A DNA stretch of 64,000 nt. Origin: Lachnospiraceae bacterium. GTDB taxonomy: Bacteria; Bacillota; Clostridia; Lachnospirales; Lachnospiraceae. Positions 1-64,000 of the stretch are shown here, piece by piece. Both the position numbers and the translations under genes were made by a program. The DNA is taken from assembly GCA_029053015.1 (NCBI GenBank), contig JAIDHX010000007.1:1-64000 (forward strand). Direction: 5' to 3'. The notes beneath the pieces are model-generated. The model did no database searches and was not told where the DNA came from. It was given only the letters and a program-made list of their open reading frames with translations. Every line of letters begins with the position of its first letter. Positions within the stretch are counted from its first letter, which is position 1.

Positions 1-28
1 TTTCTGCTATAATTATTTTGCTCGCCAT
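1..28 (-). CDS. Start of an unidentified minus-strand gene (partial)
   Basis: On the minus strand an ATG at 28-26 opens the reading frame MASKIIIAE and runs off the window edge. A good AAGGAGA-type ribosome binding site lies just upstream. It begins 20 bp after the stop of the GNAT gene and in the same direction, so the two are probably co-transcribed. Too little is visible to assign a function. Confidence 0.4.
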
Positions 29-47
29 CCCCTTCTCCTTCATACAT

Positions 48-548
48 TTAAATATTCTTTATCATGGTATATTCATCAGCATAGGTGCCGTCTTGGTAAT
101 GTAATGCCTTTGAAATGGTACCGGTAATTTCAAAGCCGAAATTTCTATACATTTTGATAGCTCTTTCATTATCTTTAACGACGTCTAACTCTATTTGAGT
201 TACGCCCTTATCTTTACACCATTTAATGCATTCCTCCATCATTTTCCCGCCGATTCCGAGATTCCAGTAGTCTTTCAAAATGACGAATGCAACTTCTGCT
301 CTATGACGATATCTTGCATTTCTTCTAACCAGACCAACAGAACATTGTCCAATCACTTTGCCTTCATAAACAGCAACAAACCATTCAACATCATTATCAT
401 TCAGAATATTTGTTATGATTTCTCTTTCCCGTTCAACCGGTGCAGAAAATTCTCCCGGATTTCGTGCCAAAAAAAGAGTTTCGGTATCCGCAATGGACAT
501 AACATGAATGATACCTTCTGCATCTTCCGGCTGTGGTTTACGAATCAC
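48..548 (-). CDS. GNAT family N-acetyltransferase
   Basis: A 166-residue protein with the GNAT fold. The acyl-CoA loop region reads LGIGGKMM after the beta-4 strand (AEVAFVILKDYW), and the C-terminal part carries the typical NERAIKMYRNFGF helix and strand. It probably transfers an acetyl group from acetyl-CoA to a small molecule or peptide amine; the substrate cannot be told. The start is odd. GTG at 548 has almost no ribosome binding site, whereas an ATG at 580 has a good AGAAAGGA site but is two bases out of frame, reading MEYLLKNGKML and then a stop. The 5' end may therefore carry a small frameshift, leaving either a rescued or an inactive gene. Confidence 0.85.
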   Translation of the reverse strand: MIRKPQPEDAEGIIHVMSIADTETLFLARNPGEFSAPVEREREIITNILNDNDVEWFVAVYEGKVIGQCSVGLVRRNARYRHRAEVAFVILKDYWNLGIGGKMMEECIKWCKDKGVTQIELDVVKDNERAIKMYRNFGFEITGTISKALHYQDGTYADEYTMIKNI

Positions 549-934
549 AACATTTTTCCGTTTTTTAATAAATATTCCATGATTTTTCCTTTCTATTTAG
601 CAGCAATGTAGCGTTAAACTCGCGAACCGAACATCTTTCAGGCGGCTTTGCCCAATCTTGTGTCCATCGTCAAAATGCGGGTTGGTAAAAACCACCTCGC
701 CCCGGTCTGTCACGGAGTGCCTTTTGAAGATATTCAGCACATAGGCTCCTTGTATTGGAAGGCTTCTCTCCTTCCGATTTGTCAATACAATTATAACCTA
801 CTTTGAATGAGTACACAATTCCGAAAAGTCCGATGTAAAAAAGAAACGAAAATTAAGATTGCAAAAGCACATTTATCCGTTTATAATAGCAGTAAGAGGA
901 AAACCATATCCCGATTGTGCCATGAAAGGAGACT
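549..934. other. Intergenic region, 386 bp
   Basis: Between the GNAT gene and the Rpn remnant there is no convincing gene. A 62-codon minus-strand frame (597-785) has no recognisable domain and is probably a fragment or chance. Near the right end, TTGCAA and TATAAT with a 17-bp spacer (about 868-896) form a plausible plus-strand promoter for the Rpn remnant. Confidence 0.5.
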
Positions 935-1787
935 ATGGCACAAAAGAAACAATTTAGAGATTTGGATTTAAGCAATGCGTTTTTGTTCGCAGCAGCGTTG
1001 GAGGACGAAGAAACCTGCCGGCTGGTGCTGGAATGCATTTTGGGAACGCCTGTGGGAAAGGTAAAAGTAAAATCGGAACGGAGTATTTTGTTCCGCTCCG
1101 ATTTCCGCCTTGTGCGGCTGGACGTTTTCGCCAGCGATGAGTGGAATGTGGATTACAATCATATAATTCCGGTATCGGAATTATATTGAAATGCAGAACA
1201 CAGACGAAAAGAATCTTCCGCAGAGAAGCCGCTACCATCAGGCAGAAATGGACCTGTCGTCTTTAAAGCCCGGGCAGGACTTCAAAGAGTTAAAGCCCAG
1301 TGTGATTGTGTTTATCTGCAGCTTTGACCCTTTCGGAAAAGGTCTGTACCGCTATACATTTGAGCCAAGATGCTTAGAGGCGGACTTTCCTTTGGAAGAT
1401 GGCACGAGGCGTATTTTTCTAAACACAAAAGGTACGAATGAAAGTGATGTATCGAAAGAGCTTGTCAGCTTTTTACGGTATGTTACAGATTCCACGGATG
1501 CCTATGTAGAGCAGGCAGGCGATTTGAGGCTTGGAAGAATCCATGAACGGATAAAAACGCTGAAGCAGAGCAGGGAACTGGAGGGAAGGTACATGCAGTT
1601 TGAAGAGTTGCTCAAACGAGAACATGACGAAGGACTTGAACAAGGCTATAAAACGGGTTATGAAAAGGCTGCTGCCAATATGCTGGAGTTAGTCACTCGC
1701 ATGATAGCCGACGGGAAGACGGATTTGATTCCTCGCCTTAAGGAAGAAGCTTTTTGTCAAGAAATGTTAAAGGAATATCATCTGTAA
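935..1787 (+). pseudogene. Rpn/PD-(D/E)XK nuclease family transposase-like protein, frameshifted
   Basis: Two abutting frames encode one protein. The first (935-1189) has the N-terminal LDLSNAFLFAAALED and RLDVFASDEWNV segments. The second (1191-1787) continues with EMQNTDEKNLPQRSRYHQAE and a C-terminal coiled region. The family (recombination-promoting nuclease, Rpn) is a PD-(D/E)XK nuclease in which the D of LDVFA and the ExQ of EMQ are catalytic. Here the two motifs fall in different frames. The break coincides with about 25 extra bases (1160-1184) that form a perfect 11-bp inverted repeat. Removing those bases would restore the reading YNIEMQ. The C-terminal half is otherwise uncorrupted, so the inactivation looks recent. 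Confidence 0.85.
1161..1186. repeat. Small perfect palindrome inserted in the Rpn gene
   Basis: Arms ATATAATTCCG (1161-1171) and CGGAATTATAT (1176-1186) are perfect inverted repeats around a 4-base loop. They sit exactly where the reading frame of the nuclease breaks. The extra length of about 25 bases is not a multiple of three. Confidence 0.8.
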
Positions 1788-1805
1788 ATCTAAAACAAAT
1801 CTGCG

Positions 1806-1832
1806 CCCGATACTGTGTCTTACAGTATCGGG
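1806..1832 (+). terminator. Hairpin after the Rpn remnant
   Basis: CCCGATACTG (1806-1815) pairs with CAGTATCGGG (1823-1832) around a 7-base loop. It is placed 18 bp after the stop codon. No clean T-run follows, so it may be a weak terminator or an mRNA-stabilising stem. Confidence 0.5.
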
Positions 1833-2030
1833 TGTCAAAGTAAATCAAAAATAATTCTATCAATCAATTCAACAAATACGGCACGAGGGATATGGTTTTA
1901 CCTCTTATTCATACAAATTCTTTTTTGGCTCGTTTATGCCGTGCATTGGCATATTGTGTTGTACGGGCGTCCCCTCCTGCCGATTTCACTGTAAGACATA
2001 AACTCCCGCCACAAAAAAATCAAAAATCCC

Positions 2031-2059
2031 TTGTAAATCGCCGCCACTTCCTTTACAAT
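2031..2059 (+). promoter_or_regulatory. Probable promoter of the comEA-led cluster
   Basis: TTGTAA (2031-2036) and TACAAT (2054-2059) are separated by 17 bp, about 50 bp ahead of the comEA start. The remainder of the 320-bp gap (1788-2107) holds nothing else recognisable. Confidence 0.5.
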
Positions 2060-2107
2060 GAATACACGGCTAGAGAGGCATTCCTCCACAAAGAAGGAGG
2101 AAAATAT

Positions 2108-2713
2108 ATGCTGTTAAAGAAAAATAAAATCATAGGGATGGTCTGTGCTGTCCTGCCGGTGGTTTTACTGCTGGCTTGCGGTACAGTCAGAGAGACTTCG
2201 GGTATTGTGACGCTTTTGGGAGAGCAGGAGTCTGCCTCCGCGAGTGCATCGCCGGTGGCGGGAAGCTATGCGGGACTGGAAGAAGAGGAGCCAACTGTTT
2301 TTGTACATATCTGCGGAGAAGTGGTTTACCCGGGCGTGTATGAGGTGCCTGCGGGGAGCCGGCTCTTTGATGTGCTGGCTTTGGCGGGCGGATTTACAGA
2401 AGAGGCAGCGGTGGACAGCGTGAATATGGCGGGACAGGCTGTGGACGGGATGCAGGTGGTGGTTCCCTCTCTTATTGCGGCAGAGAAGGCGGCAGAAGAA
2501 AAGGCGCAGGAGAAAAGCGGGCTTGTCAATATCAATACGGCGCCGGAGGCGGAGTTGTGTACGCTTGCGGGTATTGGACCGAGCCGCGCGGCAGCCATTA
2601 TCGCATACCGTGAGGCGCACGGCGGTTTTTCTTCGATAGAGGAAATTATGCAGGTGGACGGCATCAAGAGCGCGACCTATGAAAAACTGAAAAATAAGAT
2701 ATATGTGGAATAA
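2108..2713 (+). CDS. comEA: ComEA-like SLBB / helix-hairpin-helix DNA-binding lipoprotein
   Basis: About 201 residues. The N-terminus has a signal sequence ending in the lipobox-like LLLAC. An SLBB domain follows (about residues 58-125, VFVHICGEVVYPGVYEVPAG). The C-terminal tandem helix-hairpin-helix (about 138-201) carries NINTAPEAELCTLAGIGPS, the hallmark of ComEA. ComEA binds incoming DNA at the cell surface and hands it to the ComEC channel, which is encoded 3.2 kb downstream. The ATG at 2108 was chosen over earlier in-frame starts because AAGGAGG lies 8 bases before it and the signal peptide begins there. A functional competence state is not proven by this gene. Confidence 0.9.
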   Translation: MLLKKNKIIGMVCAVLPVVLLLACGTVRETSGIVTLLGEQESASASASPVAGSYAGLEEEEPTVFVHICGEVVYPGVYEVPAGSRLFDVLALAGGFTEEAAVDSVNMAGQAVDGMQVVVPSLIAAEKAAEEKAQEKSGLVNINTAPEAELCTLAGIGPSRAAAIIAYREAHGGFSSIEEIMQVDGIKSATYEKLKNKIYVE

Positions 2714-2764
2714 TTTCGGGAATGATAAAAAGAGGAATTGCAGGTTCCCCGAACGGGAGGAGAA

Positions 2765-3457
2765 ATGGGAAAGAGAGTATTAATTGTAGATGATGAAAAG
2801 TTGATTGTGAAGGGCATCCGTTTCAGTCTGGAACAGGACGACATGCAGGTGGACTGCGCCTATGACGGCGAGGAGGCGCTTGCATATGCAAAAAGCAATC
2901 CCTACGATATTATACTTCTGGATATTATGCTGCCGAAGCTTACAGGTTTTGAAGTATGCCAGCAAATCAGGGAGTTTTCAAATGTGCCGATTATCATGTT
3001 GACGGCGAAGGGCGACGATATGGACAAGATACTCGGGTTAGAGTACGGTGCGGATGACTATATCACAAAGCCTTTTAATATATTAGAGGTCAAAGCGAGA
3101 ATCAAGGCAATCATGCGCCGGACGGAGCCCAAGGCAGCTTCAGGGGAGAAAACCGGCAGTCTTGAGAGCGGTGCCATGCGTTTAGACTGCGAGGGCAGGC
3201 GCGCCTATGTTTCCGGCAGGGAAATCGGGCTGACAGCCAAAGAGTTTGAAGTGCTGGAGCTTTTGATGCGCAATCCCAACAAGGTTTACAGCAGGGAGAA
3301 GCTTTTGAAGCTGGTGTGGGGAACCGACTATCCGGGCGATGTGCGCACGGTGGACGTGCATATCAGGCGGCTGCGGGAAAAAATCGAAGAGAATCCCAGC
3401 GAGCCTAAGTTTGTGCATACAAAGTGGGGCGTTGGTTATTATTTCTTAGCGGAATAG
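2765..3457 (+). CDS. OmpR/PhoB-family response regulator
   Basis: About 230 residues. The N-terminal receiver domain has the acidic pair VDDEK, the phosphoacceptor aspartate in DIILLDIMLP, the conserved TAK and the KPF lysine. The C-terminal winged-helix DNA-binding domain contains LTAKEFEVLELLM and VDVHIRRLREKIE. It is the output partner of the histidine kinase that starts 6 bp downstream. The start at 2765 is preceded by GGGAGG; an upstream in-frame start at 2738 lacks a site. Its place between comEA and the GerMN and comEC genes is unusual for a DNA-uptake cluster, and its target genes cannot be read from the sequence. Confidence 0.95.
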   Translation: MGKRVLIVDDEKLIVKGIRFSLEQDDMQVDCAYDGEEALAYAKSNPYDIILLDIMLPKLTGFEVCQQIREFSNVPIIMLTAKGDDMDKILGLEYGADDYITKPFNILEVKARIKAIMRRTEPKAASGEKTGSLESGAMRLDCEGRRAYVSGREIGLTAKEFEVLELLMRNPNKVYSREKLLKLVWGTDYPGDVRTVDVHIRRLREKIEENPSEPKFVHTKWGVGYYFLAE

Positions 3458-3463
3458 AAAAAC

Positions 3464-4948
3464 ATGAAATGGAAATTAAAACTTAAAAAAATTTTTGGCA
3501 GGATTGCGTTTTTAAGAAGTCTGCGGTTTCGCCTGTTCGTCATATTTCTGGTTGTGGGTATTGTGCCCAGCGTTTTTATGCGCTATGGTATTATGGAAAA
3601 TTATGAGGAACATGCGATTGCCCTGCGGACGACTACGGTGCAGACGCAGCTTCGTATACTTGCCAACCATCTGATTACGTACAATTATTTGCAGGACAAT
3701 TCTTCCGAGGTCGTAGGCGCGGAGTTAGACATGCTATCCAATCTCTATGAAGGGCGTGTACTCATTATCGGCGGCAATTTCAAGGTTGTAAAGGATACCT
3801 ATGCCATCAGCGAGGGCAAAATCATTATATCCGAAGAGGTGATACGATCCTTCGGCGGCGAAAGCCTGTCCAATTATGACAGGGAGCACGGTTTTATTGA
3901 GATGACCACGCCGATTACGGAGACGGTAAAGGTCATGACAGATGCGGGGGAAGTCGAACAGAGCGTTGTGCGCGGTGTTATGCTTACCAGCATCTCGTCG
4001 GACAGCATCATGACGACGAAGGAAGTGTTAAACAGAAAGGCATTGATTCTGGAAGCGCTGATGATTATGGCGATTATTGCGATTGCCATCGTGCTGTCCA
4101 ATCTCCTCACACGTCCCTTTGGACGGGTTACGCAGGCGATTAGCGCGATAAAGGCAGGGTATACAGACGAGAGCATATCCGTTCCGGATTATCTGGAGAC
4201 GGAGCATATTATGACTGCTTTCAATCAGCTTTTAGGGCGGATGAAGGTGCTTGATAAATCGCGCCAGGAGTTTGTGTCCAATGTGTCCCATGAACTGAAA
4301 ACGCCGATGGCATCCATAAAAGTACTTTCGGATTCCCTGATATCGCAGCCTGATGCACCGGTTGAGATGTATCGGGAGTTTATGGGCGATATTGCCGCGG
4401 AAATCGACAGGGAAAACAGGATTATAACGGACCTTTTATCGCTTGTCAAAATGGATAAGACGGTGGCGGATTTAAATATCAGCACGGTAAATATGAATGA
4501 GTTGACGGAACTCATTTTAAAAAGGCTGCGCCCGATTGCAAGGAAAAAGGATATTGAGATTGTGTTTGAGAGCATCAGGCCGGTGACGGCGGAGGTAGAC
4601 GAAGTCAAAATGTCGCTGATTATCTCAAATCTGGTGGAAAATGCCATAAAATATAATAAAGACCATGGCTCCGTGAAGGTGACGCTTGATGCGGATCACC
4701 AGATGTTTTCATTAGAGGTTTCAGACACGGGAATCGGTATGCCGGAGGAAGCGCTGGAGCATATATATGAGCGGTTTTACAGGGTGGATAAATCACATTC
4801 CAGAGAAATCGGAGGAACCGGACTGGGACTTGCCATTACCCGCAGCGCCGTGCTGATGCACAGAGGGCAGATAACGGTGAAAAGCCTTTTGGACGAGGGT
4901 ACCACCTTCCTTGTAAAAGTGCCGCTCATCCACATCAAGACGGTGTAA
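3464..4948 (+). CDS. Membrane sensor histidine kinase
   Basis: A 494-residue kinase. A first membrane segment (about 22-42) is followed by an extracytoplasmic sensor region (about 43-190), a second membrane segment (about 195-215), a HAMP linker, a HisKA domain with the phosphorylated histidine in NVSHELKTPM, and a HATPase_c domain with N-box (ISNLVENAIKYN), DTGIGMPEE and GGTGLGLAI. It autophosphorylates and passes the phosphate to the regulator encoded just upstream. It is followed 23 bp later by a GerMN lipoprotein, an extracytoplasmic protein that may influence sensing. The ligand is unknown. Confidence 0.95.
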   Translation: MKWKLKLKKIFGRIAFLRSLRFRLFVIFLVVGIVPSVFMRYGIMENYEEHAIALRTTTVQTQLRILANHLITYNYLQDNSSEVVGAELDMLSNLYEGRVLIIGGNFKVVKDTYAISEGKIIISEEVIRSFGGESLSNYDREHGFIEMTTPITETVKVMTDAGEVEQSVVRGVMLTSISSDSIMTTKEVLNRKALILEALMIMAIIAIAIVLSNLLTRPFGRVTQAISAIKAGYTDESISVPDYLETEHIMTAFNQLLGRMKVLDKSRQEFVSNVSHELKTPMASIKVLSDSLISQPDAPVEMYREFMGDIAAEIDRENRIITDLLSLVKMDKTVADLNISTVNMNELTELILKRLRPIARKKDIEIVFESIRPVTAEVDEVKMSLIISNLVENAIKYNKDHGSVKVTLDADHQMFSLEVSDTGIGMPEEALEHIYERFYRVDKSHSREIGGTGLGLAITRSAVLMHRGQITVKSLLDEGTTFLVKVPLIHIKTV

Positions 4949-4971
4949 GGGCGAGGAGAATTGAGGTAAAC

Positions 4972-5907
4972 ATGAGCAAAAAACGATATTATATCCTGCT
5001 GCTTATCGGCATGCTTTTGGCGGCGGCATGCGGCAGCAGCGGCAGGACGGACAGAAGCAGGGTGCGAGAGGTATATTATATTAACAATTCTGAGACGGGT
5101 GTGGAGATGCATGAGTATGAGATGCTCGCCGAGGGTGCAGAGGGACAGCTTGCGGAGCTGCTGGAACAGCTTGGTACAATGCCGCCGAAACTGGAGTACA
5201 AGGCGCCCCTGCAGATGGGATTTACCCTGCTTTCCGCTTATATTGACGGAGAAAAGCTGTACTTGGACGTCAGTGAAGATTACCGCAGTTTAAGTGCGAC
5301 GACTGAGATTTTGGTGCGGGCGGCGTTAGTCAGGACGATGTCTCAGGTAGAAGGCATAAAGTATGTAGCAATTACCGTGGAGGGCGGTCAGCTTCATGAC
5401 AGTCTGGGAAATATAGTGGGGCTGATGTCCGCGGAGCAGTTTATAGACAATGCGGGAAATGAAATTAATGCGTATGACAAGGTGCGCCTGCGGCTGTATT
5501 TTGCCAACGAGGACGGAACGGCGCTGGTTGCTACCAACAGAACCATGGCTTACAACACCAATATTTCACTGGAGAGGCTGGTGGTGGAGCAGCTCTTATC
5601 AGGGCCGGGCGCCGATGTGGCGGATGTGGTTTATCCCGTGATTAATCCCAATACCAAGATCGTAAGCGTCTCCGTGCGGGATGGTATTTGTTATGTCAAT
5701 TTTGATGAAAATTTCTTAAACCAGACCTATAATGTATCCTCCGAGGTGGCAATTTATTCGATTGTCAATTCGCTGGGAGAATTAACCAATGTGAACCGGG
5801 TGCAGATATCGGTAAACGGAGAGACGGACATTATGTACCGTGAGAGTATAAGCTTAAGCACGGTATTTGAGAGGAATCTGGATTTGATTACAACAGTGGA
5901 ACAGTGA
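4972..5907 (+). CDS. GerMN-domain lipoprotein
   Basis: A 311-residue exported protein. The signal peptide ends in the lipobox LAAAC. Two GerMN-type modules follow, the second containing TNISLERLVVEQLLSGP and VSVRDGICYVNFDENFL. GerMN domains occur in spore germination proteins and in lipoproteins next to sensor kinases, where they probably act outside the membrane. The gene sits in a tight run of response regulator, kinase, this gene and comEC with short gaps, which suggests one operon. Its exact role is unknown; modulation of the neighbouring kinase is an inference from position. Confidence 0.9.
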   Translation: MSKKRYYILLLIGMLLAAACGSSGRTDRSRVREVYYINNSETGVEMHEYEMLAEGAEGQLAELLEQLGTMPPKLEYKAPLQMGFTLLSAYIDGEKLYLDVSEDYRSLSATTEILVRAALVRTMSQVEGIKYVAITVEGGQLHDSLGNIVGLMSAEQFIDNAGNEINAYDKVRLRLYFANEDGTALVATNRTMAYNTNISLERLVVEQLLSGPGADVADVVYPVINPNTKIVSVSVRDGICYVNFDENFLNQTYNVSSEVAIYSIVNSLGELTNVNRVQISVNGETDIMYRESISLSTVFERNLDLITTVEQ

Positions 5908-5919
5908 GGTATAGGCTGT

Positions 5920-8091
5920 ATGAAAAGACCGTTAGCGGCAGTATGTCTGGCGGTAATCCTTTTGATGGCAGTCTGCATGTGGCTGCATCCTCCGGCATAC
6001 GCCTCCTATGGGGAGGCATCCGGAGAGGAGGTATATCTGACCGGACGCGTGTATAAAAAAGAATATAAGGGTGGTCAAAGAACGCCCGTCTTACTTATCT
6101 ATGTAAAACCGAAACATCTTATTTTTCAAAAAGAAGCAATCCTTTTTTATGATAATTTCATATGTATCCTGCAGGAAGGCGGGGAAGAACCGGCAATCGG
6201 AAGCCTTGTCACGGTGTGCGGCGTGCTGAAGGAGTATGAGGCAGCGGGAAATCCGGGACAGTTTGATGAGAGAAGCTATTATGCACAGATGGGAGTTTCC
6301 GCCTGTATAACCCGTGTCAAAATTGTGGAAAACAGAGGCGGAAAGGATTTTTTGCGGGAAACGCTATGGCAGTTCAGAAATTTTTTGGGAGACGGGCTGG
6401 ACTGGATTTTTTCTGAGCAGGATGCCGCCTTGCTGAAGGGGATGCTGCTTGGGGACAGGAGCGCCATGGATGCAGAGACGAAAACGCTGTACAAGGAGGC
6501 GGGCATTATGCATATTTTTGCTGTCTCCGGACTGCATATCACTTTTTTGGGAATGGGACTTTACTATTTGCTTAGAAAAGCATACATGCCCGTCATACCC
6601 GCCGCGCTTTTCAGCGTCGCAGTTATGGTGCTGTACGGCATGATGATTGGAATGCCGGTTTCTGCGGTGCGTGCTGTCGGCATGTTTGTATGCAGGCTCG
6701 CCGCCGAATGTATCGGAAAAACCTATGACATGCTGACGGCACTTGCAGTCTGCGCTGTGGTTATGCTTGCCATGCATCCTATGTATTTGTACCATGCAGG
6801 TTTTCTTTTGTCGTTTTCGGCCGTCTGTGCGGTGGCGGTGCTAAAGCCTGCCATACAGCCGGATAAGAAGCTGCCGCCCCTTTTGGACAGCTTCTTTATG
6901 TCCCTTGCCATCACTGTATTTACGCTGCCGGTACAGCTATACTTTTACTATGAGACGCCGGTGTATGCAGTATTTTTAAATCTGGCTGTGATTCCCCTTG
7001 CCGGAGCCGCACTGGTATTGGGAACGGCAGCACTTGCCATTTCCTTTCTGCTGCCGCAGGCGGCTGTGATTCCCGCATTTTTTGTACATTTGATTTTTGT
7101 TTCCTACGCGGAAGGAAGCAGGTTTTTCGGCGGCATACCGGGAAGTATCCGGACAGTTGGGAAGCCGGAAGTCTGGCAGCTTGCGGGATTTTACCTGCTT
7201 ATAGGTGTGCTTCTTTTCTGTAAAAAGCTGATGTGGAAGTATAAAGCAGGTCTTTTGTGCGGCGCGGTTCTGCTTTTTGCAGTGAACGGCAGGACGGATC
7301 TTCGCGTGACTTTTCTGGATGTCGGACAGGGAGACTGTATCTGTATGGAACTGCCCGACGGCAGCGCGTGGCTGTACGACGGCGGCAGCACAAGTGTATC
7401 GGGGACGGGAACCTATCGGATAGAGCCCTTTTTAAAAAGCAGGGGGATAACCCATCTGGATGGCATTTTTGTAAGTCACCCTGATGAGGATCATGTAAAC
7501 GGAGTGGAGGAACTGCTGGAAAGGGACGGCATTGCGGTCGGGCTTTTGGTGCTGCCCTGTACGGAAAGGCAGGAGAAGAGCGGTTTTTTCAGGCTGCTTT
7601 CTCTGGCGGAGGAGAGGAACATTCCGGTTTTGTGGCTGGAAGCAGGCATGGAATGGGAAGAGGGCGGGGTAAGTATGTCGTGTCTGCATCCGGCGGGAAG
7701 CTTTGCTGGGGAAGATACCAATGCGGCGTCGGCGGTGCTCTATCTGTCTTACGGCAGTTTTTCCATGCTGCTCACGGGAGATGTGGAGGGAACCGGTGAG
7801 GAAAAGCTTCTGCAAACACTGAAAGAAGAGGGGATAGAAAACCTCTCGGTCTTAAAGGTGGCGCACCACGGCTCCAAATATGCGACAAAAAAGGATTTCC
7901 TGAAAATTCTGACGCCGAAACTTGCCGTTATCTCGGCAGGACGGAATAATACCTATGGGCATCCGCATGGTGAACTGCTTGGCAGGCTTGAGGCGTGCGG
8001 CGCGGATATTAGGGTTACTTATGAAACAGGGGCGGTTATGATTGAGACGGATGGGAAGACTATGCGGGTGAAAGGATTTTTACAGCATTGA
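5920..8091 (+). CDS. comEC: ComEC/Rec2 DNA-uptake channel protein
   Basis: 723 residues. A short N-terminal extracytoplasmic domain (about 30-140) is followed by a multi-pass Competence domain (about 165-450, with EAGIMHIFAVSGLHITFLG). A C-terminal metallo-beta-lactamase-like domain (about 463-715) carries LDVGQGDC, SHPDEDHVNG, TGDVEG and VAHHGSKYA. ComEC forms the membrane pore for single-stranded DNA, and the C-terminal domain is a likely nuclease for the non-transported strand. All metal-ligand motifs are present, so it looks functional. It starts 12 bp after the GerMN gene. Confidence 0.95.
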   Translation: MKRPLAAVCLAVILLMAVCMWLHPPAYASYGEASGEEVYLTGRVYKKEYKGGQRTPVLLIYVKPKHLIFQKEAILFYDNFICILQEGGEEPAIGSLVTVCGVLKEYEAAGNPGQFDERSYYAQMGVSACITRVKIVENRGGKDFLRETLWQFRNFLGDGLDWIFSEQDAALLKGMLLGDRSAMDAETKTLYKEAGIMHIFAVSGLHITFLGMGLYYLLRKAYMPVIPAALFSVAVMVLYGMMIGMPVSAVRAVGMFVCRLAAECIGKTYDMLTALAVCAVVMLAMHPMYLYHAGFLLSFSAVCAVAVLKPAIQPDKKLPPLLDSFFMSLAITVFTLPVQLYFYYETPVYAVFLNLAVIPLAGAALVLGTAALAISFLLPQAAVIPAFFVHLIFVSYAEGSRFFGGIPGSIRTVGKPEVWQLAGFYLLIGVLLFCKKLMWKYKAGLLCGAVLLFAVNGRTDLRVTFLDVGQGDCICMELPDGSAWLYDGGSTSVSGTGTYRIEPFLKSRGITHLDGIFVSHPDEDHVNGVEELLERDGIAVGLLVLPCTERQEKSGFFRLLSLAEERNIPVLWLEAGMEWEEGGVSMSCLHPAGSFAGEDTNAASAVLYLSYGSFSMLLTGDVEGTGEEKLLQTLKEEGIENLSVLKVAHHGSKYATKKDFLKILTPKLAVISAGRNNTYGHPHGELLGRLEACGADIRVTYETGAVMIETDGKTMRVKGFLQH

Positions 8092-8097
8092 TTTTCA

Positions 8098-8126
8098 TTG
8101 AGAAGTACAGCGTTTTGTATTATAAT
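8098..8126 (+). promoter_or_regulatory. Probable promoter of holA
   Basis: TTGAGA (8098-8103) and a perfect TATAAT (8121-8126) are separated by 17 bp in the 118-bp gap after comEC. holA can therefore be expressed independently of the cluster upstream. Confidence 0.6.
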
Positions 8127-8209
8127 AAACAAGTAAAAATGTGAGCGGTGAATTCGGTTTTACGCTTTATCAGGAAATGATGTTGACGAAAACAGGAAAA
8201 CGATAGAAG

Positions 8210-9208
8210 ATGCAGCAGATTAACGAAGATATCAAAAGCGGACAATTAAAGCAGATGTACCTGCTCTACGGGGAGGAGGCCTACCTGCGCAGGCAGTATC
8301 GGGATAAGCTGAAAGAGGCTTTGGACGGCGGAGAGGCTTCCATGGGATTTTCTATGGGAAATTCCATGAACAGCCACAGCTTTGAGGGTAAGGATCAGAA
8401 TATCGGGGAGATTATCGATTTGGCGGAAACCCTTCCTTTTCTTGCAGAAAGAAGAGTTCTGGTCTTTGAAAATACCGGTCTGTTTAAGGCGGGCGGAGAA
8501 AAACTGGCGGAATATCTGGCGGAGCCGTCGCCTACGGCTTATTTTGTGTTTGCGGAGAGTGAGGTAGACAAGCGCAGTAAGCTTTTTAAGCAGGTGCAGA
8601 AGGAAGGCCGTGCGGTGGAATTTTCCACGCAGGATGAGCGCACCTTAAAGCGCTGGGTGGCAGGGCTTTTGAAAAAGGACGGTAAGCAGATTACGGAGAG
8701 CTGCGCAGAATATTTTCTGGATAAGGTCGGTACGGATATGGGTAATATCCGACTGGAGCTGGAAAAACTGGTGTGTTTTTGCATGGACAGAAGCGTAGTG
8801 GAAAAAGAAGATGTGGATATGGTATGTACAACCCGCATAAGCAGCCATATTTTTGACATGGTTGCCGCCATTGGCGACAGGCAGACAAAGAAGGCGCTTA
8901 CACTTTACTATGAACTTCTTGCGTTGAAGGAGCCGCCCATGCGGATTTTGTTCCTGATAGCCAGGCAGTGTAATACGCTTCTGCAGGTGAAGCAGTTGAA
9001 AAACAAAGGATTTGACAACAAAACCATCGGGACAAAGACTGGTCTGCCGGGTTTTGTGGCGGGCAAGTACGCTGCGCAGGCAGCAAAGTTTAAAGAAAAG
9101 GATTTAAAGCGCGCGGTGGAAAAGTGTGTGGAGTCTGAGGAAGCGGTGAAGACCGGAAGGCTGAATGATACCTTGAGTGTCGAGCTTCTGATTATGTCGG
9201 TGCTTTGA
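8210..9208 (+). CDS. holA: DNA polymerase III subunit delta
   Basis: 332 residues, the usual length for HolA. The N-terminal AAA-like segment has the YLLYGEEAYLRRQY start typical of the family. The middle carries TAYFVFAESEVDKRSKLFK and the C-terminal third is the helical collar domain. HolA opens the sliding clamp within the clamp-loader complex. The only usable start is the ATG at 8210, because the ATG at 8178 hits a stop. The ribosome binding site is weak. holA directly after comEC is a common arrangement in Firmicutes. Confidence 0.93.
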   Translation: MQQINEDIKSGQLKQMYLLYGEEAYLRRQYRDKLKEALDGGEASMGFSMGNSMNSHSFEGKDQNIGEIIDLAETLPFLAERRVLVFENTGLFKAGGEKLAEYLAEPSPTAYFVFAESEVDKRSKLFKQVQKEGRAVEFSTQDERTLKRWVAGLLKKDGKQITESCAEYFLDKVGTDMGNIRLELEKLVCFCMDRSVVEKEDVDMVCTTRISSHIFDMVAAIGDRQTKKALTLYYELLALKEPPMRILFLIARQCNTLLQVKQLKNKGFDNKTIGTKTGLPGFVAGKYAAQAAKFKEKDLKRAVEKCVESEEAVKTGRLNDTLSVELLIMSVL

Positions 9209-9275
9209 TGCAAATTTGATACAAGCATATTGTATAGTAATAGATGATTGCGGAACTTGTTATGCAGTAAGTGTC

Positions 9276-9413
9276 ATTGTGTACATTGTATATTTCAACG
9301 CAGACGCGCTCTCGCTCCGAGCTTACCGTAGCGGTACGTAAGCTGCCAAAATACGGCAGCTAAGTACCGACGGCAAGCAAGGGTCTGCTTATGGAATATA
9401 CAATGTACACAAT
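9276..9413. repeat. Long palindrome family A, copy 1
   Basis: A 138-bp element. The outer arms (9276-9296 and 9393-9413) are near-perfect inverted repeats. Inside lie the constant box CAGACGCGCTCTCGCTC, an inner hairpin (GCTTACCGTAGC, TACGTAAGCTGCC, GGCAGCTAAGTA) and GGGTCTGC closing the outer stem. Copies of exactly the same length occur at 26112-26249 and, inverted, at 58184-58321. Short conserved flanks extend the element on both sides. It lies between holA and a response regulator gene. Confidence 0.9.
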
Positions 9414-9469
9414 TCGGAACTGCAAATAGGGGGCGCAATCAGTTGGACAAAACAGAAAGGAAACGCGGT

Positions 9470-10123
9470 ATGATTAAAATATTGATAGTGGAAGATGAAG
9501 AACCGATTTCCAATTTGATACGTATGAATCTGACGAAAGCGGGGTATCAGTGCCGGTGTGCTTTTGACGGGCAGGAGGCTGCGGATATGATGGCAGGGGG
9601 AAACTATGATTTGATTTTGCTGGACATCATGCTGCCCAAGATAAACGGCTATGAGTTGTTAGAGTATGCACAGAGTCTTAATATTCCGGTTATCTTTATA
9701 ACGGCGATGGGAACGGTTGAAAACAAGGTAAAGGGACTGAAAAAAGGGGCGGACGATTATATTTCCAAGCCCTTCGAAATCGTGGAGCTGCTTGCACGGG
9801 TCGAAGCCGTGCTCAGACGGTATAACAAGGCGGAGCGCATCATACAAATTCTGGATATCGAGATAGACACATCCTCCCGTGTGGTAACGCAGAACGGGGA
9901 ACAGGTTATGCTGACACTGAAGGAATTTGAATTGCTTTTGCTTTTTGTCCGCAATAAAAACATAGCCCTGTACCGTGACACTATATATGAAAATGTGTGG
10001 GAAAGCGAATACATGGGAGAAAGCAGGACTGTGGACCTGCATGTGCAGCGGCTGAAGAAGAAACTGCACTGGGAGGACAAAATTGTGGCGGTGTATAAAG
10101 TAGGTTACCGGCTGGAGGCTTAA
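9470..10123 (+). CDS. OmpR-family response regulator
   Basis: About 217 residues: a receiver domain with VEDEE, DLILLDIMLP, TAMG and KPFE, and a C-terminal winged helix with LTLKEFELLLL and VDLHVQRLKKKL. The ATG at 9470 has an AGAAAGGA site. The TTG at 9443 is in frame but less likely. It forms a pair with the kinase beginning 27 bp downstream and heads a four-gene run ending in a chemoreceptor. Confidence 0.93.
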   Translation: MIKILIVEDEEPISNLIRMNLTKAGYQCRCAFDGQEAADMMAGGNYDLILLDIMLPKINGYELLEYAQSLNIPVIFITAMGTVENKVKGLKKGADDYISKPFEIVELLARVEAVLRRYNKAERIIQILDIEIDTSSRVVTQNGEQVMLTLKEFELLLLFVRNKNIALYRDTIYENVWESEYMGESRTVDLHVQRLKKKLHWEDKIVAVYKVGYRLEA

Positions 10124-10150
10124 AAAGAGCGGCCGAACACAGGGGGTACT

Positions 10151-11569
10151 ATGAAATTTTTCTGGAAGATATTTTTTGCCTTTACGGCGTTGGTAACGCT
10201 GGTATTCAGCGTGTTTGGCATATGGATGATTACACAGACCTTCCACAATTCGCTGGAAAAGGAAATTGAGGAGGGAAATCGGGAAAACAGAATGTTCCAG
10301 CTTGCCTTTGAGACCAATATGAATTCATTGTCCGAACATTATAAGACAGAAAAGGTAATAAGGGATTTGGCGGAGTCCATCATAACAAATCTGGACGATC
10401 AGGAGTATTCTTACAGGCTTTACAGGAATTTGTGGGGACTTATTTATGAAAACACGGAAAACCAGCTGGAGCATCAGCTCATTGATGAGCTTGTAGAGAA
10501 CGACTGTGTTTATCAGGTTCTGGAGGCGGGCAACAGAAAGTATCTGATTTTTGTCTGTAAAAGCGTGATGAGCGGCAGGACTTACTACCTTGAGAGTGCA
10601 AAGGATATCACGGAGTTGTACGAGGAGCGCGACAGGTTTTACAACCAGTACAGGGTCGTCATGCTGGCGTTGATTGGTGTAAGCAGTCTTGTGATTTTTG
10701 TGCTGTCCCATCTGCTCACCCGTTCCGTGGTGGAGCTGTCTGACACTACAAGGCGGTTTGCGGAAGGTGATTATGAGGCGCGTGCCGACATATACGGGGA
10801 AGATGAAATAGGAACGCTTGCCCGGGATTTTAACCTGATGGCGGACAATCTGAACCAGAAAATGGAGGAGCTTACGGATGCGGCAAGGCAGCAGGAGGAT
10901 TTCACTGCTTCCTTCGCGCATGAACTGAAGACGCCGCTTACCTCCATTATCGGCTATGCGGATATGCTGCGCACTATGGAGCTGACGGAAGAGGAGACTG
11001 TGGAGGCATCAAACTATATCTATTCACAGGGAAAGAGACTGGAAAGCCTCTCGTTTAAACTGCTGGAATTGATTGTAACCAAATATCAGGATTATCAGTT
11101 TAAACCGATTTCCGTCACAGCGCTGCTTCATGAGGTCAGAGAGCTGACTGCCAAAAGCCTTGAAAAGAAAAACATTACCTGCTCTTTACAATTAGAGGAG
11201 GGTAGCATATATGGGGAAAAGGATCTTCTGATATCTTTGTTTACCAATCTGGTCGATAATGCCAGAAAAGCGCTGCAGGAGGGCGGCAGCATATGGATAA
11301 GCGGGCAGAAGACGGAGAAGGGCTATGAAGTGACGGTACGCGATAATGGCTGCGGCATGCCGCGGGAAGAAATCGATAAAGTCACGGAAGCTTTTTATAT
11401 GGTGGATAAGTCGCGCTCCCGCAAGGAGGGAGGCGCGGGCTTAGGCATGACGCTCTGCAGCCGCATCATCGAAGTACACGGCGCGGAGTGGAGTATCAAC
11501 AGCAGTGAGGGGCAGGGTACGGAAATCTGCGTATGTTTCCCCGGAAGGGAGATGCCGGATGAAGACTAA
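10151..11569 (+). CDS. Membrane sensor histidine kinase with HAMP domain
   Basis: 472 residues. Two membrane segments (about 8-28 and 173-195) flank an extracytoplasmic region of about 145 residues. HAMP (about 195-250), HisKA with SFAHELKTPLTSI and HATPase_c with NLVDNARKAL, DNGCGMP and GGAGLGMTL follow. The architecture and the distance to the regulator mark it as cognate to the upstream gene. Its 3' end overlaps the next start by a few bases, indicating translational coupling. Confidence 0.93.
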   Translation: MKFFWKIFFAFTALVTLVFSVFGIWMITQTFHNSLEKEIEEGNRENRMFQLAFETNMNSLSEHYKTEKVIRDLAESIITNLDDQEYSYRLYRNLWGLIYENTENQLEHQLIDELVENDCVYQVLEAGNRKYLIFVCKSVMSGRTYYLESAKDITELYEERDRFYNQYRVVMLALIGVSSLVIFVLSHLLTRSVVELSDTTRRFAEGDYEARADIYGEDEIGTLARDFNLMADNLNQKMEELTDAARQQEDFTASFAHELKTPLTSIIGYADMLRTMELTEEETVEASNYIYSQGKRLESLSFKLLELIVTKYQDYQFKPISVTALLHEVRELTAKSLEKKNITCSLQLEEGSIYGEKDLLISLFTNLVDNARKALQEGGSIWISGQKTEKGYEVTVRDNGCGMPREEIDKVTEAFYMVDKSRSRKEGGAGLGMTLCSRIIEVHGAEWSINSSEGQGTEICVCFPGREMPDED

Positions 11570-12452
11570 AAAGAAAAACGGCAGCATGCTGGATTATGCC
11601 ATCGGCGTGCTGATGATTACCATTCTGCTGCTGGCAACCTTTCTTCTGCCGCAGCTATACAGTGTGATTGTGGACAGCAAAGATTTGAACCGGATACATG
11701 TGGTGGAACGGGAGAGCTTTTATTTTGCGAATCCTGTGGAAATGACCGTGGGAGAAAAGGTGCAGAAAATGATGGAAGCGCTCAGCGGACGGGGAACACT
11801 TCAAAGAACTTTGTATCTGAGCGGAAGTGAAATTTCGGGGGAATTGCTGCAAAGAGTGAGGGAAGCACTGGGGTTTGCGGCGAAGTACAAGCTGATACCC
11901 GATATCTCTGCCTATGATCTTGAGCATAATGTTGTCACCGCAGAATATTACGCTATCAGTAACGGCGCAACGGAAAATGTGGAAAATGCTTTCTGGAATC
12001 TTCGCTTTACGGATTCCGAGAACTTTGATTTAACCATTCGGATCGACGCGAAAGAGTATGTTATCTATCAGATGGAGCTGTACTGCGCGGAGGCTTTGGA
12101 GTACAATACCCAGCTTATGTCGGACGATAAGGAAGTGGTTGAATTTTTAAACGGGCAGTTTATGGACGGCTGTAATGAATATTTTGAAGTGGAAGGCTAT
12201 GAGGCAATGACCGATGTTACTTATGGGGAAATGGTTCTTATGCTGGGTTATGAGAGAGGAGAATATGCCGTCTACAGAGGGCCATGCACAAGCAGCCTGC
12301 TGGGGAGTGAGGGAATACGCTGGGGCTTTGTGCCCATGACTGTTGCGCTTGAGCGGGGCAATGCCATACGGGAGTGGGGCTATCGGGGAATAGAAACGTA
12401 TTTCCTCGATATGTATGGAATAGAAGTATACGAAGAAAGTCAGGCAGAATAA
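11559..12452 (+). CDS. Membrane-anchored protein of unknown function coupled to the kinase
   Basis: About 297 residues with one N-terminal membrane segment (about 13-35, GVLMITILLLATFLLPQLYS) and a long extracytoplasmic part without a family I recognise. The ATG at 11559 overlaps the end of the kinase gene, so translation is coupled. The topology and position resemble accessory proteins that adjust sensor kinases, but that role is inference. An earlier in-frame start at 11505 would lie deep in the kinase gene and was rejected. Confidence 0.8.
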   Translation: MKTKKKNGSMLDYAIGVLMITILLLATFLLPQLYSVIVDSKDLNRIHVVERESFYFANPVEMTVGEKVQKMMEALSGRGTLQRTLYLSGSEISGELLQRVREALGFAAKYKLIPDISAYDLEHNVVTAEYYAISNGATENVENAFWNLRFTDSENFDLTIRIDAKEYVIYQMELYCAEALEYNTQLMSDDKEVVEFLNGQFMDGCNEYFEVEGYEAMTDVTYGEMVLMLGYERGEYAVYRGPCTSSLLGSEGIRWGFVPMTVALERGNAIREWGYRGIETYFLDMYGIEVYEESQAE

Positions 12453-12554
12453 ATGCAATTCGCCGGTTATTGCAGATTGCTTTTTGGGTGGGTTCCATGT
12501 TATGATAAAAACAGGAGTACCGCTAGTCACAGGTATTCGAAGGGAAGGTACTAT

Positions 12555-14852
12555 ATGGGAGATGAAAATATAAGGAACACAGGGGACGAGAGCATAGTGG
12601 TCAATGAAACAGGGGGATCGGCGGAAAAAAAGCCGGAGGAGAAAAAGCCGAAGGCTGTAAAGGAAAAGAAGCCTAAAAAGGAAAAACAGCCGAAGCCAAA
12701 GAAAGTAAAAGAGCCTAAATCGAAAAAGGAAACGGCGCCAAAAGGCGAAACGGCAGTGACCGAAAGAGTCAAAGCAAAAAAGGTCAAAACAGGAAAGGGC
12801 TTTCGATTAAGTTTAAAGGCACAGCTTATCATTGGATTTACCCTGCCGGTTTTATTGGTGGTGTGCATTGGTATCTATGCATACAATAAGGCTGAAAAGG
12901 GTATGGTCAATAATTACCGTGCGACGGCGCTGCAGGCGCTGCAGATGACCACGGACTATATGAATTACGGTTTTGAGACCGTAAGTTCCAGTGCGCTTGA
13001 ACTTTATAATGACGGTGATGTAATAAATTATACGCGCAATATCTTTAAGGATAATCAGGAACAGGTCAGGCTGTTAGAGTCAGACCTTGGGAGTAATATC
13101 GTTACCAAAAAGATTGCCAACAGGTTTATTGAGAATATACATATTATTCCGCAGTCCGGTATCGGCAGCCTGACGTCCCAGAGTCAGGAGAGCTTAAAGC
13201 TGAAGGATGGTTTTTTCTCTGATTTGCTTGCACAGCAGGAAAGTGTGGTCAAGGCAAGAAATATAAAGGACAGATGGATTTACGGACATGACTTGATTGA
13301 CGAGGTATTCAATCTGAATCCTGACAAATATGTCATTTCGTTGTATATGCCGATGCAGGCAGGCAATGCGTGTATCGTAATTGACTTGAGCAGTCAAAAT
13401 ATTATGGAAATCATGCAGGAGACCGGTCTCGGCGAGGGAAGTATTGTAGGCTTTATTACAGCGGACGGGCATGAGATTTTGACCGGTCTTACCGAAGAAG
13501 GAGGCGGCGAAGTTTCACAAGAGGGCTTCAGCTTTATCGGGCAGGAGTATTTTGACGAGGCGCTTGCGTCCGAAGGAGAATATAGCAAAGATGTAAGGCT
13601 GAACGGAGAGGAGTACTGCTTTATGGCTTCCCGCTGTGAGGCAAACAATGCAATGCTTTGCGCACTGATTCCGAAAGATGTGATGATGAAGGAGGCAAAC
13701 GAACTGAAACGGGCTGTGCTGTGGTTTGTTCTGTTTGCGAGCATCTTTGTGGGAGTGCTGGGTGTATTCATTGTGGTTGGCATAAGCAAAAATATGGGAA
13801 GTATTATCCGTAGGTTGTCAAGAGTGGCAAACGGCGATTTGACGGTGGATATGACGATTAAAAATAAGTCAGAGTTCGGTGCCCTGGCAAGTCACATTAT
13901 GGGCGTGGTATCCAATACCAAGAATCTGGTGGCAAAGGCAGTAACGATTTCGAAAGACGTATCCGAGTCTGCCGTTGATGTGTCGCAGGCAACGGAGGTG
14001 CTCAGTGCAGGTACGCAGAACATCCATGGCGCCATGGAAGAAATTGATAAGGGCGTCAACCGTCAGGTGGAGGATGCCGGGCAATGCTTAAATAAGATGG
14101 ATGAACTGTCCAAAATAATTCTCACCACAGAGCAGAGCGTGCTTGAGATGGGGCATCTGGCTGATGGTACCAAATCCATGATTGATGCGGGAAGCAGCAG
14201 TATGGAGATTCTCACCAGGCAGGCGGACGAAACGGTCAGAATGACGGAACAGGTAGATGCAAAGATTGAAGAGCTTTCCGCAAAATCACAGGAGATATCA
14301 ACATTTGTTGACACCATAAATGAAATATCAGAGCAGACGACGCTGCTTTCCCTGAATGCCTCCATTGAGGCGGCAAGAGCAGGCGAAGCCGGCAGGGGCT
14401 TTGCAGTGGTAGCGGAAGAAATTAAGAAGCTTGCAGACCATTCCATGCAGGCGGCAGAGGAAATCAGAAAGGTTGTCAATATTATCAGTGACATGACTGT
14501 GGAGACAAGGGAATCCTCCGCCAATGCAAAAGCAGTGGTAGAGAAACAGGGAGAAATTGTGGAGCAGACAAGACAGAATTTCTCCAATATGAATGACAGT
14601 ATAGGTAAGCTGCTTGACAATGTACAGGCGATACAGGGCAACATGCAACAGATGAGCAACGGCAGGGCTGAAACGCTCGCAGCCATTGAGAGTATATCCA
14701 GTGTTGTAGAGCAGACCGCCGCGTCGGCAACGCTTGTCAATGAAACCGTATCCGAGCAGATGAAGCAGGCGGATGCACTCAGTGAAGTAACGAATGGTTT
14801 GAGCAGCAAGACGGAGGAACTGCTGGAGGCAATCAGCAAGTTTAAAGTGTAA
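12555..14852 (+). CDS. Methyl-accepting chemotaxis protein
   Basis: About 765 residues. An unusual lysine- and proline-rich cytosolic N-terminus (about 15-85) precedes the first membrane segment (about 93-113). An extracytoplasmic sensor domain (about 115-390), a second membrane segment (about 393-415) and a HAMP domain follow. The long signalling helix bundle has the invariant hairpin tip around [20 protein letters not shown] and [16 protein letters not shown]. It would pass ligand signals to CheA/CheW. No other chemotaxis gene is in the window. The ATG at 12555 follows AGGGAAGG; the upstream frame from 12453 is not needed. Co-occurrence with a two-component system may mean shared regulation. 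Confidence 0.93.
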
Positions 14853-14872
14853 GAAAAAATTGAGAATAGAAG

Positions 14873-14911
14873 CAGGAACTAAATCACGGCAGTGGTTTAG
14901 TTCCTGTTTTT
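14873..14911 (+). terminator. Rho-independent terminator after the chemoreceptor gene
   Basis: CAGGAACTAAA (14873-14883) pairs with TTTAGTTCCTG (14896-14906), followed by a short T-run. It sits between convergent genes. Confidence 0.85.
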
Positions 14912-14916
14912 GCGTT

Positions 14917-15351
14917 CTATCTGGAATAATAGTTATGCATGATTTCCGAGATAATATCTTCCGGTCCGGTCAGAATAATTCGCGTATTTCTGCCATTTCT
15001 TTGTAAAGAGAATTGTGTGATGTTCTTTGGACTGCAATTCATCTGCTCACAGAAAAAGTCGGATATCTCAGCGGATTCCTCATCATCTACATAAAAATCC
15101 AGGATTGTGCAGATATAGTTTTCCTTCTTTTTGTCATCTGCGAGAAAATCAAGTGCCTGCGCGTTCATTTTGCTTTTTATACCGGAAATCACATTCGGGT
15201 TTGAAATGAAATTGGTGAAATCGTCCACAGAAAATTTCCATACGCCTTCTATTTTTTCGCCCTCCAGTATGCCGGCGCTGATATAATTCCGCAGCGTCCT
15301 TGTCGTAAAGCCCGTCATCATAGCCACTTCGTTAATTGTAAATAATCGCAT
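14917..15351 (-). CDS. MerR-like helix-turn-helix regulator
   Basis: About 144 residues. The N-terminal winged helix (about 1-55) reads LFTINEVAMMTGFTTRTLRN and YISAGILEG, typical of MerR/excisionase-type DNA binding. The C-terminal part (about 75-144) is a small domain of unknown function with several acidic residues. The ATG at 15351 follows an AAGGAG site 9 bases away. Target and effector are unknown. It converges on the chemoreceptor gene and ends next to the shared terminator. Confidence 0.8.
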   Translation of the reverse strand: MRLFTINEVAMMTGFTTRTLRNYISAGILEGEKIEGVWKFSVDDFTNFISNPNVISGIKSKMNAQALDFLADDKKKENYICTILDFYVDDEESAEISDFFCEQMNCSPKNITQFSLQRNGRNTRIILTGPEDIISEIMHNYYSR

Positions 15352-15476
15352 AATCAAAATCTCCTTAGTAAGTATTTATCCTGCGCGCCTGATATAAGTT
15401 TATTATAGAAAGGTTTGCTTTTTTATTCAATTTGAAATAGGACGGGTTTTTCCTAGAGATTGTGGAGGAATAGGAA

Positions 15477-15629
15477 ATGAAAGCAGGGATTGTATGTGTG
15501 CTTGCTGCGATCGTAGGAATGTTGATTTATTGCATGGTTATAGATTATGGTGTGGTAAAGCAAAGGGAACAGTCTGTTAGGCCGGTGCACTATACTGGTT
15601 TCTTAGTACAAGTGATAAGGTTGCTCTGA
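15477..15629 (+). CDS. Small membrane protein, 50 residues
   Basis: A short frame starts at ATG 15477 after a GGAGGA site and encodes about 50 residues. The N-terminal stretch (about 3-22, AGIVCVLAAIVGMLIYCMV) is a clear membrane segment, followed by a polar tail. No family is recognised. A proper ribosome binding site and a hydrophobic helix support it as real, but the short length leaves doubt. Confidence 0.45.
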   Translation: MKAGIVCVLAAIVGMLIYCMVIDYGVVKQREQSVRPVHYTGFLVQVIRLL

Positions 15630-15675
15630 CGGTTGGTATATTTCTTACAAAAACCTTACATATCCAGCGCAATCA

Positions 15676-15704
15676 TTGTGAGTGTTAATACATCGTGCTA
15701 TAAT
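15676..15704 (+). promoter_or_regulatory. Probable promoter of the solute-binding lipoprotein gene
   Basis: TTGTGA (15676-15681) and a perfect TATAAT (15699-15704), 17-bp spacer, 40 bp before the lipoprotein start. Confidence 0.65.
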
Positions 15705-15744
15705 ACTAAAAAATGTAAATAAAAATGCGCAAGGAGGACTGACT

Positions 15745-17730
15745 GTGAAGAAAAGAAAATGGTTCTGCCTGTTTTTGACCGTTGTTATGTTGTTTGGCGG
15801 CTGTGGCAGCAAAGACAGTGAAAATAATGGAAAAAATAAGGAGAGCGGCGGACAGGCCGGAAACAGTGTGGAAAACCTGACTGAGGAAGGGCTTTACGAT
15901 TTTGCAATAACAGAAGAAACAATAGCCCTGCCCATACAGTCAGGAGAAGCCTTATGTGGGGCGCAGTATTTTGAAGGGGAACGGATATGGCTCTTGAGGA
16001 ACTGGGACAGTCAGATATTCTGTTACCATGAGGGAAGCGGGGAGCGGGAACTGCTTCTGGAACATATACCGGCCGCCTGTCTGGGGGCCGCACTGTACAG
16101 GGCGGGGGAAAACTTTTATGCTTACAATCTTGATAAGCTGACGGTGCTGGATACGGAAGGGGAAGAAGTATGCACGCTGTATGCGGAGGGAAGAATCATG
16201 AGCCTCTGCGAGTCGCGGGAGGGCAGCATTGTCCTTGCCATCGAAAATAGTGGGAGCGGTGCAGTATTGAAAACGCTGGATGCGGCAAGTGGTACACTGT
16301 CCGGCAGCTATACACTTTCCGACTGCGTCGGCATAGGGACGGGTACAGAGCGGGGACTTCTTGTGGTAGACCGGACCGGTGTTTATGACCTTGACATGGA
16401 AAGCGGGGAGAAAAGCTGGCATATGAAGTGGAACGGTACCGCCTACAGTCCAAGTGGGAACCGGTTTTGGTATGCGGCTGAACTGAAGGAGGACGGCAGT
16501 CTGGAGCAGATTGAGAGCAGCGGGGATATCTTTTATGTGGTCGACCTGCAGAAAATATATCCTGAAGAAATGGGGAAGGTTCCCCTGATACTAAGAGTAC
16601 TGTATGCAGGAAGCGGGCTGAAACAGCTTGTGGCACAATTCAATAAAGAAAATGAGGAGTACCATATATTTTTACAGGACAGCGGGGAGGAATATGGTTG
16701 GGATTTTAAGGCGCGCAATGACATGGAGATTGCCACAGGAAACGGACCTGATTTAATTGTGGATGATGCAGTGTCAGACATGCAGGCGCTTGCAGTAAAA
16801 GGGGCCCTGGAAAATCTGGAGCCATATCTGGAACAGAGCGGAATCAGCAGGGAGGATTATCATCCGGAGACCTTTCAGAGCAGGGGGATGGATGAGGGCA
16901 TATACAGCGTCGGATATGAAATGTATGTCCAGAGCCTGTACATCAGGGAGGAACTGCTGGACAGCGGCGGGCAGACCGGCATTGAAGTCCTGTTAAGCAA
17001 TATGGAAAGCTATGATGGGCAGGTGGTTTTTAATAAAATGCTGAATTATACCCCTGTTCATCTGCTGGATTATTTTTTCGGGATGTCAGACAATTTTTAC
17101 GGCATGGTGGACTGGGAAGGAAAGACTTGTGATTTCAGCGGGGAGCTTTGGGAACAGATACTGAGGGTTTCAAAACAGTACGGTCTGACGGACAGGAACA
17201 GGGAATGGGAAGAAGTTGCCGGCTGGGGAGGAATACAAGGTTTCTCTTTTATGGTGCAAAGTGAACTGGAGGCCGGACAGTATGGAAGGGAGCTGGCAGG
17301 CTACCCTTCGGAAAGCGGCATGGTACACAAGTTGTTGATGAGTTCTATTGCCATAAACGCTGCTTCTGCGAATAAGGAAGGCGCATGGCAGTTTATCCGG
17401 TTTTTGATGGAGGAGGAAAACCAGAAGCTGACGTGGCAGGATTGGATGATGCCGGTGCATGAGGGGTCGCTGTTAGAGAGTGTGCAGGAAGATTTACTGC
17501 TGGATTACTTTGTTCCGGGAAGCTATGGCAAAGTAGAGCTTCCGGAAGGGATAGAGGAAAAGTTCTGGGAATGCCTTGCCAATGCAAAGCCGGCGTCCTA
17601 TAGGACAGAGCAGGTTCTTGCCATTATTAAAGAGGAAGCGGAGCTTTACTTTACGGGGGATAAAAGCATAGAAGAAATCAGCGCCATAATAGAAAACAGG
17701 GTGAAGCTTTACCTTGCGGAGATGGAATAG
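15745..17730 (+). CDS. Lipoprotein: propeller-like N-terminus plus solute-binding-like C-terminus
   Basis: About 661 residues. The GTG at 15745 has a perfect AAGGAGG. The signal peptide ends in the lipobox LFGGC. Residues about 45-285 show repeated short beta-strand blocks (for example VLDTEGEEVCTLYAEG and VYDLDMESGEKSWHM) as in beta-propellers. Residues about 290-650 resemble family-1 extracellular solute-binding proteins (IATGNGPDLIVDD, KGALENLEPYLEQSGI, GAWQFIRFLM). No ABC permease lies next to it, so it is an orphan binding protein or a surface sensor. Sugar binding is a family-level guess. It is flanked by its own promoter and terminator. Confidence 0.85.
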   Translation: MKKRKWFCLFLTVVMLFGGCGSKDSENNGKNKESGGQAGNSVENLTEEGLYDFAITEETIALPIQSGEALCGAQYFEGERIWLLRNWDSQIFCYHEGSGERELLLEHIPAACLGAALYRAGENFYAYNLDKLTVLDTEGEEVCTLYAEGRIMSLCESREGSIVLAIENSGSGAVLKTLDAASGTLSGSYTLSDCVGIGTGTERGLLVVDRTGVYDLDMESGEKSWHMKWNGTAYSPSGNRFWYAAELKEDGSLEQIESSGDIFYVVDLQKIYPEEMGKVPLILRVLYAGSGLKQLVAQFNKENEEYHIFLQDSGEEYGWDFKARNDMEIATGNGPDLIVDDAVSDMQALAVKGALENLEPYLEQSGISREDYHPETFQSRGMDEGIYSVGYEMYVQSLYIREELLDSGGQTGIEVLLSNMESYDGQVVFNKMLNYTPVHLLDYFFGMSDNFYGMVDWEGKTCDFSGELWEQILRVSKQYGLTDRNREWEEVAGWGGIQGFSFMVQSELEAGQYGRELAGYPSESGMVHKLLMSSIAINAASANKEGAWQFIRFLMEEENQKLTWQDWMMPVHEGSLLESVQEDLLLDYFVPGSYGKVELPEGIEEKFWECLANAKPASYRTEQVLAIIKEEAELYFTGDKSIEEISAIIENRVKLYLAEME

Positions 17731-17783
17731 AAGTGAGTTAAGAGACGACTGATAAATTTTATGATAAGTTATAAAAGGAAGAG

Positions 17784-17828
17784 TAGTGCTGTTACTGATT
17801 TTGCAGTGACAGCACTATTTTAAGTTTT
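17784..17828 (+). terminator. Rho-independent terminator after the lipoprotein gene
   Basis: TAGTGCTGTTACTG (17784-17797) pairs with CAGTGACAGCACTA (17804-17817) with one wobble position. A T-rich tail follows. Confidence 0.85.
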
Positions 17829-18136
17829 TCATTCAAACTGAAAGATTTGTAAAACTAAATGCATGATTGTAAGAGTAAAAGCAAAGGTTTTCTGGCGTTT
17901 CATTTTACAATTAATGGGGGAAACACTGGTTAAAAGGGCGGATTATTGTACTTTGAATAGCTTATAATAAAAAAGGATTGACAGAGCAGAACAAATGTTT
18001 TATTCTTACTTTAAATAGAACACTTGTTTGCAAAATGGGGGTTGCGTAAGAGGAAGAATATGGAAATGGAAGTTAAAAGCATTGGATGCTGCAGGTAGGG
18101 CTGGCGGACATGTGAAGTGTCCCGTTGCTATGTTCA

Positions 18137-18270
18137 GCCGGCAGTGGGGCGTATGCCTGCTCAGACCGTTTAAAAACGTCAGTACTTGGCGAGGTTCTTT
18201 CGAGCCTAGTACTGCTACGTTTTTATTCGAGCGGGAGCGCGTCTGAACAGGCATACGCTCCGCTGTCGGC
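18137..18270. repeat. Long palindrome family B, copy 1
   Basis: A 134-bp element with 30-base outer arms (18137-18166 and 18241-18270). The arms match except for four transition mismatches, three of which would be G-U pairs in a plus-strand RNA. The inner hairpin is AAAACGTCAGTACT against AGTACTGCTACGTTTT. The constant box GAGCGGGAGCGCGTCTG lies on the 3' side, so this copy is inverted relative to the copy at 31243-31376, which has the same length. Confidence 0.9.
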
Positions 18271-18331
18271 GTGACTTGCAAGATACATTCCGGCACAAAA
18301 GAATTTTCTTTCGTCACCCGTCACGAAATGC

Positions 18332-18360
18332 ATGACAAGTATGGAATTTGGGATTATAAT
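18332..18360 (+). promoter_or_regulatory. Probable promoter of the DUF1653 gene
   Basis: ATGACA (18332-18337) and perfect TATAAT (18355-18360), 17-bp spacer, 37 bp before the start codon. Confidence 0.6.
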
Positions 18361-18396
18361 AGAGGGAGCCGCAGAAGCGGACGAAAGGAGAATCCT

Positions 18397-18870
18397 ATGT
18401 CCAAGATTCCAAAACCTCATGAAATTTACAAGCACTTTAAAGGCAGTCTCTATCAGATTCTGGCAGTTGCAGAGCATACGGAAACCGGAGAATCGCTGGT
18501 GGTGTATCAGGCAATGTACGGCGAATCCAAAATATATGCCCGCCCGCTGGAAAATTTTTTAGAGAAGCTGGACAGAGAGAAATATCCTTCTGCGGAACAG
18601 ACCTTTCGATTTGAACTGCAGGAAAAAGCAGAAGGAGAACAGGAACTTAATATTGACCCCATGGTTCTTGCATTTTTGGATGCGGGCAGTTATGAGGAGC
18701 GCCTGCAGATACTCGGAAATCTGCACAATCGGATTACGGACGACATGATTACCACGATGGCGGTGGCATGTGACATAGAAGTGCCGGATGGTGATTTGGA
18801 AGAGCGTTATCTGGGATTGAAGAGCTGTCTGCTTACGCTGGAACGATTTGAGTGTAACAGGCTGCGTTGA
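18397..18870 (+). CDS. DUF1653-containing protein
   Basis: About 157 residues. The N-terminal 65 residues form the DUF1653 module (IYKHFKGSLYQILAVAEHTE, then VVYQAMYGESKIYARPLENF). This is a small SH3-like fold of unknown function seen alone or fused in many Firmicutes. The C-terminal 80 residues are helical with no assigned family. The ATG at 18397 has AAAGGAG in front; the longer frame from 18271 runs into the intergenic palindrome flank. It lies 40 bp upstream of a 5'-nucleotidase gene, probably in one transcript with the DNA-repair fusion downstream. Confidence 0.85.
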   Translation: MSKIPKPHEIYKHFKGSLYQILAVAEHTETGESLVVYQAMYGESKIYARPLENFLEKLDREKYPSAEQTFRFELQEKAEGEQELNIDPMVLAFLDAGSYEERLQILGNLHNRITDDMITTMAVACDIEVPDGDLEERYLGLKSCLLTLERFECNRLR

Positions 18871-18910
18871 TGCCGTGCTGCCATGGGGACAACAAAATAA
18901 GGAGGTTTCC

Positions 18911-19879
18911 ATGGAATACAGCTTAAAAAACAGTATGGTGATAGGTGTTTCCGCGCGCGCGCTTTTTGACATGCGGAAGGATAACGGCATATTTGAAGAG
19001 CAGGGACTTGATGCGTACACGGCATATCAGAAAGTGCATGAAGACGAAATTCTAAAGCCGGGACCGGCGTTTGCGCTGATAAAGGCTCTTTTGCGGCTGA
19101 ACAGCCTGCCGGGAAGGGCTAACAGGGTGGAAATTATCCTAATGTCCCGCAACAATCCCGACGTTTCCCTGCGGATTTTTCATTCCATAGAGCATTACGG
19201 CCTGAAAATCACCCGATCGGTATTTTTGAGCGGTGCACCTCTGGTTCCTTATTTGAAAGCGTTTCGGACGGATTTATTTCTGTCTGCATGCGAGGAGGAT
19301 GTGCAGGCGGCTGTCGATGCGGGCATTGCCGCGGGAATTATATGCGAAGAGAGCTTTTCCGATAAGACGATTCCTTTTTGGGGAGAGGAAGCTCCGCCGC
19401 AGATTAAAATTGCGTTTGATGGCGACGCCGTGCTGTTTTCGGACGAAGCGGAAAGAATATACAGGGAACAGGGGCTGGAAGCATTTGAAAACAGTGAGAG
19501 GGAAAAGGCGGCGCAGCCGCTCCATGCAGGCCCTTTTGCCAGATTTTTGAAGCTTCTCTCAGATTTACAGAAAGAGTTTGACATCGTAAGGACGCCAATT
19601 CGAACGGCGCTGGTTACGGCGAGAAGCGCGCCGGCCCATGAGAGGGTAATCCGCACGCTGCGTGCGTGGGACGTCAGAATTGACGAGGCTTTCTTTTTGG
19701 GAGGGATCACAAAGCGGGAGGTTTTGTCTGCATTTGGCGCGCAGATTTTCTTTGACGACCAGCAGATACATACAAGTCAGGCGTCGGAAGTGGTGCCGGC
19801 GGCGAGAGTGCCATTGAGAAGTATGGAGGGAAGCGCTGCCATATACAGGCTGGAAAGAAGGATAAATGAAGTATCATAA
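18911..19879 (+). CDS. 5'-nucleotidase (cytosolic NT5C1-like family)
   Basis: About 322 residues. Family features are the start SLKNSMVIGVSARALFDM, LMSRNNPDVSLRIFHSIEHY, RSVFLSGAPLVPYLKAF, KIAFDGDAVLFSDEAERIY and ALVTARSAPAHERV, with the C-terminal IFFDDQQIH. These correspond to the HAD-like catalytic core of the 5'-nucleotidase group related to animal cytosolic 5'-nucleotidase I. Such enzymes dephosphorylate nucleoside monophosphates. The start at 18911 follows AAGGAGG. The last 14 bases overlap the start of the SfsA-MutY gene, indicating translational coupling of nucleotide metabolism with DNA repair. Confidence 0.88.
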   Translation: MEYSLKNSMVIGVSARALFDMRKDNGIFEEQGLDAYTAYQKVHEDEILKPGPAFALIKALLRLNSLPGRANRVEIILMSRNNPDVSLRIFHSIEHYGLKITRSVFLSGAPLVPYLKAFRTDLFLSACEEDVQAAVDAGIAAGIICEESFSDKTIPFWGEEAPPQIKIAFDGDAVLFSDEAERIYREQGLEAFENSEREKAAQPLHAGPFARFLKLLSDLQKEFDIVRTPIRTALVTARSAPAHERVIRTLRAWDVRIDEAFFLGGITKREVLSAFGAQIFFDDQQIHTSQASEVVPAARVPLRSMEGSAAIYRLERRINEVS

Positions 19880-21683
19880 TGTAGAAAAGGGCGTTTTTCT
19901 GGAGCGACCAAACAGGTTTATTGCGTATGTGGAGCTTGCCGGCAGGAGGGAAACCGTCCATGTGAAGAATACCGGCAGATGCAGGGAACTGCTTTCTGAA
20001 AATGCGGCGGTCTATCTGGAAAAAAGCGGTAAGCCGGACAGAAAGACCGCCTATGATTTGATTGCCGTAGAGAAGAACGGCAGGCTGATTAATATGGATT
20101 CACAGGCGCCAAACAGGGCTGTGGAGGAGTGGCTTTTAAAAAAGCAGCTCTTTCCGGGCCTGTCTTTTGTGCGGCCGGAGACAAAATATAAGAATTCGCG
20201 GTTTGATTTTTATCTGGAAGCGGACGATAGAAAAATATTCATGGAAGTGAAAGGCGTCACCTTAGAGCAGGACAACGTGGTGCTGTTTCCCGACGCACCG
20301 AGCGAGCGTGCCGTAAAGCATGTGGAGGAACTGATAGAGGCGGCACGGGAGGGCTACGAGGCGTATGTGATTTTTGTCATACAGATGCAGGGCGTGGACT
20401 ATTTTACTCCGAACCGCAGCACGCAGCCGCTGTTTGCAGAGACTCTTCTTGCGGCCGAAAAGGCGGGCGTGCATATTCTTGCTTACGACTGCCTGGTTAC
20501 GGCGGACAGTATGGAGATACATGCGCCCGTGAGAGTAGAACTTCAGGATGTCTTTGGCAAAAATTCTATTGAAACTAAGACAAAATTAAGAAAGGGTTGT
20601 CTGGAAGATATTCCCAAACCGCTTCTGAAATGGTATGATAGTAACAAGCGGGTTTTGCCGTGGCGGGAGAATCCGACGCCCTACAGGGTGTGGGTTTCCG
20701 AGATTATGCTGCAGCAGACCAGGGTGGAAGCGGTCAAGCCCTATTTCGACCGTTTTATGACGGCGCTTCCTGATATCCGGAGCCTTGCAGCAGCGCCGGA
20801 GGACGTGCTGCTCAAGCTGTGGGAGGGGCTCGGCTATTACAACCGGGTCAGAAACCTGCAAAAGGCGGCAGTCCGGATCGTAAACGAATATGCCGGCGTT
20901 ATGCCGTCCCAATATGAAGAGCTTCTGACGCTTTCCGGAATCGGAAGCTATACGGCGGGAGCCATTGCTTCCATTGCATATGGCAGAAGGGTTCCGGCGG
21001 TTGACGGCAACGTGCTCAGGGTGCTGGCACGGATTCTGCGGCTTGAGGAGGATATCCTGCTTCCTGCCGTCAAGAAAAAAACAGAGGAGGCGCTTCTGCA
21101 GATTATGCCTGAGCGCTCGGGAGATTTCAATCAGGCGATGATGGAAATCGGCGCAACGGTATGTATCCCCAACGGCGCGCCCCGCTGTAACTGCTGTCCG
21201 TTAGCAGAGCTTTGTCTGGCAAGGGAAGCCGGCGTGCAGATGGAATATCCGAAAAAGGGAGCGAAAAAACCCCGCAGCATAGAAGAAAAGACGGTTTTGG
21301 TGATACAGGACGAAAACAGGACTGCGCTCCGAAAGAGACCGCCGAAAGGTCTTCTGGCGGGCCTGTATGAATTTCCTTCCATGGAGGGGCACAGAAGCGC
21401 TGACGAGGTGAAAGCCTGGCTGCAGGAGAGAGGTTTAAAGGCGCTTCGTATTACGCCGCTTCGTGAGTCCTGCCATATTTTTACGCATAAGGAATGGCAT
21501 ATGTGGGGATATATGATAAGGGTGGATGAATTTGCATCCGACAAGGCGGCACTGTTAAAGGAAGGCTGGATTTTTGCGGAAGCCGCCGACACTGAGGAAA
21601 AATATCCTGTCCCGTCCGCATTTGCGGCGTACACAGGTTATTTAAATATAAAATTGGGAAATGAAAAGTACCGGGAGGTATAA
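19866..21683 (+). CDS. SfsA-MutY fusion protein (nuclease-fold domain plus adenine DNA glycosylase)
   Basis: 605 residues in one uninterrupted frame. Residues about 1-235 are SfsA: an OB-fold-like N-terminus (HVKNTGRCRELL) and a PD-(D/E)XK-type core with RFDFYLEADD and the EVKG motif, FPDAPSERAVKHVEEL and YFTPN. Residues about 248-600 are MutY: catalytic glutamate in VSEIMLQQTRVE, helix-hairpin-helix LSGIGSYTAGAIASIAYG, catalytic aspartate in VDGNVLRVLAR, an iron-sulfur cluster cysteine set in CIPNGAPRCNCCPLAELC, and a C-terminal NUDIX-like domain with HIFTHKEWHMWGY. MutY removes adenine opposite 8-oxoguanine. SfsA has a poorly known role. All catalytic residues are kept in both halves. The two are usually separate genes, so this fusion is informative. 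The start overlaps the nucleotidase gene. Confidence 0.95.
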   Translation: MKYHNVEKGVFLERPNRFIAYVELAGRRETVHVKNTGRCRELLSENAAVYLEKSGKPDRKTAYDLIAVEKNGRLINMDSQAPNRAVEEWLLKKQLFPGLSFVRPETKYKNSRFDFYLEADDRKIFMEVKGVTLEQDNVVLFPDAPSERAVKHVEELIEAAREGYEAYVIFVIQMQGVDYFTPNRSTQPLFAETLLAAEKAGVHILAYDCLVTADSMEIHAPVRVELQDVFGKNSIETKTKLRKGCLEDIPKPLLKWYDSNKRVLPWRENPTPYRVWVSEIMLQQTRVEAVKPYFDRFMTALPDIRSLAAAPEDVLLKLWEGLGYYNRVRNLQKAAVRIVNEYAGVMPSQYEELLTLSGIGSYTAGAIASIAYGRRVPAVDGNVLRVLARILRLEEDILLPAVKKKTEEALLQIMPERSGDFNQAMMEIGATVCIPNGAPRCNCCPLAELCLAREAGVQMEYPKKGAKKPRSIEEKTVLVIQDENRTALRKRPPKGLLAGLYEFPSMEGHRSADEVKAWLQERGLKALRITPLRESCHIFTHKEWHMWGYMIRVDEFASDKAALLKEGWIFAEAADTEEKYPVPSAFAAYTGYLNIKLGNEKYREV

Positions 21684-21684
21684 A

Positions 21685-22713
21685 ATGAAATTATTATCCA
21701 TAGCAATACCGTGTTATAACTCGGCAGCCTATATGGGCAAATGTATCGATTCGCTGCTTTTAGGCGGTGAGGATGTCGAGATACTGATAGTGGACGACGG
21801 CTCTACAAAGGACAATACCGCGGAGATTGCAGACGAGTATCAGGCAAAGTATCCCGGAATCATCAAGGCGATTCATAAAGCGAATGGCGGACATGGTTCT
21901 GCAGTCAACACAGGTATTGAAAATGCAACGGGTCTCTTTTTCAAAGTGGTTGACAGCGATGACTGGGTACAGGAGGAGGCATACAGGCAGATTCTTGACA
22001 CACTGCGCGCCATAGCAGGCGGCGGAAAGCATCTGGACATGCTGGTCAGCAATTTCGTCTATGAAAAAGTGGGTGAAAAGCGCAAAAAGGTGATGCATTA
22101 CCGTCATATTCTTCCAAAGGACAAAATATTTACATGGGCGGACTGCAAGCATTTCAGCAAGGGACATTATATCCTGATGCACTCTGTGATTTTCAGAACC
22201 CAGCTTTTGCGGGACTGCGGGCTGAAGCTGCCGGAACATACCTTTTACGTGGACAACCTCTATGTTTTTGAGCCGCTTCCCTATGTTGAAAACATGTACT
22301 ATCTGGACGTTAATTTTTACCGGTACTATATCGGACGCGAGGATCAGTCCGTAAATGAGAACGTTATGATATCGAGGCTGGATCAGCAGCTTCGGGTCAA
22401 TAAGCTGATGATAGACTACCTTGTGGAGCATAAGACGGAGATTGCGGCGAGCAAGAGGCGTTATCAGTACATGAGAAATTATCTGGAAATTATCATGACG
22501 GTATCCTCCATCTTCTGTATTAAGTCAGGAAGCGAAGAACATCTGGAAGAAAAGAAAGAGCTTTGGTCTTACCTGCGCAAGAAGGATAAGAAGCTTTACT
22601 TTAAATTGCGGAACGGCATTATGGGAGGCGCCATGAATCTGCCCGGCAGGGGAGGAAGAAAACTTTCCATAGAAGGTTACGATATCTGCAAAAAAATATT
22701 TAACTTTAACTAA
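21685..22713 (+). CDS. Family 2 glycosyltransferase
   Basis: About 342 residues. The GT-A fold N-terminus reads LLSIAIPCYNSAAYMGKCIDS, then LIVDDGSTKDN and GHGSAVNTGIENATGLFFKV, with the metal-binding VDSDDWV. This is the classical family 2 layout for an inverting sugar transferase using a nucleotide sugar. No transmembrane helix is obvious, so it acts at the cytosolic face. The start at 21685 has GGGAGG and follows the preceding stop by one base. Substrate unknown; cell-surface polysaccharide or lipid glycosylation is the common role. Confidence 0.9.
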   Translation: MKLLSIAIPCYNSAAYMGKCIDSLLLGGEDVEILIVDDGSTKDNTAEIADEYQAKYPGIIKAIHKANGGHGSAVNTGIENATGLFFKVVDSDDWVQEEAYRQILDTLRAIAGGGKHLDMLVSNFVYEKVGEKRKKVMHYRHILPKDKIFTWADCKHFSKGHYILMHSVIFRTQLLRDCGLKLPEHTFYVDNLYVFEPLPYVENMYYLDVNFYRYYIGREDQSVNENVMISRLDQQLRVNKLMIDYLVEHKTEIAASKRRYQYMRNYLEIIMTVSSIFCIKSGSEEHLEEKKELWSYLRKKDKKLYFKLRNGIMGGAMNLPGRGGRKLSIEGYDICKKIFNFN

Positions 22714-22730
22714 GACAGAAATAAAAACAA

Positions 22731-22770
22731 TGGCGCGGCAATGTTAAAAATTACATTACCGCGCTGTTTT
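22731..22770 (+). terminator. Rho-independent terminator after the glycosyltransferase gene
   Basis: GCGCGGCAATGT (22733-22744) pairs with ACATTACCGCGC (22753-22764) with one mismatch, followed by a T-run. Confidence 0.85.
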
Positions 22771-22877
22771 TATGAAAATATTTATTTTTGGACAGGGCGA
22801 GAGCCATGGACATAGGGGGTATCCATGGCTCTCTTTAATAGGAATTCAGCAATGAATATTGCTTCCAGGTCGGAATC

Positions 22878-23558
22878 TCAGCCGACCTGTGGTCTGGATT
22901 TACCAGCGAAACGCTGGCTAATTGCCATAACCAAGTCGTATCTATATACGACTGTATATACTATAGCACATAAAATGAAAGCTGTCAATACATCAAATAA
23001 AGAATGTTGTTTAATTAACATCGTGGAAAGAATAATCGAAACTGCCAGCACGAAAGAAGCAATTTTGATACCCTTTCTGTTTTCAAAGTGCTTACTCTTT
23101 GCAATGGCGATATGTGCACCCAAAGAGTTGTAAACATGAATGCTCGGCCAGAGATTGGTCGGCGTATCTGTTTTCCACAGGGCTGAAACCATGTGGGTAA
23201 AGACATTGTCGCGCGGCATTTCGCTCAGCCTTAAGTGATGTCCGTTGGGCCAAAGTGTCGAAACAATCAGGAATATAGTCATGCCGGTAAATAAAAAGGC
23301 GCAGACTCTGTGGTATTCCGTTTTGTCCTTAAAGAAGAAATAAGCGACAACGATGGCAACATAGGCAAACCATAAAAAGTATGGAATGACGAAAACCTCA
23401 CAGAACGGAATGTAATCGTCAAGTCCCATGTGGATAACGGTATACTGCTTTGTTACCGTTTTTTCCAAGTGGCAGAACCATGTCATGTAAATGATTCCGT
23501 AAATGATCAGCGGAATCGCATGGCCGTAATTGGTATACAGTGTTTTTAATTTTTTCAC
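22878..23558 (-). CDS. PAP2-like membrane phosphatase family protein
   Basis: About 226 residues with roughly six membrane segments. PAP2-type motifs are visible late in the protein: NLWPSIHVYNSLGAH (motif with the catalytic serine-histidine) and KQHSLFDVLTAF (the last motif). Such proteins hydrolyse phospholipid or polyprenyl phosphate or transfer phosphodiester groups at the membrane. The lysine-rich first motif is degenerate, so catalytic activity is uncertain. The start is uncertain: GTG at 23558 has GGGAG 8 bases upstream, and ATG codons at 23573 and 23576 are alternatives. Confidence 0.75.
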   Translation of the reverse strand: MKKLKTLYTNYGHAIPLIIYGIIYMTWFCHLEKTVTKQYTVIHMGLDDYIPFCEVFVIPYFLWFAYVAIVVAYFFFKDKTEYHRVCAFLFTGMTIFLIVSTLWPNGHHLRLSEMPRDNVFTHMVSALWKTDTPTNLWPSIHVYNSLGAHIAIAKSKHFENRKGIKIASFVLAVSIILSTMLIKQHSLFDVLTAFILCAIVYTVVYRYDLVMAISQRFAGKSRPQVG

Positions 23559-23704
23559 AATAAAGACTCCCATCATAAACGGCAGTAACCTGCCCAAAAT
23601 AAAAATTTAAACTTTTCTCCGTACAAGTCAAGTATAGCCAAGTTTTTTTATTTTGCAATCCCTTTTTTTTAACATTCAGAGATTATTAAGAAAGTCTTTA
23701 GAAA

Positions 23705-24640
23705 TCAGACGATAAAACGTATGTCACCCTGATGACAGTCGATTTCAAGCGTTTTGGTCTTTTCGAGGGCTTCTCCGTCCGTATGGAGCCAGAGCGGCGC
23801 ACTTGCCTCAAGGCGGACATGTCCGGCGCGGTAGTGGTTGACGCCGGGGAAAAGAAAATGTTTGCCGAAAAAGGCAGTCGGCAGGGCAAACAGGATAACA
23901 ATTTTGGGAATATTGCCTACCACGCATAAGTCGAGAACCCCGTCCGTATCGTCGGCGTCAGGGCAGAATTTAAAGCCGCCGCCCTCATAGCGGTGGTTCA
24001 TGGCTGCGGCAAATAAAAATTTCTTAATATGTATCGGTTCGCGTTCATCCGGATACAGCGTGCAGGATACCGGCTTTGCGGCAAAAAGCTGTTTCAGTGC
24101 GATGCCTAAATAGGTAAGCTTGCCCAGTCCGATTTTGTTCAGGGTATCCTTTATTTTAGATTGCATGGCTTCCGCACAAACGGCGGCGTCGAAGCCAAGA
24201 CCGCAGCTTACGGCAAAGGAGTGCTTCGTCTGTCCGAAGGTTACGCTGCCTCTGTCCATAAGGCGGATGCGTCCGGCATCTTTTTCCGCAGATAAAATAT
24301 GAAGAAGCGCGGCAAGGGGATCGCGCGGAATTCCCAAATCCCTTGCCAAATCGTTGCTGGAGCCGGTGGGAATATAGCCTATGACAACATGCTCAAAAGA
24401 AGAAATGCCCTGCAGGGTCTCGTTTACCGTGCCGTCGCCGCCGAGAATGATAAGGCGCAGGTCATCGTCGCCTGCCTGTGAAGTGATTTCTTGCGCCAGA
24501 CGAGCCACGTCCCCAGCTTTTTTGGAAAAATACGCCTTGTAGGGTATCTGCCTTTCAATAAGGGCCGGTTTTATGGTTTCTTTCCAGATAAGCCTGCCCC
24601 GTCCCGAGCGGGAAGCAGGATTTACAATAATATGGTACAT
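23705..24640 (-). CDS. Diacylglycerol kinase family lipid kinase (YegS/DagK type)
   Basis: About 311 residues. The N-terminus YHIIVNPASRSGRG is the family signature, followed by the nucleotide-binding LIILGGDGTVNE and IPTGSSNDLARDLGIP. The C-terminal beta-sandwich carries HRYEGGGFKFCPDADDTDG and LWLHTDGEAL. These enzymes phosphorylate diacylglycerol or related lipids and feed phospholipid and lipoteichoic acid recycling. The ATG at 24640 follows GGAGG. Together with the adjacent PAP2-like gene on the same strand it forms a small lipid-phosphate module (kinase and phosphatase). Confidence 0.9.
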   Translation of the reverse strand: MYHIIVNPASRSGRGRLIWKETIKPALIERQIPYKAYFSKKAGDVARLAQEITSQAGDDDLRLIILGGDGTVNETLQGISSFEHVVIGYIPTGSSNDLARDLGIPRDPLAALLHILSAEKDAGRIRLMDRGSVTFGQTKHSFAVSCGLGFDAAVCAEAMQSKIKDTLNKIGLGKLTYLGIALKQLFAAKPVSCTLYPDEREPIHIKKFLFAAAMNHRYEGGGFKFCPDADDTDGVLDLCVVGNIPKIVILFALPTAFFGKHFLFPGVNHYRAGHVRLEASAPLWLHTDGEALEKTKTLEIDCHQGDIRFIV

Positions 24641-24753
24641 AGAGCGCCTCCGAATTTGTCCTTGGTTATAAAATTTGTGCAGTAAGTGCAAAAAAACGGC
24701 AATTCACACGTTTTTATTGTAACAGGTAAACGCTCAAATGTAAATGAAATGTA

Positions 24754-24783
24754 TTGCGCAAACCTTTGGGGCTATGCTATAAT
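24754..24783 (+). promoter_or_regulatory. Probable glyA promoter
   Basis: TTGCGC (24754-24759) and TATAAT (24778-24783) with an 18-bp spacer, 43 bp before the glyA start codon. Confidence 0.6.
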
Positions 24784-24826
24784 CGTTGTGGTTATCGACT
24801 ATCAGGAAATATAGAGGAGGAACAGG

Positions 24827-26065
24827 ATGTATTCATTAGATGAAGTAAGAGCTGTGGACGAAGAAATTGCACAGGCGATTGTAGATGAGCAGGAGAGGCA
24901 GAACAGCCACATTGAGCTGATTGCTTCCGAAAACTGGGTGAGCAAGGCAGTTATGGCGGCAATGGGAAGCCCTTTAACCAATAAGTATGCAGAAGGCTAT
25001 CCGGGCAAGAGATACTACGGTGGCTGCGAGTGCGTGGATGTAGTGGAAAATCTGGCAATCGAGAGGGCAAAGGAGCTTTTTGGATGTGATTATGCCAATG
25101 TACAGCCCCATTCCGGTGCGCAGGCAAATATGGCGGTGCAGTTTGCAGTTTGTAAGCCCGGGGACACGATTATGGGCATGAATCTTGACCACGGCGGACA
25201 TCTGACACATGGAAGTCCGGTCAATATGTCCGGCAAATATTTCAACATTGTTCCTTATGGCGTCAATGACGACGGTTTTCTGGATTATGATAAAATGCGT
25301 GAGCTTGCCATTGCAAACAAGCCCAAGATGATTATCGCAGGCGCTTCCGCCTATGCGAGAACCATTGATTTCAAAAAATTCCGCGAGGTTGCCGATGAGG
25401 TGGGCGCGGTATTGATGGTGGATATGGCGCATATTGCAGGACTTGTAGCGGCAGGACTTCATCCGAGCCCCATTCCTTATGCAGATGTGGTGACGACTAC
25501 CACGCACAAGACCTTGAGAGGTCCCCGCGGTGGTCTGATTCTCTGTAATAAAGAGGCGGCAGAGCGCTTTAATTTCAATAAGGCAATTTTCCCCGGTATT
25601 CAGGGCGGTCCTCTGATGCACGTGATTGCCGCAAAGGCAGTGTGCTTCAAAGAGGCGCTTAGCGATGAATTTAAAACTTACCAGAAGGGTATCATAGACA
25701 ATGCGCAGGCACTTTGCAAGGGGCTGATAAGCCGCGGCATCAAAATTGTTTCCGGCGGTACGGACAACCATCTGATGCTTGTTGATTTGACCAATCTCGG
25801 ACTGACCGGAAAGGCAGTGGAGAAGCTTTTGGATGCAGCGCATATCACCTGCAACAAGAATACCATTCCTAATGACCCGCAGTCTCCGTTTGTGACCAGC
25901 GGCGTTCGTCTGGGTACGCCGGCAGTCACCTCCCGCGGTATGAAGGAAGAAGATATGGACAGGATTGCAGAGGCGATTGCAATGGTGCTGAAGGGCGGCG
26001 AGGAAAAGGTTGCAGAGGCAAGAGCCATTGTGCAGTCGCTTACGGATAAATATCCTCTTATATAA
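24827..26065 (+). CDS. glyA: Serine hydroxymethyltransferase
   Basis: 412 residues, standard length. PLP-dependent enzyme converting serine and tetrahydrofolate to glycine and 5,10-methylenetetrahydrofolate. Seen are [48 protein letters not shown] and [15 protein letters not shown]. The PLP lysine lies in [17 protein letters not shown]. The methylene-folate it makes is used by ThyA, encoded 33 kb away in the same window. The start follows GAGGAGGAA. It has its own promoter and is followed by palindrome A copy 2. Confidence 0.97.
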
Positions 26066-26111
26066 AGAAGAATAGCAGGTGATTACGAAACGCAGAAACT
26101 ATGCTGTTGTC

Positions 26112-26249
26112 ATTGTGCACCTTGTATACTTCAACGCAGACGCGCTTTCGCTCCGAGCTTACCGTAGCGGTACGTAAGCTGCCAAAATACGGCAGCTAAG
26201 TACCGACGGTAAGCAAGGGTCTGCTTATGAAGTATACAATCTGCACAAT
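26112..26249. repeat. Long palindrome family A, copy 2
   Basis: 138 bp. Outer arms 26112-26132 and 26229-26249 pair with two mismatches. The interior is nearly identical to copy 1. The flanks (GAAACTATGCTGTTGTC on the left and TCGTAACTGGCAAATA on the right) are also conserved in copy 3, so the full element is near 185 bp. It occupies most of the 284-bp gap between glyA and hom. Confidence 0.9.
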
Positions 26250-26349
26250 TCGTAACTGGCAAATAGGAGTTTTGCAATTGTCTAGATTAAGAGGAATATA
26301 TAGGAAAGTGATGAAAGAATAGGAAACGGATGATAGAGAAAGGCGTGGT

Positions 26350-27573
26350 GTGAAGATGATTCAGGCAGCGGTTTTAGGATACGGCACAGTAGGAAGCGGC
26401 GTCGTGGAGGTAATCGAAAAGAATGCGGATATGGTAGGCAGGAATGCCGGAGAGGAAATCCATGTAAAATATATTCTGGATTTACGTGATTTTCCCGGGG
26501 ATCCTCATGAAAAGGAAGTGATTCACGACTTCAAGCAGATTATAGAAGACGACGAAGTGAAAATTGTCTGCGAAACCATGGGCGGCGTAGGCGCTGCGTA
26601 TGAGTTTACGAAGCAGGCGCTTGCCGCAGGAAAAAGTGTGTGTACGTCCAATAAAGAACTGGTTGCCGCACACGGACCGGAACTGCTTGCACTGGCAAAG
26701 GAACACAACTGCAATTACCTGTTTGAAGCGAGTGTGGGCGGCGGTATTCCCATCATCCGACCGATAAAGGACGCTCTGACCGCAGAGCGCATCGAAGCCA
26801 TTACCGGCATTCTGAATGGCACGACCAACTATATTTTGACAAAAATGGAGAGGGAAGGCGCGGATTTTGAATCTGTCTTAAAACTGGCACAGGACAAAGG
26901 CTACGCGGAGAGAAACCCTGAGGCGGACGTGGAAGGCCATGATGCCTGCAGAAAAATCGCAATCCTTTCTTCTTTGATGACAGGAAAGAATGTAGATTAC
27001 CAAAAAATTTACACAGAAGGCATCACCAAAATTACGGCCCGCGACTTTGCATACGCAGGCGCCATGGGTATGTCTATCAAGCTTTTGGCGTTGAGCAGAA
27101 AAATGGGAGAGGAGACACTGGCAATGGTAGCGCCGTTCCTTATTTCAGAAGAGTTTCCGTTGCATATGGTAAGCGGCGTGTTCAATGCAATCATGGTAAA
27201 GGGCAATATGCTGGGCGATTCCATGTTTTACGGGCGCGGCGCAGGCAAACTTCCTACGGCGAGCGCGGTTGTGGCGGACGTGGTGGACTGTGCCCGTCAT
27301 ATCGGTGAGACGCTTATGTGCTTCTGGGATGCCGAAGAAGCGGCGCTTATGAGCATAGACGACGTGGAGAGAAAGTTCTTTTTCAGGGTGAAGGCAGGAA
27401 ACGGCGAGAGGCTTGTGAAGCTTTTTGGCGAAGGGCTGCAGGAAATCAACCTGTCCGGCGTGACGGAGGAAATCGGTTACGTAACGGGCGTTATGAAAGA
27501 AAAAGAATTTGCGGCATTGTATGAACAGCTTGCGGACATTACAGTGGGCAGCAGGATTCGTATTGAAGCATAA
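26350..27573 (+). CDS. hom: Homoserine dehydrogenase
   Basis: 407 residues. The Rossmann start VLGYGTVGSGVVEV binds NAD(P). The catalytic segment contains EASVGGGIPIIRPI, ITGILNGTTNYILTKM and EADVEGHDACRKIAIL. A short C-terminal ACT-like region (about 335-405) is the usual threonine feedback site. It reduces aspartate semialdehyde to homoserine. The GTG at 26350 fits the AGAAAGG site better than the ATG six bases later. It heads a three-gene operon with a proposed homoserine kinase and aspartate kinase. No thrC is adjacent. Confidence 0.95.
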   Translation: MKMIQAAVLGYGTVGSGVVEVIEKNADMVGRNAGEEIHVKYILDLRDFPGDPHEKEVIHDFKQIIEDDEVKIVCETMGGVGAAYEFTKQALAAGKSVCTSNKELVAAHGPELLALAKEHNCNYLFEASVGGGIPIIRPIKDALTAERIEAITGILNGTTNYILTKMEREGADFESVLKLAQDKGYAERNPEADVEGHDACRKIAILSSLMTGKNVDYQKIYTEGITKITARDFAYAGAMGMSIKLLALSRKMGEETLAMVAPFLISEEFPLHMVSGVFNAIMVKGNMLGDSMFYGRGAGKLPTASAVVADVVDCARHIGETLMCFWDAEEAALMSIDDVERKFFFRVKAGNGERLVKLFGEGLQEINLSGVTEEIGYVTGVMKEKEFAALYEQLADITVGSRIRIEA

Positions 27574-27590
27574 GTGAAATGAGGAGTTAT

Positions 27591-28793
27591 ATGAAATACT
27601 TGATAGTTTTAGGGGACGGCATGGCGGATGAGCCGATTGCGGAGCTGGGCGGCAAAACGCCTTTGGAGTACGCGGACACGCCCAATCTGGACCGTCTCAG
27701 CAAAAAATCTGAAATCGGCATGGTGCATACGATTCCCGACGGCATGAAGCCCGGGTCTGACACCGCCAATCTGTCCGTGCTGGGTTACAATCCGAAGGTA
27801 TATTATTCGGGGCGTTCTCCCCTGGAGGCGCTCAGCATCGGCGTTCCCATGAAGGATACGGATATTGCGCTGCGCTGCAATATTGTGACATTGTCGGAAG
27901 AGGCGTGTCCCTTTGCAGAGCAGACGATTATTGACCACAGTTCTTCTGAAATCAGCACGGAGGACTGTGCGGTTCTTCTTAAGGCGGTGGCAGAAGAGCT
28001 TGCCAATGAGGAATTTCAGTTTTATGTAGGCACCAGCTACAGGCACTGTCTGATTTGGAACCATGGAGAGGTGTTGGAATTTACCCAGCCCCATGATGTT
28101 TTAGGGCAGGTAATCGGACAGTATCTTCCCGCGGAAGAAAAATTCCGCAGCATGATGGAGCGAAGCTATGAGTTATTAAAGGACCACCCTATTAACGCAG
28201 AGCGGAAAAAGCAGGGATTGAATCCGGCAAACTGCTGCTGGTTCTGGGGGGCAGGCACCAAACCTGCGCTTTCTTCCTTTGAAGAAAAGACGGGAAAGAA
28301 GGGCATGATGGTTTCTGCAGTTGATTTGCTGAAGGGCATCGCAGTGGGCGCCGGCATGGGTGTTGCCTGTGTGGAGGGCGCTAACGGCGGTTTACATACC
28401 AATTATGAAGGCAAGGTGGACGCTGCAATTAAGGCGCTTGTGGAGGACGGCTATGATTTTGCCTATATCCATGTGGAAGCGCCGGACGAGATGGGACATC
28501 AGGGCAGCGTGGAGAAAAAGGTGAAGGCGATACAGTATCTGGATACCAGAGTGATCGGGCCTGCCGTAGAAAAGCTGGCTGCAGCCGGCGTCGATTACAG
28601 GCTTCTGGTGCTGCCGGATCATCCGACACCGATACGGGTGCGCACGCATACCTCGGACAGCGTGCCTTATCTTTTGTACGACAGTACGGAAGAAAAAGAA
28701 GGCAGCCGCGACTATAACGAGCGGGAAGGGCGTGCCGGCGGCATATTGGTTGCCGAGGGGCACCGGTTAATCGACAGACTTTTTGAAAAATAA
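27591..28793 (+). CDS. Cofactor-independent phosphoglycerate mutase-like enzyme, proposed homoserine kinase
   Basis: About 400 residues of the archaeal-type (ApgM-like) branch of the alkaline phosphatase superfamily. Metal-site motifs include LIVLGDGMADEP, the TPNLD segment, PGSDTANLSVLGYNP, YIHVEAPDEMGHQG and VLPDHPTP. One subfamily of these proteins is proposed to replace the GHMP-type homoserine kinase. The position between homoserine dehydrogenase and aspartate kinase, with no thrB nearby, supports that role here. Glycolytic mutase activity is the alternative. The start at 27591 follows AGGAG. The gap to hom is 17 bp. Confidence 0.85.
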   Translation: MKYLIVLGDGMADEPIAELGGKTPLEYADTPNLDRLSKKSEIGMVHTIPDGMKPGSDTANLSVLGYNPKVYYSGRSPLEALSIGVPMKDTDIALRCNIVTLSEEACPFAEQTIIDHSSSEISTEDCAVLLKAVAEELANEEFQFYVGTSYRHCLIWNHGEVLEFTQPHDVLGQVIGQYLPAEEKFRSMMERSYELLKDHPINAERKKQGLNPANCCWFWGAGTKPALSSFEEKTGKKGMMVSAVDLLKGIAVGAGMGVACVEGANGGLHTNYEGKVDAAIKALVEDGYDFAYIHVEAPDEMGHQGSVEKKVKAIQYLDTRVIGPAVEKLAAAGVDYRLLVLPDHPTPIRVRTHTSDSVPYLLYDSTEEKEGSRDYNEREGRAGGILVAEGHRLIDRLFEK

Positions 28794-28814
28794 TTGTGAG
28801 GAGTACGGGATGTT

Positions 28815-30134
28815 ATGAAAAAAGTTGTAAAATTCGGCGGCAGTTCTCTTGCCAGTGCGGAGCAGTTTGTCAAGGTGGGCAATATCATCAGGGCGGATAA
28901 GGAGCGGAGTTATGTGGTGCCTTCCGCGCCGGGAAAGCGGTTTCCAGAGGATACCAAGGTAACGGATATGCTTTACGACTGTTACGGGATTGCAAAGGCA
29001 GGGAAGGATTTTTCCGCTGAGCTTGCTGCGATTAAGGCGAGGTATCAGGAAATTATCGATGGACTGCGCATGGAGCTTTCCCTTGACGAAGAATTTCAGG
29101 TGATTGAAAAGAATTTTAAAGAGAAGGCGGGACATAATTACGCGGCTTCCCGCGGGGAGTACTTAAACGGTATCATTATGGCTGCCTATCTTGGCTATGA
29201 TTTTATAGATGCGGCGGAAGTGATTTTCTTTCAGGACAACGGCGAGTTTGACGCCGATTTGACAAACGAGGTACTTGCAGAAAGGCTGTCCCACTGCCAG
29301 AATGCGGTAATTCCGGGATTTTACGGCGCTTACGCGGACGGACGGGTCAAGACTTTTTCCAGAGGCGGCTCCGACGTTACCGGATCCATTGTGGCAAAGG
29401 CTGTAAAAGCCGATGTATATGAAAACTGGACGGATGTTTCGGGCTTTCTGGTTGCAGACCCCCGCATCATCGATAATCCGGAAGTGATTGAAGTTATCAC
29501 TTACAGGGAGCTGCGGGAGCTTGCCTACATGGGAGCCGGTGTGCTGCATGAGGACGCTATTTTCCCGGTACGCCAGCAGGGAATCCCCATCAATATCCGC
29601 AACACCAATGCACCGGAGGACGAGGGCACATGGATTGTGGGAAGCACCTGCCAGAAGTCTAAGTATGTCATTACGGGTATCGCGGGCAAAAAGGGCTTTT
29701 GCGCCATCAATATTGAAAAAGATAAGATGAATTCAGAAATCGGTTTCGGAAGAAAGGTACTGCAGTCCTTTGAGGAGAACGGCATTTCTTTTGAGCATGT
29801 GCCGTCCGGTATCGATACCATGACCGTGTTTGTCCATCAGGACGAGTTTATGCACAAGGAGCAGAAAGTAGTAGCAGGAATCCACAGGCTTGCAAATCCG
29901 GATTCCATCGATATTGAGTCGGATTTGGCGCTGATAGCAGTGGTAGGAAGGGGCATGAAGTCCATGCGCGGTACTGCGGGCAGGCTGTTCTCTGCATTGG
30001 CGCATGCCAATATCAATGTCAAGATGATTGACCAGGGCTCCTCCGAGCTGAATATTATCATAGGTGTTGCCAATGAGGATTTCGAGACGGCAATCAAAGC
30101 GGTTTATGATATTTTTGTGGTGACGCAGTTGTAA
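28815..30134 (+). CDS. lysC: Aspartate kinase
   Basis: 439 residues. The kinase start VVKFGGSSLASAEQF, SRGEYLNGIIMAAYLGY, TFSRGGSDVTGSIVAKAV and YENWTDVSGFLVADPRI are diagnostic. Two C-terminal ACT domains (about 295-435) hold the end-product site, with GIDTMTVFVHQ and SSELNIIIGV. It makes aspartyl phosphate, the first step to lysine, methionine and threonine. Co-transcription with hom and the proposed homoserine kinase suggests a threonine-directed isozyme. Confidence 0.95.
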   Translation: MKKVVKFGGSSLASAEQFVKVGNIIRADKERSYVVPSAPGKRFPEDTKVTDMLYDCYGIAKAGKDFSAELAAIKARYQEIIDGLRMELSLDEEFQVIEKNFKEKAGHNYAASRGEYLNGIIMAAYLGYDFIDAAEVIFFQDNGEFDADLTNEVLAERLSHCQNAVIPGFYGAYADGRVKTFSRGGSDVTGSIVAKAVKADVYENWTDVSGFLVADPRIIDNPEVIEVITYRELRELAYMGAGVLHEDAIFPVRQQGIPINIRNTNAPEDEGTWIVGSTCQKSKYVITGIAGKKGFCAINIEKDKMNSEIGFGRKVLQSFEENGISFEHVPSGIDTMTVFVHQDEFMHKEQKVVAGIHRLANPDSIDIESDLALIAVVGRGMKSMRGTAGRLFSALAHANINVKMIDQGSSELNIIIGVANEDFETAIKAVYDIFVVTQL

Positions 30135-30156
30135 AAGAATAAGAGAGAAAATACAA

Positions 30157-30207
30157 AAAGAAACAGAGGGTACGGCTGAAAGCGGCAGACACTCTGTTTC
30201 TTTTTTT
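30157..30207 (+). terminator. Rho-independent terminator of the threonine-branch operon
   Basis: AAAGAAACAGAG (30157-30168) pairs with CTCTGTTTCTTT (30192-30203), followed by T residues. The loop is about 23 bases. Confidence 0.8.
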
Positions 30208-30244
30208 ATATATTATTTTCTTATGCTCTTTGTGCGTGTGCTTC

Positions 30245-31084
30245 TTACAAAAGTTGCTGAAGGATTTCCTTATCCACAAAGGGGGCGAGTCCACTAAGCA
30301 GGCAGAGGTCTATATTTTCTCCTGCCTTAAGTTTTGTAGCCAGTCTGTTGACTGTGTCTCTGTCTAGAAAAGGCGCCAGTCCGATTAATCCGCTTAAGTC
30401 AACGGTTTCTACATTTTGTGTCAACTTATTCAATGTGCTGCTGTCTACAAAAGGGGCAAGTCCGCAGAGCAGGCAGAGGTCTATGTCTTCGGGAGAGAGT
30501 TTTTCTGCCAGCCTGATTACCGTGTCTCTGTTGAGAGAAGGCGCCAGTCCGATTAATCCGCTTAAGTCAACTGTTTCCACGTTTTGAGTCAGCTTATCTA
30601 ATGTGCTGCTGTCTACAAAAGGGGCAAGTCCGCAGAGCAGGCAGAGGTCTATGTCTTCGGGAGAGAGTTTTTCTGCCAGTCTGTTGACCATGTCTTTATC
30701 TAGAAAGGGTGCCAGTCCAATCAGCCCTCCTAAATCAACTTCTATGTTTTCAGCTATCTCGTTTAAAGCCTTTGGCGGCATAAGCGGTGCGACATCGCAG
30801 ATCTCTTCGGGAGAGGGGTTTGGTCCGCTGTTGTTTTCGCTGTATTCCATGACCTTTTGGATTTTTTGTGCCTGTTGTTCAGAACCTAATAGTTGCTCAA
30901 AGCTTATATCAAGAATCCCACATAACTCGTCGAGTTTGCTGATATCCGGCATGGAATTGCCGCGTTCCCAGTTGGAGACTGCCTGATAGCTGACGCCCAT
31001 CCGGTCTGCAAGATTTACCTGTGTCATATTTTTGGCGATTCGCGCCGTTTTAATTTCTTCTGCAACCTTCATTGTATCAAACAT
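30245..31084 (-). CDS. XRE-family regulator with tandem 56-residue repeats
   Basis: 279 residues. An N-terminal Cro/C1-type HTH (about 8-65, NMTQVNLADRMGVSYQAVSN) is followed by a linker and then near-identical tandem repeats to the C-terminus. Each 56-residue unit has two halves, one with GLIGLAPFLDRDTVNRLA and one with LCGLAPFVDSSTLDKLTQ, so each is itself a duplicated helical motif of about 28 residues. No known repeat family is recognised. The repeats may bind a protein or peptide and control DNA binding. The start at 31084 follows AGGAGG. DNA identity between units is high, implying recent expansion or gene conversion. Confidence 0.85.
   Translation of the reverse strand: MFDTMKVAEEIKTARIAKNMTQVNLADRMGVSYQAVSNWERGNSMPDISKLDELCGILDISFEQLLGSEQQAQKIQKVMEYSENNSGPNPSPEEICDVAPLMPPKALNEIAENIEVDLGGLIGLAPFLDKDMVNRLAEKLSPEDIDLCLLCGLAPFVDSSTLDKLTQNVETVDLSGLIGLAPSLNRDTVIRLAEKLSPEDIDLCLLCGLAPFVDSSTLNKLTQNVETVDLSGLIGLAPFLDRDTVNRLATKLKAGENIDLCLLSGLAPFVDKEILQQLL
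30262..30760. repeat. Coding tandem repeat, 168-bp period
   Basis: Corresponding positions recur at 30373, 30541 and 30709, a period of exactly 168 bp (56 codons). Two full units are flanked by a partial unit on each side. The two full units differ at only a few bases. Confidence 0.9.
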
Positions 31085-31435
31085 TTCTCGTTCCTCCTGT
31101 TTTCATAAATCAGTATTACCGCGGTGTTTTTGCGATTGGCTTGTTTTTTGACGTCATAATGATTGTAGCATAGATATGACGGCGGGGGAATCAAGTGGTG
31201 CTTGAATTGGAAGATTTGCACATGGGTAATGCAGCAGGTCACGCCGACAGTCAGGCTTATGCCTTTTCAGACGCGCTCTCGCTCGGATAAAAACGTAACA
31301 GTACTAGGCTCGAAAGAACCTCGCCAAGTACTGACGTTTTTATACGGTCTGAAAAGGCATAAGCCTGACTGTCGGCTGAGAGCAGCATAAGGTAAGATTG
31401 TGTCAATGAATTGCACAGTTAATAGCAATCAGCTT
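31085..31435. other. Intergenic region with palindrome B copy 2
   Basis: 351 bp separate two minus-strand XRE genes. The centre is the family B palindrome; the rest shows no gene. The upstream control region of the repeat-containing XRE gene must lie in the right half of this gap. Confidence 0.6.
31243..31376. repeat. Long palindrome family B, copy 2
   Basis: 134 bp. The 30-base arms (31243-31272 and 31347-31376) are perfect inverted repeats. Directly after the left arm comes the constant box GCGCTCTCGCTC, then an inner hairpin (AAAACGTAACAGTACTAG against CAAGTACTGACGTTTTTA). Relative to copy 1 the element is inverted and the arm sequence differs while pairing is kept. Confidence 0.92.
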
Positions 31436-32074
31436 TTAGCGAGTTTTCTTTGTTATCATCACAATAACATCTGTTATCATACATAACATGGCGTAGAGGA
31501 GCCAGCACAGGATGAATGCGGTGTGGGAGTTCAGCATGAAAAGCGAGGGAAAAGGGCTGAAGGTCCACCAGGTGCCGTTTATGGTTCCTTGTATGAAATT
31601 AAATATGCAGGTAACAGGCATTAAAAGAAGAAACCACACGTTTATGGCCGCAAACCATTTTTGGGAAGAAGTTTTATGTTCTCCTTTAAGCTGCCCGATT
31701 ACATGGATAGTGCAGCCGGCAGCCATAAGAATAAAGCCGACTGCGACGGAGAGAGGAGTTTGTTTTTCTATCCAAATCATAATGGCAATTATCAGTCCTG
31801 CAAAGTTGACAGCCGTGCCCACTGTGGAATACATTCTTGCATCCCGTCTGTCTGCCCGGGACAAATTCGGCTCCAGTTCTATTCCCTTCAATAAATAGTC
31901 CGTTGTCACTTCAAAATAGTCGCTTAGCAGGATGACCTTTTCCACGTCGGGGCTGCTTTGTTCACTTTCCCATTTGGATACTGCCTGTCTTGAAACACCG
32001 ATTTTGTCTGCAAGTTCTTCCTGTGATATGCTTTTTGCTTTTCGCAGGGATTGTATTCTGTCTGCTATTGTCAT
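31436..32074 (-). CDS. XRE-family regulator with C-terminal membrane domain
   Basis: 212 residues. The HTH (about 3-60, SISQEELADKIGVSRQAVSK then WESEQSSPDVEKVI) is the common Firmicute type. The C-terminal half holds three or four membrane segments (about 85-105, 108-125, 140-160 and 180-205). Membrane-bound XRE proteins of this layout are widespread and poorly characterised. The start at 32074 has AGGAGG. Target unknown. Confidence 0.88.
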   Translation of the reverse strand: MTIADRIQSLRKAKSISQEELADKIGVSRQAVSKWESEQSSPDVEKVILLSDYFEVTTDYLLKGIELEPNLSRADRRDARMYSTVGTAVNFAGLIIAIMIWIEKQTPLSVAVGFILMAAGCTIHVIGQLKGEHKTSSQKWFAAINVWFLLLMPVTCIFNFIQGTINGTWWTFSPFPSLFMLNSHTAFILCWLLYAMLCMITDVIVMITKKTR

Positions 32075-32276
32075 GACGCTGCCTCCTGAATTTTTGATAG
32101 TGCCATTGTAATATATATGATGGTTGCATTTCCACCATTTTAACCTGACAATATGTCAACCGTTTGTTGCAATATAGCATAAATGGGGAGAAAATCAATA
32201 GAATAGTAGAATTATGGAAAAATTTACTATAAAAAGATAAAAAGACAAAAATTTTGAAAAAAATTAGAAAAAAGTG

Positions 32277-32305
32277 TTGACAAATGAAAATTATATGTAT
32301 ATAAT
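32277..32305 (+). promoter_or_regulatory. Strong sigma-A-type promoter in a gene-free region
   Basis: Consensus TTGACA (32277-32282) and consensus TATAAT (32300-32305) with the optimal 17-bp spacer. No protein gene follows for more than 500 bp. Confidence 0.85.
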
Positions 32306-32311
32306 GAACTT

Positions 32312-32668
32312 ACAAACAAAGAAACAGACAGACAACAGCAGAAGTGCTAATAAAAAAGAAAGTGAGGTACGGTCCACCTAAAACGTAAATTTTATTCTAA
32401 CATCCATATTAAAATACAAATGAATATAGATACAAAAGAGAAAAGAGTACAAGTACACAGGAAAAAGTAACGAAGTACAACAGATAAAAATAAGTTGACG
32501 TTACAGTACAATCAGTACAAAAGAAGAAGTGGAAAGGTACAAAAGAAAAAATATGGATGAGAATTTCGGTAACTGTAAACCATTATCATAATTTCATAGG
32601 AGGGTAGTCCATTGGATAGCATAGTCTGAAAGGGCGCATTGATTAAAAATAATCGGTGCGCTCTTTTC
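32312..32668 (+). ncRNA. Candidate noncoding RNA, about 355 nt
   Basis: Between the consensus promoter and a hairpin terminator lies a purine-rich, AT-rich stretch with no open reading frame of size. It contains seven GTAC tetramers between about 32368 and 32550, most in the form GTACAA. Near the end, AGGAGGGTAGTCCATTG could direct only a five-codon peptide. This could be a regulatory RNA, a leader RNA or the remains of a gene. I do not recognise a known RNA family. The whole gap 32075-32822 is otherwise empty. Confidence 0.45.
32631..32668 (+). terminator. Terminator of the candidate noncoding RNA
   Basis: GGGCGCATTGATT (32632-32644) pairs with AATCGGTGCGCTC (32651-32663). Three of the pairs are G-U wobbles in plus-strand RNA, so the stem is stable only as RNA of that strand. 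TTTTC follows. Confidence 0.75.
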
Positions 32669-32822
32669 ATGTAATAAAAAGGATTAAAACAGCGAAAAAT
32701 ATATTTCTGCCATATTAATTTGACGAATTAAGAAAAAAATTAAGAAAAGTAGAGTATTTTCTGTAGAAAAGTGTCTCAAAATAGAGTATGATATACCATA
32801 TATAGTGGAGGAGAATGATTAG

Positions 32823-34181
32823 ATGGCAGAAAACGCAAGAAGCAGTCAGGCTAAAAAAACAGATACCAGCGCTGTGGATCTTATCAGACGTGAGGAGAGG
32901 CGCAGGCGGAGAAAACGTAATCAGGTATTTGCTTATCTGACACTGATATTGTTTGTGATATTGATTGTTGCAGGCGTTGTGGCGGCAGTTATCTTAATTG
33001 GAAAGAAGCAGCCGGTAAAGCAGCCGGACGATAATGGGTCTCTGGCAGATGAGATTGACGATTTGGTGGGACCGGAGGAAAGTTTGGAAAAACCGGAAGT
33101 TCCGGACACGACGGTTCCGGAGCCGACGCCGGAAGAAAAGCTGGACAAGATTATAGATGCGGCGATAGAGGTTATGCCGCTTGAGGATAAAGTGGCAGGG
33201 CTCTTTATTGTCACGCCGGAGGCGATTACCGGAGCCGGCACGGCGATACAGGCAGGTGAAGGCACGAAGGATGCACTGAATAAGTGGGCGGTAGGAGGTC
33301 TGATTTATTTTCAGAAAAATATAAAATCGGCTGAGCAGTTAAAAGAGATGATTTCAAACACTTTGCTTTACAGCAAGTATCCGCTGTTTATTGCTGTGGA
33401 CGAGGAGGGCGGACAGGTGAGCCGTCTTGTACAGGCCGGACTTGCAGAAAATGCAGGCGGCGCACATGCGATTGGCGCGACAGCCGATCCCGCGCAGGCT
33501 TATCAGGCGGGACAGGAGATTGCGGGATATCTCGGAGAATATGGTTTTAATCTGGATTTTGCACCGGTAGCGGATATCAATAATGTGGAAGGCAGTGTGA
33601 TTGGAGACCGTTCTTACGGCAGCGATAGTGCGATAGTGTCTTCTATGGTGGCATCCATGGTGCAGGGGCTTGAGGAAAACGGCGTCAGCTCATGCCTGAA
33701 GCACTTCCCGGGCATTGGCAGCAGCGTCGATGATACGCATGTGGGACTTGCAAGTACGGAAAGGACTGCAGAGCAGTTCAGGGCGGAGGAGTTTACAGTC
33801 TTTCAGGCGGGAATAGGAGCAGGAGCGGACTTTGTTATGGTGAGCCACATGGCGGCGACTCCTTTTACCGGAGACAATACGCCCTGTACCCTGTCGCGTG
33901 AGGTAGTAACCGATATTCTGCGGGAAGAGCTGGGCTTTGACGGCGTCATTATCACGGATGCCATGAATATGGGAGCCATAACGGAGTATTACGATGCGGA
34001 CGAGGCGGCAATTCTGGCATTGCGCGCCGGCTGCGACATGATACTGATGCCTGAGGATTTTGAAAAGGCTTATGAAGGCATTTTGGAGGCAGTACGAAAC
34101 GGTACGATTTCCGAGGAGCGCATTAACGATGCCCTGCGCCGCATTTATCGGATTAAATATGCGGATAAGTTGACGGATTAG
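32823..34181 (+). CDS. nagZ: Membrane-anchored glycoside hydrolase family 3 beta-N-acetylhexosaminidase
   Basis: 452 residues. A cytosolic lysine/arginine-rich start, one membrane segment (about 38-60) and an acidic proline-rich linker (about 65-105) precede a GH3 NagZ-type barrel (about 110-450). Motifs: LFIAVDEEGGQVSRL, NLDFAPVADINN, the nucleophile aspartate in VIITDAMNMGAI, and the Asp-x-His acid/base element in SVDDTHVGL. The canonical histidine in KHFPGHG is isoleucine here (KHFPGIG). It probably removes N-acetylglucosamine from peptidoglycan fragments outside the membrane. GGAGGAG precedes the start. Confidence 0.9.
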   Translation: MAENARSSQAKKTDTSAVDLIRREERRRRRKRNQVFAYLTLILFVILIVAGVVAAVILIGKKQPVKQPDDNGSLADEIDDLVGPEESLEKPEVPDTTVPEPTPEEKLDKIIDAAIEVMPLEDKVAGLFIVTPEAITGAGTAIQAGEGTKDALNKWAVGGLIYFQKNIKSAEQLKEMISNTLLYSKYPLFIAVDEEGGQVSRLVQAGLAENAGGAHAIGATADPAQAYQAGQEIAGYLGEYGFNLDFAPVADINNVEGSVIGDRSYGSDSAIVSSMVASMVQGLEENGVSSCLKHFPGIGSSVDDTHVGLASTERTAEQFRAEEFTVFQAGIGAGADFVMVSHMAATPFTGDNTPCTLSREVVTDILREELGFDGVIITDAMNMGAITEYYDADEAAILALRAGCDMILMPEDFEKAYEGILEAVRNGTISEERINDALRRIYRIKYADKLTD

Positions 34182-34246
34182 CGGCAGGCGGAATACTACG
34201 CTGCTTTTCAGGGCAGAAGAATGCCGGATAAAAGGAAACATCGGAC

Positions 34247-34290
34247 AGAGGAGCATATCATCACAAATCAAGGTGATTGCTCCTCTTTTC
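34247..34290 (+). terminator. Rho-independent terminator after nagZ
   Basis: AGAGGAGCA (34247-34255) pairs with TGCTCCTCT (34278-34286), extended by an inner ATCAC/GTGAT stem, then TTTTC. Confidence 0.75.
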
Positions 34291-34297
34291 TGTTTGC

Positions 34298-34336
34298 CGG
34301 TGATTATATTTTATACAGAATGTGATATAATCACCG
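34298..34336 (+). promoter_or_regulatory. Palindromic operator-like site overlapping a -10 element
   Basis: CGGTGATTATAT (34298-34309) and ATATAATCACCG (34325-34336) are a perfect 12-bp inverted repeat with a 15-bp spacer. The right arm contains TATAAT (34326-34331), 58 bp before the HTH-kinase gene. A protein bound here would block the promoter; autoregulation by the downstream HTH protein is a guess. Confidence 0.55.
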
Positions 34337-34388
34337 ATAAACGAGGATGGCATGTTATAATAAAGCAAATATTTTATGGAGTATACTT

Positions 34389-35558
34389 ATGAAATATGTA
34401 AATGCAAACGAGGTGCTGCCTGCGGAATTACTTGCGGCGGTTCAAAAATGTTATCAAGGCGGTTATCTGTATATACCAAAAGGAAATGCCTGTGAGGTAA
34501 AACAGAAGACGGACTACAAGATTGAGTTGGAAAAACGCAATCAGTATATCTATTTGAAGCACCTGGAAGGGAGAACGAACGGGCAGCTTGCAAATATATA
34601 TCATCTGTCGGAGCCAAGTATCAGAAGAATTATTTCGAAGGAAAGGGTGGGGTATCAAAAAATGAAAGGAATCATAGAACAGATTTTACCTTTATGGGGA
34701 ATGGAAAACAGACAATTAGAACAAATATATCCTTCGGCTTGGGAGGTCAATCATTCCTATGTGTTAAAAGTGTATGATGACAAAAAACAGTTGGAAAGAA
34801 ATATAAAAATATTGACAATATTATCGGGCTGCAATATTCCGGTGGCGGAGATAGTACCTGCCAAAACAGGAGAAAAATATGTCGAGTGTCAAAACGCCTA
34901 TTTCTTTATGACAAAAAAACTGCCGGGAAGTAATGATTTTGACATGAAAGATGAAAAAATGGCTTGGAAAATGGGCTGTGCAATCGCACGGCTGCATATA
35001 GCGTTCCGGGAATGTGAAAAGGAAGTTGAATTTTGGGATAATAGCCTGTTAAAAGAGATGAAGGGCTGGGTACGGGACAACTTAAGCAATCATGAATGGC
35101 AGATAGTAGACGAAGCGGAATATGAAAAAACAGTGGAGTCGTTAGAGCGCGTGTATGGCTTTCTGCCAAAGCAGTTGATTCATAGAGATGTGCATTCCGG
35201 GAACTTTTTGTTTTCGGAGGGCAATTTTACAGGATATATTGATTTTGATTTGAGTCAGAAAAATATCAGGATATTCGATATTTGTTATTTCCTGACAGGA
35301 TTGCTGGCAGAAGAAACGGAAGAAGCGCTTACAAAGAGTGAATGGCTTGCAAATGTAAAAGCAGTGGTTGCAGGCTACGAGAGCATAATCAAACTTTCTG
35401 AGAAAGAAAAAGCAGCAATTCCCTGTGTGATGGAATGTATAGAAATTTTGTTTGTCGCATATTTCATCGGTATGGAAGACACAAAGCAAGCTGACACTGC
35501 ATATGATGTGTTTCGGCTGATACAAAATTGTACGGAACTTCAGGGTTGTTATTTTTAA
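34389..35558 (+). CDS. Fusion of a CD3324/Mor-type HTH domain and an aminoglycoside phosphotransferase-like kinase
   Basis: About 389 residues. Residues 1-85 match the small CD3324-like regulators (KYVNANEVLPAELLAAVQKC, GGYLYIPKG, then the HTH NGQLANIYHLSEPSIRRIIS). Residues about 95-389 are an APH/choline kinase fold: a nucleotide-binding N-lobe, the catalytic loop LIHRDVHSGNFLF and the metal-binding GYIDFDLSQ. The HTH unit is normally a stand-alone protein. A kinase able to modify a small molecule fused to a DNA-binding module suggests a self-contained sensor/regulator or a resistance gene with built-in control. The substrate is not known. The ATG at 34389 follows TGGAG. Confidence 0.85.
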   Translation: MKYVNANEVLPAELLAAVQKCYQGGYLYIPKGNACEVKQKTDYKIELEKRNQYIYLKHLEGRTNGQLANIYHLSEPSIRRIISKERVGYQKMKGIIEQILPLWGMENRQLEQIYPSAWEVNHSYVLKVYDDKKQLERNIKILTILSGCNIPVAEIVPAKTGEKYVECQNAYFFMTKKLPGSNDFDMKDEKMAWKMGCAIARLHIAFRECEKEVEFWDNSLLKEMKGWVRDNLSNHEWQIVDEAEYEKTVESLERVYGFLPKQLIHRDVHSGNFLFSEGNFTGYIDFDLSQKNIRIFDICYFLTGLLAEETEEALTKSEWLANVKAVVAGYESIIKLSEKEKAAIPCVMECIEILFVAYFIGMEDTKQADTAYDVFRLIQNCTELQGCYF

Positions 35559-35612
35559 AAGTATGGTTTACCATAGAAATCAACAATCCCAATAAATGTG
35601 AGGAATAATAAC

Positions 35613-37946
35613 ATGTATAGAATAAAGATAAATACAAATGAAAAAATCACAGATGTTTCGGAAAGCCTTTATGGTCTGTTTTTTGAAGACATTAACCGAG
35701 CGGGGGACGGCGGCATATATGCTGAATTATTGCGGAACAGAGCCTTTGATGACGGTATTATACCGCAGGAGTGTACATATGACCCGCAAAATAAACTTAT
35801 CATTTCACCGACAGGCTGGCGTTCTTCGTTTGACTGCTGCGAGAACGAAGGTATCGCGGCGTGGACTGCGTGCAGTGGTGCAGAAATGCAGCTTACTGAT
35901 AAAAATACTCTGCACAAAAACCGCAAACGTGCTTTGGAAGTAAATTTCAAAGGCGGTTATATACAAAATGATGGATTTATGGGCATACCTGTTCAAAATG
36001 GGAGATCATACAGATTTTATATGTTTGCAAAAGCTGATGAAGCGACGGAAGTATCGGTACTGCTTACTTCCGAAAACGGCAGGGAATACGCAAAGCACAC
36101 CTTTATGGTATGCGGCGATTATAATAAGTATGAGTGTGAATTAACAAGCATTGCAGAGGATTTTAACGGACGTCTTGCTATGTGCTCATCTTCGGCGCAA
36201 ACCGTTACGATTGGCTTTACATCTCTTTTTCCAACGGACACATTTATGGGGCGGGAGAACGGACTGCGAAAATCGTTAGCGGAAAGAATGATAAAGTTAA
36301 ATCCTGCTTTTCTCCGATTTCCGGGCGGCTGTATTGTGGAAGGTTTTACTAAGGAAACCGCTTTCAGATTTGAAGATACGATAGGTCCTGTATGGGAGAG
36401 GAAACCTCACTGGCTGCTGTGGTCTTATATGACAACGAACGGACTTGGTTTTCACGAATTTCTGCAATTTTGTGAGGACGCCAAAATAGATGCTATGTAT
36501 GTATTTAACTGCGGAATGACTTGTCAGGGAAGAAATCCCGACTATTTTGATGAGGAACTGGTCAATCAGTATTACGAAGATACCGTTCACGCTGTTTTAT
36601 ATGCCACAGCCCCTGCCGATACAGAGTGGGGAGCTAAAAGAGCAGCTAACGGACATACGGAACCTTTTACAGTACTGAAATATCTTGAAATTGGCAATGA
36701 AAACTGGGGCAGTGAATACTGCAGGCGTTATGAATATTTTTATAACAAGCTGAAAAAACAGTTCCCGCAGTTCATATATATTTCGACAGACCATACCGAA
36801 CGCAGCGGACTGAAAACGGAAATGGTCGATGAACATTTTTATTCTTCGCCTGAATTTTTTGCCGCTAATTCTGCAATGTATGATAATTTGGACAGAAACG
36901 GCGCAGACATATACTGCGGCGAATATGCGGCAACGATTGGCTGCAAAGAGGGAAATTTATACGGCGCATTAGGCGAGGCAGCATTTCTGACAGGAATTGA
37001 AAGAAATCAGGACAAGGTTCGTATGACAAGCTATGCTCCTCTTTTTCAGAATGTCGCATATAAGGCGTGGGAGCCTGATATGATAATTTTCAATAACCAC
37101 GAGGATTATGCTATCCCAAGCTACTATATGCTGAAAATGTTTGCGGAAAACCGCGGGAATTATGTCTGCGGATATGAAGTTAAAACAGAAGCGGATAGGC
37201 AAATGGAAAAAGGCGCTTTTGCCATCCACTTTGAAAAAGGGCTAAGTGTTTCAGCTATTTATATTGACAATAAACCATGTGAAAATGTTTGTACTCTTGA
37301 GGGCGACATCAGTTTTACAGATAATAAATCGTATATGGGTACGGGTGTAGGGCTTGTGGGTGACATTCAAAAAAACAGGCAAAGCTTTTCAGCTCTAATA
37401 AAAGCGGAGAACGAAAGAATACACCTTCGTTTTTGGGACACAGGGCTTAAGGGCGAGGATCAGAACCATTACGACTGGATAATAGAAGAAGGTAAAAGCC
37501 GGGTCGTACACTATAATGGCTGGTCAAATGAAATAATATGTGATAATGCAGCGTGTACAGTAAACAAGGAGAATGAGGTTCGGATCATTACTGATAATGA
37601 CACATTTGAAATTACTTTCAACGGCAATATTTTACATCACAAGGCACTTGCGGAAATCCCGCACATAACGGCGGTCTGTACGGTAGATAAAAAAGCGTCG
37701 GAAGTGATAACAAAGCTGGTAAATTTCTCCGAAAAAGAACTAACCGTAAATATTTGTACAGACACAAAAATGGACGGTAAAGCTGTGCTCACAACTCTTA
37801 CAGGAGACAGCTATTATGCCGGAAATACCTTTGATGACAAGGAGGCTGTTTATCCTTATACCGAAACAATTGAAGCGGGTACAGATTATAATATTTTGAT
37901 AAGACCTCGTTCAATCAATGTGATACGGCAGCGATTGGCCGATTAA
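35613..37946 (+). CDS. Alpha-L-arabinofuranosidase, GH51 family
   Basis: About 777 residues. The N-terminal region (SLYGLFFEDINRAGDGGIYA) and FLRFPGGCIVEGFT are GH51 hallmarks. The acid/base glutamate is in YLEIGNENWGSEY and the nucleophile glutamate in IYCGEYAA. The C-terminal beta-domain completes the enzyme. A carbohydrate-binding-like segment (about 75-200) is inserted near the N-terminus. No signal peptide is present, so it probably acts in the cytosol on imported arabino-oligosaccharides. The ATG at 35613 follows GAGGA. A GH43 enzyme lies 3 kb downstream on the other strand. Confidence 0.93.
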   Translation: MYRIKINTNEKITDVSESLYGLFFEDINRAGDGGIYAELLRNRAFDDGIIPQECTYDPQNKLIISPTGWRSSFDCCENEGIAAWTACSGAEMQLTDKNTLHKNRKRALEVNFKGGYIQNDGFMGIPVQNGRSYRFYMFAKADEATEVSVLLTSENGREYAKHTFMVCGDYNKYECELTSIAEDFNGRLAMCSSSAQTVTIGFTSLFPTDTFMGRENGLRKSLAERMIKLNPAFLRFPGGCIVEGFTKETAFRFEDTIGPVWERKPHWLLWSYMTTNGLGFHEFLQFCEDAKIDAMYVFNCGMTCQGRNPDYFDEELVNQYYEDTVHAVLYATAPADTEWGAKRAANGHTEPFTVLKYLEIGNENWGSEYCRRYEYFYNKLKKQFPQFIYISTDHTERSGLKTEMVDEHFYSSPEFFAANSAMYDNLDRNGADIYCGEYAATIGCKEGNLYGALGEAAFLTGIERNQDKVRMTSYAPLFQNVAYKAWEPDMIIFNNHEDYAIPSYYMLKMFAENRGNYVCGYEVKTEADRQMEKGAFAIHFEKGLSVSAIYIDNKPCENVCTLEGDISFTDNKSYMGTGVGLVGDIQKNRQSFSALIKAENERIHLRFWDTGLKGEDQNHYDWIIEEGKSRVVHYNGWSNEIICDNAACTVNKENEVRIITDNDTFEITFNGNILHHKALAEIPHITAVCTVDKKASEVITKLVNFSEKELTVNICTDTKMDGKAVLTTLTGDSYYAGNTFDDKEAVYPYTETIEAGTDYNILIRPRSINVIRQRLAD

Positions 37947-37975
37947 TCAATTTCAAATTTAACGGAGGAAAAAGG

Positions 37976-38373
37976 ATGGAGTATCGATTGGCGTCAAAAG
38001 AAGAACTGGAGAGGCATTCACTTTTGTTGTGTTAGATGCCGATGTTCCAATCGGGGAAGGAACCTTGATTTTGTCGCCTGCATGCAATGCCATTGCGGGC
38101 AGACTGCCCCTGTGCGATGGCAAAGAAATTGCCAATATTAACGCCTTGCGTATTCGAAAAGAATATGAAGGAAATGGTCATATTTCAAAACTGATGCGGG
38201 AAATAGAATGTTATGCAAAGAATCATAAAATAGCAAGACTGACAATCGGAGTTGAGGCAAAGGAAATAAGAAATTTAGCAATTTACCTGCACTTAGGATT
38301 TACGGAATTTCTTTTTTCGGAAGTGGAGGAGGGAGAGCTGGTGTTGTATTTGGGGAAAACGATCAAAATATAA
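37976..38373 (+). pseudogene. GNAT acetyltransferase remnant with internal deletion and frameshift
   Basis: The gene starts properly (AAGG site, ATG 37976, MEYRLASKEELERH) but runs into a stop after 19 codons. A second frame, entered near 38016, reads AFTFVVLDADVPIGEGTLIL and continues with the GNAT core IANINALRIRKEYEGNGH and IGVEAKEIRNLAIYLHLGF to 38373. Compared with intact members of this family, roughly 30 codons of the N-terminal third are missing at the junction. It is therefore a deleted, out-of-frame copy. Confidence 0.75.
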
Positions 38374-38383
38374 AATTCCGTAG

Positions 38384-38412
38384 TTGACAAAAATGATTGG
38401 CTGTAGTATATT
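38384..38412 (+). promoter_or_regulatory. Promoter of the tRNA-Gly gene
   Basis: TTGACA (38384-38389) and TATATT (38407-38412), 17-bp spacer, 33 bp before the tRNA. Confidence 0.8.
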
Positions 38413-38445
38413 ATTATTTGTCCGTTAAATATGGACATTTGATAA

Positions 38446-38517
<72 letters not shown>

Positions 38518-38530
38518 GTCTATGATCCTT

Positions 38531-38558
38531 GCCCGTCAGTCTTTGACGGGCATTTTTT
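38531..38558 (+). terminator. Terminator after tRNA-Gly
   Basis: GCCCGTCA (38531-38538) pairs with TGACGGGC (38544-38551), followed by ATTTTTT. Confidence 0.9.
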
Positions 38559-38667
38559 ATGTACGCATATTCTACAGGCAAACTTTAAAGCCTTACAGTA
38601 CCAAATCAATCATTTCTGCCATATCAGACAAAGAAACAGCAAATTCTTTTTTTCTTTTCCTTTTTTG

Positions 38668-38696
38668 TTGACTTTTTTAGGGCTTCTTGTGATAAT
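38668..38696 (+). promoter_or_regulatory. Probable promoter of the small proline-rich membrane protein gene
   Basis: TTGACT (38668-38673) and GATAAT (38691-38696) with a 17-bp spacer, about 90 bp before the start codon. Confidence 0.5.
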
Positions 38697-38783
38697 AAAT
38701 GCGAAATATGCTTTTTCATTACAGTAAATATGTAGATGGATTCGTAAAAGAAAACCTGGAGACGAAAGAAAGGAGTTTTACCA

Positions 38784-39038
38784 ATGGACGAAACAATGGT
38801 AGTTTTTATCGTGGTTATTGTACTAATTCAAACAATTGTACTTGCGATTATGTGGGCAATTATTAAATCTGCCGCAAAAGCAGGCGTACAACAGGCTTTA
38901 TGGGAAACATTACCGAAATTTTGCAGGGAAAATCAGATTATGCCCCCACAGCAGAATTTTATGCCGCCGCAGAATACGATGCCACCACAGAATACGATGC
39001 CGCCACAACAGGGATTTTACAACATGCCGCCGAGATGA
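38784..39038 (+). CDS. Small membrane protein with MPPQ repeats
   Basis: 84 residues. One N-terminal membrane segment (about 6-27, VVFIVVIVLIQTIVLAIMWA) is followed by a short amphipathic part and a C-terminal tail of MPPQ-type repeats (MPPQQNF, MPPQNT twice, MPPQQGF). AAGGAG precedes the start and a terminator follows, so it is a real single-gene unit. No function is known. The tail could bind proteins through poly-proline interactions. Confidence 0.75.
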   Translation: MDETMVVFIVVIVLIQTIVLAIMWAIIKSAAKAGVQQALWETLPKFCRENQIMPPQQNFMPPQNTMPPQNTMPPQQGFYNMPPR

Positions 39039-39076
39039 CCGAATTTATAGAAATGGCGGACAAAATACCAATGCAT

Positions 39077-39119
39077 AAGCAATCCGCCAACTCTGTACGA
39101 AAATGCGGATTGCTTTTTC
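39077..39119 (+). terminator. Terminator after the small membrane protein gene
   Basis: AAGCAATCCGC (39077-39087) pairs perfectly with GCGGATTGCTT (39105-39115), then a T-run. Confidence 0.9.
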
Positions 39120-39157
39120 TCGTTATATAGGATACAATTTACATAATATCATTTAAA

Positions 39158-40699
39158 ATGCAGGCGGTTATGATGTTCGGAGCGCTGCGGGAGGAAAGGT
39201 ATCTTGATATGCTGTTAAAAACGCCGATAGTATGTCTTTTATTTATTATATATATGATTGGATTTTACTATCGGAAGCCGCATATTCCGATAAAATCCAC
39301 AAGGATTTTCAGGGCGCTTACGGGAGTGGCGTTTCTGAATGCTCTGTTTGATTTGATCACGGTTTACACGGTCAATCACAGAGACACGGTTTCGAATGTG
39401 GTGAATCTGGTGGCACATATTATCTATTTAATGTCCATACTGGGTTTTATTTATATGTTGTTTTTATATATGAGAAGTTATCTGGAAGCCAGTCTGCGGT
39501 TTGACAAAACGCTGAAAGTGCTGCACAGTCTGCCGTGTTGTCTGTCAACCATAGGGATTCTGGTGCTGCCGATTACCTATGTCCATGGAAAAACCACGGA
39601 TTATTCTTTGGGACCGAAGGCGTACGCTCTATATGGAAGTGTTGTCATATACCTGATTCTGATTTTGTATTACTGTCTCCGCTACTGGAAGATTCTGGAC
39701 GGTGAAAAAAGAATGGCAATCATACTTGCCGTTCCGATTTATATTGTTACTTCGGCCATTCAAATGCTGATGCCGGAAAATCTTTTGGTGGTTGTCTGTT
39801 CCACACTTATTATGCTCGGTCTTATACTGAGCAACGAGAATACGGAAAAATATGTGGACGAAAAATCTGCGTTGTTCAATCAGTATGCCTTTGAGACGGT
39901 TCTGGATGAAAATGATTTTGAAAAACAGAAGAAGATGATAGCGGTTCTGTGTTTTTGCAAGACAGAAAACAATTTTGACTGGAAGCAGGATGCGCTGATT
40001 ATGCAGGATATTCACAGGGGTATCAAGTCATACCGCCTGCAGGGGTACCGCATCGGTGAAAATGGTGTGGCGTTTATCAGCGGAACAAAGGAAAAAGCCT
40101 ATATGGTGCTGGAGAAGGTAAAGAATGCCGTCGAGGGTAAGTACGGAAGGGACAGCATAAGCATTGATACCAAGGTTTTGTCGGATGCGGAGACGGCAGC
40201 AAAGCATAACTGTATGCAGAGCATCATTGCTTTTTGCACGGAGACGGGCAGCCATTTTGCATATATCGATTATATGACGCACATTTATAACCGGAATGCG
40301 CTGGAACGGGATTTGGGAAAGCTTGCAAAGGACAGCAGCGGTTATTACATAATTGCCGATTTGAACGACTTGAAAAAAGTGAATGATACGATTGGACATT
40401 CTGCAGGCGACAAGTTGCTGCAGGGGTTTGCCGGCCTGCTTTCCGACACAGCTTTAGAAAATGGCAGGGTATACCGTCAGGGCGGAGATGAATTTGCCGT
40501 TTTATATGACGGGGATGCAGAGCAGTTTATCCGCGAACTGGAGGAACATTGCAGAATCTATAATCAATCCAGCAATGTTCCCATCAGCTATGCAATTGGG
40601 TACTGCGAGCTTGGCGTTGAGGGCTTCCTGAATATCGCGGACAGCATGATGTACGCCAACAAAAATGCTGTAAAGCAGCAGAGGGATGCACATTTATAG
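39158..40699 (+). CDS. Membrane diguanylate cyclase-type GGDEF protein
   Basis: 513 residues. About seven membrane segments occupy residues 20-225. A middle region of about 120 residues follows. The GGDEF domain (about 370-510) carries FAYIDYMTHIYNRNALERDL, IIADLNDLKKVNDTIGHSAGD and an intact active site in YRQGGDEFAVLYDG. It should make cyclic di-GMP in response to a signal sensed in or near the membrane. No product-binding RxxD was identified with confidence. The start is uncertain: 39158 has a poor ribosome binding site, and ATG codons at 39170 and 39173 are possible. Confidence 0.9.
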   Translation: MQAVMMFGALREERYLDMLLKTPIVCLLFIIYMIGFYYRKPHIPIKSTRIFRALTGVAFLNALFDLITVYTVNHRDTVSNVVNLVAHIIYLMSILGFIYMLFLYMRSYLEASLRFDKTLKVLHSLPCCLSTIGILVLPITYVHGKTTDYSLGPKAYALYGSVVIYLILILYYCLRYWKILDGEKRMAIILAVPIYIVTSAIQMLMPENLLVVVCSTLIMLGLILSNENTEKYVDEKSALFNQYAFETVLDENDFEKQKKMIAVLCFCKTENNFDWKQDALIMQDIHRGIKSYRLQGYRIGENGVAFISGTKEKAYMVLEKVKNAVEGKYGRDSISIDTKVLSDAETAAKHNCMQSIIAFCTETGSHFAYIDYMTHIYNRNALERDLGKLAKDSSGYYIIADLNDLKKVNDTIGHSAGDKLLQGFAGLLSDTALENGRVYRQGGDEFAVLYDGDAEQFIRELEEHCRIYNQSSNVPISYAIGYCELGVEGFLNIADSMMYANKNAVKQQRDAHL

Positions 40700-40706
40700 A
40701 AGAACA

Positions 40707-42056
40707 TTATTTTAAAAATACAAATGACTTTAGTTCAAACAAGCTGCGCCCTTTGAAGTAATCGGCAGTCCAGCCGGTATAATCGGTGGTGATTTTAAAA
40801 AACAGGGCGTGGCGTCCGGTGACGATGTTTACTCTTGTTTCTACCAAAGCGTCATCGTGTCCGATCGGGCAGCAGCCAATTTCCGTGCCGTCTTCACTGT
40901 CGATTAGGATATGCATGGTGCAGTCACAGCCGCAGCCGCCGATTCTGGCGGCGAAGGTAAAAGTTTTACTCGAAAAATCTTCCCCAAAATCAAAATATTT
41001 ATAGCCGATGACACAGCCGTCCGTGATGTTGGTTACGACACGCTCAAATATGTTTTTTTCCGTGATAAAAGCAGTGCCCTTCAGCACGCAGGCAATATCG
41101 GCGGGCGTCTCCCTGTAGGGCGATAAGGATTCTTCAAAGCCCAAGGAGGTCATTTCCACAGGCGGAATGGTGCCGTCGGGCAGAATTTCAATTTTTTCAA
41201 CACAGCCTCGTCTGGACATGATGGTGCCGTTTGTCATGCGGTGGTAAAAGATATACCACTGATTGTTGATACAGGCGATGGAGCCGTGGTTATTGCCGCC
41301 CGGATAATCGACGCCGTTGTCCACGATGTAGCCCCGGTAGATAAACGGTCCGGTCGGTTTGTCCGAGGTTGCATAGGCGAGGCGGCATCCCCTTTTGGGA
41401 GAATAAATCATATAGTAGGTATCGCCGATTTTGCGGGGGGATGCCGCTTCAAAAAACAATTTTTCTTCTTTGTCAAAACCGTTCCTGCCGGAAAGCTCAC
41501 AGGGGATAAAATGCTCGATGCAGGTATTGTCTAAAACTTCGTACATATTTTCAGGATTTATCTGTGCCATAAAGGAACGTTCAAAGCCGCAGTAAATATA
41601 CACCTGCCCGTCATCATCCACCAGCACGCCCGGGTCTATAAACCAGCCGTTGCAGCAGATTTCGTCGGAGATGGTATATTTGTATTTGGACAGGAGTGTA
41701 AATGGGCCTTCCGGGCGGTCGCTTACGGCAACACAGCCTTTTGCATTTACAATGTAGGCAAAGAGGTAATATTTTCCGTCTTTTTCTACCACATCCGGTG
41801 CGTAAAGTTCGTTGTTTTCCCCGGTCCAGTCTGTATCCGCCGCATGGTCATAATCCGCGCGGGTGTGAAAAATATCCCCATGACATACCCAGTCGTTTAA
41901 ATTGTCAAGGGGTGCGCTCCAGCATTTTAAGACATAATCGCAGAATTTATCGGAGCCTGCCTTGTCATGAGAGCCGTAGACATAGATACGGCTGCCGAAT
42001 ACGCGCGGCTCGCCGTCGGGGATATATTCCCAGTTTGGAAGATATGGATTCGCCAT
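40707..42056 (-). CDS. Glycoside hydrolase family 43 protein with C-terminal CBM6-like domain
   Basis: About 449 residues. The five-blade propeller part (about 1-300) begins YIPDGEPRVFGSRIYVYGSH, includes NNELYAPDVVEKDGKYYLFA, and the putative acid glutamate lies in FFEAASPRKIGDTYYMIYS. The C-terminal 130 residues resemble a CBM6-type sugar-binding domain. There is no signal peptide, so it is probably cytosolic and cleaves arabinose or xylose side chains together with the GH51 enzyme nearby. The ATG at 42056 has AGAGGT upstream; the longer frame to 42164 lacks support. Confidence 0.9.
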   Translation of the reverse strand: MANPYLPNWEYIPDGEPRVFGSRIYVYGSHDKAGSDKFCDYVLKCWSAPLDNLNDWVCHGDIFHTRADYDHAADTDWTGENNELYAPDVVEKDGKYYLFAYIVNAKGCVAVSDRPEGPFTLLSKYKYTISDEICCNGWFIDPGVLVDDDGQVYIYCGFERSFMAQINPENMYEVLDNTCIEHFIPCELSGRNGFDKEEKLFFEAASPRKIGDTYYMIYSPKRGCRLAYATSDKPTGPFIYRGYIVDNGVDYPGGNNHGSIACINNQWYIFYHRMTNGTIMSRRGCVEKIEILPDGTIPPVEMTSLGFEESLSPYRETPADIACVLKGTAFITEKNIFERVVTNITDGCVIGYKYFDFGEDFSSKTFTFAARIGGCGCDCTMHILIDSEDGTEIGCCPIGHDDALVETRVNIVTGRHALFFKITTDYTGWTADYFKGRSLFELKSFVFLK

Positions 42057-42187
42057 TTTGACCTCTTTTCCGCGTATCCCCTGCCCGCCGTGGCTTTGGT
42101 AGGATGCGCTGGTTTTGTGTAGAAATGATAGGTCAATTATATAGCACGGCGGATAAAAAGACAATTTAGATTTTTTTCAAAATCGTA

Positions 42188-42227
42188 TTGACAAAAGTGT
42201 GCATGTAGTGTATATATTGATATATAC
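42188..42227 (+). promoter_or_regulatory. Promoter with overlapping GntR (YtrA-type) operator
   Basis: TTGACA (42188-42193) and a TATATA -10 (42211-42216) are 17 bp apart. GTATATA TTGA TATATAC (42210-42227) is a perfect 7-bp inverted repeat across the -10. YtrA-type GntR repressors bind such GT-N-AC palindromes, and one is encoded in this operon (43846-44211), so autorepression is likely. Confidence 0.75.
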
Positions 42228-42253
42228 AGAATATATACGAAAGGAAAACGAAA

Positions 42254-43084
42254 ATGCTGAAGGTTGAAAATGTATCAAAAAGGCGGAATACATTTCTTTT
42301 AGACAATATATCCATAGAGCTGCCGGAAGGCTATATTATGGGGCTTATCGGGGAAAACGGCGCGGGCAAGACCACGCTGCTTCAGATAATAGCGGGGCTG
42401 TTGTCCGCGGACAAAGGCGGAATCCGGATTGACGGGATTCCTCTTGCAGAGGAGGAGGCGGACGTAAAGCAGGAGATTGGCACGGTACTGCACGATGATA
42501 TGTTTGATGTGCGTGACACCCTGCTGCGAAACGGAAACCGTTACGGGCGGTTTTACCGCCGTTATGAGGAAAGCGGATTGAAAGAGCACATGCAAAAGTT
42601 CGGACTGGACGGCAGGAAGAAATACGGGCGGCTGTCCAAGGGAGAAAAATTGAAATTTGCAATGGCATTTGCTCTGTCCCACAAGCCAAAGCTGCTGCTC
42701 TTAGACGAGCCCGCCGCAAATTTTGACAAGGAGTTCAGGACGCTTTTTATTAAGGAACTGCGGGATTATGTGGCAAGCGGAGAGAATTACGTGATTCTTT
42801 CGACTCACCTGACTTCCGACATTGACATGCTGGCGGATTACCTTCTGTTTATAAAAGGCGGCAGGCAGCTTCTCTACGGCGATATCGAGAGCGTCAGGGA
42901 GCGCTACCGGATGGCTGCCGGAGAGGAATATAAGCTGAAGCTGTTAAAGGACAGGGTAATCCACATGGAAAGCGGAGAATTTGGCAGCAGGGCGCTTGTG
43001 TACAATTCGGGGAAGCCGTTTGATTCGGCGCTGAAGGTGTGGGAGCCTTCCATAGAGGAATTGATGTATTTTATGGAGAAGTAA
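42254..43084 (+). CDS. ABC transporter ATP-binding protein (first module)
   Basis: 276 residues. Walker A is in MGLIGENGAGKTTLLQ, the signature is LSKGEKLKFAMAFAL, and Walker B with the following glutamate is KLLLLDEPAANFD, then the switch histidine in LSTHLTSD. It drives a small transporter with the membrane protein encoded 36 bp downstream. Genes of this layout under a YtrA-type regulator often respond to cell-envelope antibiotics. It is the first gene after the operator. Confidence 0.92.
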   Translation: MLKVENVSKRRNTFLLDNISIELPEGYIMGLIGENGAGKTTLLQIIAGLLSADKGGIRIDGIPLAEEEADVKQEIGTVLHDDMFDVRDTLLRNGNRYGRFYRRYEESGLKEHMQKFGLDGRKKYGRLSKGEKLKFAMAFALSHKPKLLLLDEPAANFDKEFRTLFIKELRDYVASGENYVILSTHLTSDIDMLADYLLFIKGGRQLLYGDIESVRERYRMAAGEEYKLKLLKDRVIHMESGEFGSRALVYNSGKPFDSALKVWEPSIEELMYFMEK

Positions 43085-43120
43085 AAGCGTGTGAACCGAG
43101 ACGCAGAAATGAGGTAAAAC

Positions 43121-43822
43121 ATGGAAAGAAAAGCAAGAGCGGCGGCGTCAGGCTGCCATATGTACAGACTGGTGATAAAGGACTATTTTCAGGGATTTCA
43201 CAGGGATATCAATCCGCAAAGGCTGGGACTGCTCGTTGCATGGGCGTCTATCGGGGTAATGTTTTGCTGGAGGTTTCAGGCGGAGATGTCACGAAACTGG
43301 CTGTTTGCAATTCCGGTGGCTTTTGCCGTGCTAAGCGGCGCCTTCCACAATGTATCCCTGCCTTTTATGATGTACCTTGTGCCGTTTTCGAAGGAGCAGC
43401 GGGAGGCGTATATCCGAAAATCTTTATATGTCAAAGTTGCAGTTCCCATGCTTTTTGCGGGACTGTGCGACAGCGCGGCGGCGATTTTGGGAGATGTATC
43501 CGTATACGGACTGGTTCTGCAGCTTGTAACCATATTCTGTGTCACCTATATCTGCGGTATGCTCTGGGACGACACAGTGAACAGTACAAAAGAGCGGCCG
43601 GCTTACGACAATCTGAAGGATTTTGCGGAAGTTCCGCTGGTGCTGTGCCAGATAGGCGGCTCGGCAATGTTTGCGATCTGCCTGCATCCTATCAGTGAGG
43701 TGGAATTCTGGATAATATTCCTCATCGAGATGGTAATTATGCTTCCCTGCGTCTGGGGCGTGACAAAAAAATGGAAAACCATACGGCGCAACTTTGCCGA
43801 TTATGAGAAACTGGGATATTAG
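43121..43822 (+). CDS. ABC transporter membrane subunit (first module)
   Basis: 233 residues with about six membrane segments (roughly 35-55, 62-85, 115-135, 138-160, 180-200 and 205-222). No sequence family beyond ABC-2-like permease is evident. It follows an ATPase gene and precedes its GntR regulator, so it is the probable channel partner. The start has GAGG upstream. A 219-codon frame in another phase over the same DNA is a shadow. Confidence 0.8.
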   Translation: MERKARAAASGCHMYRLVIKDYFQGFHRDINPQRLGLLVAWASIGVMFCWRFQAEMSRNWLFAIPVAFAVLSGAFHNVSLPFMMYLVPFSKEQREAYIRKSLYVKVAVPMLFAGLCDSAAAILGDVSVYGLVLQLVTIFCVTYICGMLWDDTVNSTKERPAYDNLKDFAEVPLVLCQIGGSAMFAICLHPISEVEFWIIFLIEMVIMLPCVWGVTKKWKTIRRNFADYEKLGY

Positions 43823-43845
43823 TGATGTGCTGAAAGGAGGAAAAG

Positions 43846-44211
43846 ATGCAGATTATAATTGAGCCGCATGGTACTTATGCGATATATGAGCAGATTGTAA
43901 ACCAGATGAAGAATGCAATCGTGTCGGGAGAACTGACCGCGAACGAAGCGCTGCCATCCATCAGAGGGCTGGCGGCGGAGATAGGGGTCAGTGTTATCAC
44001 AACGAAGCGGGCCTATGAGGAACTGGAAAAAGAAGGGCTTATCCGCTCCGTGGCAAATAAAGGTTTTTATGTCTGTGAGTACAATACGGATTATCTCCAT
44101 GAAAAGCAGCTTATGCAGTTGGAAAAGCGTTTTACGGAGGTGATTGAACTGGCAAAGCAGGCGGGATTGTCGGACGATGAAATTCGGGCTATGGTGGGAG
44201 GACTGTTATGA
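43846..44211 (+). CDS. GntR-family transcriptional regulator, YtrA type
   Basis: 121 residues. The winged helix spans about 10-75 (AIYEQIVNQMKNAIVSGEL, LPSIRGLAAEIGVSVITTKR). Only a short helical tail follows, as in the YtrA subfamily, which lacks a large effector domain. It should bind the palindrome at 42210-42227 and repress its own operon. Its stop codon overlaps the start of the next ATPase gene (ATGA). Confidence 0.92.
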   Translation: MQIIIEPHGTYAIYEQIVNQMKNAIVSGELTANEALPSIRGLAAEIGVSVITTKRAYEELEKEGLIRSVANKGFYVCEYNTDYLHEKQLMQLEKRFTEVIELAKQAGLSDDEIRAMVGGLL

Positions 44212-44885
44212 AAGATGATATTTTGTTTTCAGCAAGAGAGGTAAGAAGCTTAAGACCGAAGGGTTTTGGACGGAAGGCGTTCAAACTGGAGGATATCAGC
44301 TTTGCGCTGCCGAAGGGTTATATCATGGGAATTGTGGGGAAAAACGGTGCGGGCAAAACCACATTTTTTGACTATATCATGGACGGTAAAAAGAGGTACT
44401 CGGGGGAACTTTTGCTGGACGGCAGGGAGATTCATGAAGACCATTTGCAGACATTGAACCAAATAGGTTTTGTCTCGGAAAAAAATGAATTTCTGAATTT
44501 GCGGACAGCGGCGCAGAATGTGCAGATGTTAAGCCGGTTTTATTCTGATTTTGACAAAGACTTGTTTGAGAGCACCATGGAAAGCTTTCATGTTTCCAAG
44601 AATAAAACGGTGGGGAAAATGTCCCGCGGGGAGCTTATGAAGTTTCAGCTTGCATTTGCGGTGGCGCATAAACCGAAGCTGTTTTTGCTGGACGAAGCCA
44701 CGGCCGGAATGGACCCTGTATTCCGGATTGATTTTTACAGGCTGCTGCGCGAATTGATTCAGGACGAAAGCTGTTCCGTCATGTTATCGACGCACATGGA
44801 AGAGGAAATAGAGAAGCAGCTTGATTATGTCGGCGTTTTGGAGACGGGCAGGTTTGTCTCTTTTGGAGAAGTGCAGCCTGTATGA
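44208..44885 (+). CDS. ABC transporter ATP-binding protein (second module)
   Basis: 225 residues. Walker A is MGIVGKNGAGKTTFFD, the signature is KMSRGELMKFQLAFAV, and Walker B is KLFLLDEATAGMDP, with switch histidine in LSTHMEEE. It shares the architecture of the first ATPase and pairs with the membrane protein starting 19 bp later. Translation is coupled to the GntR gene by a 4-base overlap. Confidence 0.92.
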   Translation: MKDDILFSAREVRSLRPKGFGRKAFKLEDISFALPKGYIMGIVGKNGAGKTTFFDYIMDGKKRYSGELLLDGREIHEDHLQTLNQIGFVSEKNEFLNLRTAAQNVQMLSRFYSDFDKDLFESTMESFHVSKNKTVGKMSRGELMKFQLAFAVAHKPKLFLLDEATAGMDPVFRIDFYRLLRELIQDESCSVMLSTHMEEEIEKQLDYVGVLETGRFVSFGEVQPV

Positions 44886-44904
44886 GGCAGGAAGGGAGAT
44901 TCGT

Positions 44905-45438
44905 ATGAATAGTTACGAAAATGAGGCTTTTAAAAACAGAAAAGAAAGAGAGAAGGAAGAGAGGGCGCGGATAAGGGAGTTTGACAAGGATTTGTTTTCC
45001 TATACCGGACAGATTGCATGGTTTCTGGCGGGGCTGTTTTCTTTTATTCTGCTGGTACTGATGGTAATCCCTGTGCAGGAAATTGCGCGTGGCGAAGGGG
45101 CAATCAGGGCGATGTGCATTATGATGCCGGGATGGGCTTCTTATTTTGTGCTGCTGCCCTATGTCAATGTGACGGATTCCATGACGCCGAGACAGAAAAA
45201 CAGCGGCACATACAGGAAGCTGAAATATCTTCCCGTCAGCAAAAAGCAGTATCGCAGGGTCAGGATGGCATACTTGTTCCGCTTTTTGTGGAAGCTGGCG
45301 CTGATAGGAGTTGTGATTCAATGTGTGGTGGCGGCAGCAGATTTAAAGAGCGTTACGGTATGGAATGTTTTGTATGCGATTGGTATTTTGCTTGTGTATC
45401 CGCTTTTCTTAGGATGGCTCTGGCTTTTTACGAGTTAA
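44905..45438 (+). CDS. ABC transporter membrane subunit (second module)
   Basis: 177 residues. A charged N-terminal region (about 1-30) precedes about four membrane segments (roughly 36-60, 70-88, 130-152 and 155-175). The stop codon lies inside the left copy of the direct repeat that borders the neighbouring island. The true ancestral C-terminus may therefore have been altered by the insertion. It probably forms the membrane part of the second ABC module. AAGGGAG precedes the start. Confidence 0.75.
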   Translation: MNSYENEAFKNRKEREKEERARIREFDKDLFSYTGQIAWFLAGLFSFILLVLMVIPVQEIARGEGAIRAMCIMMPGWASYFVLLPYVNVTDSMTPRQKNSGTYRKLKYLPVSKKQYRRVRMAYLFRFLWKLALIGVVIQCVVAAADLKSVTVWNVLYAIGILLVYPLFLGWLWLFTS

Positions 45439-45457
45439 GTTTTTCCGGTTTAAGGCT
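45424..45457. repeat. Left direct repeat bounding the island (candidate attachment site)
   Basis: Thirty-four bases containing TTTACGAGTTAAGTTTTT and CCGGTTTAAGGCT. They recur at 55358-55392 with one substitution and one extra T. The repeat covers the last codons of the permease gene. It is in direct orientation. Confidence 0.85.
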
Positions 45458-45508
45458 CCTTTCTCTGTTTGTGTCGCAACTAACATCATAGAGAAAATCG
45501 GTATGATT

Positions 45509-45540
45509 GGGAAGAGGTTTCGGCTTCTTCCCTTTATTTT
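45509..45540 (+). terminator. Terminator near the left island end
   Basis: GGGAAGAGG (45509-45517) pairs with CTTCTTCCC (45524-45532) with one wobble around TTTCGG, followed by TTTATTTTT. It would end transcription coming from the ABC operon. Confidence 0.8.
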
Positions 45541-45643
45541 TGCCAACTATAATTTTACACTAACTTACTTAGGCATAAGTGGAATTGCAAGTTCAAATGG
45601 AAAAAAACAAATATAATAATTATGTTATTGTTCAAATAATAGT

Positions 45644-45825
45644 GTGTATTCAAATTACAATTCTTCATCAAATTACGAAACAGGTAAAGAAGAAGCGCTT
45701 CATAAAGCGAAATTGTATTTGAACTCGTCTTCTTTTTCAGAATCCGGCTTGCAAGAACGGCAGAATATGAAGGATTCGCTTCTGAAGAAGCAAGATGCGG
45801 AGTTGCAAATTGTGGTATTGATTGA
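45644..45825 (+). pseudogene. Remnant of an Ltp-domain surface lipoprotein gene
   Basis: The frame reads SNYETGKEEALHKAKLYLNS and SSFSESGL, the first half of an Ltp (host cell surface-exposed lipoprotein) repeat. After a shift of one base it continues ARTAEYEGFASEEARCGVAN and CGID, the second half, and then meets TGA where the family has tryptophan (TGG). Both lesions are visible. Ltp-domain lipoproteins include a phage superinfection-exclusion factor of Streptococcus phage TP-J34. No start or signal peptide remains. Confidence 0.7.
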
Positions 45826-45907
45826 AAACAGTAAGCATCATGCGCTGCATCACAAAGTGGACTATAATGTAAAATTTGACATCTTTGTTATAAAACATAT
45901 AAACATA

Positions 45908-45936
45908 TTGACAACTGACTTTACAAATTGTACTAT
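45908..45936 (+). promoter_or_regulatory. Promoter of the ubiquitin-like operon
   Basis: TTGACA (45908-45913) and TACTAT (45931-45936), 17-bp spacer, 51 bp before the XRE gene. No other strong promoter is seen until the end of the operon, so the genes are probably transcribed together from here. Confidence 0.75.
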
Positions 45937-45987
45937 TATCTTGTAGTATATGTTTACTTGTTTTACAATTTGGGGGGGATCAGCAAT

Positions 45988-46476
45988 ATGAATACGGAAT
46001 GGATATTGTCAGAAGAGGAGAAAAGCAAATATATCAGTAAACTGACAGACGAGTTGATTGTGCTTAGGGCAAAAGCCGGTATACAGCAAGAAGAAATTGC
46101 CAGAGTAATCGGGGTTTCCAGACAGACTTATGGTGAGGTAGAGAGAAAATCTAAGAAAATGTCGTGGGGGACTTATCTGTCGCTGATGTTTTTCTTTGAT
46201 CAGAATAAGCAAACACATCAGTTACTTAGACAGACGGGAGTGTTTAATAAGAGTCTGTCAGCTTTTTTAAATAACGGAATTGCGGCAGACGAGAATGAGT
46301 TGGATTCTCTGGCCGGGTTTTCTTTGAAAGATATCTTGAATGCGCTGGATGAGCAGGGGCTTCAGTCGGTTAAAACGGTGATGATGATTGAGTATGCAAG
46401 GTGTAAAAATATGCCGGGTGATGCAGTTATCAAATCCTTTGACGGACGAAACTTTGATAAATATATTACAAAATAG
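45988..46476 (+). CDS. XRE-family regulator heading the ubiquitin-like operon
   Basis: About 162 residues. The HTH (about 22-80) contains LRAKAGIQQEEIARVIGVSR and QTYGEVERK. The C-terminal 80 residues are helical with no known domain. The ATG at 45988 follows a G-rich ribosome binding site (GGGGGGA); the frame from 45928 overlaps the promoter and was rejected. As the first gene behind the promoter, 76 bp ahead of the first RING-like gene, it is the natural candidate for local control of the operon. Confidence 0.88.
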   Translation: MNTEWILSEEEKSKYISKLTDELIVLRAKAGIQQEEIARVIGVSRQTYGEVERKSKKMSWGTYLSLMFFFDQNKQTHQLLRQTGVFNKSLSAFLNNGIAADENELDSLAGFSLKDILNALDEQGLQSVKTVMMIEYARCKNMPGDAVIKSFDGRNFDKYITK

Positions 46477-46552
46477 GATATTCAAGCAGATGCTGTGCTG
46501 ATGAGCCGTGAAAACGTGCTTACCAAAATAGAAACTATGAGGAGGAAAATGT

Positions 46553-49009
46553 ATGGAGCGTATTTATGTCGGAAAGACATGCCCGTATTGTAAGACTCCG
46601 TTTAAGCAGGAAGATGTAGTTGTGTTCTGCAACACATGTTCTATGCCACACCATTTAGCGTGCTGGCAGGCTAACGAAGGGTGCAGTACGTATGGCTGTT
46701 CAGGATTAATTGATACAATAATTAATCAGGAAAATGCCAACAAAATGACCGCCCCAAGCAGCGCTCAGAATGGCCCATCTGCCAGTGTACCGAAACCATC
46801 AGGCCAGACTGGAAAATTTGAAACCATTTTTGAAATTACGGATGGAAAAGTTCAGGAAGATGTTCCTGTACTTATCGAAAAGATTTCATTGATAAAGGAT
46901 ATCAGTGATGCTTCGATATTTGCAAGATGTTCTTTTAGAAGTCTTACTGATGAACCCATTAAGGCATTGCTTTTGGATATTAAGGCGACGGATGCATGGG
47001 GAAATTCAGTTGAAGGTGTAGAGGGATTCCAGCTTCTTGACTTAAAGACGAAGAGAGAAGCTGTATTTGGGCAAACAACCCCAATTCCTATACCGAATAA
47101 AAACGTGCGAGAGATTGACGTTATTATAAGAAAAATCCTTTATGAAAATCGCAGAATGGTGGAATGTAATGAGGCATCGTCAGCGGTTCCAATGCAGCCT
47201 GCCCTATTGTCTGTATTAGGTAGTAAGGATGCCGTAGAACACTTCGCTGAGCTGACGACTAAGTCCGCAAAGTTAGTTCCGGTTGTGGGTGAAAAAATCT
47301 GGCGATGTACCTGTGGGGCGACCAACAATGCAGGAGAAGATATCTGCTATAGCTGCAAATCGAGTCTGGCTCAACTTCAGGATAAATATAATCCGGAGAA
47401 AATTATCGCTGAGACAACTGCTATCGTAGAAGAACGAAGAAGAAAAGAAGAAGAAATTCGTCTTGCAAGAGAAAGGGAACAGAGAGAAGCAGAAGAACGG
47501 TTAAGAAAAGCCCAGGAAGAGAAGGAACGTCAAGAACGTGAGGAAAAGGAAGCAAAGAAAGCTAAGAGGAAGAAAACAATAAAGGGGATTGTATTTGCAA
47601 CCTTGGGGCTCATTCTTTTAGCCGGTGCAATATACGGAAGCGTATTCCATCTTATTCCATATATTAGATATTCTGTGGCGGGAAGTAACGTTGAAAAACA
47701 GAACTTTGATTCCGCATATAATACATATATAGCACTTGGTGATTACCGAGATAGTGCGGAGAAAGCAATAGAGACTTTATATGCAAAGGCAATTTATCTG
47801 GAAGAACAGGAACAGTTTGCAGACGCAGCTGTTGAATATGAAAAGATTCCTGACTATCAGGATAGCGAGGAAAGGGCAGTCTACTGCAGAAATGAAGCGA
47901 ATTACAGAGATGCAAAGTCGAAGTATGAGGCGAAGGAATATGATGAAGCGTTGACATTATTTAGAGGTCTTGGAGGTTACGCCGATTCAGAGGACTGGAT
48001 TAAAAAAACAAAATATGCCAAAGCTTCTGAATTGTTTGCAAACAAGGATTATGCTATGGCCGCAGATTTGTTTAAGGAATTGGGGAATTATGAAGATTCC
48101 AAAGATCGAATGAAAGAATCTACGTATCAAATGGCGGAAACTGCATATGCGAACAAGGATTATAAAACTGCGTATGAAGGATACAAGACGCTTGGTTTAA
48201 GTTATGAGGATGCTCCGGATAAAGCAAAGGATGCCAAATATCTCTATGCAGATGAATGCCTGACTGCGAAGAAATACCAAGAGGCTTCAGACCTGTTTAA
48301 AGACTTGAAAGACTATAAAGATGGACAAGATAAGTTTAATGAATCGACATATGCGTATGCGAAGGAATGTTTGGCTGCCAAAAGGTATGAAGAGGCAAGA
48401 ACATATTTTGCAGAAGTAAAAGGTTATGAATATTCTGATGCTTTGTGGAAAGAAGCAAGTTATTATGCCGGTGTAGCTTGTATCAATTCTAAGGACTATA
48501 AAAAGGCAGTCCAATATTTTGAAGATGCCGGAGATTATAGTGATGCGAAGACAAAGGTTAATGAAGCAAAGTATTCATATGTACAAGCACATATGAGTAA
48601 CACAGATACAACAACGTATTCTTATCTGAAAGATTTGAAATCGGCGGGATATTCCGATGCAAAAGATATTTATAATGATTTATACGCATGGAAAGCAAGC
48701 ATTATAATAAATAGTTCAAAGGATGGAACATATTCATCCAGTAAATTGAGTAGATATGATAATTGGTATTGTCATATTGAACTTTCCGGAGGCCCCCCTG
48801 GAGAATCAACTACATTGAAAGCGGTAGGGTATTTCCCTGATGGATCTCCTGTTACAAACAAGTGGGATGGTCCATGGCATAGTGGATATACTGGAACTTG
48901 TTGGTTTTATTATTCAAATCCGGCTTATGGATCAACCGGAACTTTTACTATAAAAGTATATGATGGAAATGGAAACATGATTGGTAGTGAATCAGTGAGA
49001 ATATATTAA
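46553..49009 (+). CDS. RING-like zinc module / TPR-like membrane protein (candidate E3)
   Basis: 818 residues. Residues 8-50 form a binuclear zinc module with ligands C10, C13, C26, C29, H34, C37, C44 and C49, the prokaryotic RING-like arrangement. A beta-rich domain (about 85-220), a zinc ribbon (about 250-272, CTCGATN and CYSCK) and a charged coiled coil (about 293-340) follow. A membrane segment (about 343-363) separates these from seven or so TPR-like repeats (about 380-690; each with DYxDS/A and KYxxA motifs) and a C-terminal beta-sandwich (about 715-818). Predicted topology: zinc modules inside, repeats outside. RING-type domains recruit E2 enzymes. Next to E1 and E2 genes this makes it a candidate ligase that senses envelope state. 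Ligase activity is inferred. Confidence 0.88.
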   Translation: MERIYVGKTCPYCKTPFKQEDVVVFCNTCSMPHHLACWQANEGCSTYGCSGLIDTIINQENANKMTAPSSAQNGPSASVPKPSGQTGKFETIFEITDGKVQEDVPVLIEKISLIKDISDASIFARCSFRSLTDEPIKALLLDIKATDAWGNSVEGVEGFQLLDLKTKREAVFGQTTPIPIPNKNVREIDVIIRKILYENRRMVECNEASSAVPMQPALLSVLGSKDAVEHFAELTTKSAKLVPVVGEKIWRCTCGATNNAGEDICYSCKSSLAQLQDKYNPEKIIAETTAIVEERRRKEEEIRLAREREQREAEERLRKAQEEKERQEREEKEAKKAKRKKTIKGIVFATLGLILLAGAIYGSVFHLIPYIRYSVAGSNVEKQNFDSAYNTYIALGDYRDSAEKAIETLYAKAIYLEEQEQFADAAVEYEKIPDYQDSEERAVYCRNEANYRDAKSKYEAKEYDEALTLFRGLGGYADSEDWIKKTKYAKASELFANKDYAMAADLFKELGNYEDSKDRMKESTYQMAETAYANKDYKTAYEGYKTLGLSYEDAPDKAKDAKYLYADECLTAKKYQEASDLFKDLKDYKDGQDKFNESTYAYAKECLAAKRYEEARTYFAEVKGYEYSDALWKEASYYAGVACINSKDYKKAVQYFEDAGDYSDAKTKVNEAKYSYVQAHMSNTDTTTYSYLKDLKSAGYSDAKDIYNDLYAWKASIIINSSKDGTYSSSKLSRYDNWYCHIELSGGPPGESTTLKAVGYFPDGSPVTNKWDGPWHSGYTGTCWFYYSNPAYGSTGTFTIKVYDGNGNMIGSESVRIY

Positions 49010-49024
49010 TAGGAGGGTGCTTCG

Positions 49025-49861
49025 ATGAACGAATATGTAGGAAAAATTTGTCCGGTATGCAAATCGGAAATCAACGAACTGGACAAAATAACAGTATGTC
49101 CGGATTGTGGAATACCACATCATACGGAGTGCTGGGAAATGAATGGTGGATGCTCAACTTTTGGTTGTGCTCAACAAGGAACCATAGAAGCAAAGGAGAA
49201 AAAGACTATGGCAACATGCGTAAAGTGTGGAATGGAAATTGGTGAGGATCATGCTTTCTGCCCTAAGTGCGGAACACCTAAAAATGCACCTAAGAAGAAT
49301 GTATGCGGCAAATGCGGAAATGAATTGGCAGACGGACATGAATTCTGCCCTAAGTGTGGTCAGAGAGTTGGTTTGGCAGTTGACAGCAATGTTGCATCTG
49401 CAATCAATCAGTTTAATAGCGGAGTGGCTCAGCAGAATGCAAAGAAGAAAAAGACACCGATTATTATTGGTGCAGTAGCAGCAATTGCAGTTATTATTGT
49501 TATTGTTGTTGTTTTTGCGTTGAAAGGCGGAATCAAAAAGGGACCTGATTTCCAGAAATTGTATGACGAGTATTGTCAGCCTACTTGGGCATCTGTTGGT
49601 TCTGATGGCAGCTACTTAAGCCTTGATACAAATCCATATGATCGCGATGATGATGGGTTGGCATATCCGTCAGCGTATATAGCAGCAAAAAAGATTAATG
49701 ACGCGTTAGGTCTTCCTGAGTCGTTATATGCTGAATTTGGTGAGACAACAGGAGCGGATGGTAAGCAGTCAGAAGATTTTCCTGAACAAGGTGTAACAGT
49801 GCAGTGGAGGTATCATCCTGATAAGGGCCTTGAAATAACATATAAGAAGTTAAAGAAATAA
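49025..49861 (+). CDS. Second RING-like zinc protein, membrane anchored (candidate E3)
   Basis: 278 residues. The N-terminus repeats the zinc module of the upstream protein: C9, C12, C25, C28, H33, C36, C43, C48, including the shared PHH, CW and GGCSTFGC signature. Two zinc ribbons follow (CVKCGMEIGEDHAFCPKCG and CGKCGNELADGHEFCPKCG, about 64-115). A membrane segment (about 146-168) and a small C-terminal domain of about 105 residues (YDEYCQPTWASVGSDGSYLS) complete it. It is probably a paralogue of the large protein with a different outer domain, so the system may have two ligases or receptors. The gap to the previous gene is 15 bp. Confidence 0.87.
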   Translation: MNEYVGKICPVCKSEINELDKITVCPDCGIPHHTECWEMNGGCSTFGCAQQGTIEAKEKKTMATCVKCGMEIGEDHAFCPKCGTPKNAPKKNVCGKCGNELADGHEFCPKCGQRVGLAVDSNVASAINQFNSGVAQQNAKKKKTPIIIGAVAAIAVIIVIVVVFALKGGIKKGPDFQKLYDEYCQPTWASVGSDGSYLSLDTNPYDRDDDGLAYPSAYIAAKKINDALGLPESLYAEFGETTGADGKQSEDFPEQGVTVQWRYHPDKGLEITYKKLKK

Positions 49862-49875
49862 TAAAACAAGGGTTG

Positions 49876-49903
49876 ACCACGAGATGCATTTGCTTCTCGT
49901 GGT
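49876..49903 (+). promoter_or_regulatory. Intercistronic hairpin before the ubiquitin-like gene
   Basis: ACCACGAGA (49876-49884) and TCTCGTGGT (49895-49903) form a perfect 9-bp stem with a 10-base loop, without a T-run. It sits in the largest gap between intact genes of the operon after the regulator. It may stabilise or process the mRNA so that the small modifier is made in excess. Confidence 0.5.
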
Positions 49904-49936
49904 TATGTATGTGATAAAGAACAGGAGATAATAACA

Positions 49937-50215
49937 ATGGGAAAAGTAAATGTTGTAATTGTTGATGTAACCGGAAATAAGGAACAGAAAGTCGGTCTTC
50001 CTGATGATATTAGGTGTGGGATTATTATGGTTAAGCTCGTAGAGAAAATCAAACTTCCTTCAGTTGGACCGGATGGCAATCCTATCAGTTATAAATTTAT
50101 TCACAAGGTGACCGGAAGACAGCTTCTTGAATCTCAGACTCTTGGTGAAGCCGGAATAAAGGATGGAGACGTGTTAAGGCTTCAGCCTGAGATTACGGCA
50201 GGAGCAATACTGTAA
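49937..50215 (+). CDS. YukD-like ubiquitin-fold protein (candidate modifier)
   Basis: 92 residues, matching one beta-grasp domain: strand VNVVIVDVTGN, strand EQKVGLPDD, central helix about 28-40, KFIHKVTGRQLLESQTLGEA and the final strand VLRLQPEI. The pattern resembles the YukD/EsaB branch of ubiquitin-like proteins. The tail is ITAGAIL, not a terminal GG. A single glycine is four residues from the end, so the tail would need trimming to expose it, or another terminus is used. It is the expected substrate of the E1 encoded 19 bp downstream. CAGGAGA precedes the start. Confidence 0.87.
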   Translation: MGKVNVVIVDVTGNKEQKVGLPDDIRCGIIMVKLVEKIKLPSVGPDGNPISYKFIHKVTGRQLLESQTLGEAGIKDGDVLRLQPEITAGAIL

Positions 50216-50234
50216 ACAGATAGGACGGACTGAT

Positions 50235-51419
50235 ATGAGCGATTTATTGGAATTGGATAAATCGGATTTTGAAGAAGATAAATATAGCAGACTTCGGTTG
50301 ATTCCCTGGTGGGATCAGGAAAGGTTGTCTAAAGCCACAATAATGGTTGTGGGGGCAGGGGCAATTGGAAATGAATTGATTAAAAATCTGACTCTTTTGG
50401 GTATAGGCAGAATTTTAATCTATGATATGGATGCTATTGAAAATACAAATCTTACAAGATCCGTATTATATAGAGCAAAGGATGTTGGAAGATATAAAGC
50501 TGATGTCGCAGCTGAAAGAGCCGGTGAAATGAACCCGGATGTTCATGCCAAGGCTTTCGTCTCCAATATTATTGATGATGTGGGGCTGGGTGTTTTCCGA
50601 AGAATGGATGTAGTTCTTGGCGGTCTGGATAATAGGGAAGCAAGACTGCATATAAACCAGTCCTGCTATAAGGTCAACAAACCATGGATTGATGGTGCAA
50701 TTGAAGCTCTAAATGGGTTTGCGAGAGTTTTTGTTCCCGGACATGGCGCGTGTTATGAATGCACTATGACAGAGACAGACTGGATGCTGATTAATAAGCG
50801 TAAGTCTTGCGCACTTCTTACACATGAGCAGATGGCAGAAGGCAAAATACCTACAACGCCAACGTCTTCATCGGTTATTGCCGGCATTCAGGTACAAGAG
50901 ATGTTGAAACTTTTGCATTCTGATAGAAATCTACCGACGTTGGCCGGAAAAGGCTATGTGTTCAACGGATTAACACATGACTCATATGTAGTTGAGTATC
51001 AGGAAAAACCAGACTGCATGAGCCATGATACATATGAGGAAATAATTGAAAAACCTTGGTCTGTTAAAGACAAGACAATAAAGAGTGCTTTAGAAGAAAT
51101 CAAAGCCGAGTTAGGTGAGAATGCAGTATTGGATCTTGATAGAGACATTGCTGTCGAGGGAACATGTTCTTGCGGAGAACATAAAAAATTATTTATGCCG
51201 GTACATAAACTAAAGGGAGCAATGCTCACATGCGAAAAATGCGGTAAGCAGATGAGCTTTGAAAACAAGCATTCATTTAATGGAACAGAAGATTATCTTG
51301 ATAAGACATTTGAAGAGATTGGAGTTCCGCCATTACATATTATTGCCGGAAGAGTAGGTATGAACATCAAGCATTATGAATTTACTGCCGATGAGACCGA
51401 AGTATTCTGGGGAATATAG
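50235..51419 (+). CDS. E1-like ubiquitin-activating enzyme (ThiF fold) with C-terminal zinc ribbon
   Basis: 394 residues. The Rossmann-type adenylation domain (about 20-245) has MVVGAGAIGNE (residues 37-47), LIYDMDAIENTNLTR and GGLDNREAR. The CxxC (C173, C176) and C192 in KRKSCALLTHE follow. The latter precedes TTPTSSSVIAGIQVQE in the position of the thioester cysteine of eukaryotic E1-type enzymes. The C-terminal 90 residues carry a zinc ribbon (C311, C313, C333, C336). It should adenylate the C-terminus of the ubiquitin-like protein and load it on C192, then pass it to the E2 encoded 10 bp downstream. Confidence 0.93.
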   Translation: MSDLLELDKSDFEEDKYSRLRLIPWWDQERLSKATIMVVGAGAIGNELIKNLTLLGIGRILIYDMDAIENTNLTRSVLYRAKDVGRYKADVAAERAGEMNPDVHAKAFVSNIIDDVGLGVFRRMDVVLGGLDNREARLHINQSCYKVNKPWIDGAIEALNGFARVFVPGHGACYECTMTETDWMLINKRKSCALLTHEQMAEGKIPTTPTSSSVIAGIQVQEMLKLLHSDRNLPTLAGKGYVFNGLTHDSYVVEYQEKPDCMSHDTYEEIIEKPWSVKDKTIKSALEEIKAELGENAVLDLDRDIAVEGTCSCGEHKKLFMPVHKLKGAMLTCEKCGKQMSFENKHSFNGTEDYLDKTFEEIGVPPLHIIAGRVGMNIKHYEFTADETEVFWGI

Positions 51420-51429
51420 GAGGTAACTC

Positions 51430-53280
51430 ATGGACGCAAGATTAAGAAGAATTGCTTCGGATTATGAGCAAATAAAAAAGGACTTTGCGGGGCATAAGAA
51501 TATTGTTGTTACTCCAATAGGGGATGAACCGCCGCAGAAATATCATGTTACATACTATGTGAATGGTATTTACCTGCAACCGGATGGAAGAATAGAGACA
51601 CTTGGAAGACATGAAGTGGAAATTGAACTTCATTCAGAGTATCCGAGATACAAGCCGATTTGTAAGATACAGACCCCTATCTGGCATCCAAACTTTAGAG
51701 ATGGACAGATTTGTATTGGCGATATCTGGGGAGCCGGGGAATCCCTGACAGATATAATCATAAATATCGGAGATATGATTCAGTACAAGTCATGGAATTC
51801 ATATAGCCCACTCTCTGCAGATGCTGCAGTATGGGCAATGGATAATAAGCATCTTTTTCCGGTCGGTAATGTTGATTTATATATAGCTGACTACGCATCA
51901 GCTAAAGATACTGTTGAAATCGATTTGTTTGGAGATGAATCGACGTCGCCTGATTTAAGCGTTGTTGCTCAGATGACAGTACCTGTTGTTAAGGAAGAGT
52001 CGGGAAATGATTTTGAAATAACGGCTGAAGAACTGGCTGGAATTGAATTTATACCTACCGCTGAAAGGATGCAGGGGGCTTCTGCTTCTGCCGGTCAGAC
52101 GGTGAAGGTAAAAATCAGTTTTAAAACAATCCTTGCAAAAGGTATCTTATGGGCATTGATTGGTGCCATTCTTGGCTTTGGAGGCGCTGAATTGGCACAG
52201 AAAGTTTTCTCTAATTCGACCGTGGCTTCCATGATGGGTTACAAAGACTTGTCAAAATATTATGCGTTGCAGGATAAAGCTGATAAGCTGGAGTCAAAGA
52301 TATATGATCTGGTGGAAGCATATGCCAAAGAACATGACCTTGATATGGACGAAGATGACGTTCTCACAAAATGGCTTGTGGCAGCAATAGATAGTGAGAA
52401 TAAGATTGCATTAGATTGGTACGAAGCATACAATAAGGCGGATGATAAGCTTTATGAGGCGTACAGGGATGATTTTGATAGTGATGTAGATGATCTGAAA
52501 AGTGCAATGGCAAAAGTTTCCAGAACTCACACAGGCATTTGGGCCGGATTTATTGCACTGTTTATTGGATTGTTCCTTGGTATAGGCGAAGGCATTTATT
52601 ACGGTTCTAAACAAAATGCAGGCAAATATGCGGCAATCGGTGCCGTGGTATCACTTGTAATCGGCGGTATAAGCGGATACTTGGCTCAGTGGATGTATGC
52701 GTCCATGCTTAGTGATGATCCGGGTGAAATTGCAGCAGCTTTAGTTAGAGGCGCCGGTTGGGCGATTATGGGCCTTGGTGTTGGTTTAGCAGTAGGTCTG
52801 ATTAAGCCTGATATTAAGAGAATAATTTCATGTACAATTGGTGGCGCTGTTGGTGCATTTGTCGGAGGTTTCCTGTTTAACTTTGTAGGCAAGGTTGTTC
52901 CAAACGATATGGCATCAAGAGGGGTTGCAATTGTAATAATGGGAATTCTTATCGGCGTTGGTGTAGGTCTTATGGAACAGTTTGCTAAATCTGCATGGCT
53001 TAAAGTGATAAGAGGAGAATTTGAAGGAAAAGAGTATTTGGTATTCCCCGGTACGACAAGCATTGGTAACAATAGCAAGAATACTATCGTTCTATTTAAG
53101 GACAAACTGGTCAGCCCTCATCACTGCGATATTGTAATGCAGGGCAGCAAGTATGTGATTAAGGATTGTGGTTCTCCAATGGGAACTGTTGTAAACGGTA
53201 TTAAAACAACCCAGCGTGTATTGCGTCAGGGTGATGCTATTGCAATTGGTAATTCAGTTCTTGTGTTCAATACAAAATAA
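51430..53280 (+). CDS. E2-like conjugating enzyme fused to six membrane segments and an FHA domain
   Basis: 616 residues. Residues about 1-150 are a UBC fold with the E2 hallmark HPN (H86-P87-N88) and the catalytic cysteine C95 in DGQICIGDIW. A linker with acidic motifs (VEIDLFGDE, NDFEITAEEL) follows. Six glycine-rich membrane segments lie between about 235 and 520. The C-terminal FHA domain (about 525-616; TTSIGNNSKNTIVLF, SPHHCDIVM, SPMGTVVNG) normally reads phosphothreonine. Both soluble domains are predicted to be cytosolic. A membrane-fixed E2 with a phosphopeptide reader links conjugation to Ser/Thr phosphorylation, although no kinase gene is in the island. GGAGG precedes the start. 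Confidence 0.92.
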   Translation: MDARLRRIASDYEQIKKDFAGHKNIVVTPIGDEPPQKYHVTYYVNGIYLQPDGRIETLGRHEVEIELHSEYPRYKPICKIQTPIWHPNFRDGQICIGDIWGAGESLTDIIINIGDMIQYKSWNSYSPLSADAAVWAMDNKHLFPVGNVDLYIADYASAKDTVEIDLFGDESTSPDLSVVAQMTVPVVKEESGNDFEITAEELAGIEFIPTAERMQGASASAGQTVKVKISFKTILAKGILWALIGAILGFGGAELAQKVFSNSTVASMMGYKDLSKYYALQDKADKLESKIYDLVEAYAKEHDLDMDEDDVLTKWLVAAIDSENKIALDWYEAYNKADDKLYEAYRDDFDSDVDDLKSAMAKVSRTHTGIWAGFIALFIGLFLGIGEGIYYGSKQNAGKYAAIGAVVSLVIGGISGYLAQWMYASMLSDDPGEIAAALVRGAGWAIMGLGVGLAVGLIKPDIKRIISCTIGGAVGAFVGGFLFNFVGKVVPNDMASRGVAIVIMGILIGVGVGLMEQFAKSAWLKVIRGEFEGKEYLVFPGTTSIGNNSKNTIVLFKDKLVSPHHCDIVMQGSKYVIKDCGSPMGTVVNGIKTTQRVLRQGDAIAIGNSVLVFNTK

Positions 53281-53303
53281 GATTTAATGGAGGCGAATGG
53301 CAT

Positions 53304-54176
53304 ATGAAACGATTAAAACAGACAATAGGGGTTTTATTTAGTTTCATAATGCTGTTCGCTTTTTCTATTGATTGCTTTGCAATGGACTTTGATGCAGAGG
53401 CTGCTTATGAGTCAATTTTTGTAATATATTCCGGAAATTATGAAGGAAGCGGGTTTGCGATTGGTTCCAATACGGTTGTTACAAATGCTCATGTAATCGG
53501 AAATCAAAATGACATAATAGTGAAAGCATATTCCGGTCAGGAATATAATGCATCCATTTATCTTTTTAATGAGGCCCTGGATATTGCGATATTAAGTGTA
53601 GATAATGCAGAATTTATTCCGCTTGAAATAGGAAACTGCGACGATATTAAGGTCGGAGACGATATATATGCAATAGGTGCTCCAAGAAGTTTGGAGTATA
53701 CGCTTACAAAAGGAGTTATTTCAAATAAATCAAGAACAATCGGTTTTAATAAATATATACAGATTGATGCTGCTATTAATTCCGGAAATAGTGGCGGTCC
53801 GCTTTTGAATAGTGCCGGACAGGTAATTGGTGTTAATTCCATGAAGATATCAGATGCAGAAGGAATCGGACTTGCAATTCCTATTTCTACTGTAACGAGT
53901 TTTATGGAAGGAAATGATATGAATTTAACAGAAGATAAGACAGTAGATGGAAAAATAGAGTATGTTCCTGCAGATTTGCCGGAGGAAGAAGGTAATGTAT
54001 TAGTTCAGAAAGTTCCTGATTATACTTTAGCAATTATTTTTGGCGTACTTTTAGGTATGTCAGTGGTGATAAATATTATTTTTTTAATTATTCTTGTGTA
54101 TAGGAAGAATAAAGATATTGTTGTTCCAACTGATGCAAGAGATAGAACGGATTTTGAAATTGATATTTTGGAGTGA
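53304..54176 (+). CDS. Membrane-anchored trypsin-like serine protease
   Basis: 290 residues. A signal sequence (about 1-26), then a DegP/trypsin-type protease (about 35-215) with H63 in VVTNAHVIG, D93 in ALDIAIL and S163 in GNSGGPLL. There is no PDZ domain. A membrane segment (about 233-258) ends in a short cytosolic tail, RTDFEIDILE. The catalytic domain should lie outside the cell, so it may cut an envelope signal protein rather than the cytosolic modifier. The tail resembles the start of the JAB protein (NDFDIDILDEE). GGAGG lies upstream of the start. Confidence 0.9.
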   Translation: MKRLKQTIGVLFSFIMLFAFSIDCFAMDFDAEAAYESIFVIYSGNYEGSGFAIGSNTVVTNAHVIGNQNDIIVKAYSGQEYNASIYLFNEALDIAILSVDNAEFIPLEIGNCDDIKVGDDIYAIGAPRSLEYTLTKGVISNKSRTIGFNKYIQIDAAINSGNSGGPLLNSAGQVIGVNSMKISDAEGIGLAIPISTVTSFMEGNDMNLTEDKTVDGKIEYVPADLPEEEGNVLVQKVPDYTLAIIFGVLLGMSVVINIIFLIILVYRKNKDIVVPTDARDRTDFEIDILE

Positions 54177-54215
54177 TTGATAGTTTACAGACCATTATAA
54201 ATGGAGGTGTTTGAA

Positions 54216-55349
54216 ATGAATGATTTTGATATAGACATCTTAGATGAGGAAGAAACAGAACAGGATGCTGTTCAACTTCCGATGAATTATCTGTTGATCG
54301 GAGAACTGGAAAATGATGATGCCAAGGTATATATAAAGCAAGATGTTTACAAGGCTCTTGAAGAATATGCTTCATCTGATACTGATCATGAGCTGGGGAC
54401 AATTATCCTGGGTAATTATTCAGACGCTTTAGGTAAGATGAATGTAGTCATTTCGGAGTTCATATATGCAAAGTATACAGATGCGTCGGCTGCGTCATTA
54501 ACATTTACACATGAGACTTGGGATTATGTACATAAAGAGCATGAAAACAATCATCCGGACACAAAAATTGTAGGATGGCAGCATACACATCCGGGATATG
54601 GTATTTTTCTGTCCAATTACGATATATTTATTCAGGAAAATTTCTTTAATCTGCCATTCCAAGTGGCTTATGTAATTGATCCTGTGCAGCATATAAGAGG
54701 ATTCTTTCAGTGGAAAAATGGAAAGGTTGAAAAGCTGAAGGGTTTTTATATTTATGATGAGGTTGGAAAACAGATTAAAATAGAGCAGCCTAAAGAAAAG
54801 AAAAATTCCGGTTCAGGTGCAAGCATAATGAGCGGGGCTGATAATGGAAGTAAATTTTCTGTGTTTCAACCAATCATGTTGGGCGTGCTATGTGTAGCGG
54901 TAATTGGGCTGCTGATTTCTACAATGTCGCTTCATAAAAGATATGCCCGTCAGGTGGAAGAACAGGAGGCGTTGGAACTTCAGCTGGCTGAGCAGAACAT
55001 GCTAATCTCACAGCAGGCAATGGAGTTAGAATCAGTAAAGACAGCAGCAACTCATCCGACTGATACGCCGTTGGATAATCCAACCGTAGATAATAAAGAA
55101 GATGAATCAAAGGATATAGAGTTTGGCGCAACTGAGCCGGATGAGCCGTCACAAGAACCGCCTTCAATTGATGGCAGAGTGTATTTTACTGCATATAAGG
55201 TAGAACCGGGAGATTCGCTCTACGCGATTTGCGCTAAGAATAATCTGGATTATGCTTCTGCTTATAGAATCATTCTTGCCATAAATGGAATTCAAGATCC
55301 GAATCAGATTTATGCAGGACAGACAATCTTACTGCCAATCGAGGAATGA
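54216..55349 (+). CDS. JAMM/JAB deubiquitinase-like protease fused to a LysM domain
   Basis: About 377 residues. The cytosolic JAB domain (about 20-180) has a complete JAMM metal site: E59, then H123 and H125 in WQHTHPGYG, S133 and D136 in FLSNYD. A membrane segment (about 219-238), a coiled coil (about 241-275), a proline- and acid-rich linker and a LysM domain (about 327-374, YKVEPGDSLYAICAKNNL, YAGQTILLP) follow. JAMM enzymes remove or process ubiquitin-like proteins; LysM binds peptidoglycan. The ATG at 54216 is preceded by GGAGGTG; an in-frame ATG at 54201 overlaps that site. The gene ends 9 bp before the right direct repeat. Confidence 0.93.
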   Translation: MNDFDIDILDEEETEQDAVQLPMNYLLIGELENDDAKVYIKQDVYKALEEYASSDTDHELGTIILGNYSDALGKMNVVISEFIYAKYTDASAASLTFTHETWDYVHKEHENNHPDTKIVGWQHTHPGYGIFLSNYDIFIQENFFNLPFQVAYVIDPVQHIRGFFQWKNGKVEKLKGFYIYDEVGKQIKIEQPKEKKNSGSGASIMSGADNGSKFSVFQPIMLGVLCVAVIGLLISTMSLHKRYARQVEEQEALELQLAEQNMLISQQAMELESVKTAATHPTDTPLDNPTVDNKEDESKDIEFGATEPDEPSQEPPSIDGRVYFTAYKVEPGDSLYAICAKNNLDYASAYRIILAINGIQDPNQIYAGQTILLPIEE

Positions 55350-55357
55350 TAATCCGG

Positions 55358-55392
55358 CTCTTTACGAGTTAAGTTTTTTCCGGTTTAAGGCT
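55358..55392. repeat. Right direct repeat bounding the island (candidate attachment site)
   Basis: Thirty-five bases matching 45424-45457 apart from one substitution and one additional T. It contains the stop codon of the convergent XRE gene. Outside the repeat the two sequences diverge at once. Confidence 0.85.
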
Positions 55393-56212
55393 GCCTGCGG
55401 TTCCCGGCAGAATCCGCAAAGAGCAGTGCGCCTGCAGTCAATACAAGCAGGAGGCAGGTGAGGATGTCCCATGCGTCAAGAAGCGGCTCGGAAAGAATGG
55501 ATGCGAGGCTGATATTGATGGCGAAGTTTAACGGGATTGCGGATAGCAGGGAAAATGATACCGCCATCAGCTTTCTGTTTTTCAACCGCCTGCAAATCAG
55601 GTAAACGCACCAGAGCCAAAATATCGAAATCAGGGAAACACGGATGCTGAGTGGCATCATAAAGGTATTTTCTCCGATAATTCTGCTGAGCACATATAGA
55701 AATGGAATCAGAAGAATACTGAAAGCCGTAAGAGAGCAAAGTATTCCTTTGGTTCCTTTTTTTATCAGCGGAAAGCATACCAGCCATGCAAAGAGGCAGG
55801 AGCTTATCACATAAAGCGACCATGTGAATTTTCCCGTGATTGCCATATCGCAGATTATGCATACGGCAATGCCGAGCAGTAGAGAGGCGGAAAAAGCTGC
55901 CGCCGCAATGTTCTGAAAAGATACGATTTTTCTTTTTGTTGTCTTGACCGCGTAAAGCAGAGCGTCGTCAACGCTTCCCGCTGTGGCTTCCGGCGTGTTC
56001 TCTTCCCGCTTCCCATTGAGCAGTTCGCCGGTCGTGACGCCGAGAATACCGGCAATGGAAGTTAAAAGCGTAATGTCCGGACAGCTCAGTCCGCGCTCCC
56101 ATTTGGAGACGGCTTTATCGGTAATGTGCAGCAACTCTGCTAAATCCTTCTGTGTCATATTTTTTTCTTTTCGCATTTGGGCAATGAATTGTCCGATTCT
56201 GTTTTCGTCCAT
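55385..56212 (-). CDS. XRE-family regulator with C-terminal membrane domain
   Basis: 275 residues. The HTH (about 5-62) reads NMTQKDLAELLHITDKAVSK, then WERGLSCPDITLLTSIAGIL. The C-terminal 170 residues have about six or seven hydrophobic segments. Same general design as the regulator at 31436-32074, though not closely similar. The last codons overlap the right direct repeat, so the 3' end may have been shaped by the insertion. The start follows AGAGGA. Confidence 0.88.
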   Translation of the reverse strand: MDENRIGQFIAQMRKEKNMTQKDLAELLHITDKAVSKWERGLSCPDITLLTSIAGILGVTTGELLNGKREENTPEATAGSVDDALLYAVKTTKRKIVSFQNIAAAAFSASLLLGIAVCIICDMAITGKFTWSLYVISSCLFAWLVCFPLIKKGTKGILCSLTAFSILLIPFLYVLSRIIGENTFMMPLSIRVSLISIFWLWCVYLICRRLKNRKLMAVSFSLLSAIPLNFAINISLASILSEPLLDAWDILTCLLLVLTAGALLFADSAGNRRQP

Positions 56213-56324
56213 GATAATCCTCTTTCTGTGCTTTTAACACGTTTCAATGTGGTTTTATTGTACCTAAAATGCGTTTTGTTTACAACCGACCAATGGTTTA
56301 GCAGGGGAAAAACGGTGAAAATGC

Positions 56325-56353
56325 TTGAAACAAGCGGCATATCATTATACAAT
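56325..56353 (+). promoter_or_regulatory. Probable promoter of the beta-CASP hydrolase gene
   Basis: TTGAAA (56325-56330) and TACAAT (56348-56353), 17-bp spacer, 61 bp before the start codon. Confidence 0.5.
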
Positions 56354-56414
56354 GGAATCAAAGAAACCGTTTCAGAATACAGTAAACGATTTGGGAAGGG
56401 TAAGGGTGTAAATT

Positions 56415-58013
56415 ATGAAACTGACATTTATCGGAGCGGATCACGAGGTTACCGGAAGTTGTCATTGTATTGAGGTGGGCGGCAAATATATTCTGGTGGA
56501 TTACGGAATGGAGCAGGGCGTTAATGTGTTTGAAAATGCCGAGCTTCCTGTGGAGGAGGCGTGCATTGACTACGTGCTTTTGACGCATGCGCATGTAGAC
56601 CACTCCGGTCTGCTTCCGCTTTTGTATGCGCGGGGGTTCAGGGGGCAGGTCTTTACGACGACGGCTTCGGCAGAGTTATGTGAGATTATGCTTCGCGACT
56701 GCGCGCACATTCAGGCAATGGAGGCAGAGTGGAAAAACAGAAAAGCAAGAAGAAGCGCGGATGCGCATCCCGTTGAGCCGGTTTATACCATGGAGGATGC
56801 GGAGGGGCTGATTCGCCGCATTGTTCCCTGCCATTACAATCAGATAGTGGAACTGTGCGAGGGCGTCAAGGTTCGTTTTACCGACGTCGGGCATCTGCTC
56901 GGCTCTGCCAGCATTGAAGTGTGGCTGACGGAGGGTGATGTGAGCAAAAAGCTTGTATTTTCCGGTGATATCGGCAACAAGCAGAAGCCGCTTTTAAAGG
57001 CTCCCAGCTATACCGAAGAAGCGGACTATGTGATTATGGAGAGCACTTACGGCGACAGGCTGCACAGTGAGCACGTAATCGACTATGTGGGAGAACTGGC
57101 AAAAATCATACAGGAGACTTTTGACAAGGGCGGAAATGTGGTGATTCCTTCCTTTGCAGTCGGCAGGACGCAGGAAATCCTTTATTTTATCCGAAAAATA
57201 AAAGAAGAACAATTGGTAAAGGGATTTGGAAATTTCCCGGTCTATGTGGATAGTCCCATGGCGGTAAGGGCAACTTCCATTTTTCAGGATAACGAGAGGG
57301 AATGTTTCGATGAAGAAGCGCTGGCGCTTGTTGACAAAGGTATCAACCCGATTTCTTTTCCCGGCCTGAAACTGTCGATTACCAGCGACGAATCCAAGGC
57401 GATTAATTTTGAGGAAACGCCGAAGGTGATTATTTCTGCTTCCGGCATGTGCGAGGCAGGACGAATCCGCCATCATTTAAAGCATAATTTGTGGCGGCCG
57501 GAAAGCACGATTCTGTTCGTGGGCTATCAGGCGATAGGTACATTAGGACGTGCCATCGTGGAAGGGGCGCACGAGGTAAAGCTTTTCGGAGAGACGATTC
57601 AGGTACGCGCCCGCATCTGCAAGCTTGTGGGCTTAAGCGGACATGCGGATAAGAACGGACTGATTGAATGGGTCATGGCCTTCAAGGAGAAGCCGCGCAA
57701 GGTGTTTGTGGTGCATGGAGAAGATAGTGTATGCGCTTCCTTTGTGGAATGTCTGATGACAGAATATGGGATAAAAGCGTATGCGCCATACAGCGGCACG
57801 GTATTTAACCTGGCGAGCGGCAAGCTGGAGTACGAGGCAGTACCGATTCCCGTCAAGAAGAAAGACAGGCCGGCATCAGGCGTTTTTGCAAGGCTTTTGG
57901 CAGCAGGACAGCGGCTTCTTGCCATTATCAAAAAGAACGAAGGCGCAAGCAACAAAGATTTGGCGAAGTTTGCGGACCAGGTTACTTCGTTGTGCGACAA
58001 GTGGGAAGTGTGA
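56415..58013 (+). CDS. Metallo-beta-lactamase / beta-CASP hydrolase (CPSF73-like family)
   Basis: 532 residues. The metallo-beta-lactamase part has motif 2 in LLTHAHVDHSG, DVGHLLGSASIEV and FSGDIGN. The beta-CASP insert (about 230-370) holds PSFAVGRTQEILYFI and VYVDSPMA. The late Zn-ligand region reads LVGLSGHADKNGLIEWV, then KVFVVHGE. The C-terminal 60 residues extend the usual family length. Members act as ribonucleases on RNA, but bacterial examples of this branch are little studied. A perfect hairpin overlaps its stop codon. Confidence 0.9.
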   Translation: MKLTFIGADHEVTGSCHCIEVGGKYILVDYGMEQGVNVFENAELPVEEACIDYVLLTHAHVDHSGLLPLLYARGFRGQVFTTTASAELCEIMLRDCAHIQAMEAEWKNRKARRSADAHPVEPVYTMEDAEGLIRRIVPCHYNQIVELCEGVKVRFTDVGHLLGSASIEVWLTEGDVSKKLVFSGDIGNKQKPLLKAPSYTEEADYVIMESTYGDRLHSEHVIDYVGELAKIIQETFDKGGNVVIPSFAVGRTQEILYFIRKIKEEQLVKGFGNFPVYVDSPMAVRATSIFQDNERECFDEEALALVDKGINPISFPGLKLSITSDESKAINFEETPKVIISASGMCEAGRIRHHLKHNLWRPESTILFVGYQAIGTLGRAIVEGAHEVKLFGETIQVRARICKLVGLSGHADKNGLIEWVMAFKEKPRKVFVVHGEDSVCASFVECLMTEYGIKAYAPYSGTVFNLASGKLEYEAVPIPVKKKDRPASGVFARLLAAGQRLLAIIKKNEGASNKDLAKFADQVTSLCDKWEV

Positions 58014-58071
58014 GGAAACTCTGCGTTGCAGAGTTTCCTCACACAGAAGAATGACCCGAAGGTCATTCTTC
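58008..58071 (+). promoter_or_regulatory. Two perfect tandem hairpins at the end of the beta-CASP gene
   Basis: A 17-bp perfect stem (58008-58024 with 58028-58044, 3-base loop) overlaps the stop codon. Immediately after comes an 11-bp perfect stem (58046-58056 with 58061-58071) with a CGAA tetraloop. Neither has a T-run. They may stabilise the 3' end or be a target of an RNA-binding protein or ribonuclease. Confidence 0.65.
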
Positions 58072-58390
58072 CCGCAGCAGCGTCGAAGGGGCGCCTAAGA
58101 ATTTTTAAGTCTCGCAGGAAGAATCAAGAGGTGATCATTCTTGTTGGTGAGGTAATTGCGAAATTTGCATTTGCCGGTTTCGAATTGTGCACATGGGATA
58201 TTCCATAAGCAGACCCTTGCCAGCCGTCGGCACTTAGCTGCCGTATTTTGGCAGCTTACGTACCGCTACGGCTGGCTTGGAGCGAGAGCGTGTCTGCGTT
58301 GGAATATACCATGTGCACAATGACAACAGCATAGTTTCAGAGTTTTGCAACTACCTATAACGGGGAAGTACAAATAAGGAGAATGGAAAA
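58072..58390. other. Intergenic region with palindrome A copy 3
   Basis: About 320 bp between the beta-CASP gene and thyA. Apart from the hairpins at the left edge and the palindrome at 58184-58321, no gene or clear promoter is visible. Confidence 0.6.
58184..58321. repeat. Long palindrome family A, copy 3 (inverted)
   Basis: 138 bp. Arms 58184-58204 and 58301-58321 pair with one mismatch. The constant box appears as its reverse complement (GAGCGAGAGCGTGTCTG), so the element is inverted relative to copies 1 and 2. The flanks again carry GACAACAGCATAGTTTC and the complement of the AACTGGCAAA side. Confidence 0.9.
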
Positions 58391-59239
58391 ATGAGTCTGG
58401 CAGATAAAATTTTTATTGATATGTGTAAAGATATTCTGGAGAACGGAACCAGTACGGAGGGGGAGAAGGTGCGCCCGCACTGGGAGGACGGGACGCCGGC
58501 ATATACGATTAAGAAGTTTGGTGTGGTCAACCGGTATGACTTGTCAAAGGAATTTCCGATACTGACCTTGCGCAAGACGGCGTTAAAGAGCGCAACGGAT
58601 GAGATACTGTGGATTTGGCAGAAAAAGTCCAACAATATTCACGATTTGCACAGCCATATCTGGGACGAATGGGCGGATGAGGACGGCTCCATCGGCAAGG
58701 CGTATGGCTATCAGCTTGGTGTAAAGCATAAGTATAAAGAGGGTATGATGGATCAGGTGGACAGGGTTATCTACGACTTAAAAAACAATCCCTTTTCACG
58801 CCGCATTATGACGAATCTTTATGTGCATCAGGATTTGAGCGAGATGAATCTTTACCCCTGCGCTTACAGCATGACCTTTAATGTGACGCAGAAAAAGGGG
58901 GAGGAAAAGCTCACCCTCAATGCGGTGCTGAATCAGCGCTCCAATGACGTGCTTGCGGCGAACAACTGGAATGTGGCACAGTATGCGGTGCTTTTGCATA
59001 TGCTGGCGCAGGTGTGCGGCATGCAGGCGGGAGAACTGGTGCATGTGATTGCGGATGCCCATATTTATGACAGGCATGTTTCCATTATTCAGGAGTTGAT
59101 AACGAGGGAGCCGAAGCCGGCGCCCAAATTCTGGCTGAACCCTGACATACATGATTTTTACCAGTTTACCCGCAACGATGTGGCGCTGGAGGGTTATGAG
59201 TTTGGCCCGCAGGTGGAAAATATTCCGATTGCGATTTAA
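58391..59239 (+). CDS. thyA: Thymidylate synthase
   Basis: 282 residues. Key features: PFSRRIMTNLYVHQDLSEM (phosphate-binding arginines), the catalytic cysteine in LYPCAYSMTFNV, LNQRSNDVLAANNWNVAQYA and VIADAHIYDRHV. The usual His after the catalytic cysteine is alanine here, as in some Gram-positive ThyA proteins. It makes dTMP from dUMP using methylenetetrahydrofolate and yields dihydrofolate, which the next gene product reduces. AAGGAG precedes the start. Confidence 0.95.
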   Translation: MSLADKIFIDMCKDILENGTSTEGEKVRPHWEDGTPAYTIKKFGVVNRYDLSKEFPILTLRKTALKSATDEILWIWQKKSNNIHDLHSHIWDEWADEDGSIGKAYGYQLGVKHKYKEGMMDQVDRVIYDLKNNPFSRRIMTNLYVHQDLSEMNLYPCAYSMTFNVTQKKGEEKLTLNAVLNQRSNDVLAANNWNVAQYAVLLHMLAQVCGMQAGELVHVIADAHIYDRHVSIIQELITREPKPAPKFWLNPDIHDFYQFTRNDVALEGYEFGPQVENIPIAI

Positions 59240-59289
59240 AATGGGGCAGGCGCAGAAAATATGCTGTGCACATGAAAAAGGAGATTGCC

Positions 59290-59778
59290 ATGAACATTAT
59301 TGTAACAGTGGACGAAAACTGGGCCATCGGAAATCGGGACAGGCAGCTTGTAAAGATTCCGGCAGACTGGCGCGCCCTGCAGGAGCAGACGGCGGGCGGC
59401 GTCATTATTATGGGAAGAAAGACATTGAAGCTTATGCCGCAGGAGCAGCCGCTTTTTAATCGGAAAAATATTATTTTATCCGCCAATCCTGCTTACAGGG
59501 TGCGGGGAGCGGATACGGCGGATTCACTGGATGCGCTTTTTCAAAAGCTGGAAGGGATTCCCGGGGAAGATATCTATGTGTGTGGCGGGGAGAGCGTCTA
59601 CAGGCAGCTTCTGCCCCATTGTGACACAGCTTATGTTACTATGGTGGAAAAAAGCTATGCGGCGGACAGGTATTTTGAAAATCTGGACAAGAGTGAGGAA
59701 TGGAGGCTGACGGAGGAGAGCGATGAACAGACCTGTTTTGACATCACCTATTATTTCAGAAAATATAAGAGGATTTAA
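59290..59778 (+). CDS. folA: Dihydrofolate reductase
   Basis: About 162 residues. NIIVTVDENWAIGNRDRQLV, the acidic active-site residue in IPADW, VIIMGRKTLKLMP and IYVCGGESVYRQLLP define the family. It regenerates tetrahydrofolate after the ThyA reaction and is co-transcribed with thyA (50-bp gap). The ATG at 59290 follows AAGGAG; the earlier in-frame ATG codons at 59266 and 59272 lack a site. Confidence 0.93.
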   Translation: MNIIVTVDENWAIGNRDRQLVKIPADWRALQEQTAGGVIIMGRKTLKLMPQEQPLFNRKNIILSANPAYRVRGADTADSLDALFQKLEGIPGEDIYVCGGESVYRQLLPHCDTAYVTMVEKSYAADRYFENLDKSEEWRLTEESDEQTCFDITYYFRKYKRI

Positions 59779-59782
59779 GGCT

Positions 59783-60544
59783 GTGGCAGCGATGCTGATC
59801 GTTCTCTTTTTTTGTACGGCATGCGGCAGGACGGCGGCAGCGGACTCTGCTGCACAGATATTATTTCAAAAAGCTGTCGGAGCGGGAATAAAAGAGGCCA
59901 AAGGCATTTCTTTTGCGGAAAATGATTTTGCGGCAGCCTGGCAGGAGAAGGTTGATGAATATACTGCAAAAGAGTACACTTGCACAGCGGAGATTACCGT
60001 GGACAACGGCAGAGAGCTTCAGCTTGTACTCCACGGAACCAAGGATGAATATTTTTATCTGATTCATGAAATAGAAGTGTTTGACGGAGAAAAACTCATT
60101 CAGAGCGGACTGGTGAAAGAAGCAGTGATGGCGGAATGGGAAGATGGAAATTTTTATGCGGAATCCATAAGTAAAGACGGCGGCTTGAGCGTTGCGGACA
60201 TGAACTTTGACGGAGCCGGAGATATTGCCATACAGGGCTGGGTGGCAAACGCCAATGTTCCTTGTTATTACTGGCTGTGGGATGAAGAGGCCGGGCAGTT
60301 TACCTATGCTTTCTGTATATGCAATGCGGAAATTGACGAAGCGCAGAAACAGATTATTTCTCATATGCGGGAGAGCGCGGTCTGCCATAGCACGTATTAT
60401 TATGCCTATGACGAAGATGGAAAGCTGCAGAACATCGGATATGAGCTTGAGGATTATGGAAAACTGATAAAAAGCATTTATGAGTTGCAGAACGGCGATA
60501 TGAAACTGGTTTCTGAAGAAGCGCTTGCGCCCATGCAGGGATAA
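59783..60544 (+). CDS. Lipoprotein of unknown function
   Basis: About 253 residues. The signal peptide ends in the lipobox FFCTAC. The mature part (about 20-253) has no family I recognise; it contains DMNFDGAGDIAIQGWV, an Asp-rich segment like the VCBS/FG-GAP calcium-binding loop of surface proteins. Start choice is uncertain: GTG 59783 has AGAGGA upstream, ATG 59792 is an alternative, and an ATG at 59723 would overlap folA by 56 bp. Confidence 0.75.
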   Translation: MAAMLIVLFFCTACGRTAAADSAAQILFQKAVGAGIKEAKGISFAENDFAAAWQEKVDEYTAKEYTCTAEITVDNGRELQLVLHGTKDEYFYLIHEIEVFDGEKLIQSGLVKEAVMAEWEDGNFYAESISKDGGLSVADMNFDGAGDIAIQGWVANANVPCYYWLWDEEAGQFTYAFCICNAEIDEAQKQIISHMRESAVCHSTYYYAYDEDGKLQNIGYELEDYGKLIKSIYELQNGDMKLVSEEALAPMQG

Positions 60545-60585
60545 AAACCGGAACGGTAAATTGGAAATCTGGAAGGAGCAAATAG

Positions 60586-61185
60586 ATGTTTTGGGATAAA
60601 GTGTCCGGATTATATGACTTTTTTGAAACGGTATACAATGGGAAAGTGTATCGAAATCTCGGCGAAAGAGTGGCGGGAGAAATAGAACAGGATGATATTG
60701 TACTGGAATGTGCCTGTGGTACAGGCGCTATCAGCAAATATATTGCGCCAAAATGTAAGCAATTGACTGCAACGGATTTTTCCAAAGGCATGCTAAAACA
60801 GACAGCAAAAAACTGCCGGAAATATCACAATATAAAAATAAGATGTGCAGACATAACGAATTTAAAGTGCCGTGACAACCGGTTTGATAAGGTGGTTGCA
60901 GGAAACGTGGTACATCTGTTAGAAGACCCATATGCGGCATTAAAAGAATTGGAGCGTGTGTGTAAAACGGGCGGCAAAATCATTGTTCCGACCTATATCA
61001 ATGCGTCCGGCGGAGTGAATCAAAAGGCCGTGCGTCTGCTTTCATTGGCAGGTGTAAATTTTAAGCGGCAGTTTGATATGGATTCGTATAAAAAATTCTT
61101 TGAAGATGCAGGATATCAAAATGTTGCGTACTGCGTAGTCAGCGGGAGGATGCCTTGTGCGGTGGCAATTATCACGAAACAATAG
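60586..61185 (+). CDS. Class I SAM-dependent methyltransferase
   Basis: 199 residues. The SAM-binding motif I is VLECACGTGAISKYIA, motif II is LTATDFSKGMLKQTAK, and the later strand is FDKVVAGNVVHLLEDPYAAL. The layout is that of small UbiE/Methyltransf_11-type enzymes. The substrate is unknown. The start has GGAAGGAG. It stands alone between a lipoprotein and ilvE. Confidence 0.88.
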   Translation: MFWDKVSGLYDFFETVYNGKVYRNLGERVAGEIEQDDIVLECACGTGAISKYIAPKCKQLTATDFSKGMLKQTAKNCRKYHNIKIRCADITNLKCRDNRFDKVVAGNVVHLLEDPYAALKELERVCKTGGKIIVPTYINASGGVNQKAVRLLSLAGVNFKRQFDMDSYKKFFEDAGYQNVAYCVVSGRMPCAVAIITKQ

Positions 61186-61238
61186 ATTTCGGCTTATCGC
61201 CGGATGTCGTCATGAAAAGAACTGCCTTCGTAAAAGTG

Positions 61239-61267
61239 TTGACTTTTTATGGGAAAAGTATAATAAT
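61239..61267 (+). promoter_or_regulatory. Probable ilvE promoter
   Basis: TTGACT (61239-61244) and AATAAT (61262-61267) with a 17-bp spacer, 34 bp before the start codon. Confidence 0.5.
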
Positions 61268-61300
61268 GAATAAAAATAAATATGAGAGGAAGTACAAGTC

Positions 61301-62326
61301 ATGGAAAAGAAAAACATTGATTGGGCGAACTTAGGATTTGGATATATGCAGACCGACAAAAGATACGTCTCCAACTTTAAGAATGGAGCATGGGACGCAG
61401 GCGCGCTGGTCGATGATTCCAATATTGTAATGAGTGAATGTGCGGGCGTACTGCAGTATGCCCAGACAGTATTTGAAGGGCTGAAGGCTTACACCACGGA
61501 CGACGGACATATCGTTACCTTCCGTCCTGACTTAAATGCCGAGAGAATGGAGCAGTCCGCAAAGCGGCTGGAAATGCCGGTATTTGACAAAGGCAGGTTT
61601 GTGGAGGCGGTTGAACAGGTAGTAAGCGCCAATGCAGCTTTTGTACCGCCCTATGGCTCCGGCGCAACCCTTTACATCAGACCGTATATGTTCGGCATCA
61701 GCCCAGTTATCGGTGTAAAGCCTGCCGAGGAGTATCAGTTCAGGGTGTTCTGTACGCCGGTAGGACCGTATTTTAAGGGCGGCGTAAAGCCCCTTACCAT
61801 TAAAATCAGTGATTTTGACCGTGCGGCGCCTCATGGCACCGGACATATCAAAGCGGGTCTGAACTATGCCATGAGCCTTCATGCGATTGTAACGGCGCAT
61901 GAGGAAGGATACGATGAAAATATGTATCTTGACCCGAGTACCAGAACTAAGGTTGAGGAGACCGGTGGCGCTAACTTCCTCTTTGTCACAAAGGACGGCA
62001 AGGTGGTAACGCCTAAGTCCGACAGCATCCTTCCTTCCATCACAAGACGCTCTCTGGTGCATGTTGCCAAGGAGTATCTGGGACTTACCGTGGAGGAGAG
62101 AGAGGTTTACAAGGACGAGCTTGCAGATATGGCGGAGTGCGGTCTGTGCGGTACGGCTGCCGTGATTTCACCTGTAGGAAAGATTGTGGACCATGGCAAA
62201 GAAATCTGTCTGGCGAGCGGCATGAGTGAGATGGGACCTGTCACGAAAAAGCTCTACGATACCCTGACCGGTATCCAGATGGGACGCATAGAAGCGCCTG
62301 AAGGCTGGATTCATGTGATTATGTAA
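61301..62326 (+). CDS. ilvE: Branched-chain amino acid aminotransferase
   Basis: 341 residues of PLP fold type IV. Seen are AQTVFEGLKAYTTDDGHIV, RPYMFGISPVIGVKPAEEY, the catalytic lysine in GTGHIKAGLNYAMSL, EETGGANFLFVTKDGKVVTP and ECGLCGTAAVISPVGKI. It interconverts leucine, isoleucine and valine with their 2-oxo acids. It has its own promoter and terminator, with no other branched-chain gene adjacent. Confidence 0.95.
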   Translation: MEKKNIDWANLGFGYMQTDKRYVSNFKNGAWDAGALVDDSNIVMSECAGVLQYAQTVFEGLKAYTTDDGHIVTFRPDLNAERMEQSAKRLEMPVFDKGRFVEAVEQVVSANAAFVPPYGSGATLYIRPYMFGISPVIGVKPAEEYQFRVFCTPVGPYFKGGVKPLTIKISDFDRAAPHGTGHIKAGLNYAMSLHAIVTAHEEGYDENMYLDPSTRTKVEETGGANFLFVTKDGKVVTPKSDSILPSITRRSLVHVAKEYLGLTVEEREVYKDELADMAECGLCGTAAVISPVGKIVDHGKEICLASGMSEMGPVTKKLYDTLTGIQMGRIEAPEGWIHVIM

Positions 62327-62356
62327 CCCTTTAATGAGACAGTTATAACCTGACAG

Positions 62357-62385
62357 TGGGGCGGATTTTTCCGCCCCATTTTTTT
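62357..62385 (+). terminator. Terminator after ilvE
   Basis: TGGGGCGGA (62357-62365) pairs perfectly with TCCGCCCCA (62370-62378), followed by seven T. Confidence 0.92.
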
Positions 62386-62463
62386 GTGGAATCTTATCCT
62401 TGCGGGTGGAATGAAACAGTAGTAAAATAATTGCACAGAATATGATATGAAAGGAAAATTTAT

Positions 62464-62880
62464 ATGAACATAGAATATAAACAGTTTGTGACTGCCGAAG
62501 ATTATAATGTATTGAGAGAGGCGGTAGGATGGACAAGGCTGTGCAGTGAGCAGGCACAGCAGGGATTGGAGAATTCCGTATATGTTATAGGATGTTATGA
62601 TAATGAAAAAATAGTTGGTGCTGCAAGAGTGATATGGGATGGCGGCTATATTTCCTATCTGGCGGATGTTATGGTAATGCCGGAATATCAAAAAATGGGA
62701 ATTGGAAAACATATGGTTCAATCGGCAATGGATTTTATGAAGTCGCAGTTAAGGGACGGCTGGAAAATAAAAATGGTATTGGTTGCGGCGAAAGGAAAAG
62801 AAGCATTTTACAGAAAATTTGGTTTTAATGAGAGGCCTAATGAAGATGCAGGTGCAGGAATGGATGTGTGGCTGAACTAA
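62464..62880 (+). CDS. GNAT family N-acetyltransferase
   Basis: 138 residues. The acetyl-CoA binding region reads YLADVMVMPEYQKMGIGKHM and the C-terminal core AKGKEAFYRKFGFNERP. It begins directly with the fold, so it is a single-domain enzyme. Substrate unknown. AAAGGA precedes the start. Confidence 0.9.
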   Translation: MNIEYKQFVTAEDYNVLREAVGWTRLCSEQAQQGLENSVYVIGCYDNEKIVGAARVIWDGGYISYLADVMVMPEYQKMGIGKHMVQSAMDFMKSQLRDGWKIKMVLVAAKGKEAFYRKFGFNERPNEDAGAGMDVWLN

Positions 62881-62917
62881 AAGTCAGGCGGATGTCGGCC
62901 GGAAGAGGAAAATATTG

Positions 62918-63997
62918 ATGAAGAAAAATCAAAGAGGATACAGATATATAAGACGCTTTTGCGCTATGGCGCTTGCCGCAGCGCTGGTATTTATGTGCGC
63001 CTGCGGCAAGGGGGGCTCCGGTACAACAGTGGTGCTGACTGCGGGGCTTGCGAAGGACGAAGTTTTCAGGATAGAGAACAAATCCTGCAGACTGCCGGAG
63101 CTTATGGTGTATCTGACCACCACCCAGAACCAGTACGAATCGGTATATGGGGAAGAAATATGGCAGGCTAATCTGGACGGCGTGACGCTGGAGGAAAATG
63201 TCAAGGAGATGGTGCTTGCCAAGATAGCCCAGATTAAGACGCTGAATCTGCTTGCGGAGGAAAAGGGCGTGGCGCTTGACGAGGAGGAGATGCGGCTTGT
63301 GCAGCTTGCCGCTGCGTCGTATTATGGTTCGCTAAACGAGACGGAAATAGAAAAAATGGGCGTGACGCAGGACATCATTGTCCAGCTCTATGCGGAGTAT
63401 GCGCTTGCCGAAAAGGTGTACCATCACATCATACAGGATATCAATCTGGAAATCAGCGACGACGAAGCGAGGACAATTACAGTATCCCATATTCTGATTA
63501 AGACGTATACGATGGACGGCAGGGGGGAGAGGATTGCCTACACGGAGCAGGCGAAGAAAACGGCTTATGAGAGGGCGTGCGAGGTGCTTGCGCTTGCCAC
63601 GGACGGGGAGCATGACTTTGACAGTCTGATTATCCAGTACAGTGAGGATCCGGTTGCGACGTACTCCTTTAGGAAAGGGGAGCATGAGGAGGCGTTTGAA
63701 AACGCGGCGTTCAATCTCGGAACCAATGAAATCAGCGGCATTGTGGAGGACAGCAGCGGCTATCATATCATCAAATGCCTCAATACCTTTAATCAGGCGG
63801 AAACCGACCAGAACAAGCTGCTTATTATTGAGGAGAGGAAAAAGGAGGTGTTCGGCGAGGAGTACGATGTCTTTGTCGAGACGCTGACCCGGAAGCTGAA
63901 TGATAAAGTCTGGGAAGAGATAAACATGATACATGACGAGAATGTGACGACAACCGGTTTTTTTGATGTCTATGAAGAGTACTTTCCGGGCGACTGA
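62918..63997 (+). CDS. PpiC-type peptidyl-prolyl isomerase lipoprotein
   Basis: About 359 residues. Signal peptide with lipobox VFMCAC. A SurA/PrsA-like helical chaperone region (about 35-190) precedes a parvulin domain (about 190-310; ITVSHILIKT, FDSLIIQYSEDP, AFNLGTNEISGIVEDSSGYH, IIKCL). A C-terminal helix follows. It probably helps exported proteins fold at the outer face of the membrane. The ATG at 62918 is preferred over the TTG three bases upstream. It ends 3 bp before the window edge. Confidence 0.92.
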   Translation: MKKNQRGYRYIRRFCAMALAAALVFMCACGKGGSGTTVVLTAGLAKDEVFRIENKSCRLPELMVYLTTTQNQYESVYGEEIWQANLDGVTLEENVKEMVLAKIAQIKTLNLLAEEKGVALDEEEMRLVQLAAASYYGSLNETEIEKMGVTQDIIVQLYAEYALAEKVYHHIIQDINLEISDDEARTITVSHILIKTYTMDGRGERIAYTEQAKKTAYERACEVLALATDGEHDFDSLIIQYSEDPVATYSFRKGEHEEAFENAAFNLGTNEISGIVEDSSGYHIIKCLNTFNQAETDQNKLLIIEERKKEVFGEEYDVFVETLTRKLNDKVWEEINMIHDENVTTTGFFDVYEEYFPGD

Positions 63998-64000
63998 GCG

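Follow-up and report, generated by a model that had tools for sequence, protein, structure and literature searches.

Does a single bacterial operon encode a ubiquitin-type cascade built into the cell membrane, and what would such a cascade do? The question is raised by positions 45988 to 55349 of the window, the 64,000-nucleotide stretch of Lachnospiraceae DNA analyzed here, in which a regulator gene and seven tightly packed genes form a series of eight open reading frames on one strand (+) with gaps of 10 to 76 bases (Table 1). We consider it likely that the products of this operon form a reversible ubiquitin-like (UBL) conjugation pathway on the cytosolic face of the membrane.

An operon with all classes of conjugation component

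The initial annotation, made from the sequence alone, assigned the seven genes after the regulator to one pathway. All eight open reading frames were recovered in the places and on the strand proposed, and each protein class is borne out by Pfam matches above the curated cut-offs (HTH_3, Prok-RING_1 twice, YukD, ThiF, UQ_con with FHA, Trypsin_2, and JAB with LysM). A Kyte-Doolittle scan predicts one transmembrane (TM) helix each in RINGa, RINGb, and the JAMM protein, six in E2, and none in the UBL or E1; the protease has a predicted signal peptide and TM segment, so that five of the seven proteins have predicted membrane segments, as first counted. The G+C content of the operon is about 0.39 to 0.42, compared with 0.48 to 0.49 in the 2-kb windows at 40 to 44 kb and 56 to 60 kb.

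Table 1. Features of the operon, with positions in the window and the evidence for each
Feature	Positions	Strand	Evidence
HTH_3 (XRE-type) regulator, first gene	45988..46476	+	Pfam HTH_3 9.4e-07
RINGa	46553..49009	+	PF14446 1.2e-10; eight Zn ligands; one TM
RINGb	49025..49861	+	PF14446 5.1e-15
UBL, YukD-type beta-grasp modifier precursor	49937..50215	+	PF08817 5.1e-12; 443 relatives
Gly89 codon, predicted mature C-terminus (...PEITAG)	50201..50203	+	EITAG in 119/121
AIL tail following Gly89 (removal predicted)	50204..50212	+	hypervariable in 76 tailed sequences
E1 (ThiF/UBA type), catalytic Cys192	50235..51419	+	PF00899 6.7e-55
E1 Cys192 codon	50808..50810	+	pattern matched in 17/17 loci
E2: UBC domain, linker, six predicted TM helices, FHA-like domain	51430..53280	+	PF00179 1.4e-08, PF00498 1.2e-13
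E2 active site H86-P87-N88 ... C95	51685..51714	+	invariant in 47/47 sequences
Motif-like stretch TVEIDLF, E2 linker	51910..51930	+	pattern in 114/119 E2 relatives
Putative docking-motif copy DFEITAEEL, E2 linker	52009..52035	+	DF[DE]ITAEEL-type pattern in 110/119 E2 relatives
E2 six predicted TM helices, N-in/C-in	52129..52977	+	TM scan; loop charges
FHA-like domain without phosphate-binding Arg	53056..53250	+	Pfam; residue counts
HtrA/trypsin-type protease	53304..54176	+	PF13365 9.2e-31
Putative docking-motif copy DFEIDILE, protease C-terminus	54150..54173	+	motif near end in 10/11 proteases
JAMM (JAB) metalloprotease, TM, LysM; likely start 54216	54201..55349	+	PF01398 2.2e-06, PF01476 2e-09
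Putative docking-motif copy DFDIDI, JAMM N-terminus	54222..54239	+	pattern in 11/16 loci
JAMM residues E64, H128, H130, S138, D141 (numbered from 54201)	54390..54623	+	invariant in 13/13 sequences

The description of the operon as complete stands in that all of the classes are present, but it needs a caveat, because nine related loci own a second JAMM gene that is absent from the window. This gene is found in nine of 16 evaluable loci, L004 among them, and adjoins a further RING gene in eight of those nine; neither gene is in the window or in L003.

YukD-like Ubl, E1, E2, JAB, and RING genes share one neighborhood in the window. Bacterial operons of these classes were reportedly predicted in 2011 by Burroughs, Iyer, and Aravind, who are said to have put forward RING E3s in prokaryotes as well as the conjugation of YukD-like Ubls. 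A study of 2006 (PMC1779556), in which YukD was still regarded as unconjugated, had already predicted operons that join E1, E2, JAB, and UBL genes in bacteria. The operon kind was predicted before, as the initial annotation remarked, and the window has a variant of it. A later paper (PMC5654768) also mentions that homologues of E2 and E3 are scattered among bacteria, some of them in complete operons. Among the papers listed by a literature search, with most subscription papers outside its reach, there was no experimental study of a YukD-UBL/UBC/RING operon.

The genes travel together

Co-occurrence of the genes in related genomes had been suggested as a check, and both the searches of the class and a comparison of 17 loci show it. 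Eight loci were found by an E2 scan of genome contigs and more by whole-genome searches; merging of duplicates left 17 distinct loci, including the window, and the contig of one (L042) ends early. Nine of the 17 (the window and L003 to L010) are the query itself or were found via their own E2, so that only the remaining loci test the link to UBC; the class searches are free of such bias. A UBL, an E1 with its Cys, and a UBC protein with HPN and Cys are present at all 17 loci (the contig of L047 has its E2 at a distance of about 34 kb), and JAMM and RING proteins at all 16 evaluable loci. The protease is an accessory of the pathway, being present at 11 of 16 evaluable loci, and a homologue of the regulator is found at seven of 17, some contigs ending before its position.

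Among 391 genomes of the class, UBL and UBC are both found in the same seven, which come from seven different families, and PF14446 exceeds its cut-off in 21, including all seven of these carriers. The family search recovered a full E2 in three of 299 genomes, one of them the window's own, and the phylum search recovered a UBL match in four of 398, one of which is a distant YukD without UBC; carriers among relatives number two of 61. The L003 E2 is a 100% match to that of the window, and across the loci identities to the window fall in step for UBL, E1, UBC, and JAMM (Spearman 0.86 to 0.90), with the UBL the most conserved component in 13 of 15 comparisons. The architecture varies. L039 is a minimal form, with a UBL, an E1, a 191-residue E2 without a TM-like stretch or FHA domain, a JAMM protein, and a 112-residue RING protein, and at L048 one gene encodes the E2 and another the TM-FHA part.

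A modifier predicted to end at one invariant glycine

The C-terminus of the UBL was examined in 121 sequences, the window and the best 120 of 443 relatives. EITAG is kept in 119 of these; 43 of the 119 stop exactly at its Gly, and in the other 76 residues follow, mostly one to five and hypervariable with no common sequence, but sometimes as a zinc-ribbon-like extension. At two loci (L010:7771-8787 and L038:9258-9848) the UBL is fused via the same Gly to a longer protein. A ubiquitin-type precursor that is processed should be conserved up to a single Gly and no further, and the UBL is likely to be a precursor-type modifier with this signature, its end being AlaGly rather than the GlyGly of eukaryote-type ubiquitin pathways. 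An invariant EITAG end followed by nothing, by a hypervariable tail, or by a fusion appears to be a new feature of such modifiers. The fusion partners are a TM/lipobox-like protein with repeats (by eye) and a zinc ribbon (Pfam), respectively, and the fusions are natural analogues of those of ubiquitin.

E1 and an E2 with predicted membrane helices

The residues first singled out in E1 (C192) and E2 (HPN and C95) are correct, and are invariant in alignments of eight sequences each, window included. Among solved proteins the E1 is nearest to UBA1 (7.3e-32), closer than to ThiF or MoeB. Structure prediction had been suggested as a check on the folds, and the UBC fold of E2 is recovered (AF2 model, Foldseek), with a model that is weak around the Cys; the match of the RING domain is small and weaker. 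The E2 has the UBC fold with HPN and catalytic Cys of eukaryote-type enzymes.

Loop charges over 47 E2s are +3.0 before TM1, −2.5 in loop 3, +2.5 in loop 4, and +3.0 after TM6, with the other loops near neutral. This pattern and the even number of helices predict an N-in/C-in topology, which places the FHA domain on the cytosolic side; the proposal that sensing domains face outside does not hold for it. FHA proteins that read phosphothreonine have a phosphate site of conserved Arg, Ser, and Asn. With a GarA alignment as guide, the Arg position is N in 46 and S in one of the 47 E2s, the Ser is kept in five, and the Asn position is Met in 45. Phosphothreonine reading by the E2 FHA domain is unlikely, because all 47 lack the Arg, 42 lack the Ser, and 45 have Met for the Asn. 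An E2 FHA domain that so consistently lacks the phosphate-binding arginine appears to be new.

RING-type zinc proteins

RINGa has an N-terminal RING (residues 10 to 49), a TM segment (346 to 364), and TPR-like repeats predicted to lie outside; RINGb has a RING (9 to 48), a double zinc ribbon, a TM segment (146 to 164), and a small ectodomain. The eight Zn ligands of RINGb are those of a cross-brace in C4HC3 order, and are invariant in 62 of 62 sequences. Pfam names PF14446 Prokaryotic RING finger family 1, and an AF2 model of RINGb resembles RING E3s weakly, over a small match. The zinc-protein class proposed for this pair is supported by PF14446 and the ligands, but their assignment as E3s is weakened, because PF14446 proteins also occur without the pathway (over cut-off in 14 of 384 class genomes with no UBL or UBC match), and by analogy only could they be termed E3s. 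Four of these orphans (L058 to L061) combine a RING with a zinc ribbon and a hydrophobic C-terminal part and resemble, by eye, the further RING protein of related operons, so that the RING of the pathway may have been co-opted from a family that does something else. The orphan coordinates are L058:1498-2562, L059:670-1668, L060:1498-2562, and L061:1390-2523. The RINGb ectodomain is apparently swapped in dozens of the 120 listed relatives (P0265 to P0367), in which Big_2 (PF02368) replaces the small domain of the window protein.

The protease and the JAMM protein

The protease has the triad H63/D93/S163, a C-terminal TM segment, and a predicted cytosolic tail. The solved protein nearest to the JAMM protein is Rpn11 (6.6e-12). 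Its active-site residues were rightly picked out in the initial annotation, in which their numbers (E59/H123/H125/D136) run from an internal Met at 54216 and correspond to E64/H128/H130/D141 from 54201; this Met is a near-invariant alignment column. Removal of the UBL tail is probably the work of the JAMM protein, which must have another task too, because the UBL of L047 needs no trimming and a JAMM gene is present there nonetheless.

A recurring acidic-aromatic peptide

A short peptide recurs in three of the proteins. We defined the pattern [DENST][FW][DE][IL][DETI][ILVFAM] with the sequences already in view. At the first nine loci, which are homologous to one another, it has 25 matches within the 23,821 residues of the operons and two within the 37,087 residues of the flanks. 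The window has three copies, one in the E2 linker, one at the protease C-terminus, and one at the JAMM N-terminus; the other five proteins have none, and none of 5000 shuffles of these three proteins has as many. A first, stricter pattern gave 17 matches versus none, two of the 17 (the window's E2 match included) falling within a UBC strand. A looser pattern finds the peptide at the ends of 10 of 11 proteases and, for JAMM proteins in the last position, at the starts of 11 of 16; the nine second JAMM proteins lack it. A cytosolic location is predicted for the copies in E2 and the protease and assumed for the one in JAMM. SUMO-interacting motifs (SIMs) are acidic with alternating hydrophobics, and the peptide is alike in that. 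We regard DF[DE]I[DT] as a candidate for a new docking code.

Relationship to known systems

One close parallel is the Caldiarchaeum subterraneum ubiquitin operon, reconstituted in vitro, which has a pro-modifier with a tail, an E1, an E2, a small RING protein, and an Rpn11-type JAMM protein that removes the tail, the same UBL layout as here; it differs in that its archaeal ubiquitin ends in GG, and the available text mentions no membrane anchoring and no FHA, LysM, or HtrA-type parts (PMC5654768). The E1/E2 chemistry, JAB isopeptidase, and conjugation via one C-terminal Gly of type II CBASS Cap2/Cap3, as given in an accessible excerpt (PMC10097602), are also similar to what is predicted here; unlike here, the CBASS modifier is the nucleotidyltransferase itself, E1 and E2 are fused, and there is no UBL and no RING protein. 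The Bil and Bub systems are cytosolic, unlike the window system with its predicted membrane anchors. They share with it a bacterial UBL, E1, E2, and protease, but the window UBL and E2 have no PADLOC match, and the available portions of the Bil (BilABCD) and Bub papers mention no RING protein (PMC12687455, PMC11354881).

These parallels bear on whether the operon is an anti-phage defense like Bil or type II CBASS, in which infection would lead to modification of an immune enzyme or of phage proteins. We consider this rather unlikely, even though phage defense is the main role of those bacterial UBL pathways that have been tested (PMC12687455, PMC10097602). The sporadic spread (seven of 391 class genomes, two of 61 relatives) and lower G+C than the surroundings fit horizontal transfer, and an XRE-type regulator heads the operon. 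PADLOC matches among 115 flank proteins (25 of 30 families listed) are to mad3 in five, WYL in two, and others in one or two each, these being raw counts with no background set, and include a type IV restriction enzyme (3.6e-92) and PDC-S72 (3.9e-173). Within the operon PADLOC gives ThiF-level E1 matches (BilD at 2.9e-07 among these) and JAB matches to related defense models, but nothing better than E 0.03 for the UBL, E2, or RING proteins. Transport, regulation, and metabolism account for most of the first 25 of 137 flank Pfam families, and AAA_21 is found in three flank proteins. Searches of a plasmid collection with the UBL, a phage collection with the E2, and a viral-contig collection with E1 patterns (close relatives of the E1) gave no match, and an outward LysM domain, protease, and RING ectodomains would be superfluous for such a role. 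With the flank scan mixed and these searches empty, the response to phage suggested at first finds no direct support.

The UBL shares the beta-grasp family PF08817 with YukD/EsaB of type VII secretion, and could be an assembly factor of that kind with accessory enzymes. L040 adjoins a DUF4176 gene, and L043 adjoins FHA, phage-baseplate, and DUF4280 genes; no such cluster is seen at the other loci as far as read, DUF4176 is in two of the 115 flank proteins (families listed), and WXG100 and EssC are not among the 25 of 137 flank Pfam families listed. YukD is reported to be unconjugated in the accessible part of the 2006 study (PMC1779556), and the distant YukD of the L049 genome, in a WXG-like setting (by eye), has neither a UBC protein nor an EITAG end. 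A type VII role is improbable, and would leave the C-terminal Gly pattern unexplained.

Attachment of the UBL to a membrane lipid by the membrane-embedded E2, as Atg3 does with Atg8, is very improbable. For this reading we count the single C-terminal Gly with a removable tail, predicted for the UBL and present in Atg8, together with the six predicted TM helices of E2. The single C-terminal Gly of Atg8 is noted in PMC10097602. Nevertheless, the E2 has a canonical HPN and a UBC match and is not Atg3-like, the E2s of L039, L048, and L056 have no TM-like stretch, and RING proteins are present at all 16 complete loci.

A sulfur carrier, with the E1 making a thiocarboxylate for a cofactor as in ThiF/ThiS or MoeB/MoaD, is extremely improbable: the E1 is in the ThiF family and its best NCBIfam model is adenyl_thiF, below cut-off, but it is closer to UBA1 among solved proteins, the UBL matches YukD and not ThiS/MoaD (Pfam), and sulfur transfer would have no use for membrane anchoring, for RING proteins, or for an invariant UBC E2 that has HPN and Cys.

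A model for conjugation at the membrane

Returning to reversible UBL conjugation, the set of parts consists of a YukD-type UBL, a UBA1-like E1, a UBC-family E2 with six predicted helices, RING-type zinc proteins, and an Rpn11-like JAMM protein. The variable tail of the UBL precursor would be cut, probably by the JAMM protein, exposing Gly89, and the invariant residues suggest that Gly89 would then be adenylated by E1, loaded on Cys192, and passed to Cys95 of E2. Because the HPN motif is next to Cys95, we infer lysine isopeptide bonds as the linkage, rather than lipid or sulfur chemistry. The RING-TM proteins, with their exchangeable outside parts, might join E2 and targets as E3-like receptors, which is the weakest enzymatic step, and the JAMM protein would remove the modifier. 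Through the recurring peptide, the E2 linker, the protease tail, and the JAMM N-terminus could all dock on one partner, for which the UBL is the likeliest candidate.

In its fullest form this would be a self-contained transmembrane system, with a pro-modifier trimmed to Gly89, a membrane E2, RING receptors sensing the outside, and a SIM-like peptide gathering E2, JAMM, and the HtrA tail onto the modifier; we find this version conceivable though doubtful. As to purpose, our tentative yet plausible guess is that the pathway would regulate proteins of the membrane and envelope or control their quality, and an envelope-stress response is possible. If working, the operon would be a near-complete ubiquitin-type cascade built into a bacterial membrane with no clear tie to phage defense; its enzymes are close enough to eukaryotic ones to bear on the origin of the ubiquitin system, and it is compact enough for reconstitution.

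Surroundings of the operons

The L043 operon is surrounded by genes for an FHA protein, a phage-baseplate hub-like protein, and DUF4280, a setting that suggests a contractile or tail-like secretion cluster. Upstream of the L040 operon (L040:15821-19782) are DUF4176, repeated small genes, and WXG-like coiled-coil proteins (by eye). The window has a second low-G+C stretch at 31000 to 40000 (0.40 to 0.43 from 32 to 40 kb), with glycoside hydrolase-3-like, phosphotransferase-like, and arabinofuranosidase-like genes (all by eye) and a tRNA-Gly.
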